A DNA stretch of 64,000 nucleotides from Hydractinia symbiolongicarpus (lineage: Eukaryota > Cnidaria > Hydrozoa > Anthoathecata > Hydractiniidae): contig NC_079889.1 in NCBI RefSeq assembly GCF_029227915.1, positions 8,310,001-8,374,000 of the forward strand, read 5' to 3'. Shown here in pieces: positions 1 to 64,000 of this stretch; position 1 is the stretch's first letter, and each line of letters begins with the position of its first letter. Under the pieces are notes generated by a model that did no database searches, was not told the origin of the DNA, and was given only the letters and a program-made list of their open reading frames with translations. The position numbers were made by a program, and so were the translations under genes.

Positions 1-298
1 ACAAGTTTCAAAAGCTGCGAAAGAGGCAATGGCTTCCATAAATTGCACGATGTTCGGGATTCCAGCACGTTCCCCGGATCTCAATCCTATAGAGAATGTT
101 TTTCACCTTGTAAGGAAGCAGATTCGTGATGATGCCCTACGAATGCAACTGACATGAGAGAGTTACAAGCAATTTTGCGAAAGGGTAAAACGCACTATCG
201 AAAACTTTCCTACCGACATTATAAACAGAACGATCGAGTCAATACCAAAGCGACTGAAACTTGTGGTTCAAGGAAAAGGCAACAGAACCAAGTATTAA
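1..298 (+). pseudogene. Tc1/IS630-type transposase, copy 1, 3' end with nonsense codon
   Basis: Only the end of the gene lies in the window. It contains the SPDLNPIEN block with the third catalytic acid. A TGA at 155-157 replaces the CGA found in copy 3, at residue 268 of the long frame. It removes about 47 C-terminal residues but lies after the catalytic glutamate. Copy 2 carries the same stop, so copies 1 and 2 are closer to each other here than to copy 3. Confidence 0.9.
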
Positions 299-365
299 AT
301 TACTTTTTCATTTTTTTGTTGGGAGAAATGTTTTATATAGTGTGATTTTCCATTTGAAGGTTTAG

Positions 366-597
366 GGTCACGCGTCACCAACGCGTCACCAACAAGTCAC
401 CAACATGTCACCAATACATGCCCACCAAAATGACGCGTCACCACACGTCACCACTAATAATATAAAATATACTAATACTATTATTATAATACTGTTTGGT
501 GACATGTGGTGACATGTGTCTTTTTTGTCATTTTCCTATATAACTACTGGTAACATGTTGGTGACTCGTTGGTGACATGTTGGTGACATGTGACAAA
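366..597. promoter_or_regulatory. Inverted GGTGAC iteron block at unit junction, copy 1
   Basis: The left half carries about six GTCACC hexamers spaced roughly 10 nt apart. The right half carries about five GGTGAC hexamers in the opposite sense. Between them is an AT-rich core (465-500) that is itself partly palindromic. The block lies between the 3' ends of the transposase and rep genes. If the unit is opened in the core, the halves become subterminal inverted repeats of about 110 bp. They could bind the transposase, the Rep protein or both, and they resemble iteron origins of Rep-replicated DNA. The function is inferred. Confidence 0.7.
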
Positions 598-601
598 ACA
601 A

Positions 602-2017
602 TTAGAAACTATTGCTATCATACTCAGAACCTAACAAAACAAGTTTTGCAAAGCAGCTGGAACAGGGCTCCAACTGCTTCATTTCTTTAGCAGGAATTTG
701 ATGCGAGAATGAAAACATAGTCCATCGGGAGGACATCATGTCTGACTCCTTCTCGTCGCGTTGATTATATTTTCCAATCTACTCTATCTGGGCCTTGCTG
801 GTTGCAAAGAAAGGTATGGAGTTTGTCCTGTCGATGCATAAATCCGTAGCATACTGGTTTTTGGGTCTCGGTAAATGCACCGTTTGACCCTCCAGTAGCA
901 GCAAAAAATCGCTCCATGCTATTATTTCTGAAGACCACCTGAAATCATTTAGGTAAGCCACTTCACACTCGTCGAGCCCAACCCAGGCGTAGCGTCCAGT
1001 GGCAGGATTAACAAATGCGGTGAACATAATTTCAATAGGGTTCAGCAGAAATGACTTGCCACAATTAGTTGGTCCTACAAGCAAAATGTTGTTGCGTTTT
1101 TGACGACCCTTATTAAAACTTTCACGCAAAGCAGTAGCAAAAACTATAGCGTTGATGTGGTTTTTAAGCAGCACATCGCGAGCAGAAACGAGCCATTCAC
1201 CTTTGCAGTTGGAATTGCACGGCGCAAATGCATGGGATTGTATTATTTCCAACCGTGACTTGTTCTCCCTCTCAATAATTTGAGGTGCTTCTTGCATTCG
1301 CCAAGTTGTTGCGAGAAGGTCTGCGAGAGCCTTAGGTGACTTGTTCAAAACGAAAGAATGTAGATCTTTTTCCCCGCTTTGATTTCTTAGAAGAGCAGCC
1401 TGTAGCAATTCTGAGTCCTTTCGAATGTTGTGTTTTACCATGAACTCGGAAACGTCACTATTCGAAAGACGCTCTTTTGCTACAGGTGCTTCCGCAGCTG
1501 CAGGGGTGCTGTCTCTATCCCTCGTGGTGTTTAATCGTTGTCGCTTTGCAACCGTCGAGTTCCGCCTCATGGCTTTTTTTGTCTTTGGTGAACCTATCGT
1601 GCTCAAATCTGTGTGGTTTGGGCTGTGAAGTATGTCCGCCACCGGTTTGTTTTTTGCAACATATCTGTACGCTGCCACATAACCGCAATGCTGCGATGAA
1701 AAATGCAAAACAAGGTGGTGTTTGTTCCAAACACTGTTCTTTATAGGGTTCCACCTTCGAGTGCCATTGAACTTAACGCACATATGAAAATGCTTTCCCC
1801 CGTTAGCGTGATCTTCTATACAACATGCCAACTGCTCAACAGAGCGATTGCTGGCCCCGTTGTGAAATGCCTCAAGAATTATCTCGGAGAAACGCTGAGT
1901 GTTGGGGACCTTTTCCATGTCTGCTTGTGAATATGTTATCAAATAAGCTCTTCTATTGTCACGATTCGATAAACTTTGTGTAAAGTCCAATTTTTCAAAA
2001 CTGTTGTCGGCGCTCAT
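602..2017 (-). pseudogene. Rep-like HUH nuclease/SF3 helicase, copy 1, nonsense-truncated
   Basis: Same gene as the intact copies at 4566-5981 and 8533-9948, but a single base change at 779 turns a tyrosine codon into a stop after residue 412, just beyond helicase motif C. The last 59 residues are lost. All HUH motifs and the Walker A and B motifs remain upstream of the stop. A three-base deletion lies immediately 5' of the start codon. Confidence 0.9.
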
Positions 2018-3174
2018 GTTTAAACTTTTAAAACTGAAAACAGAAGGCGTGCGTTTGTATATAAAATTCTTGTAGTTTATATCATTATTTGCAGTTTTTT
2101 TTATTTACGCTAGCTTATGTTGATTTAAAGGGAGCACACTTTAGCCTCCAACTTGTAAAAATATGTATTATGTAGCTCAGAAACTCAACTTGTATCAATC
2201 ACACAGTAAACTCTACCATTACTGTTTGTTTACATTTCATTCCTCATGTAAAAGTACTGAATTTTGAATAAAAGATGGCTACCAAGCACATGGCCACATG
2301 GGCTAGCTGTTTGATACAAGATGTGTTGGAGCAGTCTTATTTAGAGTATGTTAAGACTTGTTTTATTTTTGAACTGTTTTGAACCTGGTAAGGAAACCTC
2401 TGTTCAATTTTTTTTTCCAATTTTCAGACAATCCCAGACAAAATAAGTGGCAAAATGTCATTTTTCCAGTGAAAATTCAGTGTACCCCCCTTCCCCCAAT
2501 ATCAGAGTTGAGTTAGGCCTTGTTTTGTGCCCTGACGCATAGAATATGGGGGAGGGGGGGTGAGAGAAACAGTATTTTGTGAAAATTGCCACTATATTTT
2601 GTCTGGGATTGTCTGAGACAAGTTTAGACTTAGAATTTTTCCGAGTTCAGTTTCGACTTAGATTTTTTCCAGCATTTGACTTGGTACCTTGTGAAGTGAT
2701 ATTTTGTGTTAATGATAACAACAAATGTTCTGAAAGGCAAAATATCTCTTCAATTTTGCAGGTGACACTCGGCTTGCGTACAGTTTCCCGTGCCTCCAGG
2801 GAAGAATTTGACGCATAAACTTCGCCTTTGTGATAAAAATATACTGTTTTCTTTTTTTTTACTATATACAAACAAATCCGATAAATAATCTCTCTATTAA
2901 AGTCTTATGTGCATATTAACGTACTAAAAACTGTATATACCAGTGCGAAACAGCTGCGTTTACATTTACACGTGTTGATTTAGCATGTTAATGTTGAACG
3001 GTAAATTTGAACGTTCGCTTCAACGTTTGTTTGTATTTTCTTGTTCAAATTCAGGACAAAAACATATGTAAACAAAGCGTTCCGTACTGGTGACTACATT
3101 AAAATTTCAGTTTGCTTCTAACAAAATGTTCTGACAAAACTTGTACTTTCAGATATAAAGCTATAAATAACAAA
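2018..3174. promoter_or_regulatory. Central spacer between divergent rep and transposase, copy 2 unit
   Basis: About 1.16 kb separates the divergent starts of rep (-) and the transposase (+). It must hold both promoters. A TATA-like stretch on the - strand lies about 45 nt upstream of the rep ATG. An inverted-repeat insertion of about 193 bp (2424-2616) sits in the middle. I see no convincing coding sequence. Confidence 0.6.
2424..2616. repeat. MITE-like inverted repeat inside unit
   Basis: The ends read TCAGACAATCCC... and ...GGGATTGTCTGA, with matching arms of about 30 nt that continue through a shared AGACAAAATA block. The same structure is at 6391-6583, so it was present before the array amplified. 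It contains C- and G-rich runs. I could not identify a target duplication. Confidence 0.6.
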
Positions 3175-4262
3175 ATGCAACAGCAACGCAACATCACCAA
3201 AAAGATTACGCCTGAAATGTCGACGTACTTTAAGGTACTTCATCAACAAAACGGAATGACGGGTGCAGAAATAAAAAAAATGTTTCCTCAATTTGCGTTA
3301 CGCAGCTACACCGACAAATGAAACATGAGCTCGGTCGTGAAGACAAGCGACACAACAACACTGGAAGACCAAGGAAATTGACAGTTCGCGATGAACGTAC
3401 CGTACTTAGAACGATAACAAGACTTCGCGAGGAGCGGAATCAATTTTCATCCAAGCGCATTCAAGAAGAAGCGAACCTGGCACATGTATCAACAAGAACA
3501 GTACGTCGTTGCTTACACAAACATGGATATAATTATCGTCAAGCTCGAAAGAAAGGTCTCGTCACGAAAACCGACAAGGTCAAGAGACTTGCATTTGCAA
3601 GAGAAATGCTTCCTGTGGGAACTGATTTTTGGAAATATGAAATTGCGTTTTATTTTGATGGGGTGAGTTTTGGTCACAAAAGCAATCCGCACGGAGAGGC
3701 TCGAGCAGCTGGCGCAATGACTTGGAGACTCGCAAAAGAAGGTCTTAGTCAAACCACAAAAGGCAAGAAGGAAGGGAGTGGGGGCAAAATGGCTCAGTTT
3801 TTTATTGGAATATCTTACGATCGTGGCGTAGTTCTTTGTGAACAAATGGAAGACAAACTGACTGGAAAAACCTTTGCTGAATTTGTGAAAACGCATTTTC
3901 CAAAAACATTTACACGTACTGTCAATCCTCAATGCCATACATTTTTGCAAGATGGAGATCCGCGACAAGTTTCAAAGGCTGCGAAAGAGGCAATGGCTTC
4001 CATAAATTGCACGATGTTCGGGATTCCAGCACGTTCCCCGGATCTCAATCCTATAGAGAATGTTTTTCACCTTGTAAGGAAGCAGATTCGTGATGATGCC
4101 CTACGAATGCAACTGACATGAGAGAGTTACAAGCAATTTTGCGAAAGGGTAAAACGCACTATCGAAAACTTTCCTACCGACATTATAAACAGAACGATCG
4201 AGTCAATACCAAAGCGACTGAAACTTGTGGTTCAAGGAAAAGGCAACAGAACCAAGTATTAA
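3175..4262 (+). pseudogene. Tc1/IS630-type DD34E transposase, copy 2, nonsense-truncated
   Basis: An N-terminal helix-turn-helix segment starts at the ATG at 3175 and runs to 3321. The catalytic frame starts at 3318 and overlaps it by four bases (ATGA). The catalytic frame keeps D114, D212 and E247, but a TGA at 4119-4121 stops it at residue 267. The paired rep gene of this unit (4566-5981) is intact, so the two genes have decayed independently. Confidence 0.9.
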
Positions 4263-4329
4263 ATTACTTTTTCATTTTTTTGTTGGGAGAAATGTTTTAT
4301 ATAGTGTGATTTTCCATTTGAAGGTTTAG

Positions 4330-4561
4330 GGTCACGCGTCACCAACGCGTCACCAACGCGTCACCAACATGTCACCAATACATGCCCACCAAAATGACGC
4401 GTCACCACACGTCACCACTAATAATATAAAATATACTAATACTATTATTATAATACTGTTTGGTGACATGTGGTGACATGTGTCTTTTTTGTCATTTTCC
4501 TATATAACTACTGGTAACATGTTGGTGACTCGTTGGTGACATGTTGGTGACATGTGACAAA
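4330..4561. promoter_or_regulatory. Inverted GGTGAC iteron block at unit junction, copy 2
   Basis: Same layout as the block at 366-597. The third left-hand iteron linker reads GCG here and AAG in copies 1 and 3, a change confined to the spacer next to an unchanged hexamer. The two half-blocks are inverted about an AT-rich core near 4430-4465. Confidence 0.7.
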
Positions 4562-4565
4562 ACAA

Positions 4566-5981
4566 TTAGAAACTATTGCTATCATACTCAGAACCTAACA
4601 AAACAAGTTTTGCAAAGCAGCTGGAACAGGGCTCCAACTGCTTCATTTCTTTAGCAGGAATTTGATGCGAGAATGAAAACATAGTCCATCGGGAGGACAT
4701 CATGTCTGACTCCTTCTCGTCGCGTTGATTATATTTTCCAATGTACTCTATCTGGGCCTTGCTGGTTGCAAAGAAAGGTATGGAGTTTGTCCTGTCGATG
4801 CATAAATCCGTAGCATACTGGTTTTTGGGTCTCGGTAAATGCACCGTTTGACCCTCCAGTAGCAGCAAAAAATCGCTCCATGCTATTATTTCTGAAGACC
4901 ACCTGAAATCATTTAGGTAAGCCACTTCACACTCGTCGAGCCCAACCCAGGCGTAGCGTCCAGTGGCAGGATTAACAAATGCGGTGAACATAATTTCAAT
5001 AGGGTTCAGCAGAAATGACTTGCCACAATTAGTTGGTCCTACAAGCAAAATGTTGTTGCGTTTTTGACGACCCTTATTAAAACTTTCACGCAAAGCAGTA
5101 GCAAAAACTATAGCGTTGATGTGGTTTTTAAGCAGCACATCGCGAGCAGAAACGAGCCATTCACCTTTGCAGTTGGAATTGCACGGCGCAAATGCATGGG
5201 ATTGTATTATTTCCAACCGTGACTTGTTCTCCCTCTCAATAATTTGAGGTGCTTCTTGCATTCGCCAAGTTGTTGCGAGAAGGTCTGCGAGAGCCTTAGG
5301 TGACTTGTTCAAAACGAAAGAATGTAGATCTTTTTCCCCGCTTTGATTTCTTAGAAGAGCAGCCTGTAGCAATTCTGAGTCCTTTCGAATGTTGTGTTTT
5401 ACCATGAACTCGGAAACGTCACTATTCGAAAGACGCTCTTTTGCTACAGGTGCTTCCGCAGCTGCAGGGGTGCTGTCTCTATCCCTCGTGGTGTTTAATC
5501 GTTGTCGCTTTGCAACCGTCGAGTTCCGCCTCATGGCTTTTTTTGTCTTTGGTGAACCTATCGTGCTCAAATCTGTGTGGTTTGGGCTGTGAAGTATGTC
5601 CGCCACCGGTTTGTTTTTTGCAACATATCTGTACGCTGCCACATAACCGCAATGCTGCGATGAAAAATGCAAAACAAGGTGGTGTTTGTTCCAAACACTG
5701 TTCTTTATAGGGTTCCACCTTCGAGTGCCATTGAACTTAACGCACATATGAAAATGCTTTCCCCCGTTAGCGTGATCTTCTATACAACATGCCAACTGCT
5801 CAACAGAGCGATTGCTGGCCCCGTTGTGAAATGCCTCAAGAATTATCTCGGAGAAACGCTGAGTGTTGGGGACCTTTTCCATGTCTGCTTGTGAATATGT
5901 TATCAAATAAGCTCTTCTATTGTCACGATTCGATAAACTTTGTGTAAAGTCCAATTTTTCAAAACTGTTGTCGGCGCTCAT
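4566..5981 (-). CDS. Rep-like protein: HUH endonuclease + SF3 helicase, copy 2 (intact)
   Basis: 471 residues, ATG to stop. Motif I is AYLITYSQ (24-31). The HUH motif is HFH (76-78, in KHFHMCVKF). Motif III is YVAK with tyrosine 119. Together these form the active site of a rolling-circle nuclease that nicks one strand and stays linked through the tyrosine. A basic linker (about 145-165) follows, then a Cys-containing segment (267-271) and an SF3-type ATPase: Walker A GPTNCGKS (315-322), Walker B WVGLDE (345-350), motif C IPFFATS (401-407). This order matches Rep of CRESS-DNA replicons and parvovirus NS1-like proteins. A TATA-like box lies about 45 nt upstream (6021-6032). It is transcribed divergently from the transposase. 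It could be a transposon replication protein or a captured viral gene; its role is inferred. Confidence 0.9.
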   Translation of the reverse strand: MSADNSFEKLDFTQSLSNRDNRRAYLITYSQADMEKVPNTQRFSEIILEAFHNGASNRSVEQLACCIEDHANGGKHFHMCVKFNGTRRWNPIKNSVWNKHHLVLHFSSQHCGYVAAYRYVAKNKPVADILHSPNHTDLSTIGSPKTKKAMRRNSTVAKRQRLNTTRDRDSTPAAAEAPVAKERLSNSDVSEFMVKHNIRKDSELLQAALLRNQSGEKDLHSFVLNKSPKALADLLATTWRMQEAPQIIERENKSRLEIIQSHAFAPCNSNCKGEWLVSARDVLLKNHINAIVFATALRESFNKGRQKRNNILLVGPTNCGKSFLLNPIEIMFTAFVNPATGRYAWVGLDECEVAYLNDFRWSSEIIAWSDFLLLLEGQTVHLPRPKNQYATDLCIDRTNSIPFFATSKAQIEYIGKYNQRDEKESDMMSSRWTMFSFSHQIPAKEMKQLEPCSSCFAKLVLLGSEYDSNSF

Positions 5982-7141
5982 GTCTATTAAACTTTTAAAA
6001 CTGAAAACAGAAGGCGTGCGTTTGTATATAAAATTCTTGTAGTTTATATCATTATTTGCAGTTTTTTTTATTTACGCTAGCTTATGTTGATTTAAAGGGA
6101 GCACACTTTAGCCTCCAACTTGTAAAAATATGTATTATGTAGCTCAGAAACTCAACTTGTATCAATCACACAGTAAACTCTACCATTACTGTTTGTTTAC
6201 ATTTCATTCCTCATGTAAAAGTACTGAATTTTGAATAAAAGATGGCTACCAAGCACATGGCCACATGGGCTAGCTGTTTGATACAAGATGTGTTGGAGCA
6301 GTCTTATTTAGAGTATGTTAAGACTTGTTTTATTTTTGAACTGTTTTGAACCTGGTAAGGAAACCTCTGTTCAATTTTTTTTTCCAATTTTCAGACAATC
6401 CCAGACAAAATAAGTGGCAAAATGTCATTTTTCCAGTGAAAATTCAGTGTACCCCCCTTCCCCCAATATCAGAGTTGAGTTAGGCCTTGTTTTGTGCCCT
6501 GACGCATAGAATATGGGGGAGGGGGGGTGAGAGAAACAGTATTTTGTGAAAATTGCCACTATATTTTGTCTGGGATTGTCTGAGACAAGTTTAGACTTAG
6601 AATTTTTCCGAGTTCAGTTTCGACTTAGATTTTTTCCAGCATTTGACTTGGTACCTTGTGAAGTGATATTTTGTGTTAATGATAATAACAAATGTTCTGA
6701 AAGGCAAAATATCTCTTCAATTTTGCAGGTGACACTCGGCTTGCGTACAGTTTCCCGTGCCTCCAGGGAAGAATTTGACGCATAAACTTCGCCTTTGTGA
6801 TAAAAATATACTGTTTTCTTTTTTTTTACTATATACAAACAAATCCGATAAATAATCTCTCTATTAAAGTCTTATGTGCATATTAACGTACTAAAAACTG
6901 TATATACCAGTGCGAAACAGCTGCGTTTACATTTACACGTGTTGATTTAGCATGTTAATGTTGAACGGTAAATTTGAACGTTCGCTTCAACGTTTGTTTG
7001 TATTTTCTTGTTCAAATTCAGGACAAAAACATATGTAAACAAAGCGTTCCGTACTGGTGACTACATTAAAATTTCAGTTTGCTTCTAACAAAATGTTCTG
7101 ACAAAACTTGTACTTTCAGATATAAAGCTATAAATAACAAA
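5982..7141. promoter_or_regulatory. Central spacer between divergent rep and transposase, copy 3 unit
   Basis: A 1.16-kb non-coding spacer. On the - strand a TATATAC-type box (6021-6032) fits the rep promoter. On the + side an AT-rich stretch, including TATAAAG and ATAAATA, lies immediately before the transposase ATG at 7142. The inverted-repeat insertion recurs at 6391-6583. One isolated GGTGAC occurs near 7055. Confidence 0.6.
6391..6583. repeat. MITE-like inverted repeat inside unit (second copy)
   Basis: Counterpart of 2424-2616, with terminal arms TCAGACAATCCC and its complement and the same internal G-rich run near 6515-6530. Confidence 0.6.
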
Positions 7142-8229
7142 ATGCAACAGCAACGCAACATCACCAAAAAGATTACGCCTGAAATGTCGACGTACTTTAA
7201 GGTACTTCATCAACAAAACGGAATGACGGGTGCAGAAATAAAAAAAATGTTTCCTCAATTTGCGTTACGCAGCTACACCGACAAATGAAACATGAGCTCG
7301 GTCGTGAAGACAAGCGACACAACAACACTGGAAGACCAAGGAAATTGACAGTTCGCGATGAACGTACCGTACTTAGAACGATAACAAGACTTCGCGAGGA
7401 GCGGAATCAATTTTCATCCAAGCGCATTCAAGAAGAAGCGAACCTGGCACATGTATCAACAAGAACAGTACGTCGTTGCTTACACAAACATGGATATAAT
7501 TATCGTCAAGCTCGAAAGAAAGGTCTCGTCACGAAAACCGACAAGGTCAAGAGACTTGCATTTGCAAGAGAAATGCTTCCTGTGGGAACTGATTTTTGGA
7601 AATATGAAATTGCGTTTTATTTTGATGGGGTGAGTTTTGGTCACAAAAGCAATCCGCACGGAGAGGCTCGAGCAGCTGGCGCAATGACTTGGAGACTCGC
7701 AAAAGAAGGTCTTAGTCAAACCACAAAAGGCAAGAAGGAAGGGAGTGGGGGCAAAATGGCTCAGTTTTTTATTGGAATATCTTACGATCGTGGCGTAGTT
7801 CTTTGTGAACAAATGGAAGACAAACTGACTGGAAAAACCTTTGCTGAATTTGTGAAAACGCATTTTCCAAAAACATTTACACGTACTGTCAATCCTCAAT
7901 GCCATACATTTTTGCAAGATGGAGATCCGCGACAAGTTTCAAAGGCTGCGAAAGAGGCAATGGCTTCCATAAATTGCACGATGTTCGGGATTCCAGCACG
8001 TTCCCCGGATCTCAATCCTATAGAGAATGTTTTTCACCTTGTAAGGAAGCAGATTCGTGATGATGCCCTACGAATGCAACTGACACGAGAGAGTTACAAG
8101 CAATTTTGCGAAAGGGTAAAACGCACTATCGAAAACTTTCCTACCGACATTATAAACAGAACGATCGAGTCAATACCAAAGCGACTGAAACTTGTGGTTC
8201 AAGGAAAAGGCAACAGAACCAAGTATTAA
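7142..8229 (+). CDS. Tc1/IS630-type DD34E transposase, copy 3 (catalytic frame intact)
   Basis: The catalytic frame (7285-8229, 314 residues) holds D114 in FYFDGVSF, D212 in LQDGDP and E247 in NPIEN. Exactly 34 residues separate the last two, the Tc1/mariner DD34E signature. GRPRKL (16-21) is the usual AT-hook-like linker, and a second HTH lies at about 45-75. An N-terminal HTH segment begins at the ATG at 7142 (MQQQRNIT...) and runs to a TGA at 7286-7288 in another frame. Similarity to Tc1 N-termini continues across the boundary, so the two frames belong to one protein. All copies share this discontinuity, so it is an old lesion, a missed splice or a frameshift signal. This is the only unit here with both genes otherwise intact. 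Confidence 0.85.
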
Positions 8230-8296
8230 ATTACTTTTTCTTTTTTTTGTTGGGAGAAATGTTTTATATAGTGTGATTTTCCATTTGAAGGTTTAG

Positions 8297-8528
8297 GGTC
8301 ACGCGTCACCAACGCGTCACCAACAAGTCACCAACATGTCACCAATACATGCCCACCAAAATGACGCGTCACCACACGTCACCACTAATAATATAAAATA
8401 TACTAATACTATTATTATAATACTGTTTGGTGACATGTGGTGACATGTGTCTTTTTTGTCATTTTCCTATATAACTACTGGTAACATGTTGGTGACTCGT
8501 TGGTGACATGTTGGTGACATGTGACAAA
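8297..8528. promoter_or_regulatory. Inverted GGTGAC iteron block at unit junction, copy 3
   Basis: Third instance of the junction block, nearly identical to copy 1, including the AAG spacer. It separates the converging 3' ends of the copy 3 transposase and rep genes, which lie 303 bp apart. Confidence 0.7.
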
Positions 8529-8532
8529 ACAA

Positions 8533-9948
8533 TTAGAAACTATTGCTATCATACTCAGAACCTAACAAAACAAGTTTTGCAAAGCAGCTGGAACAGGGCT
8601 CCAACTGCTTCATTTCTTTAGCAGGAATTTGATGCGAGAATGAAAACATAGTCCATCGGGAGGACATCATGTCTGACTCCTTCTCGTCGCGTTGATTATA
8701 TTTTCCAATGTACTCTATCTGGGCCTTGCTGGTTGCAAAGAAAGGTATGGAGTTTGTCCTGTCGATGCATAAATCCGTAGCATACTGGTTTTTGGGTCTC
8801 GGTAAATGCACCGTTTGACCCTCCAGTAGCAGCAAAAAATCGCTCCATGCTATTATTTCTGAAGACCACCTGAAATCATTTAGGTAAGCCACTTCACACT
8901 CGTCGAGCCCAACCCAGGCGTAGCGTCCAGTGGCAGGATTAACAAATGCGGTGAACATAATTTCAATAGGGTTCAGCAGAAATGACTTGCCACAATTAGT
9001 TGGTCCTACAAGCAAAATGTTGTTGCGTTTTTGACGACCCTTATTAAAACTTTCACGCAAAGCAGTAGCAAAAACTATAGCGTTGATGTGGTTTTTAAGC
9101 AGCACATCGCGAGCAGAAACGAGCCATTCACCTTTGCAGTTGGAATTGCACGGCGCAAATGCATGGGATTGTATTATTTCCAACCGTGACTTGTTCTCCC
9201 TCTCAATAATTTGAGGTGCTTCTTGCATTCGCCAAGTTGTTGCGAGAAGGTCTGCGAGAGCCTTAGGTGACTTGTTCAAAACGAAAGAATGTAGATCTTT
9301 TTCCCCGCTTTGATTTCTTAGAAGAGCAGCCTGTAGCAATTCTGAGTCCTTTCGAATGTTGTGTTTTACCATTAACTCGGAAACGTCACTATTCGAAAGA
9401 CGCTCTTTTGCTACAGGTGCTTCCGCAGCTGCAGGGGTGCTGTCTCTATCCCTCGTGGTGTTTAATCGTTGTCGCTTTGCAACCGTCGAGTTCCGCCTCA
9501 TGGCTTTTTTTGTCTTTGGTGAACCTATCGTGCTCAAATCTGTGTGGTTTGGGCTGTGAAGTATGTCCGCCACCGGTTTGTTTTTTGCAACATATCTGTA
9601 CGCTGCCACATAACCGCAATGCTGCGATGAAAAATGCAAAACAAGGTGGTGTTTGTTCCAAACACTGTTCTTTATAGGGTTCCACCTTCGAGTGCCATTG
9701 AACTTAACGCACATATGAAAATGCTTTCCCCCGTTAGCGTGATCTTCTATACAACATGCCAACTGCTTAACAGAGCGATTGCTGGCCCCGTTGTGAAATG
9801 CCTCAAGAATTATCTCGGAGAAACGCTGAGTGTTGGGGACCTTTTCCATGTCTGCTTGTGAATATGTTATCAAATAAGCTCTTCTATTGTCACGATTCGA
9901 TAAACTTTGTGTAAAGTCCAATTTTTCAAAACTGTTGTCGGCGCTCAT
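8533..9948 (-). CDS. Rep-like protein: HUH endonuclease + SF3 helicase, copy 3 (intact)
   Basis: 471 residues with the same motifs as copy 2. Two substitutions distinguish it: E61K, fifteen residues before the HFH motif, and F192L in the linker between nuclease and helicase. Neither touches a catalytic residue. Downstream of its start the unit continues for only 209 bp before the array ends, so the start retains its TATA-like box (about 9988-9999) but lacks the rest of the central spacer and a divergent transposase. Confidence 0.9.
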   Translation of the reverse strand: MSADNSFEKLDFTQSLSNRDNRRAYLITYSQADMEKVPNTQRFSEIILEAFHNGASNRSVKQLACCIEDHANGGKHFHMCVKFNGTRRWNPIKNSVWNKHHLVLHFSSQHCGYVAAYRYVAKNKPVADILHSPNHTDLSTIGSPKTKKAMRRNSTVAKRQRLNTTRDRDSTPAAAEAPVAKERLSNSDVSELMVKHNIRKDSELLQAALLRNQSGEKDLHSFVLNKSPKALADLLATTWRMQEAPQIIERENKSRLEIIQSHAFAPCNSNCKGEWLVSARDVLLKNHINAIVFATALRESFNKGRQKRNNILLVGPTNCGKSFLLNPIEIMFTAFVNPATGRYAWVGLDECEVAYLNDFRWSSEIIAWSDFLLLLEGQTVHLPRPKNQYATDLCIDRTNSIPFFATSKAQIEYIGKYNQRDEKESDMMSSRWTMFSFSHQIPAKEMKQLEPCSSCFAKLVLLGSEYDSNSF

Positions 9949-10157
9949 GTCTATTAAACTTTTAAAACTGAAAACAGAAGGCGTGCGTTTGTATATAAAA
10001 TTCTTGTAGTTTATATCATTATTTGCAGTTTTTTTTATTTACGCTAGCTTATGTTGATTTAAAGGGAGCACACTTTAGCCTCCAACTTGTAAAAATATGT
10101 ATTATGTAGCTCAGAAACTCAACTTGTATCAATCACACAGTAAACTCTACCATTACT

Positions 10158-11039
10158 ACTATCATCTACCATCAAGAAACTGTTCTGTTCTTATCCAGTG
10201 TGACCAGTCACATGGTAGAGAAATGCCCCCTGAAACACATGATCATTCGATGCTGCAGTTCAATCAATCCCAACAGGCTGGCCATTAGGGATGAAAGAGA
10301 AGTTTCAAAGTTAAGATTTTCCAAGATGTTAGAAAAGCTAACTTCTTTAGGGCAAGTCACCCCTAAAGTTGCTGATGATGCTAAAGAACAGTTCTCAAAG
10401 CTCATTGATGATGTTGTACCTGAACACCAGGAAAAGTTTCTCTCATTTGAAAAGTTTGATCAAAGGCTAGATACATTCTTTGCCCAGTTTCTAAAAACAA
10501 AAGGTTTTGAGTCTTTATGGAGTATTTTTAAGCTCGTATTCTGCCTGAGTCACGGACAATCTGCTATTGAACGAGGCTTCAAAGCAAATAAAGAATTCAT
10601 TAAAGAGAACCAGTCAGAATGTTCGCTGAAATCATTAAGAATTCTGCACGATCACATGATTGCAAAAGAAGTGCGAGCACACAACATTCCAATTACAAGG
10701 GAATTAGTTAAGTCTGTGAAGTGTGCAAGATCGCGTTATGTTGAAATTAATAATGAAAAGAAGAAGTTAAAAGTGGATTCTGGAAAAGCATTGAAACGAA
10801 AGGTTATTTCAACTGAAATTGAAGAACTGCAAAGGAAAAAACAATTCCTCCCAACCAGTATAAACACTCTCATTAAAGATGCTGATGAAGTGGCATTGAA
10901 AGCACACACAAATGCTGACTTTCAAATCCTTGGACGATCAAACGATTTACGAATGTTAGCCAACACCAAGAAGGAACAATTTGACGAGTTGGTTCAGATG
11001 GAGCAAGCATTAATACTTCGAAAGGATTCCATTGTTTGA
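10158..11039 (+). pseudogene. hAT-like transposase C-terminal fragment
   Basis: An open frame of 279 codons (10200-11039) without a credible ATG at its start. A possible splice acceptor (TTATCCAG) lies just upstream. The middle contains LSHGQSAIERGFKANKEF (about residues 115-132), which resembles the C-terminal dimerisation region of hAT-family transposases. A long charged helical stretch follows (KKKLKVDSGKALKRK). The catalytic RNase H-fold residues are not visible, so this is a 3' fragment or last exon. It abuts the end of the tandem array at 10157. The family call rests on one motif region. Confidence 0.5.
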
Positions 11040-12499
11040 TTGGAAAAGTATTTTGTAGTCTTATGTTGCTATTTTGTTATTGGGGTTAATTTTTGTTTGG
11101 CTAGCTAGTGTTTATTTTAGTTCAGAGATTGAATTCTTATGTTGTTACAGCTTTTAGTTTTAAGCTCAAAGAAATACATGACTTTACTTTATTTGTTGTC
11201 CTGGAATGTTCTGGAATTTTTTATTTTTTTTCAATTTTGTCCTGAAATGTCCTGGATTTTAATTTAAAATGTCCTGGAAAAAAAGGTAAAATGTCCTGCA
11301 ATGTCCTGGAATTTGAAAGTTTTTTTTGAGTGGTCACCATGTAGAGGCTGTACTCCTCTAGAGAAAATGCCTCCAAAAGCACAATTCTCCCTTTTTACAA
11401 GAAATTAATTAAAAATATATATAAAAAAAGAAAAAAGGACACAGCACATTTGAAAATACACTGACACTGAGCACAACAGTAGCTTTATCGATTACTTTTT
11501 AAGTGAAGTGGCTAGATCAAATGGCTTGCGACACATCGCATTTTTGCTAACTTTGTAATCGAGACATTTTCAGGCCACAAATACTTTATAATACAATGTA
11601 ATTAATAAAGGCAGGTTTCCACTTAAAAATAGTAGAATCGATCAACAAAATATTAGAAAGCATTACTTTCGTAATCGATTTGACTACTTTCATTTAAGTG
11701 GAAACCCGCCTTCACTGACACATGTTCTGATAACAGTAAAAGTATTTTTATACATTGATTCCTGGACGCAACAAACATGGAGAAATATTTCTCCAGCAGA
11801 ATTGTTTACATAATTATCAATTGTTATTGTTTTGCCACAACAATTTGTAATGAATTGAAGATAACAAAAAATGCTTAAAATATAAGAACAAAATGAAAAC
11901 AATTTCAGGGTAAACAAGTTAAAAAAATAAGAACAAGAAAAGAGTTTATTTCCTACCCAATACTTTATGAATCTGTTTTTGAAATGGCAGTCTTTTGTTG
12001 AAAGTTAGTACCTTTTTATAACAATACGAGCTTCAAAATTTCCAAAATCCGTTTCAGTGTAGAGGAAAATGAAACATTTAAACACTTGTTTTAAACCTCA
12101 TCACTCTGCCACCAATCTATTGTACAGTGATAATACATTTTAAGATTTAGAATATTGCTTATTCAATTTCTTAAATTGATGATGAGGTAACAAAACAGTT
12201 GGCTGTAATGATAATACTTGTCTAATGACAAACGGTAGTAAAATGTAGAGGTCCAAGAAACTTTTGTATCCTTAGATGAATATTTTTTTGTTTGCGCCTA
12301 AAATAATTTCCGCATTTGATGTTGTTATAACGGTCTTTTCATTTTATTTTCAAAATATTCTATACTATGACGATTTTAAGTCGCTTACCTCCAACCCTTA
12401 AAGTTGCGTTTATTATTTATCGAAAGAATAACTACATTGACAAACGAAAAACAAGCCGTTGTTACAATTCGACATCTAAAAAGCTGAATCAGTGCAGTC
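11040..12499. other. Unassigned AT-rich DNA with short repeats
   Basis: No gene seen. Contains a run of imperfect TGTCCTGGA repeats (about 11198-11312), a scrap of LINE 3' end (about 11340-11450) recognisable by its TACTCCTCTAGAGAA block, and a small MITE (11608-11713). The remainder has no feature I can support. Confidence 0.5.
11608..11713. mobile_element. Short palindromic MITE-like element
   Basis: The ends are inverted copies of a GGTTTCCACTTAA-containing arm of about 35 nt, with matched AATCGAT near the centre. About 106 bp with no coding capacity. No clear target duplication. Confidence 0.55.
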
Positions 12500-13083
12500 A
12501 ATGGTGAAGTATAGCGTTTAATTCGCAATCTGAAGAAGGTCGTTCAGACGGCGATAGCAGAAGCTAAAGACTGGCGTGTTGTAATGCAAAACTTTTTGCT
12601 TAATTATCGCAACACGCCACCACAGGATACACGCCAGCTGAACTGTTATTCAATAGGACACTCAAGGACAAACTGCCCAGTCCCAGTGAATGCAATGGAA
12701 AAAAAAGTCAACCAGATATTCGTGGAGATACTACAAAAAAGACGCAAGCGAAGATCTTAATGGACAAATCCAGACGTGCCACACCGCACCAAACCAAGCT
12801 TGGCGAAACAGATTTGGCGACCAACAGCTGGAAACACAAAAATAAGTACACCAGTTGCTAAGACCCAAGACCTTTCGTCGTCACTGGGGTAAAAGGGATG
12901 GCTATATTGCTAAAACCAGATGGCAAGGATACACTAAGAAACTCTGGACAGTTTAAGATGTATCACACACCACGATTCACTATACAAAATCGTGCAAACC
13001 AAATGACAAGCTCTGAGGATAGCGACTGCGACTTCGAACTAGAGCCACCATCAATCGACAATGATATACAGTTACAACGCTGA
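12500..13083 (+). pseudogene. Ty3/gypsy integrase C-terminal remnant
   Basis: Broken frames show the end of a gypsy integrase: a core stretch with NYRNTP, then a LLFNRTLKDKLPS-like segment, then a GPY-type C-terminal module (RPFVVTGVKG..., with ILLKPDGKD, 12898-13083). Several stops and shifts interrupt it. The family is recognised from these motifs only. Confidence 0.7.
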
Positions 13084-13615
13084 TACTGACAGTGCGCAAC
13101 GGTAGCATACAACGAATATGATACAGAGAAAGCAACGATAAGCCCGATGACGAGGCAAAGACTGACAACGAAATAAAAAAACGAACTTGAAAAAACCCAC
13201 AAAGACTTGATGACTCCGTGATGGACTAATAACGGTAATGGAACGCTGAAAGTTTATTAACGTTCACGGACAATTATCTGTGTTGATGAAAAGGGATGTT
13301 GTGTTTCGTGAGTATCGTCTGTCCCGGTAGCTGGTCCACCATTTTATGTCTATGTCGTCTGCCGTCATAGAGATAGATAAAATGGCGTCCGAAATAGTGT
13401 GGTACGTCTCTCGTTCAGATACAACATTTGGCGCTGCGGGTAGTTAGAATATTGCTTTATTATATTAAGTATTGTTTTAACTCTCTCTTTTTTTTGTGAT
13501 AAGGCAATTTTGTGCCTTCTTTTTTGCTCCGGCCATTTTTGTATAAATTACAAGTTATTTTAATTAACATTTATATAACGGCAAAATATACCTATAATTT
13601 AACCTTTCCATCTCT
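13084..13615. other. Non-coding DNA, possible gypsy LTR remnant
   Basis: No gene. An imperfect inverted repeat around CCATTTTAT (about 13340-13385) and a TGTTG-starting AT-rich stretch downstream of the integrase remnant could be a decayed LTR. I cannot delimit it. Confidence 0.3.
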
Positions 13616-14131
13616 GTAGACCACAAACCCCTCCTCAAGCTGTTTGGCAACAAGTCTTTGGCAAACATACCAAACAACCGCCTGCGCAATCTTAAAGACA
13701 AAACTCCACCATATCGCTTCGAGATGACTCATAACCAAGGAATAAATCACAAGGCTCCTGACATAGTTTCCCGCCACCCCATTGGCAGCCGCATACCCAC
13801 AAAAATGCACTTATCCGATAATGTTGCCACCACCACGGACAATACGCCGTAAATTCCCGACAGAATACAACATACAATCTACGCCAATTCTGTAAGCATT
13901 GATACCGGGATAAAACTGTCAGCCATATCGGCTCTGCACACATTACGATACGTAAAATGGGATAAGGTTCGTATTGCTACTAACGTGACTCAGACATGAG
14001 AAAGCTAGCCGGAATGATAGAATCAGGTATCCCTGCTGTTAGTAAATACCTACCAAAGCCATTACAACAATTCTACCAATATCGCGATCACCTGTCTACT
14101 CTCAATGACGTACCTGTTTACAAGGAGAGAA
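13616..14131 (+). pseudogene. Ty3/gypsy RNase H to integrase N-terminus remnant
   Basis: Opens with DHKPLLKLFG, the last RNase H block of gypsy pol, followed by an APDIVSRHP tether motif and, after a stop, an integrase N-terminal region (FYQYRDHLSTLND). The order is normal for Ty3/gypsy. It stops at 14131, next to the Harbinger insertion and the 3' end of a LINE. It belongs to the same broad family as the copy at 26143-29530. Confidence 0.75.
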
Positions 14132-14707
14132 AATAGCGACCTTAGGCAAAGACGACGGGGACTTCTCAAGAACGGCATTTTAGCAAATTACGTCATTTTT
14201 GTAAGACTACGCATGCTCAGAATAAGGCGATTACCCTTATTGCTCCGTCCTGTTCAAGTTGAGCACCTCAAACACAAGCTTTTGACGTAGTGAGGAAAAC
14301 GTCAACAAAAAAAATAAAATGGCTGATGAAAACGTTGCCACTACTGGTAAAAAAAAGTTAAGAGATCATGTCTCGTAACATACTACAGGCCCCCTTCCTG
14401 TTCTCCTGATAATTTTTCGATGTTTGCTATCAATAAGCTAGGATTTAGCGAGGTGAGCCAGCAAACATGTCTGTTCCGGAGCTAGCTAGCACAGAGAAAC
14501 CTCTTTCCAGAAAGCCTCTCAATGGTTGTTCCCCTCTAAAACATGGTCCTCTTCTTATGAGATTTTAGCTAGCTAGCGATAAACACACTATTTTGTTCAA
14601 ACAAAAACAATAAAATTGTGACCTTGCTTTCTCTCTTTTTTTGCAAAATATAAACAAATTTATTCCCTTTTAGACCTGTCATGGTTTGGAGTTAATCCAA
14701 GGATGAA

Positions 14708-15312
14708 TTGTTATGCAGAGAAATTCTTTTATATGAACCTTTTCAATATAAAGAAAGAACCAGAGAACGAGGCAATAGCTGGAAGATGATTGCAGAAAGT
14801 CTTAATTCTGTGAAGGAACATGTCTTTCGAGTAGATTTACGAGCTGTGCGTGAAAGATTCAATGTAATAAAAACTAATTATGAGAAGAAGAATCGTGAAG
14901 AGGAAGCTGCAAGTGGTATCAGTCCTGAAGAAACAGAACTTGATGCAGCAATACGAGACATAGCTGAACGAATGAAAGAGTTTAATATTCAGTTTTCACA
15001 ACAAAGTGAAAAAAAGGCTGAAAAAACAGAAAAGGTGAGGATGACGATTGTGGCAAAGTTAAACGGCGAAGCTCTGGTTCTGATACCGTGCAGTTTCTTC
15101 GAGAAAAAGCTGAATCAGACCGTGACGTTAAGTTACAAGAGTTGGAGGTTCGAAAGAAGGAACATCAACTGCAACTAGCGCAGCATAATGCTATATCTAG
15201 TCAACAAACTGAAATGTTTAAAATTATGATGGATCAGCAGCAAAAACAACAGGAACAAACACAGCAATTTATGTTGTTGATAGCACAAATGATGAACACC
15301 AAAAATAATTAA
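14708..15312 (+). pseudogene. Harbinger Myb/SANT-like DNA-binding protein, frameshifted
   Basis: The first part (14708 to about 15100) contains a trihelix/Myb-like segment (YKERTRERGNSWKMIAESLN, then RAVRERFNVIKTNY), as in the accessory protein that brings the Harbinger nuclease to its ends and to the nucleus. The frame changes near 15090 and continues in a Q- and K-rich coiled coil (15088-15312, ending MNTKNN). One indel separates the halves, so the gene is probably inactive unless spliced there. A true start may lie slightly upstream. Confidence 0.7.
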
Positions 15313-15630
15313 TATAATGACCTAATTTATGCAGTTAGTTGATGTTTTGTGGTAATGTGCAGAATACTGCTCCTTGTTTCGTTTTGTTTTTTGCAATTTC
15401 GGGGTTTTATTTACAATGAATTAATACATGCTGTTCAAAATTCTTTTGGGTTTGTTATGACAATATATTTTGTTATGAAGGTTTGTTATGAGAATATATT
15501 GAGCTAAAAACTATATATTTAAGCTATATATATATATATATACATTTTTATATTTTATTATATATTACACGACTTGTGAATTTACTTTGTATAAGTTGAC
15601 TGACATACATTTATTTTTTATTTTATTGTT

Positions 15631-16704
15631 TTACTGTATATACTCCTCCAGAATTGGCGGCTCTAATTCGAAGAAGGACGATGTTTGTGAACCATATAGA
15701 CAAGTGCGAACATTGGTCAGTAATGCACAAACAATGTACATTTTACCAACTGCACTAAGTTGCACTTTTAAATTCTTTTTAAAATCAAGAAAAGCAAAAT
15801 AATTTAAAATTTCACCGAACACCCATTCTACGGCTACCCTAACTTTACTCATGCTCTTGTTGTAATTTACTTTTTGTGGAGTTAAGTGTCCTCTAAATGG
15901 TGCTTGCAAATGACTTCGTAGTGGATAGGCAGGGTCACCGTAGATACACAGTGGTTGTCCATAAAGTGTGTTGGAGTACTGTTGAAGGTCTCCCAGGAGA
16001 TTTGAGGCTGCTAACATCCCGCTATCGTGCCTTTTTCCTTCCATTGGTCCAAATAAATTTGCTATAAGACCATTTGGGGCTACGACGGATTGAAAATTGA
16101 GTGCATGAACTCGTTTGTGTCCATTGTATAACGCACATTGGTTTTCGCCAGGCCTACATACTGGCCGGACTGTCCCATCCACAAATCCCCAACAATTTTG
16201 TAAGGCAGCACCTTTATCATGGACTACTTGAGCGTGGCGTTCTAATTCTGGCTGTGAGAGCCATGACTGGTTAAAACTGCGTAACAGATGTCCATATTCT
16301 GAGTAGATGAAGTTTAGCATGTAATTGGTCATCATGCAAATTTCAGGAACTGGCCTTCCGAATCTACTTATCATATCAGAGTATCTGCATGGGTATGCAA
16401 ACCTTTTCAGTAGTGCACAAAAAGACTCGATTCCTTTGAAAACAGAACGATTGGAACAGGTAATACGTTCTGAAATCTGAAAAACTTGGGCTAGCCTGTA
16501 GATGTCAGAACGATCAAAACGAAATTCTGATTTGCATTCCGCATCAGTCATCAAATCCAAGTCAAATGTATTGTGCTTCCAATATGGAAAATCTAAATTT
16601 TTGCTAGTGTTAATATCGAAAAGTAAAGCAAATTCATCATCTTTAATCATATTTTGGTTATAGGCGACCAGGAGCACATTCCTCGTGTCACGAAAGGTAG
16701 CCAT
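15631..16704 (-). CDS. PIF/Harbinger transposase (DDE nuclease)
   Basis: 357 residues, open from ATG to stop. The DDE triad is visible: D176 in GFVDGTVRPV, D257 in IYGDPAYPL, E293 in VRVAVEWVFG. The RPGENQ..YNGHKR..HALNFQ block (185-205) between the first two acids is typical of this superfamily. It catalyses excision and insertion with 3-bp duplications, matching the AAT flanks. The frame is intact, but the Myb-like partner is frameshifted, so this copy probably depends on another for movement. Confidence 0.9.
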   Translation of the reverse strand: MATFRDTRNVLLVAYNQNMIKDDEFALLFDINTSKNLDFPYWKHNTFDLDLMTDAECKSEFRFDRSDIYRLAQVFQISERITCSNRSVFKGIESFCALLKRFAYPCRYSDMISRFGRPVPEICMMTNYMLNFIYSEYGHLLRSFNQSWLSQPELERHAQVVHDKGAALQNCWGFVDGTVRPVCRPGENQCALYNGHKRVHALNFQSVVAPNGLIANLFGPMEGKRHDSGMLAASNLLGDLQQYSNTLYGQPLCIYGDPAYPLRSHLQAPFRGHLTPQKVNYNKSMSKVRVAVEWVFGEILNYFAFLDFKKNLKVQLSAVGKMYIVCALLTNVRTCLYGSQTSSFFELEPPILEEYIQ

Positions 16705-17214
16705 ATTTGTTTACATGTTTTCCCGCCGTCCAAAGTTTACATTTTTGCTTAATACGGATTTCAAGACGGGACCCCAAACGTACTCGATCAAATCCCTTTC
16801 CATGAAATCCCGTCCTGATTGCCGCACCGTCGTCTTTGCTTAAGGTCGCTAATAATTTACAAAGAGGTGGCAAGCCACCGCAATGATAAACTCAACCTGT
16901 TAGGTCTTTGGAAACAAGCTAAAGGTTGTACTCCTCTAGAGAATATGCCTCTAAAAGCACAATTCTCCCTTTTTACAAGCAATTAAAAAAATATATAAAA
17001 AAAAATAAAAAGGACACAACACATTTGAAAAGATTAACAGAACTTTAACCAAGGGCAGGTAGGTTTCGACCCATATTTCTGAACCTAAGTACCCTGGATG
17101 TCTAGCTGGGTCACCTCGAAGAGGTCCGCGGACGGTCTTCAGCAGAAACTAGACATCCCTATCTTCCTAAAATTAACATTGACCCCTTTCTGTTCAACTG
17201 TGCTATTCTTTGTT

Positions 17215-17460
17215 TTTAACTCAGGTAATAAGTGGAGTCGTTACTCTCCAAAGACAAGATCATGTTTGATCAAACACCCCTGCTAATATTTTTTTCATTT
17301 TTTATTTATTTTATTTCTTTTTAACTAGGGTAATAAGTGGAGTCGTCACTCTCCAAAGACAAGACAACCCCCTTGCTAACTTAATTTTTATTTGATTTTG
17401 TTTTATTTTTGACTGGGGTAATAAGTGAAGTCGTCACTCTCCAAAGACAAGACTGAGTGT
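17215..17460 (-). repeat. LINE 3' UTR tandem units
   Basis: Three copies of a block containing GGTAATAAGTGGAGTCG and CTCTCCAAAGACAAGA, spaced about 95-115 bp apart with T-rich linkers. The same units occur at about 19010-19250, once at 21727-21790, and in inverse orientation at 58610-58750. A second shared block, GTCCGCGGACGGTC, occurs at about 17125, 17515 and 18915. Confidence 0.75.
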
Positions 17461-17541
17461 AGTCAAGCTGACTCATTCCGGTTAAAATGGATGTCTAGCT
17501 GGGTCACCTCGAAGAGGTCCGCGGACGGTCTTCAGCAGAAA

Positions 17542-18660
17542 CTAGCAGGAAATTACTGCTCTATCGTTGCAATGTATCCACCTGTGTACCATTTGGTCGA
17601 AGGCTATGGTTGTGTAGTGACCATCACTTAAGTTGCCGCAATGGTTGATAATAGCCCTTAATTGAAATTTTTTACGAAATTTCACTTCTCCATCTACGGT
17701 TAAAGGTATGGAAATGGTACCAGGGTAAGCAGTAATACGAGAGACAATTTTTGACACAAGGCCGTTGGCACTGGCAAAACGTTTTAGCTGTAAAATGAGA
17801 TGGGAACCGCACGACACTACCTCTTTTTCAACTAGAGCAGTTTGATGAGCGTTGCAAACATGACAAATAATTGCGCCTGATTTTGAAGGTCTAAAGCCCA
17901 TTCCAGCCCAATGAAGGGCTGTTACACAACGATCCAACAAGTTCTGAGTTTGAGGGACACTTGAAGACATTAAAAATATGTCATCCATAAAGGCCTTAAC
18001 CGGAGGATGGTCTGAATCGCCAGGCGGAACATAACTTTTTAACTCTTCTTCGGCGCACACATATTCAATGATGACATTTATAGCTGCCAAAAATAGTATG
18101 ATTGATAAGGTACATCCAATAAAAATACCTCTAAAGTGTTGGTGCCAGCTGGATGAGGCTGTAAAAGAGAATGACTTGCTCCAGAGGCCCCCATAGTAGG
18201 CGTTAATAAGCTTTATCCAAGACTCTGAAACACCATAGCGACGAAGGGCCATGAAAATGAGTTTATGCGGTATAGTGGGATACGCATTCGCCACATCAAG
18301 CCATATTGCAGATAGTGCATTTTTTCTAGACTTGGCGTTTCTCAGAGCAGCCCAGACAAGAGACATATTATGCTCCTAGCAACCAGGAACTTTTTCCATA
18401 TATCCTTTTTGAATGGATATGTTAATAAAGTGGTTTTTCTGAATGATGTGGTTTTCTAGGCGCTTTGACACAAGACTGAAAAAAAGTTTTCCTTCCACAT
18501 TGAGGAGAGCTATTGGCCGAAAGTCCTTAATGGATGATGGAGATGGAGGCTTGTTTTTAGGGATATAAACTTCTGAAGCGACCCTCCACTGAACAGGAAT
18601 TGAGGAATTCTTTAAACAAGATTGGAAAAGGTTGAAAAGAAAGAACGCAATTTGAGGAAA
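17542..18660 (-). pseudogene. LINE polyprotein fragment: reverse transcriptase fused to USP C-terminus
   Basis: RT motifs in order: WRVASEVYIPK and FRPIALLNVEGK near the 5' end, AIWLDVANAYPTIPH (palm motif A, catalytic D), GCTLSIILFLAA (motif B) and FMDDIFLM (motif C, with FMDD in place of YADD). After SKSGAI the sequence jumps to FCHVCN-like zinc-ribbon cysteines and the USP His box (GHYTTIAFDQ), ending RAVISC. A TAG at 18376-18378 lies in frame between motifs. The direct RT-USP joint is a deletion product, since the + copy at 53165-58513 has an endonuclease region between the two. Confidence 0.8.
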
Positions 18661-19291
18661 GAAGAGAAAATAATTTACAAAGAGGTGGCAAGCCACCGCA
18701 ATGATGAACTCAACCTGTTAGGTCTTTGGAAACAAGCTAGAGGTTGTACTCCTCTAGAGAATATGCCTCTAAAAGCAAAAAAAAAAATAAAAATAAAAAG
18801 GAAACAACACATTTAAAAAGATGAACAGAACTTTAACCAAGGGCAGGTAGGTTTCGACCCATATTTCTGGACCTAAGTACCCTGGATGTCTAGCTGGGTC
18901 ACCTCGAAGAGGTCCGCGGACGGTCATCAGCAGAAACTAAACATCCCTATCTTCTTAAAATTAACTTTGACCACTTTTTGTTTAACTGTGCTATTCTTTG
19001 TTTTTAACTTAGGTAATAAGTGGAGTCGTTACTCTCCAAAGACAAGATCATGTGTGATCAACCCCCCCTGCTAATATTTTTTTTATTTTTTTATTTTTGT
19101 AACTGGGGTAATAAGTGGAGTCGTCACTCTCCAAAGACAAGACCTAGTATGATGAAACCCCCTTGCTAACTTAATTTTTTTTTTGATTTTGTTTTATTTT
19201 TGACTGGGGTAACAAGTGGAGTCGTCACTCTCCAAAGACAAGACTGAGTGTAGTCAAGCCCCCTTGCTGACTCATTCCAGTTAAAATATTC

Positions 19292-20167
19292 TTATCTCAG
19301 CTCTTCTAAAACGAAAACATATGACTCGTGACTGTTAATAAGGTGGTCATCACAGAAAATTACTGCTCTATCGTTGCAATGTATCCACCTGTGTACCATT
19401 TGGTCGAAGGCTATGGTTGTGTAGTGACCATTACTTAAGTTGCCGCAATGGTTGATAATAGCCCTTAATTGAAATTTTTTACGAAATTTCACTTCTCCAT
19501 CTACGGTTAAAGGTATGGAAATGGTACCAGGGTAAGCAGTAATACGAGAGACAATTTTTGACACAAGGCCGTTGGCACTGGCAGAACGTTTTAACTGTAA
19601 AATGAGATGGGAACCGCACGACACTACCTCTTTTTCAACTAGAGCAGTTTGATGAGCGTTGCAAACATGGCAGAAGTAGGCATTGGTGTCTGACAACTCT
19701 TCGCTCTCGAAAAAATTATCTAAGGAAGATTGTAACGGATGGATGCATGATGCTATAACTTCTGAAGAGCTGGTAATATGACATGAATTGCAAGTGGTTG
19801 ATGTCTTGATGCCAATAGTAAAAAGACTTCCAAGAAATGGGAAGTCTAATGACAGACCAGGTAGGAGATATTCAAGAACCTCGGGGACGTCGTGCTGAGC
19901 AAAGATTTTAAATGCACTTCCCTTCGCAGCTGAGATATGATGTTTCATAGCACGCAAAAAATGGGAGGGATCAACTGGACTTCTAGAAACAGCCAAACTT
20001 TGAAGAACACCTACAAATGCTTCGCCTAACTTTGAGGTTGTTTTGCTGACAGAAATGGCTTCTTTAACTTTTGGAAGGTTATAAAAACATTGTAAGATGG
20101 AGTTTGCATAACATGTGTTTCCCAAGTTTATGAGACCGCTATTCCTAAAATCAGGGTTAGATGGCAA
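19292..20167 (-). CDS. Ubiquitin-specific protease (USP, C19) domain of a LINE polyprotein
   Basis: 291 residues from an internal Met; the frame is open further upstream. Cys box NLGNTCYANSILQCFY with C19, zinc-ribbon pairs C126/C129 and C166/C169, His box GHYTTIAFDQ with H248, and D266 in HCNDRAV. All three catalytic residues and the four zinc ligands are present, so the domain looks competent. USPs cleave ubiquitin from proteins. Here it lies in the same orientation as LINE sequence and is followed by the LINE 3' UTR. The + copy at 57541-58513 shows it continues the polyprotein frame after the endonuclease. A stand-alone host USP gene is less likely because three copies share LINE flanks. 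Confidence 0.85.
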   Translation of the reverse strand: MPSNPDFRNSGLINLGNTCYANSILQCFYNLPKVKEAISVSKTTSKLGEAFVGVLQSLAVSRSPVDPSHFLRAMKHHISAAKGSAFKIFAQHDVPEVLEYLLPGLSLDFPFLGSLFTIGIKTSTTCNSCHITSSSEVIASCIHPLQSSLDNFFESEELSDTNAYFCHVCNAHQTALVEKEVVSCGSHLILQLKRSASANGLVSKIVSRITAYPGTISIPLTVDGEVKFRKKFQLRAIINHCGNLSNGHYTTIAFDQMVHRWIHCNDRAVIFCDDHLINSHESYVFVLEELR

Positions 20168-20252
20168 TGCGACTGCTGTTTTGGATGACCTTGTAGCAAG
20201 TTGTTCGGGTTTTTTGATTTTACAAGATTTTGTGTGATTTGAGGAAGATTTC

Positions 20253-21120
20253 TCAGGGGTTTTTCTTGTAAACAGTGTAAGGTATTTGGTTCAATCCGGG
20301 TGACGATGCATTCCGCCGAGTATGAAGGATGGTTTGAAAGTCCTTGAAATTAAATTTGGAGGAATCAAATGCAGACGTGACGTTGGGAGCATTAGGCAAA
20401 CCAGAAAGAGTCGAAAGTGGAACCTCATAGAAGGGATCAATTAACACGGAAGATTTGTGGGCATCTAGGGATTCTTCAGGGACATTAAGCCTAATAGAGC
20501 ATTTGGGATGCAGCAGATCTTTACCAGCCTGATAAGGATTCTTACCAAATGCACGGTTTGCATTGCGGATCTTCCATCGCTTTTTTCTGTTCCGTTCTCC
20601 CCGGCGTAATGTTGTTAACTTTAATTTAACATTGCCTAGCGAAGTTTGTAAATGTTCCCTCTGCATTAAGTCCGACACGTTTTCCAGTTGTTGAAGAAGA
20701 GAATTTTTCTCTTTCAATAACGAGATGGACTGTAAGGCACGTCTGTTTAAACCAGATGGAGGATGTGTGGGTTGAGTCTTAAATCCAAAGAGAAGGGAAG
20801 CATGATGGTAAATTGTGGAGTCCAGAATTTCCATTCTCTCTGACAGAGGGTGAGGTCCTAACAGGTTGTGGAAAACAGCATCGTTGAGAGCGCTCCAAGC
20901 TCCTGTGTCAGCGGATTTTGGCCATAAAATTTGTTGTTTTTTCTCTATTTTCTTAAGCTTTGCTGAGAAAGAACACTGTGGGTTTTATCCAGGTTAGCTT
21001 TCAGCAGCTTAGACTTTTCAGTGGAACCGGCAGCAAAAACATCTTGCAAAACAACTTTACACGGTTTTAAATTCCAGTTTTTTAAGGAAGTTTCATTTAA
21101 GACGCAATATCAAAGGTGAT
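20253..21120 (-). pseudogene. LINE polyprotein N-terminal region, degenerate
   Basis: The open part (20253-20834) is basic and helical (SLLKEKNSLLQQLENVSD, RRGERNRKKRWKIRNANRAF) and ends in SSPGLNQIPYTVYKK, the segment that normally leads into the RT fingers of this family. Coding similarity continues upstream (WPKSADTGAWSALND, about 20930) and, after a frame change, to about 21100. The RT core expected after YTVYKK is missing, and the USP linker follows within about 90 bp in another frame. Confidence 0.7.
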
Positions 21121-21589
21121 CGGTGGTGAAGAGCGACTAATTATATTAAAATCGATATCCGAAGGTGTAGTCCTAATACGGTCTGGGTCAATAACATTTG
21201 GAAAATCATGGTTAAAAAGATTTGGATTTTTTGTAGACCAAAATAAATCCCACGGGCCGGCCTAAGCTTGGTGGGTGCAACAGATAACAATTGGGTTGGG
21301 GCTGCCAACTTTATTGCGGGCTCAGCAGGCATGTTTTCCATGCCATCCCACAACTCAACCTATTGACCCCTTGCGTGTAAGTACTACCTGTCTTTGGCTG
21401 AATACTTCACTTATAACTGTCAATAGGGAGTGTTGTTTAAAGTAACACAAATGCATGCGAGAAGAACAGCACAAACATACACACACACAAACAAACAATC
21501 AAAAAACAAACAAAGAACTAGTCTTTCCCAGTGTCTATCTGTCTTTCCAGATTGTCATTTGCCCTCCTTTCAGAAGGCTAGCATAAGAA
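21121..21589. other. Degenerate LINE 5' region and unassigned DNA
   Basis: No intact gene. 21140-21360 reads on - as a broken coding segment probably belonging to copy A. 21361-21589 includes a CACACACAAACAAACAA-type simple repeat (about 21470-21510) and nothing else I recognise. Confidence 0.35.
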
Positions 21590-21816
21590 TGAAAATTACA
21601 AAATGCACGCACAATGATAAACTCGACCAGTTAGTCTTAAAATTTAAATTCTAAAGGTTTTGCTCCTCTAAAGAATATGCTCATATAAAGGAACACAATT
21701 CTTCCTTTTTCCAGGCTTTTTGACTGGGGTAATAAGTAGAATCGTCACTCTCCAAAGATAGGATATGGTACAGCCAAACCCCCTTGCTGGCGTAATTTTT
21801 GTTTTGTTTTTCGCTT
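21590..21816 (-). mobile_element. LINE 3' end fragment (copy C)
   Basis: Matches, in - orientation, the 3' terminus of the + strand copy at about 58970-59125: ATTACAAAATGCACGCAC at the end, a CTCCTCTAAAGAATATGC block, then one GGGGTAATAAGTAGAATCG unit. Coding sequence is absent. It is closer to copy D than to copies A and B, whose terminus differs. Confidence 0.75.
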
Positions 21817-21924
21817 TACCCTGTCTATTACTTCAAGGAGGGGCCATGGCTTAGATGGAGATTCCTAGAGTATTTATTGCTCTTTTTGAGCTACGCAGAC
21901 CCAAATAGGACCCGCGCTCTACTA

Positions 21925-22110
21925 CTTTAATTGGAAAAACTTTCGCGAGAGAAAGTTTCGCGAGAAAAAATTTCGCGAGAAAAAATTTCGCGAAATTTTT
22001 TGGATAAACTTTCGCGAAGAAAGAAATTCGGAAAATTTCGCGAGATTAACTTTCGCGAATGAAGAAACCTGCAAATTTTCGCGAGATAAACTTTCGCGAA
22101 CAAGGATTTT
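21925..22110. repeat. Left subterminal CGCGA-rich array of the pogo-type element
   Basis: About ten TTTCGCGA words in both orientations, in units of 17-40 bp such as AACTTTCGCGAGA and AAATTTCGCGAGA. Probable transposase or HIRAN-protein binding sites, or CpG-rich sites subject to methylation. Function is inferred. Confidence 0.7.
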
Positions 22111-22156
22111 TCTGTTAGAAAAAAACTCAAAATTCTTAGCATAATCGTCACTTTCT

Positions 22157-23313
22157 CTAGCCATAATATAAGTTTTCAAAAACTCTTATATTATACAAAG
22201 ATGTTTCGTCATCAAAATCGTCAAATAGATCGAATGCAATGGTATGATGTTCTTCAGGCTGCCATACTTCCTCCTCATCTTCGTAATCTCCGTTGATATC
22301 TCTCTGGCTGCGAAATGAATCAAACTGTTCCTGGCGTAGCTGACAGACTGCGTCTAAATTTGTTGCAACAGTTGAAGGATTGTTACCCATCAACGGATCA
22401 ATATCATGAAAAGGATCTATGTTTGGTATTTTTTCGGTGCCTTGCTTTAAAGCATCGTAAATGCCTGCAATTTTCCAACCATTCATGACGACTTTTTTTC
22501 CTTCGCCTGACGTTATGTAGTTGTAGAAATGCATTATCCAACGCGCGTGTAGTGGTTTGAGGGTAGAAAGACGCAGTTTGATTTCGATTTCTTCCAATGA
22601 CTTGCCAGATTCGAGCTCATCGGATATTTGTTGCGAGTACCAGTTATGGAATTTCTTCGCAATAAATCTTTTGGCGCTCCCATTTACTGTAAGATCTAAT
22701 GGCTGATAAAAACGGGTCGTGTTTGCAGGAACAATGGTAACTAATATGTCGTTTTTCTCTAAAACTTCTTTGACTTCGGAAGTCATTTGCCCCGTGAATA
22801 CGTCCATACAATTTCGTACAAGAAAAGGTACTCGATCCCTTTTCGGGCAGATTCTGGGAGATCAATTTTGGCACAAGTTTTTCTGCGCCCAATACGAAGA
22901 TTCAAGATTGATGTCTCCTATAATGTTAGGGTATTTTCTGATAAGGCTTTAGCGGCGGCATTAGCGATAGACCAGGTGATAACAGCACCCCGATTGCTCA
23001 TTCCTTCGATGTACGTTTGGACCATATGATCAAATTTTTCTAAGAGCAAAGGTCGTCCAGTCTTTAAACTGTACTTTTCGATCATTTTAGGTGGTTCGAC
23101 ATTTCTTTTTTTTGCTTCTTGAATAAGCCTTTCATACTTTTTTTTGAAATCCCTTACAGTACTTTCTTTTATATTTGGGAATTGCTTCCGAAAACGCCGG
23201 ACAGCTGAGGTGTTTCCATGTTCGGAGGCATACTTCCCAATCGTATAACGGTTCTCGTCGTCATTTGATGTAAGTTGCAGACTTTGCAGCTTTTCCATTG
23301 TTGTTCGAAGCAT
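22157..23313 (-). pseudogene. pogo-type DDE transposase, internally deleted
   Basis: The N-terminal frame (22918-23313, 131 residues) has a helix-turn-helix of the pogo/CENP-B kind (YTIGKYASEHGNTSAVRRF, then ESTVRDFKKKY) and a GRPLLL linker. The C-terminal frame (22157-22807, 216 residues) begins MDVFTGQMT and contains VPANTTRFYQPLDL, the block around the second and third catalytic acids of the DDE_1 family. Between them only about 110 bp remains, out of frame, and the first catalytic aspartate region is missing. The acidic tail (DYEDEEEVW) is usual. This copy cannot make a complete transposase. Confidence 0.8.
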
Positions 23314-23812
23314 TTCCTAAGATTAGAGTAGTATTTACTTAAGATTTGAGTAGTACTGTACTGTTAGGTACTTTTTAAGCGATAATAATCTCAAACCTCT
23401 AAATAAAGCAAAATAAATTTTCATTATGATTCATACCTTTCTCATTTCCTTCTTGTGAGTTTTGCTTTTCATTTTCTTCTTGAGAGTTTTGTTTTTCATT
23501 ACTTTTTTCTGCAGCGATCGTTGTTTGTTTCTTTACAGAAGCTCTTAGAAACGACATCTTGTTCACTCCGATATGAAATTACGAGAGTAGAGAGTTTTTA
23601 CGGAAACAAACAAACGTATCAATTTTTGGACACCCTCCACCAAAGGTAATAATGCTGCAAAATAAAGCTAACTACAGAAATAAGTCCCACGACGGAGAGT
23701 CTCTTTCTATTGTTTAATCTCATCCTCTATTGTTTCAAAAATAACATTCGAAAATATCATCCTCTTTCTATTGTTTTAACAATAACATTCGAAACTTTGT
23801 TATCATTGATGA
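23314..23812. other. Spacer between divergent pogo transposase and HIRAN gene
   Basis: About 500 bp, AT-rich, with a tandem CATCCTCTTTCTATTGTTT duplication (about 23718 and 23757). It must contain both promoters and possibly a first exon of the HIRAN gene. No coding sequence I can support. Confidence 0.4.
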
Positions 23813-24457
23813 TTGAAGAGGCCAGTAAGATTGTTGTCAAGAACATTTGATGCGGCTGTTCGTGGATTCCATTATTTCAGAAAATATTGGTCTCCTGAAA
23901 AGGAAGAAAAGCTTTTTTGCCTCCACGAAGAAAACAATGCCTTCGACTATTTTGCCATCAAAACGTGTCAAGAAGATGGTACAATTGTTGGTCATTTGCC
24001 ACGTCAGCTTTCAAGAACTCTAAAGTTTATTTTGGACAGAGGGGCAAGAATTCTGGCAGTTTTGACATCGACACACTACAGAAAATCACCATTGGTTCAA
24101 GGCGGCATAGAAATTCCCTGTAAAGTGACGGTGGAAATGTCTCCAACATTGAAAAATGGACAACTTCTTGACCGCCTAATGGAACTAGTAGGCGCAGTGT
24201 ACAGTGAACCAACAGCACCCATCATCCTTGGTTTTATCTTTGCGGACGAATTGGAGGTCGAATTTGTATCCGATGAGATTTACAAGAAGAATTTACCAAA
24301 TGGTGAGAAAAGAAAAAAGGTGAAAGAGACAAAATCACATGACATAAGAGACATGTTATATAAAAACAAAGAATCGAAAAGGTCAAAGAGTGAAGACGCA
24401 AATAACGAAAACATGAAAAGACGAGACGAAAACACAGAGACTATCGTCATAGATTAA
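23813..24457 (+). CDS. HIRAN-domain protein carried by the transposon
   Basis: An open frame of 214 codons preceded by an in-frame TGA and without an early ATG, so the true start is probably in an upstream exon. Residues about 12-110 match the HIRAN domain: AAVRGFHYFRKYW, LHEENNAFDYFAIK, GTIVGHLPRQLSRTLKFIL, LVQGGIEIPCKVTV. HIRAN binds the 3' end of single-stranded DNA in HLTF/Rad5-type repair proteins and occurs alone in some mobile elements. The tail is lysine-rich (GEKRKKVKETK), suggesting nuclear localisation or DNA binding. It lies inside the element, divergent from the transposase. A role in protecting or processing transposon ends is inference. Confidence 0.75.
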   Translation: MKRPVRLLSRTFDAAVRGFHYFRKYWSPEKEEKLFCLHEENNAFDYFAIKTCQEDGTIVGHLPRQLSRTLKFILDRGARILAVLTSTHYRKSPLVQGGIEIPCKVTVEMSPTLKNGQLLDRLMELVGAVYSEPTAPIILGFIFADELEVEFVSDEIYKKNLPNGEKRKKVKETKSHDIRDMLYKNKESKRSKSEDANNENMKRRDENTETIVID

Positions 24458-24594
24458 TTTTTTTGTATCTTTGTATCACACAGATATTGGTATTGAATAC
24501 TGCATTCGATTGTAAATGTTATAAATTTTCTTTCTCGAAATAAGATTTCTATGTGCGTTTTTGGTGAAAAATGATAAAATAGCTTACTGGATAA

Positions 24595-24746
24595 ACTTCC
24601 GCGAATAAAGAAATTTGGAAAATTTCGCGAGATAAAGTCTCGCGAATTAAGAAACTCGCAAATTTTCGCGAGATAAACTTTTGCGAAAATGGCGAAAAAT
24701 CGCGAATTCGCGAAACTTTCTCTCGCGAAAGTTTCTCCAATTAAAG
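24595..24746. repeat. Right subterminal CGCGA-rich array of the pogo-type element
   Basis: Inverted counterpart of 21925-22110, with about eight TTTCGCGA or TCGCGAA words. Position, spacing and the terminal CCAATTAAAG match the left end in reverse. Confidence 0.7.
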
Positions 24747-24961
24747 TAGACAACTCCGGGCAACATCCAACAGCCCACATAATGTTCCATCTCCCTAATT
24801 TCCATCACATGGCTTGGGTTAACCCGGGGCTATGGTAACATTCACTCGCCCATGTTGAATCGTCATCAAGAGAAATCGAACCCTGGTCTCCCGCACAGAA
24901 TACGAGAGCTATAACCACTAAATCTACGGCGCCACATAACCACTAATCTACGGCGCCACAT

Positions 24962-25990
24962 TCAATGGTGGCCCTGAACTCGTTGCCACAGCCAGTAAGA
25001 TCTTCCTGGTTGATTGGGGCTTCCAACACCGTCTGTCATTAGTTGCATTTCCACACAGCAACTGCTATGCAGAAATCAGTGTCAAGACCGTCAAGAGGAT
25101 GAACACAGACAACACCGGACCGAATGGTGAGCTCTACCAGTCAGGGAAATCCTCTTAATTAAGCTGTACAGCTTAATTTAGATGTCAGCTTAATTAGGGT
25201 GTATGATGCAGTCTAATTACAGCTTAGTTAAGATGTACAAAACTTTGGTCATCTAAAACACACATTTAACTGAGTTTTAGGATATCTCTAAATGAATAAA
25301 TCCAATATTTACGTACATATACACAATACATTATTTTTTTCGTAGCACCCCGGAGATCCGCTAAATTTGAAGTTTTAAAAATCTCCGCTTAATTAGGATG
25401 TATCACGTGACATCCAAACTAGGATGCAGTACAACTTAAATAGACTATTGCTAACAATAAACCATTATTTATAGTCTATATCTTTTGAACCCGGGGTGCT
25501 GGAAATACCGTTTTTCTTTCATAATATAGTGGTCAAACTGACGATGAAAGAGCTGCAGCGGTGATTCTGCTAAAATTTACATATTTTGAGAAATGGGGAA
25601 AAAACTTTTTCTACGTCCTAATTTAGATGTATGTCACCTAATTAAACTGTATGATACAGCTTATTTAGAAGATCTCCAAATTAAGCTATACAGCTTAATT
25701 AAGAGGATTTCCCTGACTGTCAACACTGATGCCTTCCAACGTACAATGCTCCAATATCGCAACACCACGTATTTTTGGACGCCTACACTACAATCCCAGC
25801 CACGTCCTTTTTTGGCACCTACCCAAACCAACCCTGTTGCAGGCTTTGACCATGGTATCTCCGACCTCACGCCTATCACTCCATCACGCAAGTCCAAATC
25901 GGAACACAGCCGATTTGACCACCACACTTACTTGCGATCCTTCCCCACAACAGCAACCTGAGCCCATTTCAACATTACTGACCCGTCACT
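24962..25990 (+). pseudogene. Ty3/gypsy integrase remnant split by a MITE
   Basis: 24962-25137 encodes a SNGGPEL..FPHSNC.AEI..KTVKRM stretch, the second and third catalytic regions of a gypsy integrase. The text resumes at 25720 with DAFQRTMLQYRNT, the next conserved block. A 582-bp MITE separates them. After YRNT the frame decays. It is followed at 26010 by a repeat shared with the end of the next gypsy copy. Similar to the integrase at 28409-29530, so the same family. Confidence 0.75.
25138..25719. mobile_element. 582-bp MITE with AAGCTGTACAGCTTAATT repeats
   Basis: Terminal inverted repeats CAGTCAGGGAAATCCTC and its complement continue into TTAATTAAGCTGTACAGC palindromes at both ends. Related AGCTTAATTA words recur internally. 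No coding sequence. The insertion interrupts an integrase reading frame, which marks the borders, but I do not see a clean target duplication. Confidence 0.8.
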
Positions 25991-26009
25991 CTTTAGGGAA
26001 TAATAGACA

Positions 26010-26098
26010 ATAACCATGGACAATAACATTGTATATATTACTTATGTTTCAGATCAACATTGCATAATTATGACGCAAATGGTTTGATTCCTATCTAT
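26010..26098 (+). repeat. LTR-like direct repeat, left copy
   Basis: About 89 bp nearly identical to 29564-29653. Followed after about 45 bp by the gag ATG at 26143. Confidence 0.6.
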
Positions 26099-26142
26099 GT
26101 TGATCAATTTGTTTAATCTTACTGAGTAGAGCTTCATACAAT

Positions 26143-27423
26143 ATGCCGTCTGTTGATTGCCCAGTCCCCGACTGCTCATACGCACTCCAGATCTGCACCC
26201 CGTCATTGTTGCTGCTTTGCTGACTACCCACGCCACCACCCACTCTAATGGTAGTTTCTCCGCCTCATCCTCCGCTAAAATCGAGCGCGTGAAGCGCCCA
26301 ACCATCACATTAGTCGGATCATCAGAAGACTGGACATACTTTCTTACCCGATGGAGGGAATACAAAACAGCTACAAAGATCACAGGCAGGGACGCTGTCT
26401 TGCAGTTATTAGAATGCTGTGATGAACAGTTACGCAGAGATTTGACACGATCAACTGCTGGTATGCTGGCAGATAAAAGTGAAGATGTTATCCTCTCGTC
26501 AATGAAATCCCTCGCCGTTCGAGAAGAAAACGTAATGGTCGCTCGCGTAGCCCTCAATAACATGTGTCAAGAACCTGAAGAATCGATACGATCCTTTGGT
26601 GCGAGATTAAAAGGACAAGCTGGCGTTTGCAAATACACCGTATCGTGCCCTGAGTGTAACTATGACGTTGACTATACAGAGCATATTCTGCAAGACGTAC
26701 TTAGTCGAGGCGTTGCAGATCCAGATATCCAGCTGGAACTCCTCGGCCACACCAACCAGGAGATGCCCCTGGAGCAGGTTATGAAATTCGTCGAAACAAA
26801 AGAAGCTGGTAAGCGATCTGCCACGCGTTTACTTGACAGTCATCAGGCTACACAGTCATACACAGTCAATACCGAAAGGGAAAGCGAGACCCGTTTACCA
26901 AGCCCAAAAATGATGTCGACTCCAAATGAGACACTTCATCATCGAAATGCGGATATTGCGGAACACATTGTCATAGTGGTAATTTATTAAAATCCAAAAA
27001 TCTTCCTGCCCCGCATTCAGTCACTCATGTGGACACTGTCAGCGCCTACATCATTTCGATCATGTGTGTCGCAACAAGGACAAGAAAAACAAGGATAAGA
27101 AAGCTGATCAGACTGCTCTTGTTGAAGAAACCGTTAACACCTTCAACTCACTCTATTCTATGAATCTTAAGCAGAGTAGAACCAACCCGGCAGACCATCA
27201 CTGTCACGACAAGCGTAAGAACATGTGGAAGAAAACTCCATCTCAATCGCAGCCATTCCTTAACCTAGCTGTCCGAATCGCTGATACTGATTACGAGGAA
27301 TTGGGGTTTACAATCCCTCACGGAACTAGAGAATCGCCCATATCCATCCCAGCAATGGCAGACACTGGATGTCAGAGTGCCTCATCGGTTTCAAATGGGT
27401 GCAACGTTTTCACCTTAATATAA
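26143..27423 (+). pseudogene. gypsy gag with zinc knuckle and protease start
   Basis: An ATG at 26143 begins a short Cys-rich stretch (CPVPDC). One indel near 26180 shifts into the long frame (26157-26990), a gag capsid-like region (ITLVGSSEDWTYFLTRWREYK, then SIRSFGARLKGQA and CPECNYDVDYTEHILQDV). A decayed CCHC-type knuckle (CGYCGTHCH...) crosses 26940-27080. The next frame (27064-27423) ends in AMADTGCQS, the aspartic protease active site with DTG. Multiple frame breaks make it inactive. Confidence 0.75.
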
Positions 27424-28454
27424 AAGATCTTATTCCGGTCCGCATGAAAATGGATGCAGCTAATGGACAAGCCATCAAGATACTAGGTGCTATCATTCTC
27501 CGCATCTCTGGCATTAGTCAGGACGGTTCTCTTCAGGAGACCAAGCAGTTTACCTATGTCACCAATGATTCAGATAAGTTCTACCTTAGTCGGAGTGCAT
27601 GTGTTAACCTTGGCATTATACCTGCAGAGTTTCCATCTATCGGTGCCAATACTATCACTGGTTCACTACAACACAACGAATGTGCCTGTCCAAAACGAAC
27701 GGTACCACCTCCCATTCCCAAGGAGTTGCCATTTCCACCCACAGAACAGAATCGTGAAAAGTTTGAACAGTGGATTCTAAATTATTACAAAGACAGCACT
27801 TTCAACACATGTGAGCACCAACCGTTACCGTTGATGTCTGGACCACCTGTTAGACTGATGATCGACCAGGATGCTGAACCGACTGCACATCATTCTCCCA
27901 TACCGGTTCCAATCCACTGGCAGGAGCAGGTCAAAGCCGATTTGGACCGGGACGTCAACCTCGGAGTTATTGAGCCTGTACCCATTGGTGAACCTGTGAC
28001 CTGGTGTCACAGAATGGTCGTGTGCCCCAAGAAGAATGGAAAACCTAGACGTTGTGTTGATTTTCAAGCACTCAACAAACATGCTACACGGGAAACACAT
28101 CACACACCATCCCCGTTTCATCAGGTGCGTACAGTTCCTCAGCACACAAAGAAAACAGTATCGGATGCCTGGAACGGTTATCATAGCGTCCCACTGCGCG
28201 AAGAGGATCGCCATTTAACAACGTACATCACGCCCTGGGGTCGATACAGATACTGCACCCTACCACAAATCTCAGGATTGAAAAATCGAGTTCCAGACGC
28301 GCTGTCACGCCACCCGGCAGGTGATCCGACTCCTGAAAAGTTAGTACTGCCTGATGATATCTCCAGTATTGCTGCATCCACTGCATTGTCTTCATTGAAA
28401 TCTACAACTTGGACTACAACGTCCGTTCAGCAACCACCGCGGACGAGGAAATGA
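27369..28454 (+). pseudogene. gypsy pol: protease end, RT start joined to RNase H end
   Basis: 361 codons. The first part continues the protease. The middle holds the RT N-terminus (VIEPVPIGEPVTWCHRMVV, PRRCVDFQALNKHATRE, WNGYHSVPL, GRYRYCTLPQ). Directly after TLPQ the text becomes LKNRVPDALSRHPAG, which belongs at the end of RNase H. The YVDD motif, the thumb and most of RNase H are therefore missing although the frame stays open across the joint near 28265. This element needs enzymes from elsewhere to move. Confidence 0.8.
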
Positions 28455-29530
28455 GGATACTGGTAGATCTAATTGAATCTGGCATTACCGGAAATCGGGA
28501 AGACTTATCACCTCATCTTCAGATTTACCACCAGTATCGTGACCATCTCTCAACAGTTGACGGTGTCGCTCTCTACAAGGACAGGGTTATTGTTCCGAAA
28601 TGCCTACGCTCCAATATTTTATCAAGCCTGCATGCTGCACATCACGGAGTCACATCCATGACCTTGAGAGCAGAATCTTCCGTCTTCTGGCCTGGCCTTA
28701 CTTCTGACATCATCAAACTACGACAAGGGTGTAAAAGCTGCGACCACATCGCACCATCACAACAATCAGCTCCACCGACCCCTCTTAATTATCCTGATTA
28801 TCCATTTCAACAACTATGTGGTGACTTCTTCCACTATGCCGGTCACAATTATCTTGTTTGTGTTGATAGGTATTCGAATTGTCCTATCGTGGAAGAAGCC
28901 AGGAATGGGGCCAGTGTCCTAATTGATTGTCTACGCCGCACCTTTGTCACGTATGGCATACCCGACGAATTCGCATCGGATGGGGGGGGGGGGGCAGAGT
29001 TATGTGCATCATCTACATCAACCTTCCTTCGAAACTGGGGTGTCCACCATCGTGTTTCATCGGTCGCGTACCCACATAGCAACTGCAGAGCTGAAGTTGG
29101 TGTTAAGACTGTTAAACGGATGCTAATGGATAATGTCGGCCCCAGTGGCAACCTCGATACAGACTCATTCCAACGTGCCATGCTGCAATATCGCAACACA
29201 CCCAACCAAACCACAAAACTGTCACCTGCTGCTTGGCGCACCATATCACCGACTACCTCGCCAATGATACCAGTCAAACCGTCGGATCGCGATATAGATG
29301 ACAGCAGCCACTCTGCAGACCAGCCTCGATTGTCAAAATCTCCGCCTCCACCAGCTGAACATGTTGCAACCCGGAAGCCCGTATTTGAGGAGGGCACTTC
29401 TACCGCACTCCAGTCCGATAAAAGTCCTCGCATTGATTTACCTTTGCCAACGTCACCACTACCTTCGATTCGTCGCTCTACGAGAGAGCACCGTCAACCA
29501 GCATATCTTCAGGACTTTAACATGAATTAG
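28409..29530 (+). CDS. gypsy integrase
   Basis: 373 codons overlapping the preceding frame by 46 bp. HHCC zinc region (HAAHHGVTSM...CKSCDHIAP, about residues 76-113), then the catalytic core: first D in CGDFFHYAGHNYLVCVDRYS, second D in EFASDGGGG, E in HSNCRAEVGVKTVKRM. A run of 12 G (28982-28993) encodes the glycines after the second catalytic aspartate, where the family usually has GG plus another residue. A slipped homopolymer may have altered it. The C-terminus is proline- and serine-rich and ends STREHRQPAYLQDF. Confidence 0.75.
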   Translation: MDYNVRSATTADEEMRILVDLIESGITGNREDLSPHLQIYHQYRDHLSTVDGVALYKDRVIVPKCLRSNILSSLHAAHHGVTSMTLRAESSVFWPGLTSDIIKLRQGCKSCDHIAPSQQSAPPTPLNYPDYPFQQLCGDFFHYAGHNYLVCVDRYSNCPIVEEARNGASVLIDCLRRTFVTYGIPDEFASDGGGGAELCASSTSTFLRNWGVHHRVSSVAYPHSNCRAEVGVKTVKRMLMDNVGPSGNLDTDSFQRAMLQYRNTPNQTTKLSPAAWRTISPTTSPMIPVKPSDRDIDDSSHSADQPRLSKSPPPPAEHVATRKPVFEEGTSTALQSDKSPRIDLPLPTSPLPSIRRSTREHRQPAYLQDFNMN

Positions 29531-29563
29531 TTATCGTAAATCACATCTCTATTGTCATTTGAT

Positions 29564-29653
29564 CAATAACCATGGACAATAACATTGTATATATTATTTA
29601 TGTTTCAGATCAACATTGCATAATTATGACGCAAATGGTTTGATTCCTATCTA
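29564..29653 (+). repeat. LTR-like direct repeat, right copy
   Basis: Starts 34 bp after the integrase stop. Homology with 26010-26098 ends at CTATCTA in both. Confidence 0.6.
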
Positions 29654-30043
29654 CTCTTAAAGCACTGACGATAAAGTTCGATGACTACGATATGTCCTGA
29701 ACTACAACCGTCTGTATCTTTTCCGACATAGTTTCTCCGTATTTCTATCGTAACAATGACGTGTGGGAGGTCGAGAGCAACATAATGCATAAACTCAATT
29801 CTTTCTCTTTAGATATGTACATTCTGTTTACGACTTTCTGTTTAAATATACGTGTTGTATTTAAAAAAAAAACATGGCGGATGTAGTAGCGTGCGCGTGG
29901 ACAATGGTGAACGAAAGAGTGATAAATAAAATTCAAAGCTAACATATTATCAATCATTATCTAATTAATCAGTACTTCTCAATTATATAGTTACTGGATG
30001 TTATTATCGCTACTTATTTACTATTATTTTTCTTGAACTCAAT
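29654..30043. other. Non-coding DNA, probable 5' UTR of the next LINE
   Basis: About 390 bp with no gene. 29870-29925 is relatively GC-rich (ATGGCGGATGTAGTAGCG), like the start of CR1/L2-type LINE promoters. Confidence 0.35.
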
Positions 30044-30750
30044 ATGGATATGGATAAGATTGCTGAAATGTTGCTGAAGACATAGCAAAGGAAATTGACA
30101 ACATGAAAAAAATAAACAACAACATTCTGAATAAGGACACCTCAATAAATGAAACACTAAAAAAACAGGACAGCAAAAATCGTGAATTCGAAAATAGAAT
30201 TGCAGCTCTTAAAGACGAGGCAAATGACCTGGAACAATATGGACGAAGAATGATGGTTACAATCAAGGGCATCCCAAGAATAAATGACGAGGACACAAAT
30301 GCAATAGTTGTTGAGATAAGCAAACACATAATGGAAATTCCCTTGTCGATTGGGGATATTGACATATCCCATCGGACATCAAAGGATAAAGATGCCAGTA
30401 TCATTGTCAAGTTTGACAGCCGGAAAAAGAGAGATAGTTTCTACAATTGTCGCCATGAACTGTTCTCAAAAAAAATCACAACAGCAGATCTGGGATATAA
30501 TGACACAAAAGCAAATATATATATTAACGAAAGTTTGACAGCTAAAAACGGAGATCTCTACAGTCATGCGAGAAAGAAGCTCAAAAATACCAAGTTATAT
30601 AAATACGTATCGACAAAACATGCATCAGTAAAAGCTAAAAAAGATGACAGTTTGAACTCAAAAACAGTGACATTGCTAACTAAAGAGGAAATAAACAAGC
30701 TATATTATGACTCGTACCAGAACCAACAAAATGATCAAATCAATGAATGA
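30044..30750 (+). pseudogene. LINE ORF1 protein (coiled coil + nucleic-acid-binding domain)
   Basis: An ATG at 30044 starts MDMDKIAE, but a small indel near 30075 shifts the frame. The long frame (30103-30750) contains a heptad-like helix (MKKINNNILNK...ENRIAALKDEANDLEQYGRR), then an RRM-like fold (IKGIPRI, ISHRTSKDKDASIIVKF, RKKRDSFYNCRHEL) and a basic tail. This is the arrangement of L1/L2 ORF1 proteins, which coat the LINE RNA. Confidence 0.75.
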
Positions 30751-30772
30751 ACACTATAGTACGTATAAATAA

Positions 30773-32565
30773 ATGGACTCTGAAACCTATTTACCAGTAG
30801 AAAATTTAATCTGTAATATTTGTCACAAAACTGCTCTGACTGACTGTATATACTGTAATCTGTGTAACACATGGCTCCATAGGTCCTGTTTAAAACTCAC
30901 AAAGAAAACTCTCACAATTTTATCCAAATGTGAGAGCAATTGGTACTGTAATCCATGTCTGAACAATTTTCTTCCATTTCAACTACAAACAAATACCTCT
31001 TTACTTTCTACTCTGAGTTCTAATAACAGCATACCACCACCTAACCTTAATAAAACCTGTCTCTGTCTCAAAGTTATTAAAAGTCCATTGATTTTCTGTA
31101 GCCTTGGTAAACATTATATACACCAAAGATGTGCTAACATAACATATAAAAATAAAAAAAAGTTAAACTTAAAATTGTGGTCATGTGATGATTGTAGTTC
31201 ACTTCCGTTTAAAGAAATAACTAACGATGAACTAACCAACTTCACCTATAACTCCTTGTTAAACTGTCGTTGTCAAAGTAAATTAAATATTAATCACACC
31301 AACCAGTTTGACAACCTTTTAAACCTACCAGTCTTGACAATCGATAATCCTATTTCTGGGAACTCATCTGTACCATCTGTCCACAACTTCAAATACTATA
31401 CTACTCATGAATTCCACAAACCTAGTATGAAGGCCAACATGAATTCAAACAACTTGTCAATACTGCATACAAACATAAGATCCTTTGCTAAAACATTGGA
31501 CTTTCTGAAACTTGGCAACAGAATGGATCAACAATACAACCTGAATCACTACCTGGTTATCATGTATACGAATATTGTTGTGGTACTACTAGAAACTCAG
31601 GGTGTGGGCTGTATATAAAAGAAAATCTCAACTACAAGGTAAGACAAGATCTTTCTACCTCTTTTTGTACTGAAAATGAAGAGTTCCAAATTTTATTTAT
31701 AGAGACACTGAATGTTCACAATGAGAACATCCTAGTAGGTATTACATATAGACATCCGACAGGAATATTTATAGACAAATTTAAAAACAATCTTGAAGAA
31801 AGCTTTATAAAAACAAGAAAAGAGAATAAGAAACAAATTATAATGGGAGACTTCAACATAAACCTTCTTGACTACAATAATCACTCTAAAACAAACACCT
31901 TCCTAGACTTTATGTTAAACTTCTCATTTCTTCCACATATAACGCAACCAACAAGGCTTAGTGAAAAAGGTAAATACACTTTGATTGACAACATATTTTA
32001 CAATGACATCACTGATATATGCACTAGTGGAAATATTCTCAATTCTGTGACAGACCATCTCGCTAATTTCATAATTATAGATCTAAAGTCATTAGATAGG
32101 AATAATCTTAAAACGGTTAAAAGAGATTTTTTAAAATTCAATTTGGATCTTTTCAAAGATGATTTTCGGACAGAAAACATCAACAAAGTACTAGATAAAC
32201 ATGCACCATTCAGGAAAACCAAGAAAAAGGATCACAAACAACTGAGAAAACCATGGGTAAGTAATCACATATTAGATTTAATTAAAGAAAAACAAATACT
32301 TTATAAAGAATATATTCAATACAAAAACATAGAAATATTACATCAATACAAAGTCCTGAGGAACAAAGTCAATCACACAATAAGGAACGCTAAGTATTAT
32401 TATTTCAAAAGATTCTTTGAGCAACACAAAAATAACATAAAAAAACACTGGGATGGAATAAATCAAATACTGGGAAAGAAGATAACTAGTGCCCATCCTA
32501 CAACAATAATTCAAAATGGTAAAACTCTAACAAAACCATGTGACATAGCATCAGCTGTCAATTAA
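30773..32565 (+). pseudogene. LINE ORF2 N-terminus: PHD-like finger and APE endonuclease
   Basis: 30773-31618 opens with a PHD-type zinc finger (CNICHKTALTDCIYCNLC..WLHRSC...WYCNPC) and a second Cys-rich module. LSILHTNIRSFAKTLD (about 31455) is the start of the APE endonuclease. The next part is missing through an internal deletion. The frame then changes and runs to 32565 with GDFNIN (31843) and TLIDNIF...VTDHLANFII, the D-x-N and S/T-D-H motifs of APE. TPRD-like PWVSNHILDLIKEK follows. Confidence 0.8.
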
Positions 32566-33990
32566 TACTATGTGAATGTTGCACCAAATTTAGTAAAAAA
32601 ACTTCCAAAGTCCAATGAACATTTTACACATTTTTTGACAAATCCTGTAATTGACAGTTTTTTCTGTAATGCAGTCACACATGAAGAGACGACTAGCACC
32701 ATAATGTCACTTGATGATAAAAAGCCATTGACATCTATCACTTTCCAATAAAAATTTTGAAAGTTGTTGATGAAATAATAGCTAATGTGTAAAATTGTCA
32801 ATGAGTCCTTTTCAAGTGGTATATTTCCAGACAAGCTAAAATTGGCAAAGGTACTTCCCCTCTTCAAAAGTGGTGACAGATATGAGGCGAAAAATTACAG
32901 GCCTATTTCCATTTTGCCAATCTTTGACAAAATTATAGAAAGACTAATGCATACCAGGCTGGTATCATTCCTAGATTGTTTTAATATTATTAACACCGCC
33001 CAATATGGCTTTCAAAAGCACAAGTCTACAAATCATGCTATTCTTGAAGTTATAAATAAAGTCTCTTAAGCCTTGAAAAACAAAACACCTTCCAGTTGTG
33101 TATTTCTTGACCTAGCAAAGGCATTTGATACTGTAGATCACACCATCCTTCTAAGAAAACTTCATCATTATGGCATCCGAGGTATACAAAATAAATGGTT
33201 TGCATCCTATCTGACAGATAGAAAACAAAGTGTCTCCATTCTGAATAGTTTATCTCCACCACTAAGCATACAATGTGGGGTGCCCCAAGGTTCCATACTT
33301 GGGCCCCTACTTTTTGTATTATAAATCAATGATATTAGCAATGCATCCAAGGTCTTGGAGGTCACCCAGTTTGCAGATGATACTTGCTTATTCCTAAAAC
33401 GAAAAAACAAAGATCTTCTTGTTAAGGACATAAATCACGAACTCAACAACATCAGTGAATGGCTGGTATCAAATGCTCTTAGTCTCAATGTTAAAAAATC
33501 AAATTTTCTCTATTTCAGGAACAAACAAGATGAAGAATCACCTTTAATTAAAATCATGGGCTCTAAAATCGAACAAAAACAGGTTGTCAAGTATCTAGGT
33601 ATACACATTGATGACAAGCTAAACTGGGAAGAACAGGTAACACAGGTAAAAATCAAAACATCACAAGGTATCGGCATATTGCATAAAGTCAAACATTTAA
33701 TACCAGCATCAAGCATCGTTAATGTATATGCCAGCTTTGTGCAATCTCATTTATTATACTGTAACCTTGCCTGGGGATCTCCATATACCAAACTTGACAA
33801 ACTTAACGTCCAAATCGCAAAGGTTCATAAAGTCATTAATAAAATTATAAAAATTAAAAATCTACAAAATCTTAAACATATTTACATCACGGAATCATGT
33901 AAATTGATGTATAACTTTCAAAATAATATGCTACCAAGTAACATAAACAAACTTTTTAAACAATCTAGCACTGTTCATTGCGGAGAGTAG
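32566..33990 (+). pseudogene. LINE ORF2 reverse transcriptase, interrupted
   Basis: Three blocks in one frame (32785-33990) are separated by TAA codons at 33067 and 33322. Motifs: RPISILPIFDKIIERLM, QYGFQKHKST, SCVFLDLAKAFDTVDH (motif A), CGVPQGSILGPLLF (motif B), VTQFADDTCLF (motif C, FADD), and KTKYLGI-like VVKYLGIHIDD. This is the CR1/L2/Jockey type. 32566-32784 is out of frame. After 33985 the sequence changes to a GCG-rich palindromic segment. Confidence 0.85.
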
Positions 33991-34537
33991 CGGAGTGCGC
34001 GCCAGCGCACGGAGCGTAGCGAAGCCTATTTCCTCATTATATAAGCCAAATATAAGGGAAAAGAAGTACGATGGAGAGTATATAGCATTTCTATGCGATT
34101 TCGTCCCTATACATCCGAATTATAAAAATTCAAACAAAAAATCACAGTAATTCAGCAATTAAATTTGGTCATTCTTTAGTACAGTTTATAGTAAGCGAGA
34201 CAACGTGTTTATCAAGGAGCAAAGCGATGGAGTGTTTGTTGTTTTTTAAAGATGGTGCCAAGCGGAAAATGGGGACGAACTGATATTTTCAAGAAAACGA
34301 AAGAGGGAAGTATGAATAGCTAGCTAGTATATCACTATTTTTTACATGTAATGAACCTCTTCTCACCCACACCTAACTAGCAAATAACTACCAACATATG
34401 TGGCAAAATAAGCTGCTATAACACTACCAAATTGGCTAGCTAGCAGCATAAACTAGGTAGTAACCAGCACAAAACTGTTAGATAGATAGATAGATGTTCA
34501 TATTTTACATGGCTAGCCTCACAAATATCGAGGGATA
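33991..34537. other. Unassigned DNA with GCG palindrome
   Basis: Begins with AGTGCGCGCCAGCGCACGG and GGAGCGTAGCGAAG, a short palindromic block of unusual composition for this region. The rest is AT-rich with a GATAGATAGATA run (about 34480-34495). No gene. Confidence 0.4.
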
Positions 34538-34826
34538 TACCCTGTCTATTATTTCCAGGAGGGGCCATGGCTTAGATGGAGAGTCCTAGAGTAATGCTCA
34601 TTTTGAGCGACGCAGACCCAGTTAGGGCCCGCGCTCTACTAGACAACTCCCGGCAACATCCAACGACCCACACAATGTGCCATCTTCCCAATTTCCCTCA
34701 CATGGCTTGGGTTAACCCGGGGCTATGGTAACATTCACTCGCCCATGTTGAATCGCCGTCAAGAGGAATCGAACCCCGGTCTCCCGCACAGAGTACGAGA
34801 GCTATAACCACTAATCTACGGCGCCA
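34538..34826 (-). mobile_element. tRNA-derived SINE, copy 2 (uninterrupted)
   Basis: About 289 bp. On - the head reads GGCGCC, box A TAGATTAGTGG, then box B GGTTCGATTCC, as RNA polymerase III promoters require. The tail ends TAATAGACAGGGTA. It is the empty-site counterpart of the SINE split by the pogo-type element at 21925-24746. Confidence 0.8.
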
Positions 34827-35629
34827 TTCAAAAGTTGTACGTAGCAGAGGGTAGACTGTTTTTCTCACTAGCTACTTATCTGACATAAAACTTGCTACTT
34901 GGCCGGCATAAAATTAGCTATGTAGCTAGATTTAAATGATCCTTAAGACATATTTTCTAGTCATACACATACTGCACAATGAGTTAATTATGCTCTGATT
35001 AGGAAAGTACCATCAAATATCTACAATTATCCACAAAATATGTTGGTTCTAACAATTTTAGACAAAAAACTAAGAACCAAAAGTTTAGCCAAATCAGCAA
35101 AAGAACATTGGTATAGACATATATTCTTTTTAGCAGAAGAGCCTGGACTTTTTTTATAAATAAAAGAATAAATGCAACTCCATAATGTGTTTTTTGCAAC
35201 CTTGTCCATAGTATTTATTTTGAAAAATACAGTGAAAATGGAAGGTTATGTAGAGCTATCACTATTGGAATATTAATAATATATAGAAGGGACATATGTC
35301 CTCAAATCAAATCTTTTTTTTGCTTTGGTTTTGTTTATATATATATTTTCAAATTTTGATCTTATTATCTGTTGTGGCCAATATTGGAGTACATGTTTTA
35401 AGAATTGGAGAAGTCTTAAAACTTATATTCTTTTTAGCAGAACTTTGTTATAATGATATTTAGTATATTTTACAGACCATACCTTATTTTACCGCCAAAA
35501 AGAATATTGAAGGAAAATTTTCTTTTTTAGAAAATAAAAATTACCCAATTTATCATAAAAATTATTTATTTATAACAAGTTATTTGTTGAAATGTGCACC
35601 TGTGAAGTTTTGTATATATATTTATTCAT
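34827..35629. other. Unassigned AT-rich DNA
   Basis: No credible coding sequence. TATTCTTTTTAGCAGAA occurs twice (about 35122 and 35427), perhaps a decayed repeat. Confidence 0.4.
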
Positions 35630-35740
35630 GCCCTGTTGGTCTAACGGCTATGATACTAATGTAAATGAGAGATCCAGGTTCAAATCCTGGACAGGGCAGA
35701 GAAAAACAAATTATCTTGCACCTACAATAACCAGGTAATC
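35630..35740 (+). mobile_element. Short tRNA-like SINE, copy 1
   Basis: 35630-35698 folds as a tRNA: a 7-bp acceptor stem GCCCTGT/ACAGGGC and a T arm CCAGG/CCTGG. Box A is TGGTCTAACGG. Box B is GGTTCAAATCC, one base off consensus. The anticodon arm does not form a standard 5-bp stem with a 7-base loop. The following 40 bp (TTATCTTGCACCTACAA..) is shared with 48484-48593, so this is a SINE family and not a tRNA gene. Confidence 0.7.
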
Positions 35741-36028
35741 ATGACTAAATGCTATAGCTGTATTGAGAATAATAGTAATTTTTGAATTGTGGAGGGTAGA
35801 GTTGCATACATTCATCATTTTCATTTATACAGCACAATGTCATGTCAAAAAAGGCAGGTATAACTTGATCATCCAGACACCAAGGTTAGCTGCTGGCTAC
35901 TAAGTATATAGGAAAATTGTTTGTGACATGCCCAGACACAATAATTGAGATTATTCTGTTTTGATTAGGAATACCCATTATATAGATATTTAGTTAGCTA
36001 TATCGTTTCCAAAAAATGAATTGCCATA
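35741..36028. other. Unassigned DNA
   Basis: About 290 bp, AT-rich, nothing recognised. Confidence 0.4.
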
Positions 36029-37045
36029 GGGAGCGTTCACATATTACGTAATCAATTTTTTGCCTAATTTCTACTCCCACCTCCCCCATGTAATCAGTCG
36101 TAATCATTTGGTCGACCCCCTCCCAAAATTACGTCATCATCTACTTACCACCCCCCCCCCCCAATATTTCATTTTCTCGGTTATACCAGACCCTACAAAA
36201 GTTTTAGATATTTACAGTTTTATATTTTACTTTTATATTTTACATGCAAGATATAGAATATGGTGAATACAAACGCTTTAAGCCGCTTTTATATTTTATA
36301 TGACATATACTATAAATTTGATCGTGTAACATACGTTATATGATGAAAATTTTTATGATCATATATATATGATCGAATTTTTAAAGATAGAACACGTCCT
36401 ATTTTTTATATGATATATGATCATATAAACCTATTGTCCTCTTTTGAAATTGAGATGTTAACCAATCATAACGCGTTTTCAATTGTACCGAAGTTATGTA
36501 AACATGAAACAAACATACAGAAGAGCGAGGAAATATTCAAGAGAAAAACATTGCAGAAAGAAAATCTAAAAACACAGACAAATTTTTTCAACAAACCCAA
36601 GAATTTCGTCAAAATTTCTGCCGCCATTTGCAAGTAATTCTTAGTCATTCTCCTCTTCTAAACGCAATTCCGAGATCCAAGTCCTACTCCGCCACGGCTT
36701 AACCCTTCTTGACTTTTTTTGAGACAACTGCAATTATTACAGCAGCCGCGCAAGTCCTCATCCTCATGTTGATGAAGAAAAAGAAGTGAAAGTAAAATTC
36801 GATGCACAATATATGATCGTGTAACGCCATTGCATATGATGAGACGAGCAGGTGGTTTATATGATGATATATCGTATGTCATATAAAATTTGATCGTGTA
36901 AAAGCGGCTTTAGATAGTTGATATTTTTCACACCCCATCAAACCACTTGACCCCTCCCCCCTCCCCCCTCCCCCATATTCAAGCGTGAGCAATTTCGATG
37001 ACCCCCCCTCCCCCCAACTTGATTACGTAATATGTTAACGCTCCC
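36029..37045. mobile_element. MITE with 28-bp TIRs and ATA duplication, containing a second MITE
   Basis: Ends are GGGAGCGTTCACATATTACG and its complement, one mismatch, flanked by ATA on each side. C-rich runs (CCCCCC) lie just inside both ends in inverted fashion. A second inverted-repeat element is nested at 36281-36909. No coding sequence. The 3-bp duplication suits PIF/Harbinger mobilisation. Confidence 0.8.
36281..36909. mobile_element. Nested MITE with TTA duplication
   Basis: Ends AGCCGCTTTTA... and ...AAAAGCGGCT are flanked by TTA at 36278-36280 and 36910-36912. Subterminal ATATGATCATAT and TTTGATCGTGTAA words are mirrored at the two ends. The TWA duplication is typical of PIF/Harbinger-derived MITEs. 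Confidence 0.8.
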
Positions 37046-37537
37046 ATACCATATTGGTCAAGAACCGTAATGGTGGGGACACCGATGCCGTGTTTTTACG
37101 GATTCTAATTGGTGAGATTATAAACAAAATGTAATATCGTTGATTGATTGGACAAAATGGATCACGTAGATTTTTCCAAACACAAAAGTTCTTTGCTTTG
37201 ATTGGACAAAATGGAACACGTGGTTTAGGCCATCGAATTATACTTTCCTGGCGCCACTTTTTTTTCAAACCCTCTGGTAATTTACCGGAGCGTGTTGTGT
37301 TTGTTTGCTGGGACTTTATTGACATTGGAACATACATTGGATAAGTATTATTTGATAACTTCGTCCGTGTCTTTTGCTAGCAACCAAACAAACATTTAGG
37401 TGCAAACTGCAGCTAGTGCATCTTTTAGTAAATTTACTTAATTTTTTGTCTGATTTTTAGACCCCTGCTGTGTCCTGCATTTATATAGTAAAAGGGTTTG
37501 TTTACCTGATCAACCATTTAGTGCAGACAAATTCATC
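37046..37537 (+). promoter_or_regulatory. Upstream region of the Helitron gene
   Basis: Two GATTGGACAAAATGGA repeats (about 37143 and 37198), each containing an ATTGG (inverted CCAAT) box and followed by ACACGT or TCACGT. A TATATAG box at about 37482 lies 55 nt before the ATG at 37538. The arrangement is promoter-like, but the function is inferred. Confidence 0.5.
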
Positions 37538-40431
37538 ATGATATCAGTCCAAGCATATCGTGCCACCATCGGTTCTTTTTATAATGTAGCCGCTAGTCAC
37601 TCCAATAACATTAAGAATGGTAGAAATTTTCACACACAATCAGGAATGTTTTTTGACAATCTTGATAATAACAACCACTTTATTCATTTTTTGAAACTTT
37701 TTATTTCGATAATTTTCATGTGTTGTCTGAGCTGTAACATTAATCTTGCATGTTTGAAGTTACTGTTATTGTTATCCGGGGATATTGAAAGCAATCCTGG
37801 ACCCTTCAATAACAATGATATTGACTTCCAAATAACACTACAAGAATCTTTTGCTGCCCATCTTCTAAATCAGTCAAATTCTGCAGACCATATAGTTGCT
37901 TATGCTAGAAGTATTGGTCTGTCGAATATAACATATCGAGAAAATACAATAGGGGATGGCAACTGCTTTTATAGAGCAATAGTACAGCAATTTAATCGCC
38001 CTGAGATCAGACAAATTGTACCCCCTGAACTACATTTTCAGGATCATCTCCAACTGCGAGAAGCTGTGGTCAAATTTGTTCGCAAAAATAGTGATATGGA
38101 AATTTTTAAAAATAACAGAGACTTTTTATTTACAAAACCAGAAGAGTGGGAACATGACTTACAAACTCAATCAAGGCCTACTGTTTATGTTGAAGAGATT
38201 TTCATACGTGCTACTGCAATAATGCTGGGCATCAACATTTTGATAACATCAGATACTAGTACTGCATTACATCCATATACCCTTATAAGTTTTAGTCATG
38301 ATGAAACACATGATATTTCTGGTGAACAACAAGTCGCACATCTATTGACTGATGGTACCACTACAGGTGCTTTCATGTTGCTTGGAAGGGTTAATGACAA
38401 TCATTACCAATCGCTGATCTTTGATGACAATGTGAGCATTCCTCCTGTTACATCATTCAGTCCACCTAAGAAAGTTCCTTGTTTGTCATCAAAAAGTACA
38501 ATCCAGCCTGAAAATATAACCAATCAGGCTGGTGAAAAGGAAGTGACTACTTTGAAGGAAAGTCAAGATCTTTCAGTAGAGAAAATACTGGAATCTCTTA
38601 TGTCTTCTTATAAAACAACAAAAAAGAAAAATGATAGAGAATATGCTCTAAAGCAAAAGTGTCTTCAGTTGAATATTAAATATGAAGAACCTGAAGTCAA
38701 TGAAACAATTATCGAAACAAAAAGAAGGCGCTCTCGTATATATTATAGATGCAGAAAAGCCGTTTGTAAAACAGCTGTGGGTAAACAGAAAAATTCAAAT
38801 TTAAAAAACCGACCTGTTACACTGCCAATCACTACACACAATCAGAAAAATATTTTGTCAACAAATTTACCAACCACACAACAGTCCATACTAACAAATT
38901 TATCAACCCTACAGTCAATCTCAACAGTTGTCACAGGCAACCAGTCCAGTGATCAAGACATTTTTGGAAGTGAAACTGCCACCATTCATCAAAATCCCGA
39001 TGTAGTGGCTGCTGTAATACAGTTTGAAGAAGGTGAGAAATTACATAGTTTATCAACCTGTAAAACTTGTTTTGAAACTCGACCAGTATTTCACGCAACA
39101 CCTCCAATAAGACCTACTGCAAAAAATGAAACAAAACCAATTGCTGTTAAGCCTTGGAAAATATTCAGCGATGGTAGGTGTGATAGGTGTCACAGGGAGA
39201 GTCTTAGTCGTTTTAAAAAGAATGTTAAGACACCTGCTAGATTTTCAGGTATACTGTCAGCTGATAATGACGACTTGGGTCCGTTACACGATAACATTCG
39301 TCATAATGATATGCATTTTTTACCAGTACCACCATATCTCCAAAATTTGACCATACTAGAAGTAGCATTAATTCGTCGTATTACTGTCATTATGAATATA
39401 CACCTCCTGCGGTATGGCATGCTTGCATCAAAAGGTCATTGCATCAGTTTTCCTCAAAGAATGCAAATTGCTACTGAACTGCCATCATTACCGTCAGAAG
39501 TTGGAATAGTGGTTATTAAAAAGAAAGGAATTCAAAATTCAGTTCAACAGTATACTGTGCAAAGGGGTAAAGTTGAAAACGCATTACGGGGACTGTGTTT
39601 TGGATACCCAGAAGGGGGTGTTGAAGGTCCAGATACTAAAAATAAACATCAATACAATGGCTCTGATCACATTGACAAACCTTTAAAAGGACGCTACTTC
39701 CAGTTCCTGCCGAATGAATACTATAAGGATGTCTCAATAAAATATGACCGCATTCAAAATTTACCAGAGATGCGTTCTGAATTACCTGATTTGCCAGTTG
39801 TGGAATTGCCAAATATCATACCAGAAGGAGATAAGGGTCCTGCTGAAAATCAATTTCAACAAAACTTACCTGACGATGACGAGAGTATAACCCGTTCTGG
39901 TTTAGTTTGCCCGATTGAACCTAAAGATGCTGACAAAGAGTTACGAATAGTACTGGAGAAGCTCTTGGGTTCTGAAGATGCAGTTAATCAAGCTCTTCAA
40001 CATGGCACAGTTGCGAATGCAAATTTAGAATATACACGAGAACGGCCTATTCGGGAATTAAAAACTCCTGGGTTTTTTACTATGGCATACCCAACTGTTT
40101 TTATTAATGGAAATTGTGACTTAACTGTTCCAAGGTTAAATAAAATTAACTTTGAGGAATACATCGAACATATATATTATTGTTCTGATAATCGTGTAGC
40201 ACGTCATCCGTACTTGAAATTTTTCTTATTAAATATGCGTTTGCGAATGCAAGCATTGCAGCAGGGTAGCTTTCTTGTTTCCCAACAATTAAATGATGCT
40301 CATCTCACAATCGCTGAACTTCGAGATAATTTACAAAATGATGATGATTCAGTTCCACGTAAAATTATTAGTATTGGAAAAAACCTGGTAAATACTGATC
40401 CATATTGGAGAGACCAAAAAAAAAATTGGAT
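37538..40431 (+). CDS. Helitron protein N-terminal part: 2A motif, OTU protease, Cys-rich region
   Basis: Starts at the ATG at 37538, 55 nt after a TATA box. Residues 48-80 form a hydrophobic leader rich in L, I, F and C. GDIESNPGP (81-89) is a canonical 2A ribosome-skipping motif, which would release the leader between G88 and P89. OTU domain at about 130-295: GDGNCFYRAI with D140 and C143, then HYQSL with H289. A Cys-rich region follows (STCKTCFETRP, DGRCDRCHRES, about 507-560). The final part enters the Helitron Rep N-terminal region (PRKIISIGKNL). The open frame runs on to 40552, but true coding changes frame at a run of ten A near 40416-40425. Confidence 0.8.
37778..37804 (+). other. 2A ribosome-skipping motif
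   Basis: Encodes GDIESNPGP, matching the D-x-E-x-N-P-G-P consensus, directly after a leucine-rich hydrophobic leader. In animal retroelements and NLR-type genes, such 2A leaders can direct secretion of the uncleaved fraction. Here it precedes an OTU domain. Confidence 0.85.
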
Positions 40432-42231
40432 GCCATGCTGTTTTTTAGACGAAATGAATTTGGCGATTTACCAGCATATTTTGATACCAACAGTTGTGCC
40501 GAATTTCATTGGAAACCATTGCATGAACTACTTATTAAGTATTATGCGTTGATAAACAATGTAAACGAAGATGCTGTACGCCAGCAAATGGAAAGTGATA
40601 ATAAATTCAAGCGGGAAATGATTCTACAAAATCTTCATATTGTGACACAGTATTTCGATGCAAGGACTATAAATTACTTCGCCACAGTTAGTAAGGAAGT
40701 ATTTCAATATGATGACTATTGGTTGCGATATAAATTTGCTAAAAGTCGAGGTGAGATACATGGACACGCAATAATATCGTCATCTAAACATGCCCGGAAA
40801 GTCAAAACTATAATGGATAGCTTGTCTGATGATGTTGCAGACTCACAAGCATTAAAACCTGCAGCGCAAGAACTTCAAAATTGGTTACAAACAACAAATG
40901 AAGACAGTAATGACATTTTTTCACCAATGTTTACTTCACTGCATCCTGCTGGTGGAAATGAAATTATAGATACTTCTGGAATTAGAACTTGGGTTCCAAA
41001 CAAAGATCAATGGGCCAGACCAGAGGGGACCCAAGCTCCACCGGACCATAACCCATTGGCACAAGAACTTTCGAATGTTGCTAGTCATGAAGGTGGTATA
41101 AAAGAGCAACATACCCATCTTGTGAACAGAATTGGCCTCCATAATTGTAATTCCAATTGTTTGCGTTATCGCCGTAAGAATAAAAAAGATACTGCTTCAC
41201 AGAAGTACTGTCGCTTTCATTTTGGCGATCTTGATCCACAAACCAAAAAAACAAGTGGTAAAGAGATTCATCCTTTTAATGCTGTCATAACAGAAGGGGA
41301 ACATCCTAGATATGAGGGACCACGGGATCATCCTCGCTTGATGATGCATGTAAAAACACGCCTACTTAGTTGGTTAGCAAATTGTGATAGCCAACCCATT
41401 ATCGATCAGAACCTTCTCGCTCTAAAAAAATACATTGCTAGTTATGCTTGCAAAGGTGCTGCTTCAACGGAAGATTTAGTACATGTTTATCGCCATCTCA
41501 TTGAAAACACTGATGATGGAAGCACTGTTAAAAATTTGGCTCAACGACTACTTCAAAAAATTGCGGGTTTAGTAGATGTTCCAGGTGCTGCGGCGGATTT
41601 CATTAATAGTGGTGGTCGTCTGACTAGATGTACCAGGAATTTTCGATACATTGGTATCAGTGGTTTCCGAGCCTTGGAAACGTCTGGTGAAGATGGAACT
41701 GTTACAAAAAGTAGCGCATTAGACAAATACTTAAGTGATAAGCGGAGAGAAACTGAGCCAGAAATATCATTATGGAACTGGAGCAAAAAGTGTAATTGTA
41801 CCTGCAAAGTAGATCACGTCCCAGTTTTTACAGGAATATCTACAAAACCTGTCTGGCCTGTTACTGAGGACTATGCAAAAGCTATGCTCATTATATTTTC
41901 TGTTGGAACGTGGCACAATACTGAAGATTTGAAGGAACAACATGAGTCATTTGCTGCTGCTTTGGCTTCCCTTGTTCAAACTGAAGAATGCCCATCAATA
42001 TTAATTGATTCATTGAAAGAGGCTAAACAATCATTCGATAAAAAAAGCGAGAGAACACAAAGTCACACCCGTGCAATCAATATTGAAACCAATACTCAGT
42101 CTTCGGATCAATCATCACAATATACAGATGCAAGTTCCCAATGTTCCCAAAATTCTGCCATTGCACAAATGAACATAGGTAGAGCAATAATGAGAGATAT
42201 TGCTAGGCACCATGTTGCTGATATCAATTAG
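40405..42231 (+). pseudogene. Helitron Rep (HUH, Y2) domain, ended by TAG
   Basis: In the 608-codon frame, RGEIHGHAIIS holds the H-x-H metal motif (H119, H121), and KKYIASYACKG holds two tyrosines spaced Y-x3-Y (Y343, Y347), the Helitron rolling-circle nuclease signature. The FHWKPLHELLIKYY block and a CNSNCLRYRR..YCRFHFG zinc-like region lie in the expected order. The TAG at 42229-42231 interrupts the frame. The same frame then continues into the helicase. Confidence 0.85.
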
Positions 42232-44073
42232 CCAAATGTACAACAGGTTCTTCCTGATGGTGGGCCTACATTTAATTGGAAAAATTATGCAATTCAAAGT
42301 TTTGGTAGTCAATGGCCAATTAATGCTGACTTATGGTTACAATCTATATCTGAAGAAGCAGAAAAAAATGAATTGCAGCATGCTGAAGAATGTACTTTAC
42401 CCCAAATAAACATCTTAAATGCTAATGAATTACAAAGAACAGTCATTGGTATAAATCTTCAGCATTTATTACAAGTCGCAAAAGGAACTGTGCCAACAGG
42501 TACCCAGCCAATACGTTTATTAATACAAGGAACAGCCGGTGTCGGGAAAACATTCATCATTACTGCGCTTACTAGAATCGTTCGTCGTATTTTTAAGCGA
42601 AATTCTGCTGTTATGAACTTGGCCCCAACTGGGGCAGCATCAGTCCTCATACCTAATGGTCGCACTATACACTCAATGACTCCACCACCACACAAACTTA
42701 AAAAAGATAAGAATTTAAATTCTGTCCAGCTTTCTGACTATCCGTTGGGTGATGTAGCTCTAAGAAAGCTAAGAAAATATACAGGCATGCATGAAAACAA
42801 TGAACTGAAATTGATTCAACTTAATATTGATGAACGTAGCATGCAGTCGAAGCTTCTAGTGGCTTGGTGCAGCCAAAGATTATGTGAGGCAACAGGAGAC
42901 TTTGATAATTATTATGGAGGTGTACCAACTGTCAATTTCTTTGGGGACCTTGGTCAACTTGGACCAATTCGTGCTTTGGATTTACATCAGCCGCCGAAAC
43001 ATGATGATTCCACAATCAACTTTGCTGGTTATGCAATCTATCGCTCATTTCACGATGTTATTGTTCTTACAGAAACAATGCGCCAAGGACCAGATCAGTT
43101 GGCCCTTCTACAGCGGCTACTTAGAATACGCAATGGATCGATTACTCAACAAGACTGGCAAGATATAAATAGTCGTTATGAAAATGCTTTGCCCCATGCC
43201 GAAAAATGTAACTTTTTGCATGGTCGCGTCCTTACATTAATGGAAACATGGAATGAAGTTAATGAAGAAAACCATAATAAATTAGCTAACCTTGGTGTGC
43301 CAGTTGCTGTTATTCCATCAAGAGGACGTGGTAAACATCACTCTTTAACTGATAAGCAACTGGGTCAAATACCACTAAGATCTTTAATGGCAGTTGGTGC
43401 AACTGTAATCCTTACCAAGAACCAAAAGGGTCTTACAGGCCTTGGCCTAAATAATGGTGCCATGGGAAAAGTAATTGCAATCCTTTATTCACCAAATATG
43501 TCACCACCTGAATTTCCAATAGCTGTTGTAGTCAATTTCCCAAATTATAAAGGCCCGTCATGGATTCAAGAACATCCGAAATGGATACCAATTACTGCTG
43601 TTGAAGGTGGATGTGAGTCTGATTGTTGCAGCAGAAATGGCCTGCCGTTAATGCCAGGATATGCAATAACTATTGCCAAAAGTCAGGGTATGTCAATTGG
43701 AGATGGTAAAACTGCCACCCACATGCGTATCAAGTTACAACAATCAATTCAGATGGAAAAAAATAACCTTGGTACAGCTTACACTGCATTCTCCAGATGC
43801 GAAAAAGAAAGAAATTGGGCACTTGTCGAACCAATTACTCAAGAACGACTCTTGTACATTAATACACATCCCCGTATGAAAGCCAGACAAGAGGAAGAGA
43901 AACGCCTGAAGGCATTATCGAATAAAACCGTCAAAAAATACAATATCACTATGGAAAAGTATATTAACTTGTTGAAAGAACTTGACCAGTTTTGTGATGA
44001 TGGTATTGAAGATGCAGTTTGTCCTTCACCATCTGTAAATTGCACATGTATAATATGCCTATCTCATTCATAA
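42232..44073 (+). CDS. Helitron Pif1-like helicase
   Basis: Continues the Rep frame after the TAG. From the Met at 42373 it is 566 residues. Walker A GTAGVGKT (53-60), NLAPTGAASVLI (motif Ia), FFGDLGQLGP (Walker B/II-III region), then the LTETMRQ block and a C-terminal SQGMSIGDG...YTAFSRCEKE segment, which is the last Pif1 motif. It would unwind the transposing strand. The domain is complete, but it depends on reading through one stop to be fused to Rep. Confidence 0.85.
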   Translation, partial: PNVQQVLPDGGPTFNWKNYAIQSFGSQWPINADLWLQSISEEAEKNELQHAEECTLPQINILNANELQRTVIGINLQHLLQVAKGTVPTGTQPIRLLIQGTAGVGKTFIITALTRIVRRIFKRNSAVMNLAPTGAASVLIPNGRTIHSMTPPPHKLKKDKNLNSVQLSDYPLGDVALRKLRKYTGMHENNELKLIQLNIDERSMQSKLLVAWCSQRLCEATGDFDNYYGGVPTVNFFGDLGQLGPIRALDLHQPPKHDDSTINFAGYAIYRSFHDVIVLTETMRQGPDQLALLQRLLRIRNGSITQQDWQDINSRYENALPHAEKCNFLHGRVLTLMETWNEVNEENHNKLANLGVPVAVIPSRGRGKHHSLTDKQLGQIPLRSLMAVGATVILTKNQKGLTGLGLNNGAMGKVIAILYSPNMSPPEFPIAVVVNFPNYKGPSWIQEHPKWIPITAVEGGCESDCCSRNGLPLMPGYAITIAKSQGMSIGDGKTATHMRIKLQQSIQMEKNNLGTAYTAFSRCEKERNWALVEPITQERLLYINTHPRMKARQEEEKRLKALSNKTVKKYNITMEKYINLLKELDQFCDDGIEDAVCPSPSVNCTCIICLSHS

Positions 44074-46850
44074 TGATAATTACAATCTGAATTCACCTAT
44101 TTTGCAGACAATCACAATCTTGGCCCCTAAAAACCATTCTAATCTGAACAAGGTGCAAATGCAACCTGAAAAAGGTGGATTGACATTACAGCATTATACT
44201 GATTATTAATGGTGTTGTTGAAGGTGGAGGTGGAGGGTCATAACATAGCCTAACAAAGGTCTGTGATTGTTACATTAACCATGGATACATTTGATATCCA
44301 GTTGCATATCTATTTCATCCGTATCACATCGATCATCATACCACAATACCATACCGTTTTGACTTATCGCAATCAACATAATCGTCTGTACCCTACCAAT
44401 CATACCACAATTACCATACTGCATGACTGAATTCAACCTTGCATTAACATTACACCTTTATGCTGATTATTAATGGCGTTTAGGCCAATTGCAACCTGAA
44501 CAAGGTGAACATTACAGCTTTATGCCTATTATTAATGGCGTTGCTGGAGGTGGAGGTGGAGGGTCATAACACAGCCTAACAAAGGTCTGTGATTGTTACA
44601 TTAACCACTGATGCATTTAATATCCAGTTGCATATCTATTTTATCCGTATCACATCGATCGTCATACCACAATTACCGTACCATTTTGACTTATCGCAAT
44701 CAACATATCGTCTGTACCCTACCGAACCACAATTACCATGCCGCATGACAGAATGCAACCTGAACAAGGTGCATTTCTAATACAGCTTTGTGCTGATTAT
44801 TAATGGCGTTGTAAGCCAATTGCAACCTGAACAAGGTGCATTAATATTGCAGCTCTGTGCTGATTATTAATGGCGTTGTAAGCCAATTGCAACCTAAACG
44901 AGGTGCATTAACATTACAGTTTTGTGCTGATTATTAATGGCGTTGTAAGCCAATTGCAACCTAAACGAGATGCATTAACATTACAGCTTTGTGCTGATTA
45001 TTAATGGCGTTGTAAGCCAATTGCAACCTGAACAAGGTGCACATGCAACCTAAACAAGGTGTGCATTACAGCATTGAGCTGATTGCACAAATTTTTTTAT
45101 AAGCAACTTAGGATTGTAGTCAGATCTTAAGTTATTTTTTACCCAATACCCAGGTCTAAAGGTTCTTAATGGTTGTTTAATTTTATTTAACTAATTTTTG
45201 TAATATATCTAAACGGGGGAAATGAAAAGAAGTCATATTGCTGTTAAAAAAAAAATTCTTGAAAAAAAACTGAGAAGTTTTTTAGTTTTCTTTTCTTCTT
45301 TTGTTCAAAAAGTGTGTCTTTTTTCTATTTTCTCAAAAGAAAAAAAATTTTTGCTTATGCTTTTATTTGTACAAAACTAAATTTTTTTAAAATTCAGTTC
45401 AGTTGCTTATAAAAAGAATGTGTATTAACATAAAGGTTTAAATTCAAAACCTTACCATACATACGGCCTTATCGCAATCAACATATTGTCTGCACCGTCC
45501 CTGTCATACCACGATTACCATGCTGTTTTGACTTATCGCAATCAAAATCTCGTCTTTACCTTATTGGTCATCATAACACAATTACCATACCATTTCGACT
45601 TTTTGCAATCAACATATTGCCTTACCGTACCGATCATCATACCACAATTACCATTTCGACCTAAAGGATTCAACATAAATCGTCAGTACCCATCATACCA
45701 CAATTACCATACCGTTTTCACTTATCGCAATCAACGTATCGTCTGTACCTTACCGATCATCATAACACAATTACCATACCCTTTCGATTTACCAGATTCA
45801 ACATATCGCCTGCACCCATTATACCACAATTACCATACCGTTTCGACTTATCCCAATCAACATATCGTTTTACCATACCGATCATTGTACCACAATTACC
45901 ATACCCTTTCTACTTACCAGATTCAACATATTGTCTGTACCCATTATATCACAATTACTTAAACAAGGTACATTAATATTACAGCTTTATGCTGATTATT
46001 CATGGCGTTGTAGGCCAATTGCAACCTGAACAAGGTGCATTAACATTACAGCTTTGTGCTGATTGTTAAAGGCGTTGTAAGCCAATTGCAGCCTGAACAA
46101 GGTGCATTAACATTACAGCTTTGTGCTGATTATTAATGGCGTTGTAGGCCAATTGCAGCCTGAACAAGGTGCATTAACATTACAGCTTTGTGCTGATTAT
46201 TAATGGCGTTGTAAGCCAATTGCAACCTGAACAAGGTGCACATGCAACCTGAACAAGGTGCATTACAGCATTGAGCTGATTGCACAATTTTTTTTATAAG
46301 TAAATTGGATTTTGGTCAGATCTCATGTTATTTTTTAGTCAATATCTAAGTCTAATTTTTGTTAAACATATATATAATAAACGGGAAAAAGAAACTAAGT
46401 CATATTTTTGGTGAAAAAGATATTTCTTAAAAATAAACTGAAGTGTGCAAAAAAAATTATTCTTGCTTGTGCTTATATTTGTCCAGAACTAAAATTGCTT
46501 AAAACATTTCAAATCCAGTTCAGTTGCTTAAAAAATGAGTTGCTTATTGAAAAAAATTGTGTATTAACATAATCCAATTTCAAAACCTGAACAAGGTGCA
46601 TTACTATTACAACGTTATGCTGCTTATTAACATATCGCACCATATGCAACCTAAACAAGGTGCTTTAACATTACAGCATTATTCAGTCTCATCCGTACCC
46701 TACCGATCATCACAGCCCAATCACCCTACCATAACGACTTACAACAATCAACCTACCAGCCATCACACCTCAGTTACTGTAAGTTATGCAACATCAAGTA
46801 AACAATTACATCACCAAAATGGGGTAACTCTTTTTTACTTAAAATGTTAA
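44074..46850. repeat. Interleaved minisatellites A and B downstream of the Helitron
   Basis: Family A is a 67-bp unit containing CAACCTGAACAAGGTGCATT and GCTGATTATTAATGGCGTTG. It occurs at about 44140-44220, 44430-44560, 44750-45090, 45958-46290 and 46580-46690. Family B contains CATACCACAATTACCATACC and CTTATCGCAATCAACATAT. It occurs at about 44300-44420, 44640-44745, 45460-45960 and 46690-46790. Blocks of A and B alternate. AT-rich non-repeat gaps lie at 45090-45450 and 46290-46570, and the two gaps resemble each other. Open frames across B are by-products of the repeat. Confidence 0.85.
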
Positions 46851-47627
46851 TTGCAACATAAATCTGTCCTTTATTTTAGGTATGACCTGCTTAGTCCCAT
46901 TGGCTACCTTCTCGTGGTGCAGGTTGTCAAGAAGAGCTTGTAGACATATGACATTTTTACTTAGGATATTAAAATTTAATAAATACATGTTGTTTTGAAG
47001 TAGAGTAGAAATGTGTCTACACGCTCTTCAACCAACAGCCAGGGCAATAAAACTCTCTTTGCATGAAATGTTTGCAAACATTCTTTTTCTTTCAGTGCTT
47101 TTAACTCCCATTAAAAGGTGTTGTATTAGAAATTTATCTAATCGCTTAATATTAGTTTTAAATTTATATTTAGTGACATAATAATAATTATGAATAACCA
47201 AATTGTTGATGTAAGTATTTTCATAGTTTGCTTTTTACCTTTTCAATACTGAAATTGCATTTCTTTGATGCAAAATTTTGCATTCATATAAAGCTTTTTG
47301 TATTAAAATTTAATACTGAGGAAGGTTTGAGACACATTTGTGTCCTATGTTTCTGTGTTATATCTTTACAGCAATTGCTAAAAAATTTGCCACATAACGG
47401 CGATGTTACATAGACTAGCTGTTTCTATTTGGTTGGTTTCCTGACTGCCATAGATTGTCATCTCATTATACGTAATAGATAAAATTGTAATTGAAACAGC
47501 AAATATATACTACCACTACTACTTTTAGCGGCCAAATGAGATAATATGAAACTTAGTTAGATTAGCATACGAGAATTAGCATATGAAAGTACAGTATTAA
47601 ATTAATTTGAGAGGGATCTTTATGTAG
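46851..47627. other. Unassigned DNA upstream of a spliced exon
   Basis: AT-rich with no supported gene. An AATAAAA (about 47045) and a T-rich tract before the acceptor at 47626 suggest intron or intergenic DNA. Confidence 0.4.
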
Positions 47628-48059
47628 GAGTTAAAACAGCGAGTTGAAAGGCTTGAGGAGACAGTTGGAAGATTGGAAGAGAAGGTGAAAGTAAGTTATA
47701 CACTAGAAATAATTGCTTTGAAGTGTAGAATGTGGTAAAACAGTAAATATAACTTAATGAATGATTAGAAAAGTCGATCAACTTTGCATGTTTTTGGAAG
47801 TTTTGAATGTAGCACAATTGGATCGTGTTTTTAGGACTTATCAGCTGAGAAAAAGGATTTATCTTGGGACGCCTTCCGGGACTTTTGTTCCCTAAATAAA
47901 TCTATGGGAGCTTATATAAGCTCACAAAATTACAAGTCCTGGAAGGCGTCTGGTGGCTTCCGCACCTTCACCGAGGAGGACGATGTGCGGGAGCGGATGA
48001 AGCTGAAGAGGAGCAGTGGAAGTGGAAGAGGAAGAGGAAGAGGAGGGTATCGGTGGTGA
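47628..48059 (+). CDS. 3' end of a spliced gene: coiled-coil exon + RG-rich terminal exon
   Basis: The exon at 47628-47690 follows TATGTAG and ends at GTAAGT. It encodes a 21-residue heptad-like helix (ELKQRVERLEETVGRLEEK). After an intron (47691-47834, GTAAGT..TTTTTAG), the exon at 47835-48059 encodes 74 residues and TGA: DLSWDAFRDFC, then TFTEEDDVRERMKLKRSS and a GRGRGRGG tail ending YRW. The phase is 0 at the shared intron, and AATAAA follows at about 48310. Earlier exons are not identified. I do not recognise the family. It could be host or element-encoded; an RNA-binding role for the RG tail is a guess. Confidence 0.6.
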
Positions 48060-48483
48060 AAAAAATAAAAAAATGCTAAAACTTGCTGTTCTTAATTCAT
48101 TCCTCTCAACCCATCCCCAGACTTTTCTTCTTATAAATTTTTTCTTTTGCACAACAGCATGCGTTTTTTATATTTAACGTAGTGTATAGTTATATAGTCA
48201 GTTAGCAAGCTTAACTTTAGGTTATAAAATTCTTGACTCGTTAATTTCATGGAATAACGTAGTTTGTTTTGATAATAGTCGTTTCTTTACATGTTGGGAA
48301 AATTTTCAATAAACATACTTAGTTTTACCTCAAGTTTTGGGATTAAGCCTGAAATACACGATCCTTTAAAACGAAAGGTCAAAACCTGATGGATAATAAC
48401 CAATATTTTTTAAAAGCTTAGTTAATTAGACACAAGTGTAAACATTTAAGTATATGTAATTAACAAAATTACATAATTATTAC
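48060..48483. other. 3' UTR-like and unassigned DNA
   Basis: About 420 bp with an AATAAA at about 48310 and no gene. Confidence 0.4.
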
Positions 48484-48593
48484 GCCCTGTTGGTCTAATG
48501 GCTATGACACTCTTGCAAACGAGAGATCCAGGTTCGAATCCTGGACAGGGCATGAAAAACAATTATCTTGCACCTACAAAAACCAGGTTGTAT
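48484..48593 (+). mobile_element. Short tRNA-like SINE, copy 2
   Basis: 48484-48552: acceptor stem GCCCTGT/ACAGGGC, D stem GTC/GAC, box A TGGTCTAATGG, perfect box B GGTTCGAATCC. A TTGCAAA loop is visible, but the anticodon stem is imperfect. The tail TTATCTTGCACCTACAA matches the copy at 35630. Better preserved than copy 1. A functional tRNA gene is possible but less likely because of the shared tail. Confidence 0.7.
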
Positions 48594-48699
48594 TATATTG
48601 GCACATAATTCTGCTAATATGATTCACTGTATATTGACCTTATATAAATGTAATACCTTACATTGAGTACATCTTTGAGTTGTAGGGGGAGAGAGTTTC

Positions 48700-48945
48700 T
48701 ATTAAGGTGCCTGCCCTGCCTTGCCGTCCCTTTGCCAATGCCTAACCTTCCTATGCCTTTTCTGTTGCCTGCCTTCTATGGTCTTGTGTTTGCCTACCAT
48801 GCCTTGCCTACCCCTGCCTTGCTGATTCCTCTTCCTGTTTCCTTGTTCCTCCTCCTGTTTCCTTGCCTGCTTTGCCGTGCCTTGCCGTGCCCTTTCCTTG
48901 CCGTGCCCTTTCCTTGCCGTGCTTAATGCCTTTGCCTTGGCAACC
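48700..48945. repeat. CCTTG/CCTGC-rich simple repeat
   Basis: Degenerate pentamers (TGCCT, CCTTG, CCGTG) fill this stretch, ending in a TTGCCGTGCCCTTTCC triplication at 48880-48920. Open frames across it are not genes. Confidence 0.7.
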
Positions 48946-48949
48946 TCTC

Positions 48950-49144
48950 CGCAACTCTTTCTATATTGATAACCATCATACTAGACAGGCAGCAAGCAGA
49001 GGTATGTTTCTCCACCATATTGATAAACTATTTTCTCTACCAAGATTAGCTTGTAAAAATTGGAATGAATACTGTTTAACAATCTGTAACTACTCTAAAG
49101 CAACATTCTCGGAAAAGTTGAAATCCATAATAGCTGACATTTAA
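48950..49144 (+). pseudogene. LINE ORF2 C-terminal fragment
   Basis: Encodes NHHTRQA.. and a WNEYCLTICNYSKATFSEKLK-like end, similar in plan to the C-terminus of CR1/L2-type ORF2 and complementary to what the copy at 30044-33990 lacks. Only about 60 residues and no RT motifs, so the assignment is tentative. Confidence 0.4.
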
Positions 49145-52127
49145 ACATCCTTAACTTTCATTTAAATTTTTAACACCTGTAAATACTGTATTATATTTTG
49201 TACTAGTAGCTTTACTTTCTTTTGTTTACTAACTTTACCGCAATCTTATTGCTCTTTCGTTCTCCCTTCCGCCCGCGCTAACCCCCTTCCCCCTCTACTT
49301 TTTTACAGGATATTCTTTTTTTTTTTTTTTTGCACAAATTTACTCAACCGTCAATACACTATCCTTTAACCCATTTTTTCGCATTAGCCACGTGGTCGCC
49401 TACGGATATATAGACAGTCTGTTAATATATTGTTATCATATCACCGAATATTTATATATATTTATTACCAGACATAGTTATATATTTAAACGAGTTTTTT
49501 TTGTGTGTGTGCGGAAAAATGAATTATTGTAATCATGAATGTTGAGTTTACATACAGTGTACATATGGCTCGATAGCCTTTTTTTAGGTTATTTTCATAT
49601 GTAGTACTTCATATCTATATGATCTATCACGAAATATATTACTTACTTACTACTTATATATATCTTTAGATCCAATATTTTGAATACAAACTTTAGTAGA
49701 ATATGTAGTTTTGCTACACGATTTTACCTAATTTGCTATCCAAGATGCTTAGCCAAGACGATAGTGGCTTTTTTACAATAGGAAGGTAAAGATGTAAATA
49801 CTATAAAATTTCTCCCATATCCTGTATCTACTAATACGATTTTTTAAGTGTTCATGTCTAAGGTCAGAAAGCTTTTCTGTTTCCAGGTTTGCTGCTTTTC
49901 ATTCTCTGTCGCAACCTTTCTAAGGGCTGGGTTCTGTGGCAGTAGGTAAAAGCAACAATGATACGATTTGTAGTTGTTGACTCTTCTTTTTCCAATGTGT
50001 AACAAAAGTTATTGGTTTTTGCGGATGGTGTCCATGAATGCGGCTGATGTCTTGCAGGAGGCAGTGGACGCTTACTGAAGGGCCCCAGATCCCAAGCATG
50101 AGTAAATTTTACCAATCTTCATGTTTCCGCATTCGAAGTGTCTGCTGCACCGGTAGATTTATAGATTTAAGAACTGGTGCACCGGTAATGAAACTTTACT
50201 ACCGGACCCCATATTTGCAATTCAAGTGATCTGGTACAGGATCTTAACTTAATTTCTAGCTTTCTTTGTTGCCTTTTCGGACGAGGATTATCAAATAAAG
50301 TAAGGGAAAATAACGTGTTTTATGCAGCGATAACTACTGTTTCTTTTTTGCGAAAAAACAATCTACAAAGTTTGTTGTTTTAGCAATCAATCGAGTAAAA
50401 AATAAATATAATAAGAAAATATAAGTTCGCAAACAACAATTGGCTAAAAGGTATAAACATAACGGAATTTTTGCTTGTTTAAACTTGACTGGAGTTTAGA
50501 ACTTTAAAATTGTGAGAAACTCTGTTCGCAGCGATCAGGCGACTAGAAATGCGCCATTGTGTCTATACCTTTTTCATCTCTTAATATGTTAAGAGCAGTT
50601 TGGGTATCTTTGGACGAAAAAAACTGATATCCAGCATGCTCCATTAAATATTCACGACTTTGTGTGTATTCATCGTCATCTTCAAATTCCATTGGGTCTC
50701 TTAGTGCTTTTAATACATTTTGCTGCAATTCTTTGTCTTATGGGCTGTTTCTCCAATAGCAAGGAGTTTTCCGCTAGGCACAATTCAGCCTTGATTTTTG
50801 CAAAACTTTGTAATTCCTAGTTTTTTGATTTTTCCTCTTCCTCTGCGTTCTTTTTGTCGGAATATGCGTTTTGCAGAACGCCAGAAGCTTCGTCCTGCCT
50901 TTCTTCCTTCTCTGGAACCCTATGACAGTCTGGCTTATTCCTTTTGGTCTTCCTTTCATCACGAATCTTAGTGGCATTTTTATGTTCAACTTCAATTTTT
51001 TATCTAAAAAATGAAATTAAAGTAATTAGGATGAAGATACTCCAAGGTCCCTAAACATTTTTGCTGCTGTTGTTTTAGCAACACCTATTTTCTTAAGGAA
51101 GTAAATTCACCTGTAACTGTATAGCAGTAGGAGGAACTGATATGGTTGACGAAGCAGACGATGTGAGTATTCAAGAATCAATATTATATTTTTAATTACA
51201 CAGTTGTAAAAAATAGAGATCAAAACTCAGCAGTAATAAGGGCTGTGATTGCTTTGTTGAATAGTACGTACAATACACTGCAATGTAGTTATTTCAATAG
51301 CACAGATTTTAAACAAGAACCACCCTATTTGGTAAACTGTACATGATAGATACCGTGTTCCGCTGTAAAACGGAGATTGATAAATATCGCAGCTCAGCTA
51401 TGCGCTGTGGCTCCAGAGCTAACGAAGAACGATGATAACCGCTTGCGGTTGTTATTCCAGCAATAACCGTGAGGTGGTTTCGAAATTTCAATCAATATGG
51501 CGTCGTCAATACGGTCTGATTCTGATATTTCAGAATCATTCTCTCGGGAAATGTTTGAAGGTGATGTTTCTTTATTCTTTGTTTTCTCATTGAAATAGGT
51601 CGCAAAATCAAGAGATAAGCTAACGGACTTTGTCTTTACTATCTCAAGCTTAGGACAAACATGCCCAAAAAGGTTTTTGAGATGGTGCTTGTGTGCTAAG
51701 CTGACTAGCTAATAGAGCCTTATAATAGCTAGAGTAGGCTTACACCACACCATAACATGGTACCTGCTCCCGACTCTCAACCAACACAGCATCACACGAT
51801 GTGGTAGTCTGTCCTCTCTTTATCTTTTTACATATTGAAGCAATATGTTGTAGCTTCCCACAGCAACATTAAAAAATGTTACCATCATCAATCAATGGGG
51901 GATGGTGTGGGCTGTGTTTGCAGGGAGAGGGGGGTATGGGGGAAGGAGAAGAGAGGTCTGGTGGGTGAAATGACAAAAAAAGAGTATAACTATAGTTTAT
52001 CAGTGCCAGTAGTATATGGATATGTTGCAATGTTTACATATTTTGCAGCATTTCTTTGTTACATTTGGTCTCTATAAACTTTTGCGTGACAGGCAGAAAT
52101 ATGCTAGAGCTGGCTAAGGAGCGATAC
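49145..52127. other. Long stretch without a supported gene
   Basis: Mostly AT-rich. Weak signals: an 83-codon frame on - at 49864-50115 (THAWDLGPFSKRPLPPARHQ) of unknown family; on -, 50543-50728 (FEDDDEYTQSREYLMEHAGY) and 50774-50995 (KGRPKGISQTVIGFQRRKK), the latter like a basic tail seen in some SWIM-containing transposon proteins; an ATG at about 51497 with MASSIRSDSDISESF, a possible first exon on +. A G-rich run lies at 51900-51960. None is strong enough to call. Confidence 0.35.
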
Positions 52128-52240
52128 TTATATTCTCTAGAGGAGTACAACCTCTAGCTTGTTTCCAAAGACCTAACAGGTTGAGTTCATCATTGCGGTG
52201 GCTTGCCACCTCTTTGTAAATTATTTTCTTTTTCTTTAAC
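52128..52240 (+). mobile_element. LINE 3' end fragment
   Basis: Contains, in + orientation, TCTCTAGAGGAGTACAACCT, CTAACAGGTTGAGTTCATC and the terminal CCACCTCTTTGTAAATTATT, identical in plan to the 3' ends of LINE copies A and B. Confidence 0.8.
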
Positions 52241-53164
52241 GAATTTCTTCTGACGGAAACGTTGCTAGGGCTTTAAACTATTATTGAGTGTAGATTGATA
52301 CTACTTATATATTCTGATTCCACATTCATTTAACGTTCTAATAATACCTTTTACAAAAAAATAGACTTGACAAGACTTTGTGTTAACTAGCCTCTGCATC
52401 TTTGGGCTTGCCACAAAGATGTTCACTAAAAATATAAACAAATAAATATCCATATGTTAACAAAAAAATGCTGGCAGTGGCTAAGGAATGTCACCTATAT
52501 TTTGGTTAAAAATTTGTGATATAGATTTGCAGCAGGTTGTGCTGTTCAAGCTAATGAGTTCTGTATCCTCAATTAATCCAAGAAACAATTGAATTCCAAG
52601 GTCAAGCAGGCTTTTGCTTTAAAATAAACTTCAACATGGGTCCTTCTTTGTCTAGGCATACATTTTCTGCCCAAAAATAGGCATCCAAAAGAGTCTGAAA
52701 TCCCAGGGCAATGTGTCTTACAGAATTATGTGTTTTTTTTAATTTTTACTTCATTTTAGTTTGTTCAGCTTAAATAGGACTAAGCTAAAAGTGACGACGG
52801 TGTCCATCCATACTCATTCAGCCACACCACACTTAACGGGAAGGCTGATTGGAATCTTTGCTTATATACCCTTAAGGACTGACGAGGCCATACTTTTATT
52901 GTAGTTAGTGAATATATCTAAAGTCTTTTTTATTAATAAGCAAAACTTTTCTTACTCTTAGTAACCTAATCGGTCTGACTTAATAAGGGAGAGGGGGGGT
53001 TTGTTTTTAAATTGATAGTTAGGGAGGATTTTAATAAATTGAAGTGCATGGATTTTTATTCTTAGGCCTGAAAGGCAAAGGGGTATTAATTTGGCTATTC
53101 AAATTGTGTCCTCTGAACACAATGCCTTTAATTAATTCTGACTTATTTGTCAGATTCAGCTGTT
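52241..53164. other. Unassigned DNA
   Basis: About 920 bp with no coding sequence or repeat I can name. A short G run occurs at about 52992-53000. Confidence 0.4.
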
Positions 53165-53983
53165 GTCCAACAGGTTATTGTTAACGCTGTAGAGCAAGTC
53201 AAACTTATAGATAAGTCTTCCCATAGAGGCATTCACAAAGTGTAGTTTTTGCATCATCTTCCAATTCCCTGAATACGATGGCCTTTTTTAATTTACGAAG
53301 TTCCGTTATCTCGTATTGTTTCACTAGAACAAAAGTTTTCTTTCTTCATAAGAAAGTGGCGGAGACTCCATCACTCTATTTCTTACATAAGTTTCAAGAA
53401 AATACTTGGTTTCCACCAGTTTGGTAGGGCAGGCTTGGGACTGGTAAGCCATAAGAGTGTCCCAGAAATTGATACCCATTCTTACCGCAAACTTGTATCA
53501 GATGTTGTGCAGGACAATGAGGAAGACATCTATTATGCTCGAGCCGTTCAGCTTCATGTCCAAGGTAACTGGACTAAATGGTGCTCGTTTATTAAATACG
53601 ATTTTTCTTGGAAGAACCTACTGTCTCTGCCGCAAAGTTTATCTTCGTTTTGCATCGGCGCAACCTATGACACGCTTCCTTCTCCTACAAATCTTGTCAA
53701 GTGGGGAATTCAAAGTGACAAAAGTTGCACCCTTTGCAAAAAACCCTCTTGTAACGTGTCCCACATTTTAGGCGCTTGTAAATTAGCCCTTTCACAAGGT
53801 AGATTCACGTACCGCCACGATACTGTTTTACATGTGTTAGTGACAGCCATTCAGAAGTTCATGTCCGATTATGAGCCAGCAAAACCATCTAGATGTTATA
53901 AAATATCCTTTGTTCCAGCTGGTAAACGTCTTCCCACCAAAAAGCGTTCAAAAATTCAAGGTATCCTTCACCTGGCCTCTGAT
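53165..53983 (+). pseudogene. LINE polyprotein: post-RT region with CCHC motif and RLE start
   Basis: The first 270 bp are frame-broken but coding-like (HLPIPRIRWPFLIYEVPLSR near 53260). From 53435 the frame is open: GLVSHKSVPEIDTHSYRKLV, SWKNLLSLP..SSFCIGATYDTLPSP, then the CCHC motif CTLCKKPSCNVSHILGAC and YRHDTVLHVL. CCHC followed by R-H-D/N is the hallmark of restriction-like endonuclease (RLE) LINEs such as R2. The frame enters the inserted element at 53984, so the RLE core (57151-57540) is disconnected. Confidence 0.85.
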
Positions 53984-54013
53984 TCCCCGTTCCCTCTATG
54001 CGACAAATGTGCA

Positions 54014-55273
54014 ATGCATTCTGGTAGTTGTAGTCAACATAATAAACAATATGACTGTTTTTTTGAAAACTCATTTCATTCTCCTAATTTTGTATCACCA
54101 GTCGAGCCTCCTGTATGCAATGTATCGTGCACAACTTACAAAAATGGTTTACAAACACCAAAATCAAGTAAAGGAGGTGGCTTCACATGTTGTGTTCCCC
54201 TGTGCTACAACAACTCTAAAAGAAACCCTGAATTATCATTTTACGTAATTCCAAAGGATGAGAAACTGCGCCAAATATGGCTTGGAAAGATTAGCAGGAA
54301 AGATTTTAAACCTTCAGTGGCACACAGAGTATGTTCAGCACATTTTGTGGGAGGTAAAAAAACCTACATGAACAACATTCCTACTATAGTGCCAAAAACT
54401 ATCAAGCCATCTGTCACCATACCTAGAAAAACTCTTAATAGTAAAGGTCTAAAGAAAGAGTACATTCCTGTAGCTAAAAAAAGTAAACTTGAACAGAATG
54501 ACCCTCCTAATGCTGAGCAGGAGTTACAAAATGAAATAGACAGGTTAAAAAAAGAAATGGATAATTTAAAAGTACAAATGTCATCAAAAGAAAAAGAATA
54601 TGAACAAACAGTAAAACATTTACAATCAGAAATACAAGGTCATAAATTTACAATTGACCGGTTTAAACATAATGAAATGCACTTTAGGTTCTATACTGGA
54701 TTTGAATCTTACAAGTTATTCACAGTTCTACTCGATTATTTAAAACCTGGTGCTAATTCACTAATATATTGGGGGTCAAATACAAATATGGAAAAAATCA
54801 TATCACCAGATTGTATAAAAAAAGGGCGTCCAAGAACTTTATCTGTTGAAGAAGAATTTTTTTTAACATTATGCCGATTGCGATGTGGATTTCCTATCGA
54901 AGACATGAGTGTGCGATTTAACTTATCAACAAGTCACATCAGTCGTATATTAATAACATGGATAGACTTCCTCTACTCACAATAACGTATGCTGCCAATA
55001 TGGGCTACAAAAATTAAAGTTGTTGAAACAATGCCGAAGTGTTTCAAAGAACTCTACCCAAGCACTAGAATAATTTTAGACTGTACTGAAACATTTATCG
55101 AAATGCCAACTTCGTATAGAAGCCAATCTGCTACATTTTCAAACTACAAACACCACAATACAGCAAAAGGTTTAATTGGAATAGCACCAAATGGGGCTGT
55201 TACATTTGTTTCAGATTTATATGTTGGGCGCATTTCAGACAGAAAATATTTTATCTTTCAAAAACTCAAGTAA
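54014..55273 (+). pseudogene. THAP-domain transposase of the ISL2EU element, truncated
   Basis: A candidate start is the ATG at 54014, inside the terminal repeat. THAP zinc finger: CCVPLCYNNS..., W at IWLGKI, RVCSAHF, then VPTIVPKT (about residues 57-130 from that Met). A coiled coil (ELQNEIDRLKKEMDNLKVQM) follows, then an HTH (MSVRFNLSTSHISRIL). A TAA at 54983-54985 splits the frame. After it, IILDCTETF holds the first catalytic D and FVSDLYVGRISDRK the second. The frame ends at 55273, before the last acid. The joint with the - strand gene there marks a deletion. Confidence 0.85.
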
Positions 55274-56913
55274 AAATCTGTAAGCTCAGGCAACATTTTT
55301 GATTCCCACAAGGCTTTATCAAATGATATGGTTTCAATGTGCATGTCTTTCACAGTATAAACAATAAAGTCAATCTCTTGTAGCTCTGTAATGGCTAAAA
55401 CGCCTTGACACTGAAAGAAATGTACATGATTTTTCTTAAGCTTTGGCTGTCCATTGTCGAGTTGGAGAAAGAATTTTTTATCCCCACAAGCTTCAAGTAT
55501 TGACATGTTAATTTTTGAATAGGGACACTTAACCTCTATCGCCTTCACTGAATCGCCACTTTTAAAAATGCCATCAGGACTTGCACCCAGCCATGGCCAT
55601 TTCGGATTAACAAAAAAGCCACACTTTTCAACTTGAACTTTAAATTGTTTCTCATACAATAACAATACTTCGGATTCGTTGTTCTTGCCCCACTCACAAG
55701 CAGTTGACTTTATTTTACCTAAGTTTTCAGGAAAACATTTTTGTACTATTGATTTAGGGTATATGTTTTTACGTCTATTGATAACATAACCAAAATTTGA
55801 AGAAGTTAATCTCTTTTTTCTTTCGTCATACCAGGTATCTGATAATTACTGTTGTAACGTGGTAGACTCAATTTGAGCAACATCTGCATGTGACATCTGA
55901 AGTTTGCGTGTAACAAAATCTTGATCATCAGACTTAAGCAAATTAAGTTCTAAAGAACCATTTAATGACTCTACCACTCCACTGACAACTTGTCTGATTT
56001 CTATTTGGTCTACTTCCAAATTATTATATGTTGTAATTGACGTTTCATAGAAGGAAGATCGAACATAATTATTACTTTCCAATAAATTGGCAAAAACAAC
56101 ACCTTGACCCAAAGCAAATAAATCATCGCTTAGTTTTTTAATTTTTTCTTGTGAAGGCTCATGTGTAAAAATTGGGGATGCACAATAATCTCTTTTACCA
56201 CACACAATAGGTCTTTTTCGTGTCGACAACAGATCTTTCGTTATGTTAGCTTTTTCGAATTTCAGTTCTGAAAATTTTATTGCCTCGTTTCTGCCCTCAC
56301 CAGGAACATGCCATTGCTGCAATTTATCAGTACAAGTTTTATCATCTGGAATGATATTTAAATTTAACTGTTTAAATTCCACAAGTTGGTAGAGTAGTGC
56401 TGCAACATGTTTGCAGCATCCGCTTGCACCAGCTTTGCAATTACATTTGGCATACAGAATGTCTCCAGATGCTTGACACAAATGTACGTAAACAGTGTAT
56501 CTATCTTTCCTCATTGAAGCAACCACAAAACTTTTCACAATGAAGGATAATTTCTCAGCCTTTATGTTTGGCTTTACCCTAACTTTCTTGACATAACCAT
56601 CTTTAAATAGTTGATAGCCAGCAATTTTATGTTTTATAGCTCCTCTCTCCTTATTGTCAAAGCTTTCTCCTAAAACCATATAGCCATGTATTTTTTCGTG
56701 ACTTAAAGGTGGGAGAAGCTCCAAACTTTGTGATCAATCTTTAATCTCTCCTTGCACCTTTTCTTCGATATCACAGGAGGAATATTCCTCGTTAGTAATC
56801 TCTCTAAATACTGGTCTTGTACCCGTGCAAGAGTTTTTAGAAAAACTAGGGTCCAAGGTTGTTGTTGATAAAATATTTGAGGATGTATCTTCAGGCTGTA
56901 ATAATTTGTCCAT
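55258..56913 (-). pseudogene. SWIM zinc finger + YqaJ exonuclease protein of the ISL2EU element
   Basis: One - strand frame from MDKLLQPED (56911-56913) to 55258, interrupted by two in-frame stops (about 56732 and at 55846-55848). SWIM finger CNCKAGASGCCKHVAAL near 56400-56450. YqaJ-type nuclease in the last part: GFFVNPKWPWLGASPDGIF (D in SPDG), AIEVKCPYSK (E-x-K), with ACEWGKNNE upstream. The overlap of its 3' end with the transposase end (55258-55273) is consistent with a deletion. ISL2EU elements commonly pair a THAP transposase with such a protein; the nuclease may process transposon ends. Confidence 0.8.
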
Positions 56914-57150
56914 GGTGCTACTGCTTATTTAAAAATAGAATCACAGTACAATGGCGTTAAATCTTTTTTCCGTTATTTCCATAGCAAAATTATATTTTTA
57001 AATGTTGGAGATAATATTATCCCCATAGTAGTTTGCGTATTTAACAGATGTAAACAAACTACGCTACTGCGAGCAAACTTTTGCTAATTTGCTGTTGACT
57101 ACAACTACCAGAATGCATTGCGCATTTATCGTATAGAGGGAACGGGGAAT

Positions 57151-57540
57151 TGGAGATTATTGTCAGACTTAGATTTAACCTTTATAGTACCACCTTATCT
57201 TGCTGTAACGCAACTTCGTCCGGACATACTTTTAACTTCTGCCATGACCAAAACTGTAATTATCCCTGAATTAACTTGCCCATGCGAAGAGAACATGGAG
57301 ACTTGGCATGCAGTTAAGGTTGATAAATACTCGTCACTTTTTTCCGTCATGAGATTAAACAATTGGTCTGTGCATTTCTTTGCCGTTGAAGTAGGAGCTA
57401 GAGGACTTTGTTCCGAAACAGTTAGAATCTGCCTCCGTCGCCTCGGCTTTTCTAACATGTCTGTGCGTTCCACTCTGAAATCTCTTACTGAGTCATCTAT
57501 GCGATCGTCGTTTTACATCTGGCTATCTCGAGATTCTTAG
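57151..57540 (+). pseudogene. LINE restriction-like endonuclease core
   Basis: Continues the frame left at 53983. LRPDILL and PELTCPCEENME give PD-X14-E, followed by a K (HAVKVDKYSSL), the PD-(D/E)XK core of RLE-type LINEs. VHFFAVEVGARGLCSETV is the next block of this family. The frame ends at a TAG at 57538-57540 (WLSRDS). The same frame continues into the USP part. Confidence 0.8.
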
Positions 57541-58513
57541 ATTGTTTCAAAGAAATCATCCAAGTCACACGCAACTTCGACCACTAGCTTTAAGGACACG
57601 AATCCCTAGGGAGTAACAAAGAGCTCCACTACCTTGCCTGCACAAGAATCACTTGGCAGCAACAGCGGCTTGCTAAATTTGGGCAACACATGTTACATCA
57701 ATTCCATCTTGCAATGTTTTTATGTGTTACCCGCAGTCACCACAGCTATCTCTGCAAATGATTCCAATATGTTTTGTAAGTATTCTACGCAAAATATCCT
57801 CCTCCAAGGTTCCAGTGAACACTTCTTCATTTCTAAATGCATTAAAAGGCCATGTTTCTAATGCAAGGGGTGCTGCTTTTAATCCGTTCTCTCAGCAAGA
57901 TGCCCTAGAGATTCTTGAGTATCTCATACCAGAGTTGTCCTTAGCCTTTCCTTTCTTTGGTAGATTATTCAACACTCGTGTGAAAATCTGCACTACTTGC
58001 AGCGCTTGCAATAATATTAGCACCTCTGAGCAAGTAAGTCCATTTCTTCAACTGCCCTTGACATCGACTGTACAATCTTCAATAAATAACTTTTTGGAGA
58101 GCGAAGGATTGTCAGGTGTCAACTCGTACTTCTGTCACTACTGCAATAGTTACCAAACTGCAACAGTTGAAAAAGAGGTCGCAGAGTGCAGTTCAATTTT
58201 ATTTCTGCAATTAAAGTGCTTTGCCTATAACAAAGGTCTTGCGTCTAAGGTTTGTTCATCTGTCACATCTTACCCGGGCACCGTTTCTATACCTATCACT
58301 GTAGACAGTGAAGTCTCTTGTCGCAAGCACTACAACTTAAGGGCTGTAATTAACCACTCTGGAAATTTGAACAATGGCCATTACACTACTGTTGCTTATA
58401 ACCAAGTGCATGGTAAGTGGTTTCATTGCAACGACAGAGCAGTGGTCCCTTGCAAACAAAGCTTGCTTAATGGTGTACAACCTTACATCCTTTTCCTTGA
58501 GGAGGTTAGGTAA
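57541..58513 (+). pseudogene. LINE-encoded USP domain, frameshifted
   Basis: The linker 57541-57640 (KKSSKSH...) continues the endonuclease frame, with one more TAG at about 57607. NLGNTCYINSILQCFY (Cys box) is in that frame. A +1 change near 57780 moves the rest to the frame ending at 58513: CTTCSACN and FCHYCNSY zinc ligands, NHSGNLNNGHYTTVAYNQ (His box), HCNDRAV. The linker resembles that of copy A (KSSSNHTK...), so the endonuclease-USP order is ancestral and not a chance neighbour. Confidence 0.85.
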
Positions 58514-58866
58514 ATTGCAGTCAGCACCATAACTTCCGGCTTATGTTAGCAAGGGGGTTTGACTATTCTTATTTTTTTTATGTTTTTTATTATTATTATT
58601 TTTTTTTGTAGTCTTGTCTTTGGAGAGTGACGACTCCACTTATTACCCCAGTCAAAATAAAAGCGAAAAACATAAAAATTACGCCAGCAAAGGGGTTTGA
58701 CTGTACCAGGTCCTATCTTTGGAGAGTGACGACTCCACTTCTTACCCCAGTCACACAAGATTGTACAGAGTAGGTCAGATGAAAAGTTATGGATGAAAGA
58801 AATGTCTAGTTCCTGCTGAAGACTGTTCGCAGACCTCTTTTGAGCTGACTCAGCTAGACATTTTGG

Positions 58867-58943
58867 GTAAAGGGTACAAGGGTTTCGACTCATATTCGTG
58901 AACCAAGTTCACGAATATGAGTCGAAACCCTTGTACCCTTTAC
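58867..58943. repeat. Perfect 36-bp hairpin in the LINE 3' UTR
   Basis: Arms 58867-58902 and 58908-58943 are exact reverse complements, with a 5-nt loop (CCAAG). Copies A and B have only one arm-like block (TTTCGACCCATATTTCTG near 17069). A fold-back duplication during reverse transcription or a cloning/assembly artefact could produce this. Confidence 0.85.
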
Positions 58944-59169
58944 AGAAGTCCTGTCCTACTATCTCTCTGTCTTTTTGTTTGTTTAATTTTTGTGCCAATT
59001 ACCTCCTTGGAAAAAGGAAGAATTGTGTTCCTTTATATGAGCATATTCTTTAGAGGAGCAAAACCTCTAGAATTTAAATTTTAAGACTTAACTGGTCGAG
59101 TTTATCATTGTGCGTGCACTTTGTAATTTTTATTCTTCTAGCGCAATTAACCAGCCCCATTGTAGTTTT

Positions 59170-60826
59170 AATAAAAACTGTTTAAAAATATAATTAAGAC
59201 ATAAGTTCTTCTGCTTTTTAAATGTTTTCATTTCGTCTCTGTGTAAAACTAAATATATCATTTTCTGTGGTTGTACTGAAAGGGTTGTATTGTGGTGGGT
59301 GGTCCTTTCAGATCCATCTACGCAGACACCATGCTGGTCGAATTGTTTGACCTCGATCACTACAGTTTTGTCCCAATTTCGTGGGGTGCAGTCCAACTTG
59401 GTTCTGGTTTCGCACATATTCTCCAACAGCTAGTGTTCAAACAATTCGGTTTTTGTACGAGATGACACCATTTAATGTCCAAAGGTGTTCACGATGTGGG
59501 AAGTATTCATGCAGTGTTGAGGGCATGTCTGTCTTCGTGTAAGGTGTGCATGATTCAATGATATGTTGTAAACTCAACATGATAGCATCACTGTTTGTTT
59601 CCTCAAAGCAGAAATGGTTGCGAATGGCAGCTCCTTGTAAGGTAGTGATACTGGAACTGTGTTGGCAGTAGGGAGATGGTTGGATATTTTTACTGCGGCA
59701 ACGTCGTCTGCAAGATAGATTCCTTCTCCGAACTGGTTCCACAGATGGTTGGCGAGATATTGCATCAGCTGCCCTATTCTGTTCTCCAGGAAGATGAATC
59801 ATCTTAAATTGGAACTAAAGGGTTTTCAATTAAAGTTTTGAAGCCTTAAGTTGTCGATGTCATTCGGAGATCTGTCTCTAAATATCCTCAGCAATAACTG
59901 ATTTTTGGAAGAGATTCTCAAGCTCATTATTCCAGTACAAGCGTGTATCTTCTTTGAGAAGCTTGCGGAAGGTCATCATTTGGTGAGTAGTAGCAAAGGC
60001 ATACGACACCGGGTTGACCAAGACTAAACCAAGAGCGAAAATCTGTGATAGATAGAATCCAGATATCTCTTTGCTGGGCGGACGGTGTCAGCTCCAAAGA
60101 TGAAATTTTTTTAGGTTAAGTGTGATGCCATGACGTTTACAGAGGTTAAGCCGCTCTATTGTGTGCCAAAAGCTGTTTTCTGAGCTCAACAAGCATAGGA
60201 GTTTGTCTTCTATACACTTGATCTTGTCAGTGACGTGACAGACAATCTCATCAAATCTCCTGGTGTAGCCATCCCCAGAGACTTTGCAACCTTGCGGGGC
60301 AACTTTGTAGCTATACCTTCCCCATGTTGTGATGAAGGCTGTGTAGTGCCGATCGTCCTAGTGGAGGGGATGCTGTGGTATTCATTTCAGCAGTCGAAGA
60401 CAGATTTCTTTGTGCCTTTGGGTACTCGGCGAGCTTAATGAAATCGAGACTGGGTGTAATAAGTCGCCCTTTTAGCGAGGCATTGAGTGCCTGAAAGTCA
60501 ACTGCTCATCGAGGCTTACCACTCCTTTTTGCACATATGACCATTTGGTGACACCAGGTCACGGATGTCCCAATCTTGACAGGTTCGATGGCGCCGAGGC
60601 GTGCATCTTCATCTAGTTCAGGTTTGATCTCATCTTGCCAGAGTAGAGGAACTGGGATGGCTGTGTGATCCGCCACAGGTACCGCTTCTGGTTTTATTAT
60701 AAACCGTAAAGGGGATCCCTTCATATGTGAAACGCTACCTGACTGTTTAAATTGTTTTAAAACCGGAAATTCACCGTTATTAGAAGCTGACTTGAAAAAA
60801 TTATATATGTTCGTTTGAGAAATCAA
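59170..60826 (-). pseudogene. Ty3/gypsy pol remnant on the - strand
   Basis: Read from 60826 down: RT N-terminus (SVTWCHQMVICAKRSGKPR, 60506-60826), a frame-broken RT middle (60505-59810), the RNase H/integrase junction (MIHLPGEQNRAADAISRQP, 59437-59802), and a C-terminal RNWDKTVVIEVKQFDQHGV..VDGS module (59300-59426). Many stops. A family close to, but not identical with, the gypsy copy at 26143-29530. Confidence 0.75.
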
Positions 60827-62379
60827 TTATATTTTGGTTCTGTATTCAATAAAACGTCGTCAACATGACACAGATAATCCGAAAAGTTTGCAGAATCCAT
60901 CATTAAAACTGTTCTCTACGAAAAGTGAGAATCTAGTTTGATCTTTGCTAGTTGTCTGCTACGCTGCACAAGGAACCGATTCTTGCATAACCATCTTGCA
61001 TTCAGGATTTTCTGCTTTCTCAATCTTTTTCTTTCTAAAATCAGCTGTTCCTTTAGATCCTTGTCACGCCTCGATTCAACAACACTTTCCTAAAAATACA
61101 ATGAGTATTGTCATACTTATAACAGTGCAATTATCTATTTCTGTATTTATATAGAGTTTTTCTCACCTTGGAGGTTGATGTACGTTATTTTTCAGTTATT
61201 TGAGCAGTTAACATTTTCACGAATTCTTTCGTGTGTTTCATTAAATTAGCGACTTGCTTCTAAATAGTTGATTGCATTTTTAAGGAACTGCTCATCTATT
61301 AAATTTCATGTACGGATTTTTTTTTACTGTTTAATGTCATCGACCCATAAATTATAAAAAAAATACATCTAAACTTTTTCTCAAACGAGATTTTACACGA
61401 AAAAGGTACTTTTTACGACCAAAAGATCAATCTTCATCACTGTTCATTGAGCCATAAATTATCTTATTAACTATACTAAATGCTTTCATGCTGAAGTAAA
61501 CAGAAATATTTCCAAATGATGTACACGAAACCTGAAGCTCAAAATGCCAAAGACATAGAAACATTTAAGATTAAAAATTTGTAAGTCTGTAAAATATAAA
61601 GCATCGATGCCATGTAAATAGGACTAAATCACAATGTAGACCTTTTTGAAAAATTTATGAAACCTAATCCCTATTTTTCACGTTAAAATCATAAAATATT
61701 AATTAAATATTTCATTAATTATAAGCAAAAACAACAGCTTTGGCTTCATATTTCTTTCTAAAGTCATGAAATGCAGGAAAAAAATGACGCATTTCAGTAG
61801 CACTAAAAATACTATATTAATATAACGTGTAGTTAAAAGGACAATAATAGAATAGGCTTCCTTTCTTTTGTATTCTTTACATACGAACGCATATAAATTA
61901 TATATATTGACAGTTTTAAGCTTGAAAACGGCTGGTGCTACTCATTTCTGTTAAAAAAAAAAAAATGATTTGGGTAAAAACAATAGTTTGGCAATAATAG
62001 TTACTCAATACACTCATTGTCGATTTACACAGTCATTGACATATCTCAATGTTTTAGCATATAAATCAATGCCGTGGCTCTCTGACTCTCCCATAACATC
62101 AACATCGCGTGATAGCAACTCCTGCTCAGCACCAGTCAAAGGTAACGGATACCGAGTTAAGAGTACGAAATGTTAAAAGGTTCCACCAGCTGTGTTTATC
62201 GGTGCAAAAAATGCGAATTAGCTCAGCATCTGTTTATTTCTATAGGCCCTGAATTTAACAATTGGTTGGGCTTGGAGAATCTATCAAATGAGTAATTCTA
62301 TTTTGGTACTGTTAAGGTTTTCTAGTGAAATAACTGTAAAATAATAATAAACTTTAAAAAAAATAATTAAACTGTAAAG
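60827..62379. other. Unassigned DNA with an exon-like segment
   Basis: On -, 61092 to about 60926 follows a TTTTTAG acceptor and encodes a basic helical stretch (SRRDKDLKEQLILERKRLRK) ending in a stop, possibly a last exon. 61160-62379 is AT-rich with nothing I can name. Confidence 0.35.
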
Positions 62380-63340
62380 CTAAATCATAGAAAAAAACCA
62401 CTTAATCTGGTTTCCTAAAGCAAGTTCCATTGCAAAGCTTTCATAATATGAAAAAAGTCTTGATAAATGCAATATCGAGGTGCATGGGTGTGCAGTAGGA
62501 ACCATTTTATGCAAACTTTCTTATCCATTAAAATCCACATACCACATACATTGTATTGTACACCGCCTCAAAACCAGTCACAAACTTCAAGAAATGACTG
62601 GCTTTAGTGGAATTGCATGTGTGAAAAATCAAACACAGTTTTTTTCTGTAATTTTAAATCGTCGTCATCACTATGTCGTGGTGACAACTTAGATTGAATA
62701 GCTGCACCAGATGACTTTAATTTCTCACGGTACTGCAACACGAGGTCTTTAGATGAATTTTTGGAAGTCTTTCACTTCTCCCTTTCACCTAAAGTCGTCT
62801 TTTGCAAAGTATAGTACGGCTTTTTAACCATCATAAACTTAGAAATATTTTGATACAATCATCAATTGCACTGGAGGATGGTAAATATGTGCTTTCGTAA
62901 ATCTAAAGTAGTCTAACCAGAGACACCTTGAATAAGTTTTCATAACAACAACTCATTCTCTTTGCCTTTAAAATAAGCTGTTTGTTTGTTTGTTTGTTTG
63001 TTTCACCTATAACAGACAAGAATGATGTTGCCATAGATTCAGATGACTGTTCTTTGCCAGACAAGATAAGGAATAACTGACTATTGCTAATCATCAATAG
63101 CAAGTATCCTGTCAACAAAAAGCCATGCACAAGAATCATGCTAACTGCCTTTAGCTGAGCATCTGTTTCCACAGGTTCGGGTTCGGGTTAAACAGTAAAA
63201 TACTTTTGATTTTCTTCTTTTAAGTATTTTTCTGAAAATTTTATCCAAAATGAGGAATAAAATTCTTCAGTCAAGCCATCAATGTCATGACTTTCTTCAT
63301 TCAAAAATTTTATGAAAACTTTACAGTCTAAAATAGAAGT
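62380..63340 (-). pseudogene. HECT-type ubiquitin ligase domain, decayed
   Basis: Read from 63340: LTEEFYSSFWIKFSEKYL, then after a stop AVSMILVHGFLLTGYLL and SNSQLFLILSGK, which resemble the N-lobe of the G2E3-like HECT proteins seen in many invertebrate genomes. Further on are LKFVTGFEAV (about 62590) and PTAHPCTSILHLSRLFSYYE, the HECT C-lobe with the catalytic cysteine codon at 62482-62484, ending SMI and TAG. Stops and frame changes between blocks mean introns or decay. HECT ligases transfer ubiquitin from their cysteine to substrates. Host pseudogene or element cargo cannot be decided. Confidence 0.5.
62975..63003. repeat. GTTT tetranucleotide microsatellite
   Basis: About seven GTTT units, within the HECT-like segment. 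Confidence 0.8.
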
Positions 63341-64000
63341 ATATTGGTATTGCTTAAATGCATCTGCAACAAGGTTATACCTCTCTGTTAAGAGCTATTG
63401 TTCTGAATCCAGAGAGAGTAGAAGAGTTTTTTGGTCAATCTCAAATAGGTTTAAGTTATTTCTTCGAAAACGTTATAAAGGTTGAGACAAACCTTGGTGC
63501 ATTAACTGTTTCAAGTTATTCCGAAGTCCTTAAATTAATTTGACTTGTAAGCATTAGGCTGGTTGCATTAATTAGTACTAACAGTTGACCTTGAAACATT
63601 AGTAGTTAAAGCTGATGTTGAAGACTGAATTGCACGATGAGTCAAAACAGATGGTAAAGGTTAAAGTTCATAATAAGGAGACGGTGCAATGATATTAAAC
63701 CTTCTATAAGATTCCTGCAGTATACGAGTTTTAATAGTACTGACTCCATGTTCTGGAAACTTATTAGCATTGGCTAAAATATGTATTTTATGGTTTTGTA
63801 ACAGCTCGTATAACACTTCATCGAATTGTTCTTCATTTATTTGAATACTAATTGACATCTTTTTTTATTATTCTTTTAACAATGTCATAACATGGTCTGG
63901 AAAATCATATAACAATGATTAGACAAAAAATATTAAAATAAAAAATACCATACCCACTGTCAAAATGTGTTTTTACTACATTGCTGTTTCCTTTAGCATA
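63341..64000. other. Right edge: short - strand frame, otherwise unassigned
   Basis: A 65-codon frame on - (63661-63858, MSISIQINEEQFDEVLYELL) lies upstream of the HECT-like segment and could be an exon of the same locus. I do not recognise it. No other feature. Confidence 0.3.

Follow-up and report, generated by a model that had tools for sequence, protein, structure and literature searches.

The window analysed here is a stretch of 64,000 nucleotides from the hydrozoan Hydractinia symbiolongicarpus (NCBI RefSeq assembly GCF_029227915.1, contig NC_079889.1, here C15, positions 8,310,001 to 8,374,000 of the forward strand), and it opens on the end of a head-to-tail array in which each unit contains one gene for a Tc1-type DD34E transposase (Tnp) and one for an HUH-SF3 Rep. 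In window coordinates, unit u1 occupies 1..3964, with the repeat phase set at the window edge, u2 3965..7931 and the truncated u3 7932..10157 (all on the plus strand), followed by filler (10158-10169) and, from 10170, by a multicopy repeat. The earlier note had described near-identical head-to-tail units, and indeed the three differ at 12 alignment columns, counting one 3-bp indel. The array itself is real but larger than was reported, as it comprises 12 units over 47.5 kb and continues 37 kb beyond the window edge to its left limit at C15:8272650. Variants distinguish the 12 units, some of them only as blocks, and most variants lie in contiguous blocks (U1-U4; U5-U9 together with U12; U10-U11).

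The transposase gene is best read from the copy at 7285..8229 (plus strand), which encodes 314 aa with Pfam matches to HTH_Tnp_Tc3_2 and DDE_3. In the PDB it matches Sleeping Beauty best, with a gapless D-to-E stretch and 34 residues between (hand count), so that both the HTH domain and the D34E spacing of the DDE triad known from Tc1/mariner transposases are present. The DD34E assignment made earlier therefore stands, but the copies in the window are imperfect. The ORF at 7285 begins at an internal ATG and lacks the first 48 residues, the codons for which lie in another frame at 7142..7288 (plus strand), whereas one C12 copy is open over 362 aa; the copy at 3318..4262 (plus strand) has a premature TGA that leaves 3318-4121 open; and 1..295 (plus strand) is the 3' part of a copy with one TGA that starts left of the window (whole copy C15:8309354-8310295).

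The rep gene lies on the minus strand. It is open over 471 aa in u2 (4566..5981; HUH and SF3 helicase) and u3 (8533..9948) but broken by one TAG in u1 (605..2017, open part 779-2017), which corrects the earlier note. The HFH, YVAK, GPTNCGKS and IPFFATS motifs noticed before are all found by eye in the translation, the first two being what we take to be the HUH and YxxK motifs. The window Rep matches PPV_E1_C (1.2e-6) and Parvo_NS1 (6.9e-6), both over the Pfam cut-offs, and has in this sense the Parvo_NS1 domain of the Parvoviridae; its Parvo_NS1 score is 25.7 bits, where 20 would suffice, and the Rep of a second family of copies falls just below this cut-off with 18.9. The HUH model REP_ORF2-G2P gives 3.2e-4 and 21.4 bits, under its cut-off of 27.8, and the CRESS Rep profile Gemini_AL1 13 bits against 24, with PPV_E1_C and Parvo_NS1 remaining the best families in Pfam. 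The CRESS-type combination of HUH, YxxK and SF3 helicase is present, the motifs by eye and the SF3-type profiles above cut-off. Between families, Rep diverges by 0.43/0.26/0.62 at the three codon positions (455 codons, one pair compared), a pattern as expected for a protein under selection, and several genomic Rep loci have reading frames without stops. The AlphaFold model of Rep is poor (mean pLDDT 40.1, 3 rows). Searches of IMG/VR for relatives of Rep and Tnp yielded 2, 2, 0 and 49 pattern matches and one of prokaryote genomes 77, none of which was confirmed at the sensitivity used.

How are the two genes arranged? The earlier note had them diverging from a common spacer, which holds for the spacer that contains the terminal repeat described below, but on their other side they converge on a 244-nt imperfect palindrome that it omitted (359..602 in u1, 4323..4566 in u2, 8290..8533 in u3). 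GTCACC iterons lie on both arms, making the palindrome a candidate Rep origin. The u2 copy folds as DNA with -59 kcal/mol and a z of -9.65; z values are -9.4 and -9.65 in the window and range from -4.4 to -14.2 in seven folded copies of family 2, so that both families have the hairpin in this position between rep and tnp. By eye no nick motif can be claimed in the hairpin loop, which is too AT-rich.

The ends of the element are defined by single insertions, which read TA, then TR-tnp-palindrome-rep-TR, then TA. The terminal repeat TR is a direct repeat of 171-207 bp and is itself bounded by inverted ends. In the window TRs lie at 2429..2611 (183 bp, CAATCCC...GGGATTG) and 6396..6578, both on the plus strand, and two other C15 units have TRs of 193-194 bp. 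That the TR is a MITE inserted in the spacer was considered and dropped, since the same segment forms both ends of a single insertion. Both ends could be read for 11 independent insertions, and TA flanks both sides at 10 of them (C7; L027, L028=L032, L031, L033=L034 and L036; the C12 and C1 arrays, each bounded by TA as a whole; and the solo TRs L046 and L049), the exception being the solo TR L047 with TA/TT. Where one end was read, TA was found in five of six cases (C15 left, L012, L029, L035 and L048; L040 has CA). These counts leave out L037 and L039, which have no clear end, L038, which has a different end that adjoins TA, and loci showing no end. L028 and L032 share their flanks, as do L033 and L034, so that other parts of the assembly may contain duplicated or misplaced sequence. 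The TA target duplication at TIR ends is that of Tc1/mariner elements. Between TRs, the number n of units is 0 (solo TR), 1, 8, 12 or about 13. Single copies are also found on other chromosomes.

Across the genome, Tnp lies within 4.5 kb of Rep at 36 of the 46 Rep loci found, where 0.08 would be expected, and in all 36 on the opposite strand. The pairing persists even where identity to the window Rep has fallen to about 34%. Ten Rep loci have no nearby Tnp match, and 33 of the 69 Tnp loci no Rep match; a rep within 4.5 kb of the other 36 departs from the usual single-gene layout of Tc1/mariner elements. A class of "rep-only" loci was entertained and rejected, as Tnp was present in ten of ten examined and two more on C6 were also paired in the proximity count. 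The earlier proposal of one mobile unit that pairs a Tc1-type transposase with an HUH-SF3 Rep is supported by this recurrence and by single insertions at dispersed loci, which share their ends and are flanked by TA duplications; that all rep copies lack the transposase, or the reverse, is not the case.

The TRs carry a further trace of the history of the copies. TRs of families 1 and 2 are 61.7% identical, whereas within one family-2 copy left and right TR disagree in 0-20 of some 204 columns, and in the three family-1 insertions by 2-5 substitutions. Variants common to both TRs of a copy, or of a copy and its close kin, were counted by hand at six sites in family 2 and three in family 1; informative TR sites are few, with 121/122 possibly one event and none from L028 or L033. 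Among the TRs compared in both families no site separates left from right, and family-1 site 161 is common to the left TR of C7 and the right TR of C12. Shared private variants together with the lack of left/right sorting suggest that both TRs of an insertion derive from one TR; to judge from their sequences, the TRs look as if they had passed through a one-TR form, much like LTRs. Such copy-wise homogenisation could also be gene conversion.

How would an element of this kind give rise to solo TRs, single copies and arrays? On balance we think it probable that in this family of two-gene Tc1/mariner-type elements a one-TR circle or concatemer is amplified by Rep, while insertion of TR-bounded stretches at TA falls to Tnp. 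For the stricter version, a self-replicating cut-and-paste transposon in which Rep makes concatemers from a one-TR circle and the Tc1-type transposase inserts [TR-unit]n-TR at TA, the chances appear a little under even. In this scheme Rep would bind to the iterons, make a nick at the hairpin and copy a circle with one TR into head-to-tail concatemers. For any pair of TRs, Tnp could then cut at their outer ends and insert [TR-unit]n-TR at a TA, n=1 giving a single element, n>1 an array and n=0 a MITE-like solo TR; unequal exchange could afterwards reshape arrays in place. Not all arrays follow simply from such a cycle. The C12 array and the C1 array at 26.35 Mb consist of amplified units with rep deleted or cut to aa 1-56. 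In favour of the scheme, the one rep-deleted C12 unit examined keeps the palindrome at 244/244 positions. Spacings in the C1 array are mixed (about 2752 and 1862-1972 bp), and in C1:26369109-26379325 five Tnp copies recur with no TR among the matches listed. The block-structured variants and the arrays of rep-deleted units mean that recombination, or Rep in trans, must also be involved. Amplification by Rep as a circle or concatemer, as proposed earlier, fits the TRs but does not by itself account for the arrays.

The chief rival, less likely in our view but fitting part of the array data, is a Tc1 element that simply cuts and pastes and has long direct TRs, for which unequal crossing-over and gene conversion by the host make arrays, solo TRs and TR homogeneity, while Rep is retained for a different role, for instance replication of the element after excision or the priming of repair. 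Recombination is expected between direct repeats, and the mostly contiguous variant blocks on C15, the rep-deleted units and the mixed unit sizes within one array agree with it. Yet unequal exchange leaves unexplained the linkage of Rep and Tnp, the constraint on Rep between families and the iteron hairpin kept in both, and TRs of about 200 bp, separated by 3.5-3.9 kb, would have to be converted again and again, copy after copy. A second alternative, already weakened and now improbable, is that a small DNA virus resembling CRESS viruses or parvoviruses was endogenised, gained a Tc1 transposase and survives in exogenous form. The parvovirus/papillomavirus-type helicase matches and HUH-type motifs of Rep point that way, as do parvovirus-like repeats in invertebrate genomes according to the available part of Liu et al. 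(2011, PMC3198968). Against it, the copies are bounded by transposon ends, IMG/VR holds no relative at the sensitivity used, and the ORF list of the unit shows nothing capsid-like: besides rep and tnp, its ORFs of at least 80 aa are solely antisense to them. A chance composite, two unrelated transposable elements caught between two MITEs and amplified once, could appeal to the MITE-like TRs and to each gene by itself belonging to a widespread class, but is refuted by the recurrent opposite-strand pairing and the dispersed single insertions with TA duplications. An assembly artefact, suggested by the high identity of the units, is equally far-fetched given variants that tell 12 units apart, the clean TA-bounded ends of two other arrays and the single copies on other chromosomes.

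Among known systems, Sleeping Beauty and the IS630-Tc1-mariner group share the DD34E transposase, HTH domain, TIRs and TA target duplication. They differ in that here a Rep gene and an internal iteron palindrome are added and the direct TRs are each bounded by their own TIRs (pattern > < ... > <), whereas in Sleeping Beauty the inner repeat is oriented like the outer one. Helitrons encode a RepHel with an SF1 helicase and make no target site duplication, unlike the SF3-type matches and TA duplication seen here. No reverse transcriptase as in LTR retroelements lies between the direct repeats, judged by Pfam in Rep and Tnp and by the lack of another sizeable sense ORF. With parvovirus NS1 and papillomavirus E1 the Rep shares the SF3 helicase domain, but here the HUH-type N-terminus comes with a Tc1 partner, and in place of the terminal hairpins and VP gene of the linear Parvoviridae genome there is an internal palindrome, and no ORF other than rep and tnp has the size of VP. 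A literature search found no earlier description of a Rep paired with a Tc1 transposase; precedents are Teratorn and a truffle element. Teratorn, according to the available part of its description, is a 180-kb piggyBac-herpesvirus fusion with a whole herpesvirus genome, and its authors propose that rolling-circle concatemers allow a single unit, with a transposon copy on either side, to be integrated by transposition (PMC10175614). It likewise joins a cut-and-paste transposon to a replicon in the geometry of TR-unit-TR, but the present element is about 4 kb, has Tc1-type ends and an HUH-SF3 Rep, and forms arrays that reach roughly a dozen units. The geminivirus-like transposon of Tuber melanosporum, in the available part of its report, combines a Rep-like ORF and transposase ORFs, of a class not named there, in one TIR-bounded repeat, with Rep interrupted, the two transposase ORFs interrupted or truncated and the target duplication not obvious (Liu et al. 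2011, PMC3198968), in contrast to the open ORFs, TA duplications, direct TRs, iteron palindrome and arrays found here. The same text places a parvovirus NS1/papillomavirus E1-type helicase protein in the Repbase repeats DENSOV_HM (Hydra) and PIVE (planarians), which, compared by description alone, resemble our family in this protein but for which the available part of PMC3198968 mentions no transposase partner.

What would such a cycle mean for the spread of DNA transposons? Solo ends, single copies and long arrays in the chromosomes suggest a hybrid mode of spreading. To our knowledge, cut-and-paste elements are thought to multiply solely via host replication and repair, and an element bringing its own rolling-circle-type initiator would, if real, break this rule of copy gain. 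With 36 paired loci in one genome and several stop-free Rep frames, the proposal is testable in one organism. If true, one cycle would yield solo TRs, single elements and arrays in the chromosomes alike, and there would be DNA transposons with an LTR-like life cycle but no reverse transcription, which would tie Tc1 transposons to small replicons of the Rep kind and show one definite way in which tandem arrays and MITEs can arise.

Do the Tc1-type DD34E transposase (Tnp) and the HUH-SF3 protein (Rep) belong to one element? Searches of the whole genome (480.9 Mb, 76 contigs), limited to the best-scoring candidates, gave 97 Rep and 132 Tnp matches, and merging of hits no more than 8 kb apart grouped the matches listed into 46 loci for Rep and 69 for Tnp. 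At 36 of the 46 Rep loci a Tnp match lies within 4.5 kb, on the opposite strand in all 36, against a chance expectation of 0.08. The pairing of both genes in one unit, as claimed in the earlier note, is thus real. Among the matches listed, 10 of the Rep loci and 33 of the Tnp loci are unpaired, and these may still have a partner since only the best candidates were scored. Among the papers listed in literature searches, which covered chiefly titles and abstract openings and few subscription papers, with Repbase outside their scope, none describes a Tc1-type element that carries an HUH-SF3 Rep. Liu et al. 2011 (PMC3198968) describe a repeat from a truffle in which the Rep ORF is interrupted, two transposase ORFs are broken and the TIRs measure 37 bp, as well as animal repeats of parvovirus-like type, DENSOV_HM of Hydra among them.

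Against Pfam, Rep matches PPV_E1_C (1.2e-6) and Parvo_NS1 (6.9e-6) above the cut-offs and REP_ORF2-G2P (3.2e-4) and Gemini_AL1 (0.1) below them; a three-row Rep profile weakly matches papillomavirus E1 structures (best 1.5e-4). Tnp contains HTH_Tnp_Tc3_2 and DDE_3 domains and aligns with Sleeping Beauty (6.6e-12), without gaps between the second D and the E. Rep of family 2, dispersed loci (L027-L036) with the same element plan, is 52% identical to that of family 1, which comprises the window units and their relatives on contigs C7, C12 and C1. Over 455 codons of one such pair, with synonymous sites saturated, 43% of first, 26% of second and 62% of third positions differ, suggesting that the Rep protein has been maintained by selection between the families. 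Elsewhere in the window, an ORF at 15631-16710 with a DDE_Tnp_4 domain represents another transposase, and 37454-44073 holds long ORFs, the first (37454-40552) with OTU and DUF6570 domains and the remainder Helitron- or helicase-like by eye. Diverged tandem repeats cluster at 44156-46677.

The pair recurs as single insertions with TA flanks and the same ends, as a check of the C7 copy and of five independent family-2 insertions revealed. The C7 copy (97-98% identical, its rep interrupted by a 4-kb insert) has the termini TA-CAATCCCAGACAAAAT ... ATTTTGTCTGGGATTG-TA and carries at its ends terminal repeats (TRs) of 185 and 192 bp in direct orientation. All TRs measured span 171-207 bp, each bounded by inverted ends of its own. 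Both TRs are present in seven of the ten fetched family-2 loci; as two pairs among these have common flanks, five insertions are independent (3.87-4.08 kb, 94.6-98.5% identity between copies, TA flanks in all five). L029 and L035 have the right TR only, and none was found in the fetched L030 locus. The flanks of this family show an apparent preference for GC-TA-GC-like sites. Four solo TRs were fetched, two with TA on both sides (L046, L049), one flanked by TA and TT (L047) and one with a single end (L048). For four more distant families (L037-L040) the fetched sequence is the stretch beside rep: a TR end adjoins CA in L040, L039 has a partial TR, and none is recognisable by eye in L037. In L038 (C14:2333900-2335150), a related family, the TR ends differ (CAATCGTTGACAT...), and the inner arms are C-rich and G-rich as in other TRs.

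Under pure cut-and-paste movement, every left TR would be expected to have a left TR as its ancestor. In an alignment of 16 TRs of family 2, with shared sites counted by hand from the columns, no site sorts left from right across independent copies, and six sites are common to the left and right TR of the same copy: L031 has 121 and 122, L036 has 38, 55 and 150, and L027 has 113, present too in the sole TR of L035; L028 and L033 contribute none. The two TRs of L027 are 100% identical, and other family-2 pairs differ in 3-20 of 204-207 columns, mostly private to one TR. In family 1, left and right TRs of the same insertion are 97-99% identical in three cases (gaps excluded), sites 158 and 172 are common to the two outer TRs of the C1 array, site 97 to C12 and C15, and site 161 to C7 left and C12 right; G runs differ in length irrespective of side. 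Since TRs are alike within an insertion, only 61.7% identical between the families and devoid of side-sorting sites, the TRs at the two ends of an insertion appear to derive from one TR, in the manner of LTRs.

The window spans C15:8310001-8374000, and its bases 1-10,157 are the right end of an array on contig C15 that starts at C15:8272650 and comprises twelve units. Eleven of these measure 3967-3981 bp and the last is truncated; no opposite-strand unit was found in the array. The head-to-tail arrangement and near-identity noted earlier hold, with 12 alignment columns, including one 3-bp indel, differing among the in-window units; in unit U8 an insertion covers 95 columns and a deletion 96. 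On the left the array begins with TA and a TR, and its truncated right end is followed by 12 bp of filler, beyond which the multicopy repeat interrupted by the array resumes. The C12 array (L045) has nine TRs and hence eight units, of which seven measure 2744-2752 bp and the remaining one 2189 bp; the whole-genome search gave no Rep match there, and rep is deleted in the one unit read. The C1 array (26.35-26.38 Mb) contains 13 Tnp copies. Because the C12 and C1 arrays are bounded by TA outside their outer TRs and the C15 array is so at its left, the insertions fit one series, [TR-unit]n-TR, in which n is 0, 1, 8, 12 or about 13, a reservation being that no TRs were listed in part of the C1 array. 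Five Tnp copies at C1:26369109-26379325 are spaced 1.86-1.97 kb with no TR between them among the matches listed, apparently tandem growth without TRs. Another tandem array was seen at C1:25565785-25604743 (L037), where five rep copies (42% identical) are spaced 6.95-7.04 kb, with a sixth (39%) 9.9 kb beyond; in the part read a different ORF adjoins rep, and Tnp is matched at one edge only. At C13:8873742-8917817 a Tnp fragment (aa 229-308, about 51%) occurs at least 13 times, mostly at a spacing of 2724-2735 bp.

How could such arrays arise? An imperfect palindrome, a candidate origin, separates the 3' ends of tnp and rep. It measures 244 bp in the window, where two runs gave a fold z of -9.4 and -9.65, and 185-226 bp in family 2 (z -4.4 to -14.2 for seven copies, L030, L032 and L034 being left out). 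One arm carries GTCAC and the other GTGAC motifs, which are sparse outside it (8 over the other 3723 bp of the window unit, 1 in the remainder of L027), and the rep-deleted C12 unit retains 244/244 of the palindrome. At L016 2714-2889 (C2:29252713-29252888) there is a minisatellite of 11-bp iteron-like repeats, in a 6-kb locus with no match to TR, Rep or Tnp. Unequal exchange between repeats might be the whole of array building. That it takes part is indicated by the C15 variants, which mostly form contiguous blocks of units, by the amplification of rep-less units and by the mixed unit sizes within the C1 array; two bases common to U4 and U11 fall outside the block pattern. A Rep-driven cycle is the most likely mode of action, with a near even chance of being correct. 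In such a cycle Rep would act on the palindrome of a circular form with one TR, concatemers would arise from this circle, and Tnp would insert any segment with a TR at both ends. The geometry, a unit from a concatemer flanked by two ends, is as proposed for Teratorn, a piggyBac-herpesvirus fusion, for which the authors suggest that a rolling-circle concatemer yields a unit between two transposon copies (PMC10175614).

Decay of the arrays is complementary. On C15, 10 of 12 Rep copies are open over aa 1-471, one having a TAG and one lacking the N-terminus, and in 9 of 12 Tnp copies the reading frame is open across the 314-aa query, while two have a TGA and one is split into two hits; the N-terminal 48 residues are missing from the window Tnp frame and lie open in a different one. 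The C12 unit read has lost rep and retains a Tnp open over 362 aa. The C12 and C15 arrays could each serve the other in trans.
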